Shown: one piece after another, positions 1-38,326 of the stretch
How positions within the stretch are numbered: the first letter of the stretch is position 1
How the letters are laid out: every line of letters begins with the position of its first letter
DNA from: Candidatus Gastranaerophilales bacterium
GTDB lineage: Bacteria > Cyanobacteriota > Vampirovibrionia > Gastranaerophilales > Gastranaerophilaceae
Assembly (NCBI GenBank): GCA_947625305.1
Contig: CANQNW010000017.1
Span: 1 to 38,326 of the forward strand
Direction: 5' to 3'
Length of the DNA stretch: 38,326 nucleotides
The notes under the pieces: model-generated
What the model was told of the DNA's origin: nothing
Databases searched by the model: none
Seen by the model: the letters and a program-made list of their open reading frames with translations, nothing else
Program-made: the position numbers and the translations under genes

Positions 1-212
1 ACAATAAATTGTAAATTAATATTATTTTATTACAATAGTCTGAAGTAAATTAAAATTATAATAATAACAAAAGGTAAAAACAGGGCAAAAATTACAGGAC
101 AAGAGAGATATATTATTGTTCTACAATATAATGTAAATATAAATTAATTGATTTACAATTATTTGTATATAACTAAAAGTGTGATAAGTATACTTTCGGC
201 ATAGAAATAAAT

Positions 213-1556
213 CTAATATTTTATATTAACATTAAGATTAGGGTACGGCATTATTAACCAAAGCGGAAAAAGCAGGTATGATGTTAGTATCCAAGGCAGA
301 GCATGCATTGTTTCACGGCGGTTTTCCCGTGATATATCCTTCTTCATTGTTATTCCTACTTGTGTTTTCATATTATCAAGTTCGTTATTTTCGGAATATT
401 TTATGTATTCAAATGGAACGAGAATTTCATTATTTTCATTAATAACACCGTATTTTTTTCCTTTCCTTGCAATAAAAATATTATTTTCAGCCGATTGAGA
501 AATATATTTCATTACAAGTTTTTCGTTTTCGGATATTTTTTCATTTACATTTATATTTTGCGTGAAAATTTCATCATAAATAAAAGGAATTTTTACATTG
601 CCTTCTTGGTCAATCATTCCCCATTTTTCAGTTTTTTTAGCAATAATTTTATCGGGTGATTGAAAAGACAAGTTTAGCCCCGTTAATTTATTAATAAATA
701 TATTAGTTCCGTTTAATTGATAATCGTCATAGAGCCCTTTTATTCTCTGCATTTTATCTTCATCAAAAAAGTAAAGTTTCTGCCCGGTTTTTAAAATACC
801 TTTCAAAGGATACCCTTTTAATTCAAAACCCGTATTATTATTTATAAAATTATATAATTCACCTATGTTTGAGATATCAGGCATCATAGAAGGAGTGTTT
901 TTTCGGGGACTAAAAGTATAATCATTACAATCTACCGTTATATTTTTATATGTAACATAAAGATTATTGTTTTTAACTTCAATATTTTCATCTATAAACG
1001 CAGAAGGCATATAGACGTAACCTTTTTTAAAGGCAAAAGGATTTTCGTTAAATAAAGCCTGCGCCGACTTATAAATATATTCGCCTTTTGTTTTGTTTAA
1101 AGGATACTCGACATACAAAATTATTTTATCCAAAGGAGCAAAAGATACATTTAAAATCTTTGAAACAAGCGAGTTTTCATCAGGAAATTCAACTTTTTTA
1201 AAAACAGGTTTTGCAATATGAATAATATTTCCGTTAACGTAAATTATTCCGTATTTATCGCCTTGCTTATATCTTATAACACCATTATCGGGATAATTTT
1301 CAAATTTCATATTCTGCAATTTATTGTTTTGAGAATAATATGTTCTCATAAAATTATCATACAAGCCGTCAGGACTGTATAAAGAAATAAAAGCAGTATT
1401 TTCGCCCGCATAAGCAATTTTTTTATCAGCTTTAATTTTTCTTACCCTCTCATATTTATAAGGCAGAATTTTTTTGACCTCATCTTTTTCTTTGGAAGCA
1501 AAAGCAAAAGGCGAAAATATAATTAAACACATTAAAAATATACAAAACTTCTTCAT
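213..1556 (-). CDS. Exported WG-repeat protein
   Basis: Predicted secreted or envelope protein of about 447 aa. I chose the ATG at 1556 over an in-frame TTG at 1580 because it begins a classic signal peptide: Met-Lys-Lys, a hydrophobic core, and an AFA-type cleavage site near residue 20. Two clear WG-type beta repeats are visible towards the C-terminus (KWGMIDQEGNVKIPFIYDE and KKYGVINENNEILVPFEY), with weaker copies earlier (YGIIYVNG). A hydrophobic stretch near the C-terminus (PWILTSYLLFPLWLIMPY) could anchor it. WG repeats are known as binding or structural modules without a fixed enzymatic role. It is divergent from uppS, has no Shine-Dalgarno, and a TATACT box lies 6 nt before the ATG. 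Exact function is unknown. Confidence 0.8.
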   Translation of the reverse strand: MKKFCIFLMCLIIFSPFAFASKEKDEVKKILPYKYERVRKIKADKKIAYAGENTAFISLYSPDGLYDNFMRTYYSQNNKLQNMKFENYPDNGVIRYKQGDKYGIIYVNGNIIHIAKPVFKKVEFPDENSLVSKILNVSFAPLDKIILYVEYPLNKTKGEYIYKSAQALFNENPFAFKKGYVYMPSAFIDENIEVKNNNLYVTYKNITVDCNDYTFSPRKNTPSMMPDISNIGELYNFINNNTGFELKGYPLKGILKTGQKLYFFDEDKMQRIKGLYDDYQLNGTNIFINKLTGLNLSFQSPDKIIAKKTEKWGMIDQEGNVKIPFIYDEIFTQNINVNEKISENEKLVMKYISQSAENNIFIARKGKKYGVINENNEILVPFEYIKYSENNELDNMKTQVGITMKKDISRENRRETMHALPWILTSYLLFPLWLIMPYPNLNVNIKY

Positions 1557-1562
1557 AAAAAA

Positions 1563-1591
1563 AGTATAACCAATTCTCAAAAAATAGTCAT
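1563..1591 (-). promoter_or_regulatory. Candidate leaderless promoter of the WG-repeat gene
   Basis: On the minus strand TATACT (1563-1568) ends exactly 6 nt before the ATG, with ATGACT (1586-1591, 4/6 to TTGACA) 17 nt upstream. Transcription would then start at or next to the start codon. The -35 overlaps that of uppS on the other strand. Confidence 0.45.
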
Positions 1592-1613
1592 TTTAAATTT
1601 TTTGTTTTATAAT
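1585..1613 (+). promoter_or_regulatory. Candidate promoter of uppS-rdgB
   Basis: TAGTCA (1585-1590, 4/6), a 17-nt spacer and a perfect TATAAT (1608-1613). The start would fall near 1620, giving a 5' leader of about 22 nt that contains the purine-rich AGAGAGAGA ribosome site before the uppS ATG. Confidence 0.5.
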
Positions 1614-1641
1614 TTCGCTTAGCAGTTAGAGAGAGAAATAT

Positions 1642-2385
1642 ATGTTAAAAACATTAACTGAAACCGAAAAAATACAAGAAATCGTAAAAAACACTAATTT
1701 ACAGCATATAGCCATAATCATGGACGGTAACAGGCGCTGGGCAAAATCAAAATTTCTTCCGTCTGCGGCAGGTCATAAAAAAGGTGTTGAAGCATTAAGA
1801 GCCACTCTTAAAGCCTGCGCTAAGTTTAACATTAAATATTTAACCGTTTATGCATTTTCCACAGAAAATTGGAACAGACCTAAAGAAGAAGTCGACTTTT
1901 TAATGTCGCTTTTAGCTAACACAATTAAGGCGGAAGTGCCTGAATTTATTGAGAACGACATTAAATTAACCTTTATAGGCGACAGAAGTTCATTAAATAA
2001 AGATTTAATTGAAATTCTTGAATACGGTGAAAATAAAACGTCTGAGTGCAAAACTTTAAATCTTCAAATTGCTTTTAACTACGGAGCAAGAATGGAGTTA
2101 ACAAATGCCGTTAAACGAATATGCGAAAAAGTTAAAAACGGCGAACTCTTAGAGCAGGATATAACTGAAAATACAATAAGCGAAAATTTATATACATCAA
2201 AAATTCCTGACCCTGACCTTTTAATAAGAACGGGCGGAGAAAAACGCATAAGCAATTATCTGCTGTGGCAGTGTGCATATACGGAAATTTATGTAACAAA
2301 TACATTCTGGCCTGAGTTTGACGAAAATGCGCTTTCTGATGCCATTATAGAATTTAATTCAAGAAACAGAAGGTTTGGAAAATAA
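1642..2385 (+). CDS. uppS: Isoprenyl transferase (undecaprenyl diphosphate synthase)
   Basis: Cis-prenyltransferase that extends farnesyl diphosphate with isopentenyl diphosphate to make the C55 lipid carrier for peptidoglycan and surface glycans. The family signature HIAIIMDGNRRWAK is present with the catalytic Asp at residue 28, followed by the YAFSTENWNRP motif and the C-terminal RTGGEKRISNYLLWQ and TFWPEFD blocks. At 247 aa it has the usual length. It is preceded by a GAGAGA ribosome site, and its stop overlaps the start of rdgB by one base (TAATG), so the two are probably translationally coupled. Confidence 0.97.
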   Translation: MLKTLTETEKIQEIVKNTNLQHIAIIMDGNRRWAKSKFLPSAAGHKKGVEALRATLKACAKFNIKYLTVYAFSTENWNRPKEEVDFLMSLLANTIKAEVPEFIENDIKLTFIGDRSSLNKDLIEILEYGENKTSECKTLNLQIAFNYGARMELTNAVKRICEKVKNGELLEQDITENTISENLYTSKIPDPDLLIRTGGEKRISNYLLWQCAYTEIYVTNTFWPEFDENALSDAIIEFNSRNRRFGK

Positions 2386-2972
2386 TGATAAAAATAATTA
2401 TTGCGACCTCAAATCCGCATAAATTAGAGGAAATTAACGCAATAAACAAAAATCCCGAAATAGTTTTTGATGTTGTTAAAGGCGATTTTAACCCCGTTGA
2501 AGACGGCAAAAATTTTAAAGAAAATGCAATAATAAAAGCACAAGAAGCCTCAAAAATCATGCAAACATATTGTCTTGCGGATGACTCGGGCTTATGCGTA
2601 GAAATTTTAAACAACAGACCCGGAATTCACTCCGCCAGATATGCAAATACCCAGAAAGAAAAAATCTCTAAGCTTCTTAATGAATTAAAAAACATCCCGT
2701 TTGAAAAGAGGAATGCTCATTTTACCTGTTCAATGGTTTTAACGGATAAAGAGGGGAATATTATTCATACGGAGGAAGGAAAAGTTTTTGGGTTTATAGC
2801 GCAAGAGGCAAAAGGCATAAATGGCTTCGGCTATGACCCCATCTTTTTTATACCCGAGTATAATAAAACCATAGCGCAGCTGCCCGAGGATATAAAAAAC
2901 ACGATATCTCACAGAGCAAATGCACTAATCCCAATGCTTAATTGGATACAAGAAAATCTTTCCAAAAATTAA
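2385..2972 (+). CDS. rdgB: XTP/dITP diphosphatase (RdgB/HAM1)
   Basis: House-cleaning pyrophosphatase that hydrolyses dITP, XTP and related non-canonical purine nucleotides to monophosphates, keeping them out of DNA. Family motifs are intact: TSNPHKLEEI near the N-terminus, LADDSGLCVE with the metal-binding acidic pair, PGIHSARY, FTCSMVL, GFGYDPIFF and C-terminal SHRANAL. The 195-aa length is normal. The start ATG overlaps the uppS stop by one base. It converges on the gene ending at 3003; an 8-bp inverted repeat (2988-2995 with 3013-3020) sits across the junction and may be a weak terminator. Confidence 0.97.
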   Translation: MIKIIIATSNPHKLEEINAINKNPEIVFDVVKGDFNPVEDGKNFKENAIIKAQEASKIMQTYCLADDSGLCVEILNNRPGIHSARYANTQKEKISKLLNELKNIPFEKRNAHFTCSMVLTDKEGNIIHTEEGKVFGFIAQEAKGINGFGYDPIFFIPEYNKTIAQLPEDIKNTISHRANALIPMLNWIQENLSKN

Positions 2973-3002
2973 AAATCATATATCAAGCAAGAAATTTAAA
3001 TT

Positions 3003-4580
3003 TTATTTTTTGATTTCTTGTTTATTTTCGGTTTCATACTGTCTTAACCCGGGGGCAGCAGCAGAACCTGTTATTTTCTTTGTCATTGCATTTTGAATTC
3101 TCGGAACAATTATGCCTAAGTATATAGCAGAAAGACCAAGTCCGGCTATTAAAAATGCCGTTGTTATAAAGAAGTTCTTTTTATTTAATTTATCAAGCAG
3201 TTTTTTATCAACTATTCCGTTATTTGTCTTATTAGCCGAATCTATTATAGAATTAACATAATCATCAATTTTATCCCTAAATTTAGTTATTTTTTTCATA
3301 GGAATAAATTTACTTTTGTCTGTTAAATTTTTATCAAATTTATCTGAATAAATTGCCATCATAAATTGAGGATTATTAATAGACCCGTTTTTAAGTACAT
3401 CTGCGCATTGCTGTTTCGTTAAGACTAATCCTTTAGCTGCCTGTTCAGGTTGTAATGCAGCCATTTTGTCTGCTTTATCACCCAGATTTAAATTTTTAAT
3501 AAATTCTTTAAACTTATCTAAAGATATAACATCAGATTCAAAAGGAAGTTCCTCCAGCAATTTTTTAGCATTGTCATCAAGAACTCCGAGTGATTTTTTA
3601 GCGAAATCTGCCGCACTCATAGCCCCGCTATTGTTTTCTAATAAAGCTTTTAAGTTTTCATAGATAGTTTTCGCTGTTTTTGGGTCAATCGAGGTAGATT
3701 TTTTAGTACCCGTAAGCTTTTGTAATAATGATATTATAAGCGGAGTAGTCGCATAATATCCGAATGAAGACATTGTATCTCTTAGTGCATATTCTCTTGC
3801 TTCATCTTTATTTCTTGCAGACTTTACCCTTCCTGATAAAATACCGACATCACAAGTTAAAAGCTTAACATACTTATTATTCTCAAGCATATGAGCCGCA
3901 ATATTTAAAAAGCCTTTAAATGATGTTTTATTATTTTCTGATTTAGCACTAATTATTTTTTCGAATTCTTCAAAAGTATTTTTCTCGAAAAGCAAATCAT
4001 TAACCGTTTTGGTCTTTTGAGGTTCAACATCCTGTTTCTTTTTGGACATGAAAATTTGTGTTATTTTTTGATTTATTTTAGGCAGAATAAAACCTACAAA
4101 ACCTATAGCCAGCAATGAAGAAAGCACAACTTTTGAAAATTTAAATACGGAAAGTTTTGTTTTTAATTTAGATAGTTCTTCAGGTGTGTAATGATATGTA
4201 TTTTTTAAATCTTCTATAACATTTTCAAAAGGTGTTCTTAAGGCATCTTTTCCGACATCAAATTCCGTTACGGGTAATTTTAAAATTTTAGCACCAAACT
4301 TGTTACCAAGTTTATTAAACATGTCAACACCCTTCATCCAGAAGATGGCGCTTATAATATCGTCTGTTGCTCTTTCCCTTAATTCTGCTTTTCCGCCTCT
4401 TTTATAGGCATGATAGCCCCTGCCGGAGGTAACCGCACTTTCTAATGCGATCGTTGAATGCAAAGATTCGGGATTTAATAATTGAGTTACTAATGTTCTT
4501 GCATCACCTTTGTAACTTACTTTCTTATTCCCTTTGTTTAAGTATATATTTGTTTCGGCAGTATTATTATTTATTTTCAT
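3003..4580 (-). CDS. Membrane protein of two related halves, unknown function
   Basis: I do not recognise this 525-aa protein. Two halves resemble each other. Half one has SYKG (residues 22-25), SGR (52-54), a KAELRER charged helix and a membrane segment (about 148-168) ending in LPKINQ. Half two has SFKG (220-223), SGR (249-251), KDEAREYALRD and a membrane segment (about 470-492) ending in VPRIQ. The rest is Lys/Asn-rich helix, including a long insert in half two. There is no signal peptide. It looks like an inner-membrane protein with large soluble parts. No Shine-Dalgarno is present; TAAGAT ends 6 nt before the ATG. It is divergent from rpsT. Confidence 0.8.
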   Translation of the reverse strand: MKINNNTAETNIYLNKGNKKVSYKGDARTLVTQLLNPESLHSTIALESAVTSGRGYHAYKRGGKAELRERATDDIISAIFWMKGVDMFNKLGNKFGAKILKLPVTEFDVGKDALRTPFENVIEDLKNTYHYTPEELSKLKTKLSVFKFSKVVLSSLLAIGFVGFILPKINQKITQIFMSKKKQDVEPQKTKTVNDLLFEKNTFEEFEKIISAKSENNKTSFKGFLNIAAHMLENNKYVKLLTCDVGILSGRVKSARNKDEAREYALRDTMSSFGYYATTPLIISLLQKLTGTKKSTSIDPKTAKTIYENLKALLENNSGAMSAADFAKKSLGVLDDNAKKLLEELPFESDVISLDKFKEFIKNLNLGDKADKMAALQPEQAAKGLVLTKQQCADVLKNGSINNPQFMMAIYSDKFDKNLTDKSKFIPMKKITKFRDKIDDYVNSIIDSANKTNNGIVDKKLLDKLNKKNFFITTAFLIAGLGLSAIYLGIIVPRIQNAMTKKITGSAAAPGLRQYETENKQEIKK

Positions 4581-4586
4581 AAGACT

Positions 4587-4592
4587 ATCTTA
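4587..4592 (-). promoter_or_regulatory. Candidate leaderless -10 box
   Basis: TAAGAT on the minus strand ends 6 nt before the ATG at 4580, and no Shine-Dalgarno is present. No good -35 is visible, so this is the weakest of the leaderless set. Confidence 0.3.
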
Positions 4593-4674
4593 CTTTTACA
4601 CTTTTTATTTAAAAATAAAAATGCTTTTTTTTTGCCTTTTATTGACTTAATTTTAAAAAAAATTAATATTCCTG

Positions 4675-4702
4675 TTTACATAATTTTTTTAGATTATATA
4701 AT
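4675..4702 (+). promoter_or_regulatory. Strong candidate rpsT promoter
   Basis: TTTACA (4675-4680, 5/6), a 16-nt spacer and a perfect TATAAT (4697-4702). The predicted start near 4709 gives a leader of about 63 nt before rpsT, as expected for a highly expressed ribosomal protein gene. Confidence 0.65.
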
Positions 4703-4771
4703 AAACATACTCACTAATCCTCTATGCAGATTGTTACATTGACAATACTGACATTAGAAAGGAAAAACATT

Positions 4772-5044
4772 ATGGCAAATATTAAATCCGCAAAAAAAAG
4801 AATTTTAACAGCTGAAAGAAATTATGAAAGAAATGTTGCTTTCAAATCTTCCATTAAAACAGCAGTTAAAAAAGTTCTTGTTTTAGCGCAAGCCAAAGAA
4901 AAAGACCAAAATGCAATTAATGCTGCTTTATCTAATGCTTATAAACTTTGTGATAAAGCCGTTTCTAAAGGTATTTTACATAAAAATACCGCTGCAAGAA
5001 AAAAATCAAGATTAACTTTAGCTGTTAATAAATTAATCGGTTAA
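4772..5044 (+). CDS. rpsT: 30S ribosomal protein S20
   Basis: Small-subunit protein that binds 16S rRNA early in assembly. The ATG at 4772 is preferred over an upstream in-frame start at 4724: it follows a GAAAGGA ribosome site with 8-nt spacing and gives the canonical MANIKSAKKRI N-terminus. The 90-aa product is Lys/Ala-rich and helical, with the typical KAVSKGILHKNTAARKKSRL C-terminal block. It is a single-gene unit between a near-consensus promoter and a strong hairpin terminator. Confidence 0.98.
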   Translation: MANIKSAKKRILTAERNYERNVAFKSSIKTAVKKVLVLAQAKEKDQNAINAALSNAYKLCDKAVSKGILHKNTAARKKSRLTLAVNKLIG

Positions 5045-5061
5045 TTTTTTTATTTTTGGTT

Positions 5062-5095
5062 AAAAAAAAACTCCTGACATTGAGGAGTTTTTTTT
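5062..5095. terminator. Bidirectional intrinsic terminator (rpsT / rpoZ)
   Basis: CTCCT, loop GACATTG, AGGAG, flanked by a long A run on the left and a T run on the right that also pair. It can end rpsT on the plus strand and the omega gene on the minus strand. Confidence 0.85.
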
Positions 5096-5109
5096 ATAAA
5101 TTATTTTAT

Positions 5110-5352
5110 TTAGCCTACTAAACCCGAATCATCATATTCTGATGCTTTTACCATTATTGCATGTTCTACGGGATTTTCTTTTTTAATTGATGTATCAAAA
5201 GAAGTTTCTTCAAAACTGTATTCTTCTTTTACTTTTTTTAATTGATTTTCGTCAACCAATTTTTTAGCGAGTTCCGCAATCTCATAAACAAGCTGGTATC
5301 TGTTTTCTGTTGTTTCATTTAAGTCCCAGGCTATTTTTATAATTTGATTCAT
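5110..5352 (-). CDS. rpoZ: Probable RNA polymerase omega subunit, cyanobacterial type
   Basis: An 80-aa protein with the omega-type core ENRYQLVYEIAELAKK. The tail NPVEHAIMVKASE..SGLVG lines up with the cyanobacterial RpoZ pattern as I remember it (NRYRITVQVANRAKR, then KPV.RAI.EMSDEL...IIG). The middle contains an acidic insert. Omega helps fold and assemble beta-prime in RNA polymerase. A good ribosome site (GGAGG, 6 nt) precedes the ATG. It is monocistronic, ending against the bidirectional terminator. The call rests on motif resemblance rather than strong identity; an unrelated small helical protein remains possible. Confidence 0.62.
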   Translation of the reverse strand: MNQIIKIAWDLNETTENRYQLVYEIAELAKKLVDENQLKKVKEEYSFEETSFDTSIKKENPVEHAIMVKASEYDDSGLVG

Positions 5353-5368
5353 AATTCCTCCAATTATA

Positions 5369-5598
5369 TAATCTAGTATCGCACTCTGCCACCGACTGTC
5401 TTTAAATTTCTTTTCGCTCGGGATAGTCGCTCGCTCGACTTCGTCTTGCAGTCGCTTTACTCTCGCTTACCGGACTTGCGTCCGTCCGAAATTTCGCTCC
5501 TTGTCGCTGTACGAGTGCTCACCTTTTCAATGTGCCACTCTCAAAATTTTACTCCCACCACTTTGTAGCTTATTGTAAAATTTTGTTCGGACATTTTT
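5369..5598. repeat. Structured GC-richer repeat element, long copy
   Basis: This 230-bp non-coding block lies upstream of the omega gene. Its ends (TAATCTAGTATCGCACTC... and ...TTTTGTTCGGACA) match the element at 14907-15030 in the same orientation. The left 29 bp and the right ~90 bp are shared; about 105 bp between them (5398-5503) are found only here. It can fold: CAAAATTTTAC pairs with GTAAAATTTTG (11 bp), GCACTC with GAGTGC, and CGGACTTGCGTCCG is a short hairpin. No credible ORF is present. It and the CATG repeats to its right fill the gap 5353-5862. Confidence 0.75.
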
Positions 5599-5685
5599 TA
5601 TAATACAATGCACATTTTTTAATATCAAGCAATGAGTTAATTTTTTAACAGTATTTATGTTAAGTTTTGTAATTCCCCTAAAAAT

Positions 5686-5795
5686 CATGTCCTGTCATGC
5701 TTTTCATGATTATTGGTATTTTGGGAGGTTTATTGTTAAAATTTGTTAAAACATATTTTAATCATGAAAACCCATGTCCTGACATGCTTTTCATG
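5686..5795. repeat. Pair of 23-bp palindrome-bearing direct repeats
   Basis: CATGTCCTG-T/A-CATGCTTTTCATG occurs at 5686-5708 and 5773-5795, 87 bp apart, with one difference. The second copy contains the near-perfect palindrome CATGTC-CT-GACATG. ATCATGAAAA at 5761-5770 is the reverse complement of TTTTCATGAT at 5701-5710. The layout, upstream of the TPR gene, suggests paired protein-binding sites. Confidence 0.6.
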
Positions 5796-5850
5796 TTATT
5801 TATTTTTGGGCATTAAAATTTATCCGTAGCCCTTAACATGTAATGAATTT

Positions 5851-5856
5851 TATTAT
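5851..5856 (+). promoter_or_regulatory. Candidate leaderless -10 box of the TPR gene
   Basis: TATTAT (5/6) ends exactly 6 nt before the ATG at 5863, and no Shine-Dalgarno is visible. No convincing -35 lies at normal spacing. Confidence 0.4.
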
Positions 5857-5862
5857 TTATAT

Positions 5863-6441
5863 ATGCAGAATACAAATAATTTATTACATTTACATAATTC
5901 AAAAGTTGTTAATTTAAAGTCAGAGATATTATTCAGACAAGCTGAAGATGATTTTTACTATTTTAATAATATAAATTCGGCATTAAAAAAACTTAAAGAG
6001 GCAGTTTTACTCAGTCCTTTTCACTTTAAAAGCCTTATATTATGTGCGGATATTTATTTTATTAAAGGTAAAATTAAAAATGCGCTTGAATTATACCATA
6101 GGGCATTAAATATTAACCCTGATTGCGCAAGAACAAACGGAGCAGCCGCTAATTGTTATTATTCACTCAAACAATTTAATTCAGCACTTTCTTTTGCTCA
6201 AAAATCACTTGATAATATTGATGTAAAAGATTATCAGCTTTATTATCAAGTTATAGAACTTAAAATTAATTCACTCGTTGAACTTAAAGAATATAAACCT
6301 GCATATATTACATTTATTCAATCTCAAAATATATTAGACAGAGTAACTTTAAACAGTATTTATAATTCTAATTTTGATATAATTAATGAAAAGTTGAAAC
6401 TTCAAAATAAAATAAAAGATTCCGGTTTAAAAATTGTTTAA
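5863..6441 (+). CDS. TPR-repeat protein
   Basis: A 192-aa cytoplasmic, helical protein. At least two tetratricopeptide units can be read: around residues 48-85 (LLSPFHFKSLILCADIYFIKG then KIKNALELYHRALNINPDC) and 86-120 (ARTNGAAANCYYSLKQFNSALSFAQKSL), with flanking degenerate units. TPR proteins act as protein-interaction scaffolds; the partner is not evident. It sits 24 nt upstream of a flippase-like membrane protein on the same strand and is probably cotranscribed. It has no Shine-Dalgarno and a -10-like box 6 nt before the ATG. Confidence 0.8.
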   Translation: MQNTNNLLHLHNSKVVNLKSEILFRQAEDDFYYFNNINSALKKLKEAVLLSPFHFKSLILCADIYFIKGKIKNALELYHRALNINPDCARTNGAAANCYYSLKQFNSALSFAQKSLDNIDVKDYQLYYQVIELKINSLVELKEYKPAYITFIQSQNILDRVTLNSIYNSNFDIINEKLKLQNKIKDSGLKIV

Positions 6442-6465
6442 CTTTTATACTGTCAGGAAAAAATA

Positions 6466-7476
6466 ATGAAATCACATATAAAAAAATTAATTTTACTTTT
6501 AATTACATTTTTATTTTTGTATCTTGTTTTTAAAAACTTGAATTTTAATCAGCTTTTACAAACCATTATAGGATTTGAATTAAAATATATAATATTTTTG
6601 GTCTTTTCTATAATAATTTCATTATCATTCAGGGGATTATGTTTTAAATTATTAATCTCTAAAACGATTAAAGCACCTTTATCTGATTTAATTCCCTTAT
6701 GTATAACGGGGGCAGCACTTAATATTGTTCTGCCTGCTCGTGCGGGAGATATCTTTAGAGCCTTTTATACAGGGGAAAAATATAAGGAAAGTAAAATAAA
6801 ACTCTTTGGTACAATAATGCTGGAAAGAATTTTTGACGGACTTTGCATTATAGGAATGCTTTTAATCGGAATTTATATATATAATAAAAATCCGCTTGCA
6901 CAACACATGTGTTTTATTGCCGCATTAATTTTTATTGCAAGCTTAATTACCGCCTTTCTCGCCATAAAGTTAAATAAAACAGAAGTAATTTTTTCTTTTT
7001 TGGAAAATAAATGTTCCAATTTATCAGAAGGATTTAAAAATATATTTTTAGGGATTATCAAATTGTCAAATAACTTTTGTACATCATTTATTAATGGTTT
7101 TGAAATTTTAAATTATCCTAAAAAACTGTTATATGTTTTAATTTCATCAATAGGAATCTGGGCTTTTGAATGTGTTAATTACCTAATTGTAATTCAAGGA
7201 TTTAATATAGATATAAACTGGTCTGTTGTATTATTTATTATTGCTTTTATTGCATTAGCCTGTATGATACCTTCTGCATCAATTTTTATAGGACCTTATC
7301 AATTAGCCGTAATTTCAGCATTTTCCATATATAAAGTTAACAAAGAAACGGCACTTGCAATTTCTTTGGTTGAACAAGCTGTTGTAGTATTAACAACCTC
7401 TATAATTGCAGTTTTATTTTTATTAAAAAATAATATTTCATATAAAGAAATAAAAGAAGATATTAAAAATGTATAA
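6466..7476 (+). CDS. Flippase-like integral membrane protein (LPG synthase TM / UPF0104 family)
   Basis: A 336-aa polytopic membrane protein with about eight hydrophobic segments. It carries the family's typical features: PARAGDIFRAFYTG after the second to third helix, then IMLERIFDGLCIIGML, and a C-terminal EQAVVVLTT helix. It corresponds to the membrane (flippase) half of lysyl-phosphatidylglycerol synthase; no aminoacyl-transferase domain follows, so it probably moves a lipid or glycolipid across the inner membrane. An AGGAAAAA ribosome site precedes the ATG, and a hairpin terminator lies immediately after the stop. The substrate cannot be told from sequence. Confidence 0.85.
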   Translation: MKSHIKKLILLLITFLFLYLVFKNLNFNQLLQTIIGFELKYIIFLVFSIIISLSFRGLCFKLLISKTIKAPLSDLIPLCITGAALNIVLPARAGDIFRAFYTGEKYKESKIKLFGTIMLERIFDGLCIIGMLLIGIYIYNKNPLAQHMCFIAALIFIASLITAFLAIKLNKTEVIFSFLENKCSNLSEGFKNIFLGIIKLSNNFCTSFINGFEILNYPKKLLYVLISSIGIWAFECVNYLIVIQGFNIDINWSVVLFIIAFIALACMIPSASIFIGPYQLAVISAFSIYKVNKETALAISLVEQAVVVLTTSIIAVLFLLKNNISYKEIKEDIKNV

Positions 7477-7505
7477 AAAATAGAGCCATTAAAGGCTCTA
7501 TTTTT
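7475..7505. terminator. Bidirectional intrinsic terminator
   Basis: TAGAGCC, loop ATTAAA, GGCTCTA with an A run on the left and TTTTT on the right. It serves the plus-strand membrane protein gene and the convergent gltA. Confidence 0.85.
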
Positions 7506-7524
7506 ATGTATTTAATAATAATAA

Positions 7525-8895
7525 CTATTTAGCTAGATACTCATTTATTGCTTTAGCTGCTCGTTTACCTGCACCCATTGCATTAATAGCTGTAGATGAG
7601 CCTGTAGGAGCAACATCGCCTCCTGCGTAAACACCATTAATAGATGTTTCGCCTGTTTCCGCATTAATAATTATGTAACCTTTCGGATTTGTTTCAAGAT
7701 TCATATTATCTCTTAACATAGAAGATTGAATAGTAGGATTTGGGCCTGTACCTAAAGCAACAACAACGGTATCTACATCTAAATCCATTGTTTTTCCCGT
7801 CGGCATTGGTTTTCTTCTGCCCGATTCATCAGGTTCACCAAGTTCCATAATTTCAAACTGCATACCGCCTACATAACCTTCTTTGTTATAGATTTCTTTA
7901 GGAGCATGCAAGAACTTAAATATTACGCCTTCTTCTTTTGCGTGGCGGATTTCTTCTAATCTTGCGGGAAGTTCGGCTTCCGTACGTCTATACATAATAT
8001 AAACTTCTTTAAATCCTATTCTTACCGCAACTCTTGCCGCATCCATGGCAACGTTACCGCCGCCTATAATAGCAGCTTTTTCGCCAACTCTGATAGGAGT
8101 AGGTGTTTCTTCCAAGTTTGCCTGCATTAAGTTAACACGGGTTAAAAACTCGTTAGCGGAATATACTCCGTTTAAGTTTTCTCCGGGGATTCCCATCATT
8201 TTTGGAAGCCCTGCACCCGAGCCGATAACAATAGCATCAAAACCGTCATCTTGAAGCTGTTTAACCGTTATAGATTTACCAACAACTACATTAGTTACAA
8301 ATTTAACACCCATTGCCTTTAAGTTAGAAATTTCTTTATCCAAGAAAGTTCTGGGAAGTCTGAAGGGAGGAATACCGTACCTTAAAACACCGCCAAGTTT
8401 ATGAAGTGCTTCAAAAACTACAACTTCATGCCCGGCACGGCGCAAATCAGCTGCTGCAGTAATCCCTGCACAGCCTGAACCTATAATGGCAACTTTCTTG
8501 CCTGATTCTTTTATTTCACCGATTTGAGCATTTGTAGCATCACCTACATATCTTTCTAATGCTCCGATTGCGATTGGCTCTGATTTAATACCTAAAACGC
8601 ATTTACCTTCGCACTGACGTTCTTGAGGGCAAACTCTTCCGCAAACAGAAGGAAGCAAGCTGGACTCTCTAATTACTTCACCTGCTTTTTCGATATTACC
8701 TTCTTTCAATTCGTGAATGAATGCGGGAATATTTATATTAACGGGGCATCCTTGCACGCATCTTGGGTTTTTGCAATTTAAACATCTTGATGCTTCAAGT
8801 TTAGCCTGTTCGTCCGTTAAATTAGACTCTACTGCGTCAAAATTGGTACGTCTTACCATAGGGTCTTGTTCGTGTTGTCTTTGTCTTACTGCCAT
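7525..8895 (-). CDS. gltA: NADPH-dependent glutamate synthase small-subunit-type flavoprotein
   Basis: A 456-aa flavoprotein of the GltD/NfnB/homotetrameric GltA group, which transfers electrons between NAD(P)H, FAD and iron-sulfur clusters. The N-terminus has two four-Cys clusters for 4Fe-4S centres: C38/C41/C46/C50 (CLNCKNPRCVQGC) and C85/C89/C95/C99. An FAD-binding GSGCAG motif follows at about 139-144, then an NADPH-binding GGGNVAMDAARVA motif, and AGGDVAPTGSSTAINAMGAG at the C-terminus. No large glutamate-synthase subunit is adjacent, so it may be the stand-alone homotetrameric form or the NADPH subunit of an Nfn-like transhydrogenase; the sequence alone does not decide. An AAAGGAAAA ribosome site precedes the ATG. 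Confidence 0.88.
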   Translation of the reverse strand: MAVRQRQHEQDPMVRRTNFDAVESNLTDEQAKLEASRCLNCKNPRCVQGCPVNINIPAFIHELKEGNIEKAGEVIRESSLLPSVCGRVCPQERQCEGKCVLGIKSEPIAIGALERYVGDATNAQIGEIKESGKKVAIIGSGCAGITAAADLRRAGHEVVVFEALHKLGGVLRYGIPPFRLPRTFLDKEISNLKAMGVKFVTNVVVGKSITVKQLQDDGFDAIVIGSGAGLPKMMGIPGENLNGVYSANEFLTRVNLMQANLEETPTPIRVGEKAAIIGGGNVAMDAARVAVRIGFKEVYIMYRRTEAELPARLEEIRHAKEEGVIFKFLHAPKEIYNKEGYVGGMQFEIMELGEPDESGRRKPMPTGKTMDLDVDTVVVALGTGPNPTIQSSMLRDNMNLETNPKGYIIINAETGETSINGVYAGGDVAPTGSSTAINAMGAGKRAAKAINEYLAK

Positions 8896-8926
8896 ATTTT
8901 TTTCCTTTTTACTTAATCTTTATTTT

Positions 8927-8934
8927 ATTATACT
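8927..8934. promoter_or_regulatory. Overlapping divergent -10 boxes of gltA and dapL
   Basis: ATTATACT contains TATAAT for gltA (8927-8932 on the minus strand) and TATACT for dapL (8929-8934 on the plus strand). Both would give short leaders containing each gene's ribosome site. RNA polymerase could occupy only one at a time. The -35 regions are weak. Confidence 0.4.
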
Positions 8935-8976
8935 ATAAAGATAATCATGTAAACGACATAAGTTTTTGGAGAGGCT

Positions 8977-10155
8977 ATGAACATTAATAAAAACTATTTA
9001 AATCTTGAAGACAGCTACTTATTTTCAACTATTGCAAAAAAAGTTGCGGAATTTTCAAACAATAATCCCGATAAAAAAATAATCAGACTTGGGATTGGCG
9101 ATGTTACACTGCCTTTAGCCCCTGTTGTTGTTGAAGCAATTAAAAAATCTGCCGATGAAATGGGGGTGCAGGCTACATTTAAAGGCTACGGCCCTGAGCA
9201 AGGCTATGCTTTTTTAAGAGAAGCTATTCAAAAATATTATGAAACAAAACATGTTAAACTTGAAGCTGATGAAATTTTTATCTCTGACGGTGCTAAAAGT
9301 GATTTGGGAAATATCTTAGACATTTTTTCACTGGATAATACAGTGCTAGTTCCTGACCCTGTATATCCCGTTTATGTTGATACAAATGTAATGGCAGGCA
9401 GAAAAATTATTTTTGCAGACGCAAATAAAGACAACGGGTTTTTGCCGCTTCCAGATGAAAATGTAAAATGCGATATTATTTATATCTGCTCGCCAAACAA
9501 CCCTACAGGCGCAGTTTATACAAAAGAAGGGCTTACAAAATGGGTTAATTATGCACTTAAAAATGATGCAATTATTCTTTTTGATGCAGCTTATGAATGC
9601 TTTATTAAATCAAATGAATTACCCTCAAGTATTTATGAAATTGAAGGCTCGAAAAAATGTGCGATAGAGTTCTGTTCATTTTCTAAAACAGCAGGATTTA
9701 CCGGAACAAGATGCGGTTATACCGTTGTTCCTAAAGAACTTGTCAAACAGGGAACTCAATTAAACAAGTTCTGGTTAAGACGGCAAACGACTAAATTTAA
9801 TGGTGTTCCATATATTGTTCAAAGAGCTGCTGAAGCTATATTTACCGCTGAAGGTCAAAAACAAATAAAAGAAAATATTTCATATTACAGTGAAAATGCA
9901 AAAATAATATCCGATACTATGGATAAACTCGGAATTTGGTATACGGGCGGAAAACACTCGCCCTATATTTGGTTAAAATGCCCTAACAATATGACGTCAT
10001 GGGAATTTTTTGATTATCTGTTAAAAAATATTGCAGTAGTAGGAACTCCTGGGAGCGGGTTCGGCCGTAACGGTGAAGGATATTTCCGTTTAACCTCCTT
10101 CGGTAACAGAGAAAATACTATTGAAGCTATGGACAGATTTTCAAAATTATTTTAA
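8977..10155 (+). CDS. dapL: LL-diaminopimelate aminotransferase
   Basis: PLP-dependent class I/II aminotransferase that converts tetrahydrodipicolinate directly to LL-diaminopimelate with glutamate as donor, for lysine and peptidoglycan. Family features: [22 protein letters not shown]-terminus, [35 protein letters not shown], and [16 protein letters not shown] with the PLP lysine at residue 237. The 392-aa length is slightly short of the usual ~410. A strong GGAGAGG ribosome site precedes the ATG. This route is typical of cyanobacteria, chlamydiae, plants and some anaerobes. Confidence 0.95.
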
Positions 10156-10183
10156 AAAGAAGGCGGAATAATTTCCGCTTTTT
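10154..10183. terminator. Intrinsic terminator of dapL
   Basis: GCGGAA (10163-10168), loop TAAT, TTCCGC (10173-10178) followed by T5 and preceded by an A-rich run, so it may also stop the converging serine dehydratase operon. Confidence 0.8.
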
Positions 10184-10184
10184 A

Positions 10185-10520
10185 TTATTTTTTATTTAAA
10201 AATAAATAATTCTTTATTTCTTGATTGACGGTTGCTCTTAAAAACCAATCTCTTATATATCTTTCAAGACTATAACAGCTACCCCTGATTTTCATTCCGT
10301 TTATTGCATCAAATACAGCCTCCATTATTCCTATCTGCACAGAAAATGAAGGTTCTTTAACATTTCTGGTAATTTTAAAAGTTAGTCCTCTAACTCTTCG
10401 CTGTCCCCCCGGCACTTTATCATCTATATCGTGTTTTGAAGACAAATATTGAATTAAAGACTGTTCAAGCTGATATATCGTAGGATCACTGTTGTTTGAT
10501 GAACTATAACCTTCTGTCAT
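10185..10520 (-). CDS. Small protein of unknown function, last gene of the sda operon
   Basis: I do not recognise this 111-aa protein. It is predicted cytoplasmic, with a polar N-terminus, a central basic and beta-rich part (GGQRRVRGLTFKITRNV), and a helical C-terminal half (EAVFDAINGMKI, LERYIRDWFLRATVNQEI). No cofactor motif or membrane segment is visible. It starts 4 nt after the sdaAA stop, so it is cotranscribed with the serine dehydratase genes, but nothing links it mechanically to serine breakdown. No strong Shine-Dalgarno is seen. It ends inside the dapL terminator region. Confidence 0.7.
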   Translation of the reverse strand: MTEGYSSSNNSDPTIYQLEQSLIQYLSSKHDIDDKVPGGQRRVRGLTFKITRNVKEPSFSVQIGIMEAVFDAINGMKIRGSCYSLERYIRDWFLRATVNQEIKNYLFLNKK

Positions 10521-10524
10521 TATT

Positions 10525-11403
10525 TTAATCCATTAACTTCCTATTATATAATATACCACTTTTTGTAGCAGATAAACCGCCTTTAGAAGTCTCTTTTAAT
10601 AAAGGAGACATTAACTGCCCTGTTTGCACCATTGCATCAACAACTTCATCGGACGGTATTTTACTTTCAATATCGGCAAGCGCCAGTTCTGCAGCGGTTA
10701 TTGCATGTACCGCAAGAAATACATTTCTTTTTACACAGGGAATTTCAACTAATCCTGCAACAGGATCGCAGGTTAATCCTAATATATTTTTTAATGCAAG
10801 TGTCGAGGCATTTATTATTTGTTTTGAAGTTCCGCCTAATATTTCAACAATAGCGCCTGCACTCATGGCAGATGCTACACCGCATTCAGCCTGACAGCCT
10901 GCTACTGCCCCTGCCATTGCTACTTTTGCCGATATTATATAACCTATTGCACCTGCTGTTATCAGAGCATTTATTTCTTCTTCTTGTGTTATCTTTTTTT
11001 CTTCACTTAAAGCAATTATCACTGAAGGTACTATTCCGCAAGAACCCGCCGTCGGGCATGCTACTATTGTATTCATCCGTAAATTTTCTTCCATTGTAGC
11101 TAAAGAATACATTGTTATTTTTTCATATAATTTCCCAAATAATGCAGGTTTTTTATTGTATTTTTCTTTAAGCTTAAAACAATCATCCCCGCATAATCCG
11201 CTGTATGACTTTTCTTTTGAACTTAAACCTCGCAATATTGCACTTTTCATTGCAGTTATATTTTTATAAACTTTATTTCGAACCTCTTCTACCGTAATTT
11301 CAAAATCAGAAGCTTCTTTTTCCTGCATTATTTCATACACTTTTTTACCTGAAGTAGTACACTCTTTAAGCAGTTTTTCAAATGTATTTATATTATTTTC
11401 CAA
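10525..11403 (-). CDS. sdaAA: L-serine dehydratase, iron-sulfur-dependent, alpha subunit
   Basis: Catalytic subunit of the oxygen-sensitive 4Fe-4S L-serine ammonia-lyase that converts serine to pyruvate and ammonia. Conserved blocks are visible: CPTAGSCGIVPSVI, AGCQAECGVASAMSAGA and GLTCDPVAGLVEIPCVKRN, which include the cysteines that hold the cluster. The C-terminal TSKGGLSATKSG block is also typical. The 292-aa length matches the split form. It follows sdaAB after a 1-nt gap. The pair implies that serine is fermented or used as a carbon and nitrogen source. Confidence 0.95.
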   Translation of the reverse strand: MENNINTFEKLLKECTTSGKKVYEIMQEKEASDFEITVEEVRNKVYKNITAMKSAILRGLSSKEKSYSGLCGDDCFKLKEKYNKKPALFGKLYEKITMYSLATMEENLRMNTIVACPTAGSCGIVPSVIIALSEEKKITQEEEINALITAGAIGYIISAKVAMAGAVAGCQAECGVASAMSAGAIVEILGGTSKQIINASTLALKNILGLTCDPVAGLVEIPCVKRNVFLAVHAITAAELALADIESKIPSDEVVDAMVQTGQLMSPLLKETSKGGLSATKSGILYNRKLMD

Positions 11404-11404
11404 T

Positions 11405-12073
11405 TTAATCCTCTAACTTTTTTACATTTCTGACAAAATAAACATCTTCAATATTTTCTATTGATTTTATTAAACTTTCGGGGATATCACCATCCACACA
11501 AATACACATGGAGGCTGTTTGACCTTTGGCATTCCTGTCACATTCCAAGGAAGCTATATTAATATTATCCGCTTGAATTAATGTCGTTACTCTTGAAATC
11601 ATGCCGGGTTTATCCTTATAAAACAGAATTATTGTATTATATTCACCCGAAATTTTAGTTGAAAAATCATCTATTTTAATAATTTCAACATTACCTGCGC
11701 CTATTGAATTACCTGAAATAGTCATATTTATTTTACCTTCAAGTATAAAATCAACCGAATTTGGGTGTCTGTCTATATTTTGCTCAAATTCAAAAGTATA
11801 TTTAATTTTTTTACTTATCGGCAGTTCAAAAATATTTTTTATATCACAGCTATCTACGGTTAAACCCAATAATCCTGCCAATAAACCTTTATCAGTGCCA
11901 TGACCTTTGCCTGTTGTAGCATAAGAATTATACAATTTAAAGGTTACTTTTTCGGGAATTTCTTTATAAATATTCCTTGCTAAAATCCCAAGTCTTACGG
12001 CTCCTGCCGTATGCGAACTGGAAGGACCTGTCATTATGGGTGATATTACATCAAATAGAGACCTTTGTTTCAT
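11405..12073 (-). CDS. sdaAB: L-serine dehydratase, iron-sulfur-dependent, beta subunit
   Basis: A 222-aa partner of SdaAA. The N-terminus SLFDVISPIMTGPSSSHTAGAVRLG is the family's substrate-binding motif. The C-terminal part (YNTIILFYKDKPGMISRVTTLI...) is an ACT-type regulatory domain, expected to sense serine. It is first in a three-gene operon (sdaAB, sdaAA, unknown 111-aa protein). The ATG has no Shine-Dalgarno; a perfect TATAAT ends 6 nt upstream, so the mRNA may be leaderless. Confidence 0.95.
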   Translation of the reverse strand: MKQRSLFDVISPIMTGPSSSHTAGAVRLGILARNIYKEIPEKVTFKLYNSYATTGKGHGTDKGLLAGLLGLTVDSCDIKNIFELPISKKIKYTFEFEQNIDRHPNSVDFILEGKINMTISGNSIGAGNVEIIKIDDFSTKISGEYNTIILFYKDKPGMISRVTTLIQADNINIASLECDRNAKGQTASMCICVDGDIPESLIKSIENIEDVYFVRNVKKLED

Positions 12074-12079
12074 ATATTG

Positions 12080-12085
12080 ATTATA
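12080..12085 (-). promoter_or_regulatory. Candidate leaderless -10 box of sdaAB
   Basis: Perfect TATAAT on the minus strand, 6 nt before the sdaAB ATG, with no Shine-Dalgarno. No good -35 is visible at 16-18 nt. Confidence 0.45.
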
Positions 12086-12134
12086 ATACTAATTTCTTTA
12101 AAAACATACCGTTTTATTTTGAGTATTGGGCATA

Positions 12135-12729
12135 GCACCTTTATAGTCGGACTAACTTATTATACTAGAACCAAACTTTAAACCGGCTCTACCGGCGCTT
12201 TGCGGGCACCCTGCGGAAATCGAAAACGAAATTTTCGGGTCGGCTTACTTCTTACACTTCGTTTCGCCCTGTTCTCACAGGGCTGTCACTCCGTCAAAGT
12301 TAAGCTCTCACGGGCTCGTTCGCTTCGCTCAACTCCGCCCTACCGAAAATTTCGCCTCTTGGTTTTTCCTGTTCGCACAACCCCTGCAACCTCGCTTTTA
12401 AAACCTTCGGTTTTTCCGCTCGGTCGGTGGTGCATCGCACCTTTATAGTTGGACTAACTTATTATACTAGAACCAAACTTTAAACCGGCTCTGCCGGCGC
12501 TTTGCGGGCACCCTGCGGAAATCGAAAACGAAATTTTCGGGTCGGCTTACTTTTTACACTCCGTTTCGCCCTGTTCTCACAGGGCTGTCACTCCGTCAAA
12601 GTTAAGCTCTCACGGGCTCGTTCGCTTCGCTCAACTCCGCCCTACCGAAAATTTCGCCTCTTGGTTTTTCCTGTTCGCACAACCCCTGCAACCTCGCTTT
12701 TAAAACCTTCGGTTTTTCCGCTCGGTCGG
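12135..12729. repeat. Two tandem copies of a 293-bp GC-rich structured repeat
   Basis: Copies at 12135-12427 and 12437-12729 (period 302) differ at four positions: 12148/12450, 12191/12493, 12251/12553 and 12259/12561. The block is far more GC-rich than its surroundings. Within each copy CGAAATTTTCGG (12227-12238) is the exact reverse complement of CCGAAAATTTCG (12343-12354), and CCCTGT-TCTC-ACAGGG is a small hairpin; copy two also has CCGGC-TCT-GCCGG. A related fragment (TTCGCTTCGCTC, CCCTGCGGAAA) follows to about 12775. The ORFs across it lack ribosome sites and look spurious. It occupies most of the gene-free stretch 12074-13016. Confidence 0.85.
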
Positions 12730-12777
12730 GTTGTTGCTCCCTCGGGTTCGCTTCGCTCCACCCTGCGGAAAAACCGC

Positions 12778-12808
12778 AAAAAAAAGCTCTTTTGTTTGAT
12801 AAAAGAGC
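12778..12808 (-). terminator. Minus-strand intrinsic terminator with no gene upstream
   Basis: Read on the minus strand: GCTCTTTT, loop ATCAAAC, AAAAGAGC, then T8. It faces transcripts coming from the right on the minus strand, where no minus-strand gene is present, so it may end an unannotated small RNA or shield the locus from antisense transcription. Confidence 0.65.
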
Positions 12809-13016
12809 GTTAACTAGGTTAGTTTTGGTAGATAGTTGTTCAGTTTTGACTTTTATGAGTCTTACATTTTCTTTAATAACCGTAAATATTTTTTAATGCC
12901 TCTTTTTAATATTAAATTTACATAAGTTTACAATATTTTTAAAAATCACCCTAAAGTTTTTTTACTTTTTGCCGATAACTATTACAACACAGGTGTTAAT
13001 AGAAAGAGGTCTTTCC

Positions 13017-13154
13017 ATGTATTACAACTCAGTTTGGCCGGGTGCCTACAGTTTTAAAAATGAAATTAAACTCTTTACCGCTTGGTTTAAAAACCAAATG
13101 GATATTATCCTTAAAAAAATAGAAGAAACCGAAAATAAACTCGCAGAAAATTAA
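13017..13154 (+). CDS. Small amphipathic protein upstream of comM
   Basis: A 45-aa protein whose function I do not recognise. The ATG at 13017 follows a good ribosome site (AGAAAGAGG, 7-nt spacing), better supported than the in-frame start at 12969. The sequence begins MYYNSVWPGAYSFKNEIK and continues as a charged amphipathic helix (QMDIILKKIEETENKL). There is no signal peptide or clear membrane segment. It lies 66 nt upstream of comM on the same strand, but a palindrome between them suggests separate control. Could be a small regulatory or accessory protein. Confidence 0.55.
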   Translation: MYYNSVWPGAYSFKNEIKLFTAWFKNQMDIILKKIEETENKLAEN

Positions 13155-13181
13155 TTTTGTTGATACCCTTACTTCTTATGT

Positions 13182-13212
13182 TATATACTAACTAAGGTAT
13201 AGTTAGTATATA
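13182..13212. promoter_or_regulatory. Perfect 12-bp inverted repeat before comM
   Basis: TATATACTAACT (13182-13193), spacer AAGGTAT, AGTTAGTATATA (13201-13212). It ends 8 nt before the comM GTG and touches the only SD-like bases (AGG, 13212-13214). It could be an operator or an mRNA hairpin limiting ribosome access. The start codon itself lies in a perfect palindrome, GTGATATCAC (13221-13230). Confidence 0.6.
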
Positions 13213-13220
13213 GGTTTATC

Positions 13221-14774
13221 GTGATATCACAAATTTTAACCGCAAGTGTTATCGGGCTTGATGTTTATAAAATTTTAGTGGAAGTTGATTTAAATAACTC
13301 GCTTCCCTCTGTTTCTATTGTCGGATTACCTGATACTTCAATTAGCGAGGCAAAGGAAAGAGTTCGCTCCGCCATTAAAAACTCAGGATTTGAATTCCCT
13401 AATAAAAAAATTGTTGTTAATCTCGCCCCCGCTAACATCAAAAAAATGGGCAGTTACTATGACCTGCCTATTGCCATAGGAATTTTAGCTAAAAACGGGG
13501 TAATAGAGCAAAATAATTTTAATGATACCGCTTTTATCGGTGAACTATCACTTGACGGTTCTTTAAGAGCCGTAAACGGAGTTCTGCCTATTGCAGCAGG
13601 GCTTATTTCTCAAGGGGTTAAAACCCTTATAGTCCCTTATGACAATGCAAAAGAAGCTGCCATTATTTCAGGGCTTAATGTCATAGGCGCTAAAAACCTT
13701 GTTGAAATAGTTAATCACTTTAATACCAATGCTCCCGATTATAAACCGATTAAACCTACTATTGTTGATATCAATGAATATATGAAGGATAATTCCGAAA
13801 ATAACGGATACTTTGATTTTAAAGATGTTAAAGGTCAATCAAAAGCAAAAAAAGCAATGGAAATAGCCGCAGCAGGAGCACATAATCTGCTTATGTCAGG
13901 CCCGCCCGGCTCGGGGAAAACTCTGCTCGCTAAATGTTTTGCCTCTATTCTTCCGCCTTTGACTTTTGAAGAATCCATTGAACTTACTAAAATATACAGT
14001 ATCAGCGGATTAATTAACCCCAATAGACCATTAATTACTAAAAGGCAGTTTAGAAGTGTTCACCACACAGCTTCCGCTATCGGTATCATAGGCGGAGGCA
14101 CTAACCCTAAACCCGGGGAAATTACTCTCGCTCATAGAGGTGTGCTGTTTTTGGATGAGTTTGTGGAATTCCCCAGAAACGTACTTGAAGTACTTCGTCA
14201 GCCTCTTGAAGACGGCAAAATTGTTATTGCAAGAGCTAAAATGAGACTTGAATTCCCGTCTGATTTCATCCTGCTTGGTGCTATGAACCCATGCCCGTGC
14301 GGGTACTTAGGGGATAGCGAAAAAAAATGCACCTGCTCAGAATTTCAAATAAAGCAATATCGTTCTAAACTTTCAGGCCCGCTATTAGACAGGATTGATA
14401 TAATTATTGATGTCCCGAGACTTAAAATTGATGAACTGATGACTAATAATACAGAAAAAACGGAAACCTCTGAAGAAATCAGAGCCCGTGTGATTAAAGC
14501 TCGCAACATCCAGCTTAAAAGGTATGAAGGATTAGGGATTTATACAAACTCTCAGCTTTCGCCCAAGCTTATTAAAAAATATTGTAAAATTGATTCTGAC
14601 AGCGCTCTTTTACTTAAAAATGCAGTACAAAAGTTTAATCTTTCCGCAAGGGCTTACGATAGAATACTTAAACTTGCAAGAACAATTGCAGACTTGGAAG
14701 AATCGGAAAATATTCAAATTAACCATATAGCGCAAGCTGTTCAGTACCGCTCTTCTGTCTCTCAAAGCGAATAA
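13221..14774 (+). CDS. comM: ComM/YifB-family Mg-chelatase-like AAA+ ATPase
   Basis: A 517-aa AAA+ helicase-like ATPase. ComM promotes branch migration during integration of DNA taken up by transformation. Domain order: N-terminal Lon-protease-like ChlI domain (about 1-170), AAA+ core with Walker A GPPGSGKT (227-234) and Walker B RGVLFLDEF, then GAMNPCPCGYLGDSEKKCTC with four cysteines, LSGPLLDRIDI, and the C-terminal Mg-chelatase domain with LSARAYDRILKLARTIADLE. It starts with GTG, and an inverted repeat overlaps the leader. Its presence suggests, but does not prove, natural competence; other com genes are not in the window. Confidence 0.93.
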   Translation: MISQILTASVIGLDVYKILVEVDLNNSLPSVSIVGLPDTSISEAKERVRSAIKNSGFEFPNKKIVVNLAPANIKKMGSYYDLPIAIGILAKNGVIEQNNFNDTAFIGELSLDGSLRAVNGVLPIAAGLISQGVKTLIVPYDNAKEAAIISGLNVIGAKNLVEIVNHFNTNAPDYKPIKPTIVDINEYMKDNSENNGYFDFKDVKGQSKAKKAMEIAAAGAHNLLMSGPPGSGKTLLAKCFASILPPLTFEESIELTKIYSISGLINPNRPLITKRQFRSVHHTASAIGIIGGGTNPKPGEITLAHRGVLFLDEFVEFPRNVLEVLRQPLEDGKIVIARAKMRLEFPSDFILLGAMNPCPCGYLGDSEKKCTCSEFQIKQYRSKLSGPLLDRIDIIIDVPRLKIDELMTNNTEKTETSEEIRARVIKARNIQLKRYEGLGIYTNSQLSPKLIKKYCKIDSDSALLLKNAVQKFNLSARAYDRILKLARTIADLEESENIQINHIAQAVQYRSSVSQSE

Positions 14775-14785
14775 GAAATTTTATC

Positions 14786-14905
14786 TTATCCCCTAAAATT
14801 ATTTATTATTAAAGGCTGCTTGAATTGCCTGTGCATTTTCGTTTCCAAATTATTATTTGCAGGATTATTTATAAATAAACAAGTTTCTATATAACCTATA
14901 TTAAT
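14786..14905 (-). pseudogene. Possible coding remnant next to the repeat element
   Basis: Between comM and the repeat copy, a minus-strand frame is open for about 39 codons with protein-like composition (INIGYIETCLFINNPANN..., ending IINNFRG then stop). It has no start codon. It is in the same frame as the truncated PqqD-like gene beyond the repeat. It may be the severed 3' end of that gene or of a neighbour. Evidence is composition only. Confidence 0.25.
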
Positions 14906-14906
14906 T

Positions 14907-15030
14907 TAATCTAGTGTCGCACTCTACCACCGACTCCTCATCGCTGTACGAGTGCTCACCTTTTCAATAAGCCACTCTCAAAATTTTACTCACACCACTT
15001 CGTGGCTTATCGTACAATTTTGTTCGGACA
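14907..15030. repeat. Structured repeat element, short copy
   Basis: A 124-bp copy of the 5369-5598 element in the same orientation, lacking its ~105-bp middle. It keeps the GCACTC/GAGTGC pair and the CAAAATTTTAC/GTACAATTTTG stem (one mismatch), with an inner CCAC-TTC-GTGG hairpin. It covers the 3' end of the PqqD-like gene, supplying its last ~13 codons. AATTT occurs at both edges (14903-14907 and 15030-15034), a possible target duplication. Confidence 0.7.
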
Positions 15031-15310
15031 ATTTATTAGCAGTAAATTCAATTGGCATATCAATAATTTTTTTATCTTTTAATTGAGATAGAAAATCATC
15101 AACAATTTCACTTTGTTTATTATTCTCTGCATATTTGCGTATTAAATCATAATCACCGGTCTTAATAATATACTCCCATAATAATGACATATCGCCTGAA
15201 AGTGTATATTCCTTATTATATTTTAAATCGGTTATAAAACTTAGTGTATAAGGTTCTGTATTTGTATTATATGTTATTGTCGATATATGTAATGGGAGTG
15301 TTATATTCAT
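14990..15310 (-). CDS. PqqD-like protein (RiPP recognition element), 3' end replaced by a repeat
   Basis: A 106-aa protein. Residues about 25-92 follow the PqqD pattern: beta strands (YTLSFITDLKYNKEYTLSG), then MSLLWEYIIKTGDYDLI, a variable helix, and VDDFLSQLKDKKIID. PqqD domains bind the leader of a ribosomal peptide and present it to a maturase. Codons from about 94 on (SEQNCTISHEVV) derive from the repeat, so the native protein was probably longer, perhaps with further domains. It lies 82 nt downstream of a 51-aa peptide gene. TATAAT ends 6 nt before its ATG and no Shine-Dalgarno is seen. The fold call is from pattern, not alignment. Confidence 0.55.
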   Translation of the reverse strand: MNITLPLHISTITYNTNTEPYTLSFITDLKYNKEYTLSGDMSLLWEYIIKTGDYDLIRKYAENNKQSEIVDDFLSQLKDKKIIDMPIEFTANKLSEQNCTISHEVV

Positions 15311-15316
15311 ATATTA

Positions 15317-15322
15317 ATTATA
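15317..15322 (-). promoter_or_regulatory. Candidate leaderless -10 box of the PqqD-like gene
   Basis: Perfect TATAAT on the minus strand, 6 nt before the ATG at 15310, with no Shine-Dalgarno; the -35 is not recognisable. Confidence 0.4.
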
Positions 15323-15391
15323 TTTTAATTCTTAATAGGGTAATAATTTTTATAATACAAAACTTTATATAGCTGTTATCCCAGGATATAA

Positions 15392-15547
15392 TTAACATTT
15401 ACCGCCAGTCGGATAATGTGATTCGGGATTACCATACCACATTGGCATAGCAATTTTCCATTCTTCAGGAGATAAAACTGTTTCACCAAAAGTATCTATA
15501 ATATCATCAATACTCATATCATCCGAAATATTTTTGTCATCAGGCAT
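15392..15547 (-). CDS. 51-aa candidate RiPP precursor peptide
   Basis: A strong ribosome site (AAAGGAG, 6-nt spacing) precedes an ATG that opens a 51-codon frame. The acidic N-terminal half (MPDDKNISDDMSIDDIIDTF) looks like a leader. The tail is Pro/Gly/aromatic-rich (MPMWYGNPESHYPTGGKC) and ends in Cys. It overlaps the 3' end of the G11-tract gene by 8 nt and is followed by a PqqD-like gene, the usual company of peptides modified by radical SAM or similar enzymes. No maturase is present nearby. I do not recognise a named precursor family; the RiPP reading is inference from size, layout and the PqqD neighbour. Confidence 0.55.
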   Translation of the reverse strand: MPDDKNISDDMSIDDIIDTFGETVLSPEEWKIAMPMWYGNPESHYPTGGKC

Positions 15548-15842
15548 AATTTGCTCCTTTTAGGTTTTTCATTTTACTTAATTCATTAAAAAAAATTTCT
15601 ATACTGTTTAATAATGCACAATTTGCATTATTTATCAGACGTTCAAAATAAATAACGGTAATAAAGTTATTTTTACAGGGGAATATTTTTAAAAGAATAA
15701 AACTTGTATAAAATTCAATATTTGATTTTCCTTTATACGCATTTTTATTAGCGTTTTCTCTCGCGCAATGGTCTAAATCCCCCCCCCCCGCGGTTTTGAG
15801 AGATTTATTTAATTCCGGAAATATCCTTGCTATCTTATTCAT
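15540..15842 (-). CDS. 100-aa protein with an in-frame G11 tract (phase-variable candidate)
   Basis: I do not recognise this 100-aa protein. The ATG at 15842 is chosen because a good promoter (TTGCAA, 17 nt, TATACT) ends 6 nt before it. Residues 19-21 are three glycines encoded by a run of 11 G (15779-15789), just before DLDHCAREN. The following part is helical with hydrophobic stretches (EFYTSFILLKIF, FITVIYFERL) and three Cys residues. Loss or gain of one G leads to an early stop in both cases, so only the present length (mod 3) gives this product. Its stop overlaps the start of the small peptide gene by 8 nt, so translation may be coupled. Confidence 0.55.
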   Translation of the reverse strand: MNKIARIFPELNKSLKTAGGGDLDHCARENANKNAYKGKSNIEFYTSFILLKIFPCKNNFITVIYFERLINNANCALLNSIEIFFNELSKMKNLKGANYA

Positions 15843-15848
15843 AGCTTT

Positions 15849-15877
15849 AGTATAAAACAAGATTTTACTTTTTGCAA
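15849..15877 (-). promoter_or_regulatory. Candidate leaderless promoter of the peptide locus
   Basis: Minus strand: TTGCAA (15872-15877), 17-nt spacer, TATACT (15849-15854), then 6 nt to the ATG at 15842. It begins right after the bioC stop, separating the peptide locus from the biotin operon. Confidence 0.55.
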
Positions 15878-15881
15878 CAAA

Positions 15882-16613
15882 CTACACAAATATGACTTTT
15901 AAATTAATATATACAGGATTGTATGTTAAATAAACCTTATCCCCTTCAGTATATTTTTTCCTGTATTCTTCTTCAAATGCTTTTAATCTTGATTTTGTCA
16001 AGCTTACTTCCTTTAGGGCATTAACTCCCGTTAATTTAAAATGTTTTATTATATCAACTGGATTATCAAAATATATTTTTATTTCCTCCGATATATAATT
16101 TATTAAATTATATTTTTCCTTAAGTCTTTCAATGTCCGCATATTGATTATCTATATCAAAAAACTCTTTTATTTCCTTTAAGTTTTTACTCCCGAATATT
16201 GAAAAAGCCAGTATTCCGCCTTCATTTAAATGCTCGGTCAGTTTTGAAATCGTTTTATATATATCACTGCACCACTGCAAAGAGGCATTTGATATAATTA
16301 AATTATAATTTTCTTTAAGGCTGATTTCTTCAATATCTCCTTCAAGAAATTCAGCCTCGGGAACAATTTTATCAATATAAAATTTTGCCTCGGGAATTAT
16401 ATCGTTATATGTATAGCTGTTAAATTTTATTTTTTTTATTAATTCTTTTGTTAAAATTCCCGTCAGCGCACCCGTTTCAAATATTTTTTCGTATGTTATA
16501 TCAGGCAGAAGACTGATTAATTTTTCTGCAGTCTGTTTTTGGATAAATGCATTATCATCATATGTTTTCAAGCTTTTTGAAAACCTTTTTTTAATCAGGG
16601 ACTTATTTTTCAT
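15882..16613 (-). CDS. bioC: Malonyl-ACP O-methyltransferase BioC
   Basis: A 243-aa SAM-dependent methyltransferase that caps malonyl-ACP as a methyl ester so that fatty acid synthesis can build the pimeloyl chain of biotin. The N-terminal KKRFSKSLKTYDDNAFIQKQTAEKL motif is typical of BioC, followed by the Rossmann methyltransferase fold and ISNASLQWCSDI. Motif I reads ETGALTG instead of the usual E.GCGTG, an unusual but still glycine-containing form. Its start overlaps bioG by 4 nt. It is last in bioF-bioG-bioC; bioA, bioB and bioD are not in the window. Confidence 0.88.
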   Translation of the reverse strand: MKNKSLIKKRFSKSLKTYDDNAFIQKQTAEKLISLLPDITYEKIFETGALTGILTKELIKKIKFNSYTYNDIIPEAKFYIDKIVPEAEFLEGDIEEISLKENYNLIISNASLQWCSDIYKTISKLTEHLNEGGILAFSIFGSKNLKEIKEFFDIDNQYADIERLKEKYNLINYISEEIKIYFDNPVDIIKHFKLTGVNALKEVSLTKSRLKAFEEEYRKKYTEGDKVYLTYNPVYINLKVIFV

Positions 16614-17236
16614 ATCAATTCATCCCAATTTTTATATAGATTAAATATATAGTGAGGTGCATTTAGTTCAATAATTTCAACTCCCTTTTCAGTCCAAAAT
16701 CTTAATTGATTTTTATACGGCATTATCCTGTCTTTTGTTGATATTATTACTTTATTAAAATTCAAATATTTTTCGATTTTTAAATCCCTTATTGATATTA
16801 ATTCTTGTTTTAATTCTTCTGTCGAACGGCTTGTATATTCCTTTAAATCAACCTCGGTTGTTATTTTTTTCATAAATTTTGCACTTGACAGTTCATTAAA
16901 ATTTTCCACAGTCAAATTATAGACCAACTGAGGTATACCGTAATCATCATCAACAGGTTTTTGTGTTCCGTTTATCGCTGTATATTTATTAAAATCCTTT
17001 AATTTATCATAGAAAATATTACATACATAAACACCCATTGACCAAGCAATTAAAACTTTATAATCATAATTTGAAAAATCAAAATCGGGAATTTGCGTAT
17101 TTAAGTAATCATAGAACATTAAAACATTAAAATCACTAAAATTCAGGTGGGAAACAATTTTTTCATCCATTCCCCATCCGTTAAAAAATACTATTAATTT
17201 TTTATTTTCTGATTTATTAAGCCATTTATATTTCAT
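16610..17236 (-). CDS. bioG: Pimeloyl-ACP methyl ester carboxylesterase BioG (DUF452)
   Basis: A 208-aa alpha/beta hydrolase that removes the methyl cap from pimeloyl-ACP methyl ester, replacing BioH. It has the BioG N-terminal FFNGWGMDEKIVSHL, the nucleophile motif AWSMG with Ser66, an acidic residue in STKDRIMPY and the C-terminal NAPHYIF with the catalytic His. It lies between bioF and bioC with overlaps of 11 and 4 nt, so the three are one tightly coupled unit that makes 8-amino-7-oxononanoate from malonyl-ACP. Confidence 0.9.
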   Translation of the reverse strand: MKYKWLNKSENKKLIVFFNGWGMDEKIVSHLNFSDFNVLMFYDYLNTQIPDFDFSNYDYKVLIAWSMGVYVCNIFYDKLKDFNKYTAINGTQKPVDDDYGIPQLVYNLTVENFNELSSAKFMKKITTEVDLKEYTSRSTEELKQELISIRDLKIEKYLNFNKVIISTKDRIMPYKNQLRFWTEKGVEIIELNAPHYIFNLYKNWDELI

Positions 17237-18362
17237 TTTTCATCTCTTCTGCGATACTGATAACAGATTTATATTCTTCATAAGTTATATCCGCAGTTAA
17301 GGAGAGCCTTAATCTTGAAGTACCGACAGGCACCGTGGGCGGACGGACAGGGAGTATATAAAATCCTTTACTTTGCAGACATTCCGCTATTTTTATTGTT
17401 TTATCGTTTTCACCGATTATAACGGGAACAATCTGGCTCAGTGAATGAACTTTATTTATTAATTCATTTAATTTTTTAGATTTTTCTTTTACTTTATTAA
17501 ACTTTTCTTCTATTAAAAAATTAGTCCACATCACATTGACAGATGGCAGTGCCGTTGAAAATATAAAGGAATTTGCTTTATTTATAAGGTAATCAATAAT
17601 TGTTCTGTCTGCAGTGCAGAATGCGCCCATTGAAGCAAAAGATTTACCCAGTGTTGCCGTTATTATATCAATTTCAGAAAGTAAATTTTCTCTATCTGCT
17701 ATACCTGCGAGATTTTCGCCGAATATTCCAAAAGCATGCGCTTCATCTATCATTAAATAACAATTGTATTTCTTTTTTAATTCCACAAGTTTTTTTAAAT
17801 CGGCAATATCCCCATCCATGCTGAATACGGACTCTGATATTATTATTGCTTTTTTATGATTATTTCTATGCTTTTTTAAAAGTTCTTCCAGATTGTCATA
17901 ATCAAAATGCCTGTACCTGTAAAACGGGGTCATTGATAAACGCATACCGTCTATTATACTTGCATGATTAAGTTTATCCGAAAATATTACGTCATCACGG
18001 TTTACTAATGATGAAACCACCCCTAAGTTGCACTGATATCCCGTATTAAATAACAGGCAAGCCTCTTTTTTAAACAGTTTTGCAAGATTATTTTCTAATC
18101 TTTTATATATTTCGGAAGTCCCTGTTAAGAGCCTTGAAGAAGTTGAAGAAAATATAAATTCTCTGCTGTTATGATACTTTGAGATAAATTCTTCAATTAA
18201 TTCCTTATCGGTTGAAAGATTAAGGTAATCGTTAGAAGAAAAATTAAGTAAATCCCTCCCGTTTACCGTAATATATTTCGAGTGTTTGGCATTTATATCA
18301 TTAATATGCCTGAAATTATCTTTATTTTTCAGCTTTATTATTTCATCATTATAAAAACTCAT
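17226..18362 (-). CDS. bioF: 8-amino-7-oxononanoate synthase BioF
   Basis: A 378-aa PLP-dependent alpha-oxoamine synthase that condenses pimeloyl-ACP with L-alanine to give 8-amino-7-oxononanoate. Visible motifs: FSSNDYLNLS, LNHASIIDGMRLS (His133 stacks on PLP), ESVFSMDGDIADL, MIDEAHAFGIFG (Asp206, His209) and TATLGKSFASMGAF with the PLP lysine at 240. First gene of bioF-bioG-bioC. A TATATT box ends 6 nt before the ATG, with TTTAAA 17 nt further upstream and no Shine-Dalgarno, so the operon mRNA may be leaderless. Confidence 0.94.
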   Translation of the reverse strand: MSFYNDEIIKLKNKDNFRHINDINAKHSKYITVNGRDLLNFSSNDYLNLSTDKELIEEFISKYHNSREFIFSSTSSRLLTGTSEIYKRLENNLAKLFKKEACLLFNTGYQCNLGVVSSLVNRDDVIFSDKLNHASIIDGMRLSMTPFYRYRHFDYDNLEELLKKHRNNHKKAIIISESVFSMDGDIADLKKLVELKKKYNCYLMIDEAHAFGIFGENLAGIADRENLLSEIDIITATLGKSFASMGAFCTADRTIIDYLINKANSFIFSTALPSVNVMWTNFLIEEKFNKVKEKSKKLNELINKVHSLSQIVPVIIGENDKTIKIAECLQSKGFYILPVRPPTVPVGTSRLRLSLTADITYEEYKSVISIAEEMKNEI

Positions 18363-18368
18363 ATTTTA

Positions 18369-18397
18369 AATATAATTCAAACTTAATGTTATTTAAA
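18369..18397 (-). promoter_or_regulatory. Candidate leaderless promoter of the biotin operon
   Basis: Minus strand: TTTAAA (18392-18397, 4/6), 17-nt spacer, TATATT (18369-18374, 5/6), 6 nt to the bioF ATG. Confidence 0.4.
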
Positions 18398-21047
18398 GAT
18401 TTATTTCATTATATTTAATATTTCCGTTTTCGGGCAGTTTATGACAGGTAAAATATAAAACCTGATTGGTTTTAGAAAACTCTTCAAGACATTTTAAAGT
18501 ATTTTTTGTGCGATTAATATCAAAGTTAACAAAAGCATCATCTATAATTAAAGGCAAATCCGCTTTGCCGTTCGGAGCTGAGGTTATTTTATCCTTTGAA
18601 TAATTTGATGCAAACCCCAATCTTAAAGCCAGATATAATTGTTCTTTTGTTCCTCTTGAAAGTTCCTCCCACTTTTTTATTCTGCCCTCGGGTGTTTCTA
18701 TTTCCTGAAGTTCCAAATTGATTTTATTATATTTTCCGTTTGTTAATTCAAATAAATATTTTTGAGCATTAACCAAATCAGGCTGTGTTTTATCGAAATC
18801 CCTTTTGGCTGAAGATATAATATCTGCCTGCATTTTATTTATCAGAAGTTTTTTGATTACATTTCTGTATTTATCAATTGCTATTTTTCTTTGGGATTTT
18901 ATATCCGCCATATTCCCCAATTTTTCAAGGTCTTTTTTTTGATATTCTGCCTCTTTTAGTGCGGTTATTAAATTATCTTTTTCCGTTTTTAAAATCTCTT
19001 TTTGGCTTTCTGCTTCATTTAATTCCGCTTGAGCCTCAAATTGTGATTTTTTATCCTCTTTAATTTGTATTTTTTCTTTTAATTCATTAATTGATGTTTG
19101 GATTATTTCTATATCTTTTTTTATTGCCGAGTTTTTATTTGCCGTTTCACCTAATTTTTCGGTAAATTCTTTCATATCTCCCGTATATGTAACGGAAAGC
19201 TCCGTTATATTTATAAAATCTTTTATGTTATCAACTATATTTTTATTTATATTTTCAGTTTCTTTTGTTTCATTTAAAAGATTTTCACATTCTATCAGTT
19301 CTTTTTTCAAATTCCTTATTATATCAATAACTCCAATGTAATTTTCAGGGTATAATTTATTTTGCGAAATTGTTTTATCCATACATAAATCCGCTTCATT
19401 ATTTATTTTTTGAAGTTTTAGCATAAGTTCTTTTATTTTATTATTTATATTATTTTTCTTTGCTTGTGATAGTTCCTTATCGGAATTATTTTTTATAATT
19501 TCCTTAAGGTTTTGATTTAGGTTATTTAGCTTTATATGCAAAGAATAATCATCAAAATCCGAACTGAAATTTTTATCATAGTTTTGAGCTTTATTTTTTA
19601 AAGTATTTAAAAGATTTTCAAGTTTGTCTTTTTTAGCAGATAGCTGAGAACTTTTTTGGCTGTTTTTGCCTGCAAGCAGAATAAAGCCAAAAACAAGGGA
19701 TATTACAGTGCTGACAGCTAAAATTATTGAAGGCAGTTCCAGTTTATTATACGCACTTATGATAAGCCCTATAATTATCAGAAAAATTATAATCCCCCAA
19801 ATTAAAATATTTTTTTTATCCGAGGTATTTTTTATCTCTTTCAGATTTTTTTCATCATTATTTATTTCCGCACTAAGCGCATAATATTGGTTTAAGCCCT
19901 CATCTATATCAGTTGAAAGAGTTTTTATAATGTTTAAATTATTATTTGAATTATCTTTTACTAGTGTTTTATGCTTAACCTCTGATTGCAAAATAGCATC
20001 TTCTATAATATCCAGTTTGCTCTCAGTTGTTTTAATTTCTGATTTCAAATCCGATATTTCTTTTATAAGATTTTTAAGTTTATAAATGTTATCCTCATTA
20101 ATTACAAAATTTTTAATTGTTTCATCGTCTAACGATAACTGATAATTGGAAATCAAATTATTTTTTTCGGATTTTATATTATTTTGGATTTCTTCAAGTT
20201 TTTGATTATTCTTTTCAATAAGATTTTGATTGGAATAAAATGTACCTGAATTTTCCAAAATTTCGGATATATTTTTCTGCCTTTCAAATAATTTTTGATT
20301 AAATTCGGAATTTAATCTTTTTAACTGCTCTGTTTTAGTTTCCAGTTCCGTATAATCAATTTTTAAATTTTCCAAAAGAGATATGTATTCTTCTTTTTTA
20401 GAAATTGTTTCAAGTTCATTATTTAACTGTTCTATGGTTTTAAGGCAGTTATTATATTGAGTTTCCCGTTTAGTGAGCTCCGAAATTTTTTCATTCAATT
20501 CTTTTATCTGTGTGACAATTCCGTTAAAATCTTTCCTTAATTTTCCGTCTTTGCCGATAATCTGCTGTATATTATCATCAATTTCAGCCGAATATTTTTT
20601 AACTTTGTCGCTGTATGGGTCTTTTATTAAATCAATAAGTTCCGATACCGATTTATTTTGGATTTTCATTAAATCATCAAGATTAATATAAAACCCCTGT
20701 TCAAAAGATGTTTTATCAATTTCATTATCAATAATGTTTTTGGGACACTCGGTATTTTCAATGATATTATAAATTTTGCATCTTTGCTCTAACGGTTTTA
20801 AGGTATTAATATCAGCTCTATAAGATAATTTTTGGTCGTTTTTGTTGATACTGAACCAAATTTTACCCGTGTCAGAGCCTTTTTGTTTATAAATTCCGTC
20901 TTTTATAAATTTCATTAACGATGATTTTCCGGTTTCATTTTCACCGAAAATGACATTCAGCCCCTCCGTAAAATCATACTTAACCCCTGTATTAATATCT
21001 TTGGAGGTTTTTTCAATTAATATATTGTCAATAACAAATTTCCCCAT
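18393..21047 (-). CDS. YhaN/SbcC-like SMC-type ATPase
   Basis: An 884-aa SMC/Rad50-like ATPase expected to drive a partner nuclease in DNA end repair. The N-terminal lobe has Walker A GENETGKSS (35-43). Long coiled coils fill the middle, interrupted by two hydrophobic segments at about 403-455 (ILIWGIIIFLIIIGLIIS and SIILAVSTVISLVFGFILL), which is characteristic of YhaN rather than cytosolic SbcC. The C-terminal lobe has the signature LSRGTKEQLYLALRL and Walker B LPLIIDDAFVNFD. The start lies 1 nt after the upstream phosphoesterase gene, with a GGAAGG ribosome site inside that gene's end, so the two are coupled. Confidence 0.88.
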   Translation of the reverse strand: MGKFVIDNILIEKTSKDINTGVKYDFTEGLNVIFGENETGKSSLMKFIKDGIYKQKGSDTGKIWFSINKNDQKLSYRADINTLKPLEQRCKIYNIIENTECPKNIIDNEIDKTSFEQGFYINLDDLMKIQNKSVSELIDLIKDPYSDKVKKYSAEIDDNIQQIIGKDGKLRKDFNGIVTQIKELNEKISELTKRETQYNNCLKTIEQLNNELETISKKEEYISLLENLKIDYTELETKTEQLKRLNSEFNQKLFERQKNISEILENSGTFYSNQNLIEKNNQKLEEIQNNIKSEKNNLISNYQLSLDDETIKNFVINEDNIYKLKNLIKEISDLKSEIKTTESKLDIIEDAILQSEVKHKTLVKDNSNNNLNIIKTLSTDIDEGLNQYYALSAEINNDEKNLKEIKNTSDKKNILIWGIIIFLIIIGLIISAYNKLELPSIILAVSTVISLVFGFILLAGKNSQKSSQLSAKKDKLENLLNTLKNKAQNYDKNFSSDFDDYSLHIKLNNLNQNLKEIIKNNSDKELSQAKKNNINNKIKELMLKLQKINNEADLCMDKTISQNKLYPENYIGVIDIIRNLKKELIECENLLNETKETENINKNIVDNIKDFINITELSVTYTGDMKEFTEKLGETANKNSAIKKDIEIIQTSINELKEKIQIKEDKKSQFEAQAELNEAESQKEILKTEKDNLITALKEAEYQKKDLEKLGNMADIKSQRKIAIDKYRNVIKKLLINKMQADIISSAKRDFDKTQPDLVNAQKYLFELTNGKYNKINLELQEIETPEGRIKKWEELSRGTKEQLYLALRLGFASNYSKDKITSAPNGKADLPLIIDDAFVNFDINRTKNTLKCLEEFSKTNQVLYFTCHKLPENGNIKYNEINL

Positions 21048-21048
21048 A

Positions 21049-22323
21049 TTAACTGCCTTCCGCCTCTTCAGTGCATATTAATCCGCATAAATTAATACAA
21101 GCTTCTTTAGTTTGATTAATTACTTCAGACTTAAATGTTTGATAATCTTCATCATTAAAATCACAAGTTTTAATCAATTTATTAAGAGACTCCGATGCGG
21201 AATTATAAATTTCGATAAGAAAATTTTCATCCTGAATTTTGTTATAAATTCCGCCTGCAATACCTTCATCGGATTTAATCGTTTCAATATCCGCCAAGGC
21301 TTGAGTATTATTGATTATCTGCGAAATATAACACTTTGAATTTGATTCTTGTTTAATATAATCAATAATCCCTAAGTAAAACTCGTCATTTATTTCATTA
21401 AAAAACTTTACACATCCCGTTAAATTAACTCTTACCAAAAAGAGTTCGCAGGTTTGATTTTCATTTTTATTAATTAAGTCTGAAATTTTATCATTAATTA
21501 AACCGGCAGATGAAGTTATATCGGCTGAATTTGATAAATCAATATAAATATCTTCAAACCTTACTACATCAAGCGGAATAAATGAATTTTCTACTATTTT
21601 TCCCTCTTCAACTTTAATATATTTAACCCCGTGAGCGCCTGTTTCTTTTGTGTTTCTGCCCTGAAGAGTTCCCGCATACTGGATTTTACCGCTTTCTGAT
21701 GGGATATGAATATGACCTAAAGCAAAATAATCATAATTCAATGCTTCTAAATCAGAATAACTGCAAGGTGCATAGGGGCTATCTTTTTGCCCTGATAAAT
21801 CGCAGTGTAAAAGCCCAATATTAAATAATTCTTTTTCATCACCTGTTGGCGGATTAAAATATTTACAAGGGTTTTCATTAAATGAATTTTCCCTGAAGCT
21901 TAAAGCATGGATTATTGCAGAGTTATTCCCTGATTTATCCGTAACAATAAATTTATCGTTAAAATTACTGTTTAAGCCGACAATTTTTATATTTGAGTTT
22001 TCGTCAAAATCAAATGCCGTTTTGCTATATGAAGCCAGACAGTCATGATTTCCCGCAATAAGAAAAACTTTTATCCCTTCTTTTTCAAGCTTTTTCAAGC
22101 CGTTTTTTAAAATAAGTTTAGAGTCAAAATCCTGCTCGTTGGAATCAAAAGTATCACCGCTTATTAATACAAAATCAACCTGCTTTTCTATGGCAAAATC
22201 CAAAAAATTATTAAATGCACGGTTTAAAGCCTTACTGACGTCAATATCTGCAGAATAATCAGATAATCCCGAAAAAGGACGACCTAAATGAATATCTGAA
22301 ATATGAATAAACGAAAAACTCAC
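21049..22323 (-). CDS. YhaO/SbcD-like metallophosphoesterase (DNA repair nuclease)
   Basis: A 424-aa Mre11/SbcD-family exonuclease. Metal-binding motifs in order: FIHISDIHLG (Asp10, His12), LISGDTFDS, IAGNHDC, LLHCDLSG and FALGHIHIP. The C-terminal part would contact the ATPase encoded next door. I prefer a GTG start at 22323: it follows AGAGGG with 5-nt spacing and starts right at the phosphoesterase domain, whereas an upstream in-frame ATG at 22353 adds a 10-residue basic extension. First gene of a two-gene unit with the YhaN-like ATPase. Confidence 0.9.
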   Translation of the reverse strand: MSFSFIHISDIHLGRPFSGLSDYSADIDVSKALNRAFNNFLDFAIEKQVDFVLISGDTFDSNEQDFDSKLILKNGLKKLEKEGIKVFLIAGNHDCLASYSKTAFDFDENSNIKIVGLNSNFNDKFIVTDKSGNNSAIIHALSFRENSFNENPCKYFNPPTGDEKELFNIGLLHCDLSGQKDSPYAPCSYSDLEALNYDYFALGHIHIPSESGKIQYAGTLQGRNTKETGAHGVKYIKVEEGKIVENSFIPLDVVRFEDIYIDLSNSADITSSAGLINDKISDLINKNENQTCELFLVRVNLTGCVKFFNEINDEFYLGIIDYIKQESNSKCYISQIINNTQALADIETIKSDEGIAGGIYNKIQDENFLIEIYNSASESLNKLIKTCDFNDEDYQTFKSEVINQTKEACINLCGLICTEEAEGS

Positions 22324-22470
22324 ACTAACCCTCTTTTTATAATGATAATACAAATTACACTCATTTCAAGTTTTTAACATATAATAAACGGTCTTTAAAC
22401 CGGCTTAAAAGGGAATAAAAAAACTTTTAATCTTTTTTAATATAACAATGTTACAAAGAGAGGGAATATT

Positions 22471-22578
22471 ATGAATAAATTATTTATGCTCGGAGCAATG
22501 GTCGGTATCGGAATCGGTATTGCAAAATTAATGAAAAAACATAAAAAAGAAGAAACAGCTCAAATGAGCGAAGGCTAA
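22471..22578 (+). CDS. 35-aa single-pass membrane miniprotein
   Basis: An AGAGGGA ribosome site (5-nt spacing) precedes an ATG opening a 35-aa frame. Residues about 3-20 form a glycine-zipper helix (LFMLGAMVGIGIGIAKLM), followed by a strongly basic KKHKKEE stretch, which predicts an inner-membrane helix with its C-terminus in the cytoplasm. A strong terminator follows directly, so it is a stand-alone gene. Function unknown; it resembles the short YtxH-like or toxin-like membrane peptides only in general layout. Confidence 0.6.
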   Translation: MNKLFMLGAMVGIGIGIAKLMKKHKKEETAQMSEG

Positions 22579-22580
22579 AT

Positions 22581-22619
22581 AAAAAAGGAGTAAAAGTTAA
22601 ATACTTTTACTCCTTTTTT
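22581..22619. terminator. Strong bidirectional intrinsic terminator
   Basis: AAAAAAGGAGTAAAAG, loop TTAAATA, CTTTTACTCCTTTTTT: a perfect 16-bp stem with A and T tails. It ends the 35-aa gene and the converging GT-D gene. Confidence 0.9.
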
Positions 22620-22623
22620 AAAA

Positions 22624-23514
22624 TTAATCATTACCATAAAATTTTGACAAATTTTTATCGTTAACAGCTACTTTTTCCAAAAAATTATCATAATCTTTAG
22701 CAATATGCCCGATATCAATTGCCCTATGTCCGGACTTCGCAAGGTCATAAGCTAACACAGTAGCAGTAGGGCCAAGCATTAATAATTTTAATTTGTTTTT
22801 ATCCGTTTGAACTACTTTACTAAATATATCATCATACTTATCAAAAGCATTAACAGTCGGGGCATAAATATATTCTATGGACTTTGCATTATCAAAAATA
22901 TTATTTTTTATATTGTTAAAAGCTCTATCCCCGCAGACAATTGTAATATCTTTATTATCCCAAATTTTTCTTATTTTACTAAAATACTCCTCAAAATTAA
23001 AGCTTTTTTTCTTTAACTCATCCATTAACATATACTGCTGTGTAAAATCATATGAATAATATATTTTATCGGAATTTAAAAGACATAAAAATTTATCCTT
23101 ATATCGACCAAATAAACTTCTAAATGTTGGTTTAAGTAAAGGATTTATATCCCTAAGCGAATTATAAAATCTTGGTATTGCAATTAAAACATTTTTTTCA
23201 TCAGATAATAAAACTTCTTTTAATCTGCGGGATAATTCTTTGTTTACTGTTTGGAAACAAATTCTGTTACCTATAATCATACCCAGTTCACCATCACCAA
23301 AACGGGATATACTGCAATCTGAATTTATTAATTTATCTATTGTTTCATCAACATCAGCTACTTTTATTCTTTTTATTCCCGCTAAATCATCTTCTATTTC
23401 ATATTTAATATGGTCAAAACAATCATATACAAAATCGAATTCACGATTAATTTTTTTAATATTATATCTGCCTAAATATCTAAGATTATTGAAAAACATA
23501 GTAAAACTAAACAT
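22624..23514 (-). CDS. GT-D fold glycosyltransferase (DUF1792)
   Basis: A 296-aa soluble glycosyltransferase of the GT-D type, first known from glycosylation of bacterial serine-rich adhesins. The core begins near residue 50 with the characteristic ISRFGDGELGMI (acidic pair at 74-76), then LLSDEKNVLIAIPRF, IVCGDRAFNNI, IEYIYAPTVNAF and the C-terminal LLMLGPTATVLAYDLA plus GHRAIDIGHIAKDYDNFL. The first 50 residues are a basic extension. An AGGGG ribosome site precedes the ATG. It is divergent from an XRE regulator. Substrates unknown; surface glycan or protein glycosylation is likely. Confidence 0.88.
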   Translation of the reverse strand: MFSFTMFFNNLRYLGRYNIKKINREFDFVYDCFDHIKYEIEDDLAGIKRIKVADVDETIDKLINSDCSISRFGDGELGMIIGNRICFQTVNKELSRRLKEVLLSDEKNVLIAIPRFYNSLRDINPLLKPTFRSLFGRYKDKFLCLLNSDKIYYSYDFTQQYMLMDELKKKSFNFEEYFSKIRKIWDNKDITIVCGDRAFNNIKNNIFDNAKSIEYIYAPTVNAFDKYDDIFSKVVQTDKNKLKLLMLGPTATVLAYDLAKSGHRAIDIGHIAKDYDNFLEKVAVNDKNLSKFYGND

Positions 23515-23648
23515 TCATTACCCCTTTTTTTGTTTTTTAATATACCGCATAATACATTACCTGTCAACACAATAGGGTAATGTTTTTCATTGTTTTTCAT
23601 TTATAAAATTTTAACTAACATAATATTTATCAGGACAGTTTGAATACT

Positions 23649-23981
23649 ATGGATAAAAAAGAAATAGGAAAACAATTAAAATATTTCAGGCAGAAAGCCG
23701 GATTAACTCAAGCCGAATTGGCCGAAAAAATAAATATTCATGAAAAACAAATTTCAAAGATTGAAACAGGTGTTCATTTTCCAACATTTGATAATTTCAT
23801 AAAAATACTTGAAGTTTTAAATATAAAACTAAAAGACCTGGATACCTCCGAAAAAAAAGTATATTCTAATTCAAAAGACAAGTTATTCAGACTAATAAAC
23901 CAGTCATCAGACAAAGATATAGAATTTTATACATCAGTAATAGAAAACTTAAATAAGAATTTAAAAAAATACAAAAAATAA
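23649..23981 (+). CDS. XRE-family transcriptional regulator
   Basis: A 110-aa DNA-binding protein. Residues 5-60 form a Cro/CI helix-turn-helix: IGKQLKYFRQKAGLTQAELAE, then INIHEKQISKIETGVHFPTF. The C-terminal part is a short charged helix (DKDIEFYTSVIENLNKNLKK). I chose the ATG at 23649; an in-frame TTG at 23640 would add three residues. It is divergent from the GT-D gene and converges on a coiled-coil gene. It could control either neighbour, but no operator repeat is obvious. Confidence 0.85.
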   Translation: MDKKEIGKQLKYFRQKAGLTQAELAEKINIHEKQISKIETGVHFPTFDNFIKILEVLNIKLKDLDTSEKKVYSNSKDKLFRLINQSSDKDIEFYTSVIENLNKNLKKYKK

Positions 23982-23993
23982 TTTAATAAAATA

Positions 23994-25166
23994 CTAATTA
24001 TTTACGGAAGTATTTTCTTTATGTTCTTCTTCGGTTTCTTCATCATCTTCTTTATCGTTAATGTCTTCAAGTGTTTTCTTTATGAGTTCTAAAGAGTTTT
24101 GAAATTCCTGATTATTATTTACTGCGGGTTTATTAATATTTTGAGGAGTTTTCATAGTATTTTGAAAAAGCATTTCCGAATAATTTTCAAAACCGGAATT
24201 TAATTCATTTCCATTAAATATATTCAGTGTATTTTCACTATTATTATCAAGGTTATCATCTATTTCATTTAAACCAAGTTCTTCTAACAATAATGATTCT
24301 ACGGCAGTATCCTTACTTTCAAGATTTAAACTTGATTCGGAATTATCATTATTTGATGGTTCTTTTTTATCATATTGTTCCTGAAGTGTAGTAAACTCAA
24401 TTTCTGCAGTTGATTTATTTGTTTCTATGGCAGATTTCTGAGTGCTTATTCCTTTTATAAGATTTTTTGCCGAATTAACTTCTGACTGCGCTAATACTAC
24501 CTCCTTATATTTATACGAAAGCTTAGTATTTATTGCATCGGCATCAGTTTGTATTTTAGCTTTTTCCGTAAGCAAACTGCTCATATCAGAATAGTATGAG
24601 GAAATAGTTTTATAAATTAACTTTAACTTGCCTGCATCGGGTTTCCCTTTCCCGACTGATATATTCATTATTTTTTGCTGATCTTTTATCTTATCTGAAA
24701 TTTTATTGATTTCTTCATCTTTTTTCTTTATTTCTTTATTTTTAACCTCTAATTCTTCTTCTATTTTTGCATATTCTTCCCTGCGGGCTTTTAATTTTTT
24801 TTCTTTCTCTTCAAGCATGTCACTTTTTGTTTGTATTAAATTATCAAGTGACTTTATAGTGCTATCATATGTTGATACATTACCTGCTACTTTATCTATT
24901 TTTGTTTTTAATTCTTCAATTGTAGCTTCATCGGAATTTGTTGTATCAATATCCGTATCTATTGATGATAATGCATCCGCAATTGCTTTTAAAATTTCTT
25001 TATAATCAGCTAAATCTTCTTCCGTAAGTTCTATACATTCTTTATTTATTTCTGTTTCACCGGGTTTCTTTTGTTCCGCTTTCGGTTCATTTGCATTACT
25101 ATTTTTCCCGCTTTTATATACTGTATTAGTATTATTTACTAAATAATTTAAATAACTTTCAGTCAT
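23994..25166 (-). CDS. Long coiled-coil protein, unknown function
   Basis: A 390-aa very hydrophilic protein that I do not recognise. Residues about 60-265 are heptad-rich coiled coil (SDMLEEKEKKLKARREEYAK, EEELEVKNKEIKKKDEEINK and later helices). The C-terminal third is Asn/Glu/Asp-rich and probably disordered, ending in an acidic DKEDDEETEEEHKEN stretch. There is no signal peptide, membrane segment or cysteine pattern. An AAAGGAG ribosome site precedes the ATG. It could be a cytoskeletal or scaffold protein; nothing in the neighbourhood settles this. Confidence 0.75.
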   Translation of the reverse strand: MTESYLNYLVNNTNTVYKSGKNSNANEPKAEQKKPGETEINKECIELTEEDLADYKEILKAIADALSSIDTDIDTTNSDEATIEELKTKIDKVAGNVSTYDSTIKSLDNLIQTKSDMLEEKEKKLKARREEYAKIEEELEVKNKEIKKKDEEINKISDKIKDQQKIMNISVGKGKPDAGKLKLIYKTISSYYSDMSSLLTEKAKIQTDADAINTKLSYKYKEVVLAQSEVNSAKNLIKGISTQKSAIETNKSTAEIEFTTLQEQYDKKEPSNNDNSESSLNLESKDTAVESLLLEELGLNEIDDNLDNNSENTLNIFNGNELNSGFENYSEMLFQNTMKTPQNINKPAVNNNQEFQNSLELIKKTLEDINDKEDDEETEEEHKENTSVNN

Positions 25167-25294
25167 AAAAAACTCCTTTAATTATTATTTATTTATTTTT
25201 TTTATCGGCATTAAAAAAGCATAACTTTAATAATTTATTTCTATTTTTTACATTCATTTACAAAATTAATAATGAATTTTCAAAGGTAAAATCA

Positions 25295-25303
25295 TGATAT
25301 AAT
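25295..25303 (+). promoter_or_regulatory. Extended -10 promoter of galE
   Basis: TGATATAAT matches an extended -10 (TGN plus TATAAT). No -35 is evident. The leader of about 28 nt carries the GAGGGA ribosome site of galE. Confidence 0.5.
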
Positions 25304-25337
25304 TATTATTAAATATTTTTATGATTAGAGGGATTAA

Positions 25338-26345
25338 ATGATATTAATAACAGGCGGAGCAGGTTATATAGGAAGTCATACCGTTATAAACTTATTAAAT
25401 CAGGGTTATAAAATAGCTGTTTTTGATAACCTTTCTACAGGACATATTGAAACGATTGATACACTTAAAGATATCGGAGATATTAAGTTTATACAGGGCG
25501 ATTTATGTAATATCAAAGACTTGGAAAATTTATTTTGCAATTATGATATTCAAGCCGTTATTCATTTTGCAGCATTTTCACTTGTTGAAGAATCATGTAT
25601 TAATCCTAAGAAATATTATATAAATAATGTCATGGGAACATTGAATTTATTAAACACAATGTTAAAATATGATGTTAAAAAGATAGTATTTTCATCAACT
25701 TGCGCTACATACGGAGTGCCGAAAATATTGCCTCTTGACGAAAATCATCCGCAAAATCCGATTAACCCATACGGAAATACAAAGCTGACAATCGAGCGGA
25801 TATTAAAAGATTATGATAAAGCATACGAACTAAAATCCATAATTTTAAGATATTTTAATGTAGCAGGCTGCGACTCATTAATAAGAATAGGGGAATGGCA
25901 TGTGCCTGAAACCCATTTAATACCTAATATTTTGAAATCAGTAACCGAAAAAGATAAAGTATTTAAAATATTCGGTACTGATTATGATACAAAAGACGGA
26001 ACCTGTGTAAGAGATTACGTAAATGTAGAAGACTTAGCAGAGGCGCACAGACTGGCTCTTGAATATTTATTTAAATCAAATAAATCTGATATATTTAACA
26101 TCGGAACCGAAAACGGAAATACCGTCAAAGAAGTATTTGATATATGTAAAGAAATAACAAATACAAATATTAAAGTGGAAGAAACGCAAAGACGGGCAGG
26201 TGATCCGCCGAGTTTATACGCAAATGCCAAAAAAGCTAAAGAAATTCTCGGCTGGAATCCGAAAAAAACTCTTTATGACAGTATAAAAACAGCTTGGTTA
26301 TGGGAGAAAATATTATTTAATAATATATCTAAAGAGGAAATTTAA
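25338..26345 (+). CDS. galE: UDP-glucose 4-epimerase
   Basis: A 335-aa extended SDR that interconverts UDP-glucose and UDP-galactose (or the N-acetyl forms), supplying sugar nucleotides for surface glycans. NAD-binding GGAGYIG at 6-12, FDNLSTGH, HFAAFSLVEES, catalytic FSSTCATYG and Tyr145/Lys149 in NPYGNTK, then ILRYFNVAGC and RDYVNVEDLAEAH. The length is normal. It is followed after 3 nt by an SDR gene, forming a two-gene unit that converges on the large minus-strand cluster. Confidence 0.95.
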   Translation: MILITGGAGYIGSHTVINLLNQGYKIAVFDNLSTGHIETIDTLKDIGDIKFIQGDLCNIKDLENLFCNYDIQAVIHFAAFSLVEESCINPKKYYINNVMGTLNLLNTMLKYDVKKIVFSSTCATYGVPKILPLDENHPQNPINPYGNTKLTIERILKDYDKAYELKSIILRYFNVAGCDSLIRIGEWHVPETHLIPNILKSVTEKDKVFKIFGTDYDTKDGTCVRDYVNVEDLAEAHRLALEYLFKSNKSDIFNIGTENGNTVKEVFDICKEITNTNIKVEETQRRAGDPPSLYANAKKAKEILGWNPKKTLYDSIKTAWLWEKILFNNISKEEI

Positions 26346-26348
26346 AAT

Positions 26349-27092
26349 ATGACATTTTTTACTAAAGATAAATTTTATATAGTAACAGGAGCAAGTTCCG
26401 GAATTGGAAGAACAACCGCATTATTATTAAATGAACTTGGGGGCAGTGTTATTGCAGTAGCAAGAAATAAAAATCGTTTGGAAGAGATGAAAACAAACTG
26501 TAAAAACCCTCAAAATATGTATTTAGAAGTAAAAGATTTGACGGAAGATATAGAAAACCTTCCCATTTATGTTAAGAATTTAAAAGATAAATATGGGAAA
26601 TTTGCAGGAATGGCATATTGTGCCGGAATTGGAATAAGAAACCCTTTAAGAACCATTGATTATGAAACTATTAAAAAAATATTCGACATAAACTATATTG
26701 CACCAATATTAATGACAAAAGGAATAGCCGATAAAAGAAATAATATAGGAAAAGGTTGTTCTTTAGTATATCTATCATCAATCGATGCAAAATTATCAAG
26801 TAAAGGTCAGCCGTTATATAGCGGTTCTAAAGCTGCATTAAGTGCAACAATTAAGTCCTTATCAAAAGAGGTAGTTCAAAACGGTATAAGAATGAATTGC
26901 ATTTTACCATCTATGATTGTTACCCCGATGACAAAATCAGATGAATTCCATACTAATGAAATATGCGAACAATATCCGTTTGGCTGGGGTGAAACTATTG
27001 ATGTCGCGAATATGATAATATTCCTTCTATCTGATGAGTCAAAATATATTTCAGGTCAAAACTATGTCGTTGATTCAGGCGGAGTTTTATAA
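26349..27092 (+). CDS. SDR-family oxidoreductase
   Basis: A 247-aa classical short-chain dehydrogenase. Cofactor motif TGASSGIG (13-20), CAGIGI at the NNAG position, a catalytic SSID block and Tyr157/Lys161 (YSGSK), then ILPSMIVTPMT and the C-terminal YISGQNYVVDSGG. It is FabG-like in layout but its substrate is unknown. It is cotranscribed with galE and ends 4 nt from the convergent LuxC-like gene, with no terminator visible between. It may act in the same glycan or acyl pathway as the adjoining cluster. Confidence 0.9.
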   Translation: MTFFTKDKFYIVTGASSGIGRTTALLLNELGGSVIAVARNKNRLEEMKTNCKNPQNMYLEVKDLTEDIENLPIYVKNLKDKYGKFAGMAYCAGIGIRNPLRTIDYETIKKIFDINYIAPILMTKGIADKRNNIGKGCSLVYLSSIDAKLSSKGQPLYSGSKAALSATIKSLSKEVVQNGIRMNCILPSMIVTPMTKSDEFHTNEICEQYPFGWGETIDVANMIIFLLSDESKYISGQNYVVDSGGVL

Positions 27093-27096
27093 TATA

Positions 27097-28269
27097 TTAA
27101 ACTATTTCTCTTGATAATTCATAAATAAGGTTGTGTCCGTCCCATATTACATCTATATCCATGGCTTTACCAATTGGGACAATCCTGTCTATACCTTTTA
27201 AATTATTTTTTATTATATCATTTCTTAATGTTTCGGGATTAATCCCAAAATAAGTAATGGTTTGATATTTTTCATTTATTATATTAAAAAGTTCATCATA
27301 ATTTTTTAATGAATATTCGTAAAAATAACCGCCGTTACCCCTTAATTCCGTTATATTTTCATCAATTTTGTTTAATTCTATTCTGTATAAAAGATTTTCG
27401 ACATTTTGAAAGTTTGAAATATAATCGGAATTTAATATTGCATCTTCGCAGATTTTTGTATATTTATCAACACTGACGGCATCTTGAAAATTATATTTTT
27501 CTTTTGCACAAGTATAAACGAATTCCCAAAACTTATCACGGGCAGTTTTATTATCATTGAGCCAATAAATTAACTGCGGAGAAGAACAGGCATTTTGATC
27601 CATCAGGTAAGTATCATTATAAAAATCAATGCTAAATCGTTTTAATTTATCTTCATCAAGTGTTTTAATTTCCTCAGCATTTATAATTGCAATTGAATAT
27701 CTGTCGGGAAAAGTTATATCAAAACATCTTGGTTTTGTTTTGTAGGATTTGAACAGTTCAATTGTTTTATCTCCGCCCCAAATCATTCTGCAATCAGCAA
27801 TTGAGGAAAAATAAGCATTAATTTCGTCATCTTTTTCATATTTTACAAAAGCTGTTCTTTTTTCAATCTCAGGATAATTTTTCAAAAATTCTTTCAAAAA
27901 ATTGCAAATAAAATCTACCTGCGGAAAGTCTTTGCTTGGTAATCTTACAATGTTAGAGCATCCCGCTAAAAGAGCAAACGCATAAGAAAAAACAGAATTA
28001 ACAGGAATATTAGACGGGGCTATATGAAAACATAATCCCCGACCGAGTCTGTTAATTTTACCCCCCCCCATTAGGTTTTTCAAATTTTGAATATTTGCTT
28101 TTCTTGCCCAAAAAGCAAAAGCTGATAAATCGGTAAACTCTCTGATTTTAGAAGATTTTAAAAGACAGGATGATACATCATTTAAAAAATTAATAACACA
28201 ATCACTAAAAGGTTCTAATGGTGTATCTATAGTATTTTCATTCCCTATAATATAATTAATGTTTTTCAT
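27097..28269 (-). CDS. LuxC-like acyl-CoA/acyl-protein reductase with a G9 tract
   Basis: A 390-aa aldehyde-dehydrogenase-fold reductase of the LuxC type, which reduces a thioester-bound acyl group to the aldehyde with NADPH. Motifs: FHIAPSNIPVNSVFSYAFAL, LAGCSNIVRLPSKD, and the catalytic Cys228 in DQNACSSPQ. Residues 68-70 (Gly-Gly-Gly) are encoded by nine G (28061-28069); one G more gives an immediate TAA and one fewer a stop some 15 codons on, so the gene is a likely on/off phase switch. It overlaps the LuxE-like gene by 14 nt and is last in the cluster. Confidence 0.85.
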   Translation of the reverse strand: MKNINYIIGNENTIDTPLEPFSDCVINFLNDVSSCLLKSSKIREFTDLSAFAFWARKANIQNLKNLMGGGKINRLGRGLCFHIAPSNIPVNSVFSYAFALLAGCSNIVRLPSKDFPQVDFICNFLKEFLKNYPEIEKRTAFVKYEKDDEINAYFSSIADCRMIWGGDKTIELFKSYKTKPRCFDITFPDRYSIAIINAEEIKTLDEDKLKRFSIDFYNDTYLMDQNACSSPQLIYWLNDNKTARDKFWEFVYTCAKEKYNFQDAVSVDKYTKICEDAILNSDYISNFQNVENLLYRIELNKIDENITELRGNGGYFYEYSLKNYDELFNIINEKYQTITYFGINPETLRNDIIKNNLKGIDRIVPIGKAMDIDVIWDGHNLIYELSREIV

Positions 28270-29335
28270 AAGTATCAGAGCAACCCCTTATTTCTGCATT
28301 TTTAATACGACCTAATATGTTAAAATATTTGCCTTTTCTACCACAAGGACAGTCATCTTCACCCAAAATTATCCCCTCATCTTCAGTTAAAAGCGAGTGC
28401 CCGGGGTAAGATTCAGGTAAAAGCGAAACAACTTGAATAATACCCTTTTCCCCAATCGGAGCAAGCGAGAAATCCTTTGTGTTTCTTATTATTACATCAG
28501 AAAATATTGAAGCATGTAAGTGTCCATACTCACATTCCATATAAACACATCCCGTCTGTTCAACCATTCCATAATAGTCATGAACATTATTAAGTGCACA
28601 AACATCTTTTAAAGCTTTTTTAAAATCTTCTTTAGAAACAGCTTCATTAATAAGTTTTTTCCAGCCTCCTCCGTGGATTAAAATGCCGTTTGATATATCA
28701 AGTTTTTTATTTAACTTTTTTAATTCCTTATAAAAATACTGCCAAATCATAAAAGTAAAGCCAAAAAGCAGTATCGGTTTTCCTTTGTGTTTATCTAAAA
28801 AGGTTTCAATTGCCTTTAAATCAAGGTTCATATCTTCATCAAGTGCATAAGTTCTGTCCGCACCAAAAATAGAAAACCCCAAAATCCCGGCACCTCGAGC
28901 CGAAAACATTAATCTGTTTTTAATAACGGATGGTGAATCAATAATAAGCATCGGCATTCTTGAAGCTCCCGTAAAGTCGGAAACTATTTTAACCAGTGTC
29001 TTTTGTTGATTTAGTGCTGTCGCTTTATCTAAAACTATTTTAGAAACCGCCTGACCCGAAGTACCCGATGATGTCATAGTCTTAAATATTTCATCTTCTT
29101 TTATACTTGCAAGGTTAAATTCTTTAAATAAACGAACAGGAATAAAGGGAATATCCGAAACTGTTTTCAAAGCATCAAAATTAATGTTCAAGGTGTTTAA
29201 GATTTTTCTGTAATTACCGCAATTTTCATAATGATACTTTGTTAAATCAAAAAGCCCGTCAAACAATAATTTTTCTTTTTCATTTTTATTTAAGGAATAT
29301 GGAGCAATATTTAAAATCTCATCATAATTAAGCAT
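28256..29335 (-). CDS. LuxE-like acyl-protein synthetase
   Basis: A 359-aa adenylating enzyme of the LuxE family, which activates a carboxylic acid with ATP and holds it as a thioester for the LuxC reductase. Conserved features: DIPFIPVRLFKEF, the nucleotide-binding TSSGTSGQAVSKI, LLFGFTFMIWQYF, ILIHGGGWKKL, and DYYGMVEQTGCVYMEC. Cys352, eight residues from the C-terminus in IRGCSDTYEKH, corresponds in position to the acyl-accepting cysteine near the LuxE C-terminus. Overlaps of 8 and 14 nt with its neighbours indicate coupled translation. Confidence 0.88.
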   Translation of the reverse strand: MLNYDEILNIAPYSLNKNEKEKLLFDGLFDLTKYHYENCGNYRKILNTLNINFDALKTVSDIPFIPVRLFKEFNLASIKEDEIFKTMTSSGTSGQAVSKIVLDKATALNQQKTLVKIVSDFTGASRMPMLIIDSPSVIKNRLMFSARGAGILGFSIFGADRTYALDEDMNLDLKAIETFLDKHKGKPILLFGFTFMIWQYFYKELKKLNKKLDISNGILIHGGGWKKLINEAVSKEDFKKALKDVCALNNVHDYYGMVEQTGCVYMECEYGHLHASIFSDVIIRNTKDFSLAPIGEKGIIQVVSLLPESYPGHSLLTEDEGIILGEDDCPCGRKGKYFNILGRIKNAEIRGCSDTYEKH

Positions 29336-30737
29336 TTATAAGCTCCAGATTTTTATATAGAGTTTTTCCTGCTTCATTTTTAGGAATTTCTTTAATTACA
29401 ATAACTCTAAATGCAGTAAAATTAAGCCCTGTTTTTTGTGATATAAAATCTGATACTTCCTTTTTACAGTTTTCATCAGTTATATAAATATCCATTTTAT
29501 CATCAATTCCCGTGCAGGCACACTCTAACATGGGAAAATGAGCCTTAATTAGTCGTTCTGTTTCATCTAAGTTTACTCTGTTCCCGAAAATCTTCAAAAA
29601 TCTTTTTTTCCTGCCGACAATATAGAAAAATCCGTCTTTATCAAACTTTGCCATATCGCCCGTTATAAGTTTACCGTTTCTTTCGTCGCCCAAAGCCAAA
29701 TCTTCGCCTTTTTGTGCGTAGCCTAATGTAACATTATCACCCTCATATACAAGCTCGCCGACAGTTTCAGGGGCTTTAATTATATTCCCTTCCGCATCAA
29801 TTAACGAGAATTTACCTCCCGGGATAGCTATTCCCATAGAGCCGTACTTTTCTAAAGACTTTTCTGCCGGCAGATAGCTCATCCTTGCAGTAGCTTCTGT
29901 TTGTCCGTACATTACGATAAATTTTTTATTATTTTCTTTTGCCCAAGACGCAAATTGCTCATGGAGTTCAGGTGATAATTTCCCGCCCGCTTGCGTCATA
30001 TACCGGAGAGAAGGTAAATTCATCCTGAAAAATCTTAAACGGTTTAGCATTTCATAAGTATAAGGTACTCCGCCGAAAGAGGTTGCCTCATAGTCTTTAA
30101 ATTGACTCCAAAACTCTTTTTGCATTAAACCTTTTTCAGTTAAAACTAAACTTGCTCCAACCCATAAATGAGTATTAATTATGGATAAGCCGTAAGTGTA
30201 GTTCATCGGTAAAGTTGTAATAGCTCGTTCAGTTTCATCAAGGGACAGATATTCAACTATTGATTTTGTATTAGCCTCAATATTTTTATAGCTTTGACGC
30301 ACTAACTTTGGACTGCCTGTCGAACCTGATGTTGTTAAAAGCAATGCCAGTTCAGGATTTAGTTCATATTCATTATTAAACGGAGTTTTTAAAAGTGTAT
30401 AATTAAGGTTTTCATAAACACATCCGTAATTTTCGAATTTATCTTTAATATCAGACGGAACATTTATATAATCAGGTTTATATGTATTAAGCATAAAATT
30501 TAATAGTTCATCATCCAAGTCGCTTTTAAGCATTAAAGGAACAATTTTTTTATTCAAAAAACCAATATAGCCGACCAGAGAGCCTATTTCATTCCTGCAT
30601 AAATTAAAAACGAGACACCTTTTAGGAATATTCACGGTTAAACTTTTACAATAATCATCAAACTCTTTATAATTTATTTTTTTATTATCTTCGGTAATTA
30701 TTGCAATATTATCCTGAAATTTATTCAAATTCCACAT
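29328..30737 (-). CDS. AMP-dependent acyl/aryl ligase (ANL superfamily)
   Basis: A 469-aa adenylate-forming ligase, probably loading an acid onto the adjacent carrier protein. Core motifs: LLTTSGSTGSPKLVRQ (A3), MYGQTEATARMSY (A5), GELVYEGDNVTLGYA, TGDMAKFDKDGFFYIVGRKK (A7/A8) and the C-terminal catalytic lysine in NEAGKTLYKNL (A10). It is somewhat shorter than typical CoA ligases. It lies 22 nt after the ACP gene with a GAGGTG ribosome site. The substrate is unknown; a short or branched acid rather than an amino acid is my guess from its company. Confidence 0.87.
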   Translation of the reverse strand: MWNLNKFQDNIAIITEDNKKINYKEFDDYCKSLTVNIPKRCLVFNLCRNEIGSLVGYIGFLNKKIVPLMLKSDLDDELLNFMLNTYKPDYINVPSDIKDKFENYGCVYENLNYTLLKTPFNNEYELNPELALLLTTSGSTGSPKLVRQSYKNIEANTKSIVEYLSLDETERAITTLPMNYTYGLSIINTHLWVGASLVLTEKGLMQKEFWSQFKDYEATSFGGVPYTYEMLNRLRFFRMNLPSLRYMTQAGGKLSPELHEQFASWAKENNKKFIVMYGQTEATARMSYLPAEKSLEKYGSMGIAIPGGKFSLIDAEGNIIKAPETVGELVYEGDNVTLGYAQKGEDLALGDERNGKLITGDMAKFDKDGFFYIVGRKKRFLKIFGNRVNLDETERLIKAHFPMLECACTGIDDKMDIYITDENCKKEVSDFISQKTGLNFTAFRVIVIKEIPKNEAGKTLYKNLELINA

Positions 30738-30759
30738 AAAAGCACCTCGTTAAAAAGCA

Positions 30760-31005
30760 TTATTGAGCAAAATCTACATCATATTTTTGAGATAAAATTT
30801 CTTTACCTTTTTCAAAAGAACTTAAATCAATAATATCTTCTGTTTCCATCATAATATCAAAAGCTTCTTCCAGATTTGCAACAAGTCCCATGTGACCAAC
30901 CGAATCCCAAGCTTTGATATCCTGATATTTAAGTGCAGGAGCATCTTTTGGTTCAATTTCAAAAGCTTGAACAAACGCATTTGTGTATTTTTCTAAGTTT
31001 GACAT
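30760..31005 (-). CDS. Acyl carrier protein
   Basis: An 81-aa acidic helical carrier. The phosphopantetheine serine is Ser35 in AWDSVGHMGL, which fits the DSx-hydrophobic carrier motif. This is not the housekeeping AcpP (DSLDTVEL type) but a pathway-specific carrier. It sits between the second transketolase pair and the ligase that probably charges it; the gene begins immediately after the transketolase stop. It likely carries the acyl unit that the hotdog proteins and SDRs modify. Confidence 0.9.
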   Translation of the reverse strand: MSNLEKYTNAFVQAFEIEPKDAPALKYQDIKAWDSVGHMGLVANLEEAFDIMMETEDIIDLSSFEKGKEILSQKYDVDFAQ

Positions 31006-31974
31006 TTATATTTCCTCCAATTTGTTTAATATTTTTTCTGCAATTTTGGGTGCGGTCAGCCCTGTTTTATCAAGCATATAGTTATACTCGCCCGCTTTTT
31101 CAAATTTATCGTCAAGACCGATTATTAATTGTTTTGGTGCGTTTTTATTTGATTTATATTCCGCAACAGCACTTCCTAAACCGCCGATTTTAAAATGCTC
31201 TTCTATTGTAACAAAAAAATTATATTTTGCAAAAATCTTGTCCAAAGTTTCATAATCCAAAGGTTTTATTGTATGAAAATTATAAACGGAAACCGAAATA
31301 TTATTTTTCTTTAAAGCTCTTGCGGCTCTCATTGCCTCGTAAACCATTGTTCCCGTTGCAATAAGCGCAATATCCTCGCCTTCTGTCATTTGAATTGCTT
31401 TACCTATTTTAAACTCGTAATCTTCTTTATAAGCGTTTGGTGTCCCGTTCACGCCCGTTAATCTTACATAACAAGGTCCTTCAAATTTTCTTAGAGCTTC
31501 GATTACTTTATAAGTTTCAACGCAATCAGCAGGTGAAATAACGGTCATATTAGGTATAGTCCTTGTTAGTGCTATATCTTCCAAACCATAATGAGTGTTT
31601 CCGACAACTCCTCCGCCTAAACCCGCTAAAAGACCCACTATTTTGACATTTAAATTCATATACCCGACTTGTGTTCTTAACTGTTCAAAACATCTCATAG
31701 AGGCAAAAGGAGCAAAAGTTGAAGCAAAAACGTTATATCCTTCGCTTGCTAATCCCGCAGCTATACTTATCATATTCTGTTCCGCTATCCCTGTGTTTAT
31801 TATTTTTTTTGGGAATTTTTGCGCAAACTCTTCTAATTTTGATGAAGTCATTACATCAGATACAACTGCCATTATATTATCATTTTCCTTCGTCAAATCG
31901 GCCATAGCTTTGCCATACACTCCGCGAGAAGCCAGCCTTGTTAATTCCATCATATTTTTTAAATTAAATTCCAT
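31006..31974 (-). CDS. Transketolase C-terminal subunit, copy 2
   Basis: A 322-aa protein containing the pyrimidine-binding and C-terminal domains of a split transketolase. The catalytic glutamate is in NTGIAEQNMISIAAGLASEG, followed by ASTFAPFASMRCFEQLR, the GLEDIALTRTIPNMTVISPAD block, YVRLTG and the C-terminal FHTIKPLDYETL and TIEEHFKIGGLGSAVAE. It pairs with the N-terminal subunit 2 nt upstream. Such split pairs transfer a two-carbon ketol unit between sugars or to an aldehyde acceptor. Unlike copy 1 it has no homopolymer tract. Confidence 0.92.
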   Translation of the reverse strand: MEFNLKNMMELTRLASRGVYGKAMADLTKENDNIMAVVSDVMTSSKLEEFAQKFPKKIINTGIAEQNMISIAAGLASEGYNVFASTFAPFASMRCFEQLRTQVGYMNLNVKIVGLLAGLGGGVVGNTHYGLEDIALTRTIPNMTVISPADCVETYKVIEALRKFEGPCYVRLTGVNGTPNAYKEDYEFKIGKAIQMTEGEDIALIATGTMVYEAMRAARALKKNNISVSVYNFHTIKPLDYETLDKIFAKYNFFVTIEEHFKIGGLGSAVAEYKSNKNAPKQLIIGLDDKFEKAGEYNYMLDKTGLTAPKIAEKILNKLEEI

Positions 31975-31976
31975 TT

Positions 31977-32759
31977 TTACACCTCTAATTCTTTTAGTGC
32001 CTGATTATATTCTTCTTCGGTTATTGAAGAGTGGTGCCATTTTGGTTTATTTTCCATAAAAGATATGCCTTTTCCTTTAACAGTATCAGCTATTATAACT
32101 AAAGGTTTATCGGTTTTGGTTGAAAAGGCTTTTATAATTTCGTCAAAATTATGTCCGTTAATTTCTATTGTTTCAAAACCGAAAGAAACAAACTTATCTT
32201 TCCAATTTTGAAGATTTAAAATATCTTTGGAAAAACCGTCCAATTGCATTTTATTGTTATCTAAAATTAAAACAATATTATCTAATTTTTTAGCCCCGAT
32301 AAACATAACCGATTCCCAAAAAGAACCTTCGTTTGTTTCACCGTTGCCCGATAAAACATAAATTTTATTATTTATACCTTTATTTTTTAAGGCGATTGCT
32401 TGACCTATAGCATACCCTAAACCCATTCCAAGGCTGCCTGATGACAGTTCAATATTTTTGTCTAAATTTTTAACGCAATGAGAAGGAAAATCACCGCCGT
32501 TTGCGTTAAAAGTAAGCAATTCTTCTTTTGATAGATAGTTAAATTCGGCTAGAGCACCATACAAAGCAAGTGCGCAATGACCTTTGCTTAAGATAAATCT
32601 GTCTCTTTTTTCATTATTCTCTTTTTTTAATACTGAAAAAACATAAGTTAATAATTCAACGCAGGATAACGAACCGCCATAGTGAGCGGATTTTGACCTA
32701 AACCCCGCTTCTATTATATTTTTTCTTATGTTTTTTGCTCTTAATGATAAATCAATCAT
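31977..32759 (-). CDS. Transketolase N-terminal subunit, copy 2 (GNG variant)
   Basis: A 260-aa thiamin-diphosphate-binding half of a split transketolase. Features: FILSKGHCALALYGAL, SSGSLGMGLGYAIGQAIALK, and the cofactor motif that reads GNGETNEG with Asn139 where the Mg-binding Asp of GDG is usual, followed by ILDNNKMQLDG. Whether Asn still supports the cofactor is unclear. An AAAGGAG ribosome site precedes the ATG and a hairpin terminator lies between it and the copy 1 pair, so this second module may be expressed at a different level. Confidence 0.9.
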   Translation of the reverse strand: MIDLSLRAKNIRKNIIEAGFRSKSAHYGGSLSCVELLTYVFSVLKKENNEKRDRFILSKGHCALALYGALAEFNYLSKEELLTFNANGGDFPSHCVKNLDKNIELSSGSLGMGLGYAIGQAIALKNKGINNKIYVLSGNGETNEGSFWESVMFIGAKKLDNIVLILDNNKMQLDGFSKDILNLQNWKDKFVSFGFETIEINGHNFDEIIKAFSTKTDKPLVIIADTVKGKGISFMENKPKWHHSSITEEEYNQALKELEV

Positions 32760-32788
32760 TTTTAAATTTCTCCTTTCAAAAAGTCAAT

Positions 32789-32821
32789 AAAAAATCGGCT
32801 TTTATCTTGAGCCGATTTTTT
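32789..32821. terminator. Intrinsic terminator inside the cluster
   Basis: AAAAAATCGGCT, loop TTTATCTTG, AGCCGATTTTTT: a perfect 12-bp stem with T runs on both strands, in the 77-nt gap between the two transketolase pairs. It should attenuate read-through into the second half of the cluster. Confidence 0.85.
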
Positions 32822-32836
32822 GATTTTAAAAGGATT

Positions 32837-33829
32837 TTATAAATTCCTATACGCTGACAATATTTTTTCGCTAATTGCTTGAGGCGTTAACCCGTATTGT
32901 TCAAGCATATATTCATAAGACCCTGCTTTTATATATTTATCTTTGATACCTATAAATAAATGAGGAGGCTTATTTTTAATTTCGGATAAACATTCGCTGA
33001 CAGCACTTCCCAAACCGCCTATAATGGAATGCTCTTCAATTGTTACAATTAATTTAGCCTTACAACATTTTTTTACGATTTCAACATCAATCGGCTTAAT
33101 AGTATGTATATTAATAACTTTTACATGGAGTTCTTCCCCCCCCCCGTTGATTTTTAGAATATCTTTAATTGTTTGAACAGCTTTAAGAGCTGCATTAAGC
33201 ATAGAACCCGTTGCAATAACAGCTATATCTTCACCTTCTTGAAGTATTTGAGCTTTTCCGATTTCAAAATCATAATCTTCTTTATGTACTATAGGATTAT
33301 TAAAACTGCCCGTAAGTCTTATATAACAAGGTGAATTTAATTTTTGAGATGCAAGGATACATTTTACTGTTTCCATACAATCACATGGGGATAATATGGT
33401 AATATTTGGAATTGACCTTATTAAAGCTATATCTTCTATCGCAACGTGAGTTGCGCCTAAAATTCCAACAGCAAGCCCCGCTGTTAGACCAATAAGTTTT
33501 ACAGGCAGTTTCATATAGCCCATATTAACTTTAATTTGGTCTAAACACCTTGAAATAAAAGAAGCATAAGTTGTAACAAAAGGGTTTAATCCTTCTTTTG
33601 CCATGCCTGCAGCAACGCCTATTATATTTTGTTCTGCTATACCTAAATTATAAAAATTATTCGGATATTCGTCTTTAAATCTGGTTAATCCGGAAAAATA
33701 GCATAAATCAGGAGTTAAAATGACGATATTCTCATCGTTTTCGGCTAATTCCATTGCTGCAATACCAAAAGCACCGCAAGAACCAAGTCTTGACCACATT
33801 CTTATATCGGAAGGACTGTATTTAAGCAT
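32837..33829 (-). CDS. Transketolase C-terminal subunit, copy 1, with a G10 tract
   Basis: A 330-aa split transketolase C-half with the catalytic Glu66 in NLGIAEQNIIGVAAGMAKEG, VTTYASF, THVAIEDIALIRSIPNITIL, CYIRLTG and TIEEHSIIGGLGSAVSE. Residues 229-231 (Gly-Gly-Gly in LKINGGGEELH) are encoded by ten G (33136-33145). This segment is an insertion relative to copy 2, just before the shared HTIKP motif. A slip of one base either way gives a stop within about a dozen codons, losing the last ~90 residues. A phase-variable role is therefore likely. It starts 3 nt after its N-terminal partner. Confidence 0.9.
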   Translation of the reverse strand: MLKYSPSDIRMWSRLGSCGAFGIAAMELAENDENIVILTPDLCYFSGLTRFKDEYPNNFYNLGIAEQNIIGVAAGMAKEGLNPFVTTYASFISRCLDQIKVNMGYMKLPVKLIGLTAGLAVGILGATHVAIEDIALIRSIPNITILSPCDCMETVKCILASQKLNSPCYIRLTGSFNNPIVHKEDYDFEIGKAQILQEGEDIAVIATGSMLNAALKAVQTIKDILKINGGGEELHVKVINIHTIKPIDVEIVKKCCKAKLIVTIEEHSIIGGLGSAVSECLSEIKNKPPHLFIGIKDKYIKAGSYEYMLEQYGLTPQAISEKILSAYRNL

Positions 33830-33832
33830 AAT

Positions 33833-34654
33833 TTATACTCCCAATTCAACAAGTGCTTTATCGTGCAGTTCTTTTGATAAAGCCCCGTTATGCCACTTTG
33901 GTTCATTTTCCATAAAAGAAATTCCTTTACCTTTAATCGTTTTTGCGATAATACATAGAGGATTGCCGCGATGAACGGTTTCAAACCCTTTTTGAAGCTC
34001 CGGTGTATTATGTCCGTCAAGTATAACGGTTTTAAAACCAAAACTTTCCCATTTTTCTTTAAACGGTTCAAGTTTCATAATATCTTCCGTTTTTCCGTCA
34101 TATTGCAGAGAATTTTTATCTATAATTACAATTAAATTATCAAGTTCAAAATTTGAAGCAGACATTGCGCTTTCCCAAACAGAACCTTCGTTACATTCAC
34201 CGTCGCCCAATAAAACATAAACTTTGGAAGAAAAATTTTTCTTTTGTTTAAGGGCAAGAGCCGTCCCGACTCCTAACGATAAGCCCTGCCCCAAACTGCC
34301 CGAAGAAAACTCAATTCCCAGATTTTTATTCATAGAAGGGTGTGCAGATATAAAAGAACCGTTTTTCTTGTAGGTTAAAAGTTCTTCTTTTGTAATTAAC
34401 CCCATTTGTTCAAATACCGCATATTGAGCCATAACTCCATGGCCTTTACTTAAAATAAATCTGTCTCTGGTTTCTTCGGTCGGATTTTTAGGGTTGAAAT
34501 TTAAAATATTGAAATATAATACGGTTAATATTTCAACCATAGATAACGCCCCTGCAATATGCGCTCCTTGTAAACCCGTATTATACGTCATTTCTATGAG
34601 ATTGCGACGAATTAACCTTGAAATTTCTTTTAGTTTTGTTGTATTATACCTCAA
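33833..34654 (-). CDS. Transketolase N-terminal subunit, copy 1
   Basis: A 273-aa thiamin-diphosphate-binding half of a split transketolase with a canonical GDGECNEG motif (Asp151), FILSKGHGVMAQYAV, SSGSLGQGLSLGVGTALALK and IDKNSLQYDG. The start is TTG at 34654, overlapping the upstream SDR stop (TTGA); GGAGGG lies 5 nt before it, which supports this start. It works with the C-terminal subunit that follows after 3 nt. The acceptor is unknown; in this cluster it could be a sugar or an aldehyde made by the LuxC/LuxE pair. Confidence 0.92.
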   Translation of the reverse strand: MRYNTTKLKEISRLIRRNLIEMTYNTGLQGAHIAGALSMVEILTVLYFNILNFNPKNPTEETRDRFILSKGHGVMAQYAVFEQMGLITKEELLTYKKNGSFISAHPSMNKNLGIEFSSGSLGQGLSLGVGTALALKQKKNFSSKVYVLLGDGECNEGSVWESAMSASNFELDNLIVIIDKNSLQYDGKTEDIMKLEPFKEKWESFGFKTVILDGHNTPELQKGFETVHRGNPLCIIAKTIKGKGISFMENEPKWHNGALSKELHDKALVELGV

Positions 34655-35391
34655 CCCAGCCCTCCGCTTACGCTTATAATTTCACCCGTTATATAAGTTG
34701 ATAAATCGGAGCATAAAAAAGCTGCGGCATTTGCAACTTCTTTTGCTTCACCCATTCTTTTCAGATATGATTTTTTTAAATTTTCTTCGATATGTTCCTG
34801 CCCTATAAAATTCATCATATCTGTTTTAATAAACCCCGGAGCAAGCGCATTAACCCTTATATTTTTTTCTCCCAATTCCGCTGCCATTGTCTTTGTCAAA
34901 GAAGAAACCGCAGCTTTTGAAGCACCGTAAACGGCTCTGCCTATATCTCCGCCTTTTGCTGAAACGGAAGATATATTGACGATTGAACCTTTTGAGTTTC
35001 TTATCATAAGTTTTGCGATATATTGCGATATTAAAAATACGGAGTTGAAGTTAATATTAAATTCTTTTTGAACATCATCTAAAGTTGACATTAAATATAA
35101 AGAATTTTGAGTTATTCCCGCATTATTGACAAGACAGTCTATCGGAATTTTATAGGAATTTATTTTTTTTATTCCTTCTTTTATTTCATCTTTATTTGAA
35201 ACATCAAAATATATAGGATAAATTTGTGTATTGTATTTATTTTTTAATTCCGTAATCAAATTTTCAAATTCTTGCGTTTGAACTCTGGCACAAGCAAAAA
35301 TATTTGCCCCGAATTGTGCAAAAGTTTCTAAAATTGCTCTACCTATACCGCGATTTGCGCCCGTTATAATAATATTTTTATTTTTCAGCAT
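34651..35391 (-). CDS. FabG-like SDR oxidoreductase 2
   Basis: A 246-aa classical SDR from the ATG at 35391 (MLKNKNIIITGANRGIG); an in-frame ATG at 35460 would add a 23-residue extension with no homology to the fold. Cofactor motif TGANRGIG (10-17), NNAGIT (89-94), catalytic NISSVSAKGG and Tyr155/Lys159 (YGASK), C-terminal YITGEIISVSGG. Likely a 3-oxoacyl-ACP reductase or ketone reductase for the pathway. A +1 change in the poly-G tract of the preceding SDR would join that gene in frame to the 35460 ATG and this protein. Confidence 0.9.
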   Translation of the reverse strand: MLKNKNIIITGANRGIGRAILETFAQFGANIFACARVQTQEFENLITELKNKYNTQIYPIYFDVSNKDEIKEGIKKINSYKIPIDCLVNNAGITQNSLYLMSTLDDVQKEFNINFNSVFLISQYIAKLMIRNSKGSIVNISSVSAKGGDIGRAVYGASKAAVSSLTKTMAAELGEKNIRVNALAPGFIKTDMMNFIGQEHIEENLKKSYLKRMGEAKEVANAAAFLCSDLSTYITGEIISVSGGLG

Positions 35392-35460
35392 TCTAAGCAC
35401 ACTTTCTCTTATTTTCAAAAGTGAATTTAGAAATTGTTGTTGAAAAATTAAACTTATCAT

Positions 35461-36225
35461 TTAATCTTCTACCCCCCCCCCTGCGAAAGAGGATATTCCG
35501 CCATCTATTCTTAGAATTGCTCCGTTAATAAATGACGCTTCATCTGAAGCAAGGAAATACACTGCTTGAGCGATTTCAGAGGGTTTTGCCAATCTTTTCA
35601 TAGCCGAAGCATTAATCATATTTTTTTCGGCTTTTTCTTCCATTAATTTTGCCATATTTGTATCAGTCAGCCCCGGCGCAACCGAATTAACCCTGATATT
35701 ATACTTTGCGCATTCGGCTGCAAGCGTTTTTGTCCAGGCGATAACGGCAGCTTTTGAAGTGCCGTAAGCGCAATTTCCTTCAGCTGAATCAAGTCCTGAA
35801 ATGGAAGAAATATTTACAATTGAGCCTTGTTTTTGCCTTGTCATAAACTTTAGAACAAGCTGGGTTAATTCCATTTGCGCAAAAAGGTTTATTTCAAAAA
35901 TTTCCTTAATTTTTGAAACGGGGGTCATTTGAAAAAACCCGCCGTGGGCAACACCTGCGTTATTAATTAAAGCATCAATTTTGATTTTTTTGGAGTATAA
36001 CTCCAAAATTGCGCTTTTCATAGCTTTATAATCAGTCATATCAAAATAAATCGGCGTTGTTTCAATGTTATATTTTTTTGAAATTTCTTTTAGGCAATTT
36101 TCAAAGCCTTCGTCTTTTTTTCTTGCACAAGCAAGAATATTATAAGAATTTTTAGCGAATACTTCCGTTATAGCACTTGCTATACCGCCTTTTGCTCCCG
36201 TAATTAAAACATTTTTAGTTGTCAT
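35461..36225 (-). CDS. FabG-like SDR oxidoreductase 1 with a C-terminal G10 tract
   Basis: A 254-aa classical SDR. Cofactor motif TGAKGGIA (9-16, last Gly replaced by Ala), NNAGVAHGG, NISSISG, Tyr154/Lys158 (YGTSK) and the C-terminal FINGAILRIDGG. The last residues AGGGVED are encoded across ten G (35472-35481). With G9 the frame ends at once (TAG). With G11 the stop is missed and the frame runs straight into the next SDR, fusing the two. The catalytic fold is complete before the tract, so slippage changes the tail, not the enzyme. A good AAGAGGAAAA ribosome site precedes the ATG. Confidence 0.9.
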   Translation of the reverse strand: MTTKNVLITGAKGGIASAITEVFAKNSYNILACARKKDEGFENCLKEISKKYNIETTPIYFDMTDYKAMKSAILELYSKKIKIDALINNAGVAHGGFFQMTPVSKIKEIFEINLFAQMELTQLVLKFMTRQKQGSIVNISSISGLDSAEGNCAYGTSKAAVIAWTKTLAAECAKYNIRVNSVAPGLTDTNMAKLMEEKAEKNMINASAMKRLAKPSEIAQAVYFLASDEASFINGAILRIDGGISSFAGGGVED

Positions 36226-36246
36226 TATTTTTCCTCTTTTTAAAAA

Positions 36247-36738
36247 TTAAATTATTTCCAAGCTGAATTCGCCCTGCGAGAGAATTTGTCCGTTTTCTTT
36301 TTCAAATATCAAAGAAAAATCTTCCTTTTTAGTCTCTCTCTCTTTATTTGCCAAACAAGCACAGCCTTTTACTGTTACTATTTTGCCGTCGTTGTTTAAA
36401 ATTTCTGTTTTTATACAAATTGCATCATCGGGAAATATCGGTTTATAGATAAATACATCCGTATATTTATTCAAAATAATGTCTTTTAATTTTAATTTTT
36501 CATCCTGTTTTTTTAGGGCAACAACTGCTAATTGAGCCATTGCTTCAATCTGAAAAACAATAGGAGCAACAGGTTTATCCGGAAAATGACATTTGAAATA
36601 CCATTCGCCACAGGAAAATTTCTTGTAAGCAAAAGCTGTGTTTCCTTTTATAATTACTTTATCTATAAATATATAAGACCGGTCTTCTTTAAGATATTCG
36701 CAAGGCTTATTAATTACTGTTGGGTTATTGACACACAT
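36247..36738 (-). CDS. FabZ-like hotdog dehydratase 2
   Basis: A 163-aa hotdog-fold protein similar to 3-hydroxyacyl-ACP dehydratase FabZ. The catalytic pair is conserved at the normal spacing of 14: His51 in CHFPDKPVAP and Glu65 in QIEAMAQLA. The usual HFPGxPV reads HFPDKPV here and in its paralogue in this cluster, which may mark a distinct subfamily acting on an unusual acyl-ACP. Its start overlaps the radical SAM gene by 25 nt. Confidence 0.85.
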   Translation of the reverse strand: MCVNNPTVINKPCEYLKEDRSYIFIDKVIIKGNTAFAYKKFSCGEWYFKCHFPDKPVAPIVFQIEAMAQLAVVALKKQDEKLKLKDIILNKYTDVFIYKPIFPDDAICIKTEILNNDGKIVTVKGCACLANKERETKKEDFSLIFEKENGQILSQGEFSLEII

Positions 36739-37784
36739 TGCTTTTCTTCTTTCTTAATGTAGTCGTCTTCGCCGAATATTTCTTTTGCGTTTATATATTT
36801 AAATACCGTTGTATCCTCTTTTAAGAATTTCTTTCTGAAATCTCTGTTAAAAGCAGCAATACAAACCGGACTGTATTGACCGAAGTATTTAATACTAAAA
36901 CCGTAATCCAAAATTTCTTTTAAGGATTGCTCAAAAATATTACCGATTTTTATAGGTAAAAAAGGACAGGGTAAAACATCGCCCAAAGGTGAAATATAGG
37001 GTCTGTTTACCGACCAGCATCCCGTTATTGCCTCTTTTTTAGGGTCATACATATCCCAGGTATCAAAGAAACAATTATAATTTTTTCTTATGTATTTAAG
37101 CCTTTCCATATCTTTTGCATCCATAACATCATCTTTAAAAGAACCGTAAGGCATCGCCATTAAAAAATAGGTGGAATAATCTTTTTCTTTTGCATAATTT
37201 AAAATATCTTCCAAATCCTTTGAAAATGCGTTATGGTGTCCGAAAATAACGTTAGGCCATGCTGCCATGCCTGCATTTTTGGAATATTCAAGCGCTTTTA
37301 GAGCATGCGCGTGAGCATTTGGAACGTGGCGTTCTTTATCGTGATTTTGGGCATTCATTGTTGAAACAGATACCGCTACACAATCAAGTCCCGCGTCCGC
37401 CAATTGATTTGCATATTCCTGAGTCATTAAAAAACCGTTTGTAATTAATACAATTTGAAATCTTTCCGGTTTAAAGGCTTTAATTAAATCGATAAGTGAT
37501 TTTTTATTAAGTGTTAATTCTCCGCCTTGCAGAACAATTTCCCAAATGCCGAGTTCGTGTGCTTCATCTGCCAGTTTTTCAACGGCATCTAAAGGCAGGG
37601 TGATTTTTGAATGTTCATTATCCAATTCGGTTGAATAACAAAAGTCGCATTTAAAATTGCAGGCATTATTATAATTTATTATTATAGAACGCGGTATGTT
37701 GTTGATTTTGTTGCCATTTTTTCTTACATTTCGCATATAGGTTTGGACTTTTTTGATAACAGCAGTTTTTTTAATAAATGTCAT
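36714..37784 (-). CDS. Radical SAM enzyme with SPASM/twitch-like C-terminus
   Basis: A 356-aa radical SAM protein with CNFKCDFC (Cys42, Cys46, Cys49) to hold the SAM-binding 4Fe-4S cluster, LQGGELTLN and ITNGFLM. C-terminal cysteines (TGCWSVNRPYISPLGDVLPC and later SPVC) suggest a second iron-sulfur site of the twitch or SPASM kind. Substrate unknown; in this setting modification of a sugar, lipid or carrier-bound acyl group is more likely than a peptide, as no precursor lies nearby. GGAGG with 7-nt spacing precedes the ATG, and it overlaps the upstream hotdog gene by 4 nt. Confidence 0.87.
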   Translation of the reverse strand: MTFIKKTAVIKKVQTYMRNVRKNGNKINNIPRSIIINYNNACNFKCDFCYSTELDNEHSKITLPLDAVEKLADEAHELGIWEIVLQGGELTLNKKSLIDLIKAFKPERFQIVLITNGFLMTQEYANQLADAGLDCVAVSVSTMNAQNHDKERHVPNAHAHALKALEYSKNAGMAAWPNVIFGHHNAFSKDLEDILNYAKEKDYSTYFLMAMPYGSFKDDVMDAKDMERLKYIRKNYNCFFDTWDMYDPKKEAITGCWSVNRPYISPLGDVLPCPFLPIKIGNIFEQSLKEILDYGFSIKYFGQYSPVCIAAFNRDFRKKFLKEDTTVFKYINAKEIFGEDDYIKKEEKQCVSITQQ

Positions 37785-38287
37785 TTAGATACCTCCGTTC
37801 TTTTTGGACAAGATAATTCAAGCATTTTTGGTACAACAGATTGAAAAGTTGCGCGGCAGCAGAGTGTTCTTTGTTCTCTTGTAAAATTTTTCTCAAGATA
37901 ACCCGCGCAAACGGCTTTAAGTATTCCTCTTTTAAAGCTTTCTATTTTTGCTTCGACGGTCATTAATTCGCCCGGATGTACCTGTTTTAGCACTTCGAAA
38001 TTAAAAAATTTTTGAGGATATACAAAATCAACATTTTCATCATCCAGAGTGTAAATACATAATGCTGCGGTTTCCATTAATGATTCCAATAATAATCCGC
38101 AAGGCACAATCGGATTATCGGGATAATGGCTTTTGAAGTACCATTCGTTATTTGAATAGTATTTTTTACCGACTGCTCTCACTCCGGGATATATTTCGGC
38201 ATTGTCTACAAAAATATACGGGGATTTCAATCTTAGATATTTTTCTAAATTTTTGTAGTCAACATATATTTTCTTTGTACTATTCAT
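37781..38287 (-). CDS. FabZ-like hotdog dehydratase 1
   Basis: A 168-aa hotdog-fold protein, paralogue of the 36247-36738 gene. Catalytic His54 (SHYPDNPIVP) and Glu68 (LLESLMETAA) are 14 residues apart as in FabZ. The position where FabZ normally has Gly after the motif Pro is Cys (VPCGLLL). It is probably a dehydratase acting on a carrier-bound 3-hydroxyacyl group, or a non-catalytic partner of its paralogue. AAGGGAAAA forms the ribosome site. It is the first visible gene of the cluster, but the operon may begin beyond the right edge. Confidence 0.85.
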   Translation of the reverse strand: MNSTKKIYVDYKNLEKYLRLKSPYIFVDNAEIYPGVRAVGKKYYSNNEWYFKSHYPDNPIVPCGLLLESLMETAALCIYTLDDENVDFVYPQKFFNFEVLKQVHPGELMTVEAKIESFKRGILKAVCAGYLEKNFTREQRTLCCRATFQSVVPKMLELSCPKRTEVSK

Positions 38288-38301
38288 TAAATTTTCCCTT
38301 G

Positions 38302-38322
38302 CAACATTTTATAAAAATGTTG
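38302..38322. promoter_or_regulatory. Perfect 9-bp inverted repeat before the cluster
   Basis: CAACATTTT, ATA, AAAATGTTG, 15 nt upstream of the first hotdog gene and just before its ribosome site. It could be an operator or an mRNA hairpin; the promoter lies at or beyond the window edge. Confidence 0.45.
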
Positions 38323-38326
38323 TATT

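Follow-up and report, generated by a model that had tools for sequence, protein, structure and literature searches.

In luminous bacteria LuxE and LuxC carry out the reduction of acids to aldehydes. The pathways for N-acylated 4-amino sugars (WecE/WecD, VioA/VioB and PseH) mostly use acetyl-CoA, YerE adds a C2 unit to a nucleotide-linked keto sugar for yersiniose, and in starter formation of the NapB/NapD type a glycolyl unit is reported to be placed on an acyl carrier protein (ACP) by a transketolase. A core of five genes for an ACP, an SDR, a ligase, LuxE and LuxC occurs in the flagellin islands of Aeromonas (PMC7874193) and of enterobacteria (PMC4875605), in a glycan locus and beside the amino-sugar N-acyltransferase gene pseH, and has been read there as channelling fatty acids and fatty aldehydes. 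E. coli transketolase has been engineered at two positions, with T, S or Y in place of D469 and Q or V in place of R520, and the variants D469T, D469Y and D469S/R520Q have higher activity or kcat with propionaldehyde (PMC3657141).

Here we describe an operon in a window of 38,326 nucleotides, the whole stretch of DNA that was analysed, from contig CANQNW010000017.1 of a Candidatus Gastranaerophilales bacterium, a gut-dwelling relative of the cyanobacteria. Judged by its sequence, the operon appears to convert an acid into an aldehyde, which is then extended by a re-tooled transketolase to make the side chain of a surface sugar.

Organization of the operon

Thirteen genes form a tight operon on the minus strand, running from 38287 down to 27097, with intergenic gaps of -25 to +77 bp, mostly below 25. 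Every gene listed in the preliminary description (a ligase, an ACP, two FabZ-like and two FabG-like enzymes, LuxE, LuxC, the transketolases and a radical SAM enzyme) was found in place. Because the contig stops at base 38326, genes may be missing from the 5' end of the operon; the 35-bp leader of the first gene (38292..38326, minus strand) has an identical copy ahead of an SDR gene that lies at the end of C13, another contig of the same genome.

The first gene, hd1, encodes a FabA/FabZ-like hot-dog dehydratase (37781..38287; Pfam FabA, E 5.5e-10; His54/Glu motif, HYPDNPIVPCGLLLE) and is followed by genes for a radical SAM/SPASM enzyme (36714..37784; Pfam Radical_SAM 2.2e-22, SPASM 8.9e-7; CNFKCDFC) and a second FabZ-like dehydratase, hd2 (36247..36738; Pfam FabA 2.5e-13; HFPDKP..IE motif). 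Two FabG-like SDR reductases come next, sdr2 (35461..36225) and sdr1 (34651..35460), with counterparts at 83% and 67%, respectively, in a cluster of the same genus (L158). The active-site motifs are intact in all of these: the FabZ His/Glu in hd1 and hd2, Ser-Tyr-Lys in the SDRs and CxxxCxxC in the radical SAM enzyme. The FabZ/radical SAM/FabZ end is missing upstream in L158, and only for this end does it hold that the cluster splits into unrelated units in relatives, which had been named as a point against a common pathway. A 41% relative of the radical SAM enzyme adjoins a transketolase pair in another locus (L061), and both this enzyme and hd1 are accessory parts of the cassette.

ACP and FabG-like and FabZ-like enzymes are also the equipment of type II fatty-acid synthesis, but a Pfam-type domain search of the operon found no beta-ketoacyl-ACP synthase (KS), and a ligase, LuxE/LuxC and TPP enzymes are present instead; FabH lies outside the operon, at the end of C13. 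No lipoyl-domain protein was found in the operon by domain search. Two plus-strand genes are of uncertain membership: the convergent SDR gene sdr0 (26349..27092), which matches at 61-63% the SDR adjoining ACP2/FabH in L158 and C13, and a GalE-type UDP-glucose 4-epimerase (25338..26345; TIGR01179, 428.6 bits, above cut-off).

The putative aldehyde-forming core

The 3' part of the operon encodes the ACP (30760..31005; weak PP-binding_2 match, E 0.014), an AMP-forming acid ligase presumed to load it (29328..30737; Pfam AMP-binding 6.3e-40; TSGSTGSPK), a LuxE-family acyl-protein synthetase (28256..29335; Pfam LuxE 1.4e-61) and a LuxC-family acyl reductase (27097..28269; Pfam LuxC 1.4e-24). The ACP keeps Ser35 within a W-D-S-x-G-H motif (W33 D34 S35 G37 H38) that is invariant in 62 homologues. 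Cys352 of LuxE, the acyl-accepting residue near the C terminus, is invariant (77/77), as is the active-site Cys228 of LuxC (76/76).

These acyl-carrying cysteines are shared with the LuxD-LuxE-LuxC system of luminous bacteria, and in many relatives of the cassette a thioesterase (type II or MBL fold) adjoins LuxE. The cassette proteins nevertheless score far under the NCBIfam long-chain equivalog cut-offs (LuxE 93.2 vs 550, LuxC 32.4 vs 750), TPP enzymes stand beside them, and a domain search of the window found no luciferase gene, so this is not a long-chain LuxCDE bioluminescence operon. Loading of an amino acid by the ligase, which would count against the pathway of the preliminary description, is unlikely and was rejected, since the Asp is missing from the stretch PMNYTYGLS, which we take to be the usual site of the alpha-amino-binding Asp in AMP ligases.

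Transketolases with an altered acceptor site

Two split transketolases are encoded between the SDRs and the ACP: tkN1 (33833..34654; Pfam Transketolase_N 1.4e-40) with tkC1 (32837..33829; Transket_pyr/_C), and tkN2 (31977..32759; Pfam Transketolase_N 6.9e-30) with tkC2 (31006..31974), the second pair matching the first at 47% in both subunits. The best PDB matches of tkN1 and tkC1 are 6yak and 6yaj, the split transketolase of Carboxydothermus hydrogenoformans, with which the cassette proteins share the two-subunit architecture and the catalytic residues but not the sugar-phosphate-binding His, Asp and Arg. In human numbering tkC1 carries R318C, H416T, D424L and R474S, and tkC2 carries H416L, D424V and R474V. 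Among C-terminal subunits of cassettes H416 is lost in 42/42, D424 in 42/42 and R474 in 41/42, whereas all three are kept in 37/37 housekeeping counterparts. The TPP and catalytic residues are retained (E366 in 42/42 C-terminal subunits; H37, H77 and H258 in 42/42 and H110 in 38/42 N-terminal subunits). The cassette transketolases form a single clade with support of 100/99, and the genome has a separate housekeeping pair at C11:70520. A housekeeping identity was rejected on H416, D424 and R474.

On this sequence evidence the cassette transketolases have lost the sugar-phosphate-binding residues together with the Asp that reads the acceptor hydroxyl, and they are unlikely to act only on pentose phosphates, which the preliminary description had named as a point against its pathway. 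The equivalents of D424 and R474 in E. coli are D469 and R520, the two positions whose mutation improved the use of propionaldehyde, which lends real support to the proposed aldehyde-to-ketol step; the cassette changes differ from the laboratory ones in being natural and in placing L, F, S, Q, A, V or G at the Asp site.

Distribution of the cassette and its TPP modules

The gene set was sought in 80 LuxE-anchored loci from many phyla, with neighbour-gene clusters each named from one representative; because the loci were chosen by LuxE similarity and many are incomplete, the counts are descriptive. ACP, ligase, LuxE and LuxC form a core in nearly all complete loci, and in 39 of the 80 an SDR and a split transketolase lie beside it. 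The order SDR-TKN-TKC-ACP-LIG-LUXE-LUXC is found again in distant phyla and is thus no chance neighbourhood. An acetolactate-synthase (ALS)-like TPP enzyme, with NeuB, occupies 10/80 loci and coincides with transketolase in only one (Fisher p 0.015). On the LuxE tree the presence of transketolase switches about 29 times, at least 11 of the switches being forced by supported branches. From this gain and loss, and from the near-exclusion of the two enzymes, the TPP units act like interchangeable modules attached to an aldehyde core, and since transketolase is missing from half of the loci the core must also serve some purpose without it.

Without LuxE as bait, a transketolase C-terminal subunit of the cassette clade was found in L148 in the order WecE-SDR-TKN-TKC-LuxE-LuxC-SDR-x-ALS-GT-WecD-like. 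Outside the cassette clade, the transketolases of L189 and L190 lack LuxE, as do the pairs near sugar-nucleotide genes in other genomes of the same order (L161-L163). Cassette LuxE was present in 5/41 genomes of the genus and the ligase in 4/41, a patchy presence that is variable, as surface loci are. In a plasmid collection only distant relatives were found (up to 50%), among them Rhizobium anhuiense with TKN, TKC, ACP, ligase, DegT, LuxE and LuxC within one region.

Surface-glycan neighbourhood

At least one of the WecE family (30 loci), a WecD-like protein (19) and a NeuD type (16) was present in 42 of the 80 loci. A sampled cassette-neighbour member scores above the WecE cut-off; the predicted model of a WecD-like neighbour matches WecD (TM 0.74/0.81) and the wecD HMM matches one WecD-like member (1.5e-6), suggesting a WecD-fold GNAT. 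An acyltransferase gene sits within the cassette in a same-genus cluster and in many relatives; the run in same-genus L159 is lig, GNAT, luxE, luxC, Ldh. The Kosakonia cassette adjoins fliA, in a flagellin island, with a VioB-type acyltransferase and a DesI-like transaminase; its ligase-luxE-luxC DNA was compared with E. coli genomes in search of a strain of known O-antigen structure and gave no match. In the genome studied here no WecE above cut-off was found and one distant GNAT query found no WecD-like gene; the window yielded no GNAT or hexapeptide acyltransferase.

In a Gram-positive subset (L031, L053, L069, L071, L019) an ArnC-like glycosyltransferase is present in addition, and part of these loci also carry small SMR-like and GtrA-type membrane proteins, a set hinting at transfer through undecaprenyl phosphate.

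Discussion

The operon may serve to tailor a surface glycan, its enzymes assembling an unusual hydroxylated side chain that is then attached to an amino sugar, a reading on which our judgement is evenly divided. LuxE would activate a carboxylic acid, and the resulting cysteine thioester would go to LuxC for reduction to the aldehyde. The split transketolases would add a C2 ketol to this non-phosphorylated, probably non-alpha-hydroxylated aldehyde to give R-CHOH-CO-CH2OH, the paired SDRs would reduce the new ketone and, in this operon, the FabZ-like dehydratases and the radical SAM enzyme would alter the chain further. The ligase would then hold a carboxylate on ACP, and a GNAT or hexapeptide acyltransferase would use the ACP-bound group to acylate a 4-amino-4,6-dideoxy sugar nucleotide at its amino group. 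We infer the order of these steps, which acid, ketol donor and product they involve, and the late action of ligase and ACP. The transaminase and N-acyltransferase that adjoin the cassette in relatives recall the WecE/WecD, VioA/VioB and PseH pathways, the difference being the proposed ACP-borne, unusual acyl group. It counts against the proposal that the transketolase product ends in CH2OH, so that the starter would have to carry a second carboxylate if the chain is to return to an ACP thioester. Loss of the phosphate contacts should also weaken the use of ketose-phosphate donors.

The fatty-aldehyde reading of the flagellin-island core (PMC7874193, PMC4875605), with LuxE and LuxC reducing fatty acids of medium or long chain and a glycan as the final site of the lipid, seems rather unlikely here. 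Fatty aldehydes are known business of LuxE and LuxC, hydrophobic residues at the D424 site would suit an aliphatic aldehyde, FabH and ACP are present in some loci, and transketolase with aminotransferase could even yield sphingoid-like amino-diols; set against this are the missing chain-elongating KS, the identity of the tested aminotransferase as a dTDP-sugar WecE and the scores far under the long-chain cut-offs. It is improbable that the transketolase adds its C2 unit to a nucleotide-linked sugar at a keto group, giving the branched sugar proposed earlier: the glycan-locus setting and the vanished sugar-phosphate contacts agree with it, but the constant link to LuxE, LuxC, ACP and ligase is left unexplained and the transketolase pairs near sugar-nucleotide genes fall outside the cassette clade. 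Placement of a glycolyl unit on ACP, to which the position of the ACP gene directly after the transketolase genes in many loci might point, we consider no more probable, as the operon lacks a lipoyl-domain protein, LuxC would have no role and ALS-like enzymes occupy the same place. That these are ordinary pentose-phosphate transketolases that drifted beside a glycan operon agrees with their being true transketolase homologues with intact catalytic residues; the separate housekeeping pair, the loss of the three residues in essentially all 42 C-terminal subunits and the recurrence of the LuxE association across phyla make this very improbable.

The acid-to-aldehyde-to-ketol logic of the preliminary description is supported by the conserved cysteines, the lost sugar-phosphate residues and the alternation of two TPP families beside the LuxE/LuxC core. 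An acyl group carried by a 4-amino-4,6-dideoxy sugar is a more likely product than the polyhydroxy ketone or branched sugar that it names, because the neighbours in relatives are WecE and a WecD-fold GNAT or, in the flagellin island, a VioB-type acyltransferase and a transaminase. As to its novelty, no paper describing the full combination of LuxE/LuxC with transketolase was found in the literature, while the core is known from the flagellin-island papers. Their main text mentions no transketolase, the Aeromonas island being likened here by its published description, and the transketolase extension of that core appears to be undescribed. As a purely arithmetical lead to a product of the core, the 376.14 Da pseudaminic derivative of Aeromonas AH-3 (PMC7874193) matches the sum of a di-N-acetyl-pseudaminic residue (316.127) and 60.021.

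More tentatively, and with somewhat more doubt than confidence, the cassette may represent a widespread bacterial route to acyl side chains of surface sugars, with thiamine enzymes forming the carbon-carbon bonds on LuxE/LuxC aldehydes in place of Claisen condensation, and with transketolases (two to three in one operon) or ALS-like enzymes as exchangeable extension modules. If true, the cassette transketolases would be natural counterparts of the enzymes for simple aldehydes that chemists have sought by evolution, the core in flagellin glycosylation islands would take on another reading than 'fatty acid/liposugar', and genes in many surface-polysaccharide loci of gut bacteria would be explained.

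Organization of the operon and its genome

Contig C17 (the window; 38,326 bases) belongs to a genome of 1.97 Mb in 26 contigs. By LuxE, the closest public relative is a MAG of Candidatus Gastranaerophilales, with 99% identity. Thirteen minus-strand genes form a compact single operon from 38287 to 27097, in which every gene family named in the preliminary description is present, at the coordinates given there and with its active-site motifs intact. Three of the genes are accessory: that of the radical SAM enzyme and those of both FabZ-like enzymes. The two pairs of split transketolase (TK) share about 47% identity, for N-terminal (TKN) and C-terminal (TKC) subunits alike, and both TKs occupy corresponding positions in two genomes of the same genus; the pairs are thus not recent copies.

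The right edge of the window is a contig end. An identical 35 bp sequence, AATACAACATTTTTATAAAATGTTGCAAGGGAAAA, with an imperfect palindrome inside, lies at 38292-38326, immediately ahead of hd1 (FabA/FabZ-like), and at 1-35 of L184, the left end of contig C13 of the same genome, immediately ahead of an sdr1-like gene. Only these two copies were found in the whole genome with up to three mismatches allowed, each at a contig end, and they are possibly a repeated or invertible promoter region on which the assembly broke. Since FabH, an SDR like sdr0 (the convergent gene at 26349-27092, plus strand) and a second ACP (L184, 946-3098) adjoin this repeat, C13 may carry part of the operon's pathway; its FabH matches that of a same-genus cassette at 73%.

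Elsewhere in the window, consecutive genes for a methyltransferase, a BioG-type pimeloyl-ACP esterase and a class I/II aminotransferase (15882-18362) are likely a biotin-synthesis set. An 884-aa protein (18393-21047) whose sole matches, SbcC-like and at the Walker B motif, are weak adjoins a calcineurin-like phosphoesterase, possibly as an SbcCD-like pair.

Recurrence of the cassette

LuxE, used as a query on bacterial and archaeal genomes, gave 80 loci (65-99% identity) in Melainabacteria, Clostridia, Synergistetes, Spirochaetes, Proteobacteria, Elusimicrobia and Bacteroides. ACP, ligase, LuxE and LuxC are common to nearly all complete loci, and SDR-TKN-TKC adjoins them in 39 of the 80. An acetolactate-synthase-like (ALS-like) TPP enzyme occurs in ten, always accompanied by NeuB, and both TPP types meet only in L037 (Fisher p 0.015). 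TK presence changes about 29 times on the LuxE tree, at least 11 changes being forced by supported branches. Given this alternation and these changes, the TPP unit behaves as an exchangeable module upon an aldehyde-making core. In many loci a type II thioesterase or MBL-fold hydrolase lies between ligase and LuxE, recalling the LuxD-LuxE-LuxC trio. LuxE and LuxC are apparently fused (~770 aa) in six loci (L020, L035, L037, L060, L065, L081).

The cluster of the same-genus genome G025 comprises three TK pairs along with five SDRs, FabH and two ACPs, with ligase, GNAT, LuxE, LuxC and a lactate-dehydrogenase-like gene on a second contig. One same-genus cluster (L158, 11768-18843) has three split TK pairs in succession, with SDRs. 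One region of a Rhizobium anhuiense plasmid (L092) encodes TKN, TKC, an acyltransferase, ACP, ligase, DegT aminotransferase, LuxE, LuxC, SDR, FabZ and a GMC oxidoreductase; it adjoins a siderophore receptor and an amino-acid transporter, and its product is possibly diffusible.

In the reverse direction, a TKC of a Lachnospiraceae genome (L148), found without LuxE as bait, was placed by the tree in the cassette clade, and its locus reads WecE, SDR, TKN, TKC, LuxE, LuxC, SDR, one more gene, ALS-like enzyme, glycosyltransferase and WecD-like protein. LuxE is absent from the loci of the out-of-clade TKs L189 and L190.

Transketolase residues and the probable reaction

Human transketolase, whose numbering is used, and the split enzyme of C. 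hydrogenoformans (PDB 6yaj) served as references for aligning the TK residues. Glu366, which binds TPP, is intact in all 42 cassette C-subunits; His416 and Asp424 are lost in all (Leu replaces Asp424 in 24) and Arg474 in 41. The three residues are present in each of 37 housekeeping C-subunits drawn from relatives and cassette-bearing genomes, and the tree separates cassette from housekeeping TKs with support 100/99. Cassette N-subunits keep the catalytic histidines, including, in 38 of 42, H110, the histidine in contact with the ketol donor at its C1 hydroxyl.

Asp424 and Arg474 are the equivalents of E. coli TK Asp469 and Arg520, changes of which improve the conversion of propionaldehyde and hydroxypyruvate to 1,3-dihydroxypentan-2-one (PMC3657141). 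As that reaction is exactly of the aldehyde-to-ketol type, the residue pattern supports the central chemical idea of the preliminary description; it leaves the donor unspecified. A different TK pair type, without LuxE, lies near a nucleotidyltransferase and an epimerase in same-order genomes (L161, L162, L163), in L161 and L162 near radical SAM genes as well; it falls outside the cassette clade and lacks the same Asp.

Because a plain TK product offers the ligase no carboxylate, either a dicarboxylate or a semialdehyde may serve as starter, or the order of steps may differ. Lactate/malate-dehydrogenase-like genes adjoining LuxC in 14 loci fit a hydroxy-acid starter, but alpha-hydroxy aldehydes are disfavoured by the absence of Asp424.

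Amino-sugar setting and possible role

A transaminase cluster is present in 30 loci, one member exceeding the WecE cut-off (585.6 vs 434.85). No Pfam model matches a 244-aa neighbour family (19 loci) above cut-off; the AlphaFold model of this family (pLDDT 93) best matches WecD (TM 0.74/0.81), pointing to a WecD-like fold, and the wecD HMM matches one member (1.5e-6). NeuD-type acyltransferases occur in 16 other loci. The Kosakonia cassette, which adjoins fliA and has as neighbours a DesI-like sugar transaminase and an acyltransferase scoring above cut-off as VioB/NeuD-type, lies in a flagellin glycosylation island, and in Aeromonas ACP-reductase-ligase-LuxE-LuxC come after pseH (PMC7874193). 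Finding one core in such varied amino-sugar acylation settings suggests that it provides the acyl group put on an amino sugar.

The five-gene core is already published from flagellin islands, with synthesis of fatty acids or liposugars as the interpretation given (PMC7874193, PMC4875605); a literature search covering few subscription journals gave no paper linking LuxE/LuxC and transketolase in one pathway. We rate the cassette as putative amino-sugar acyl tailoring, a known type of process, with a real chance that it represents new chemistry.
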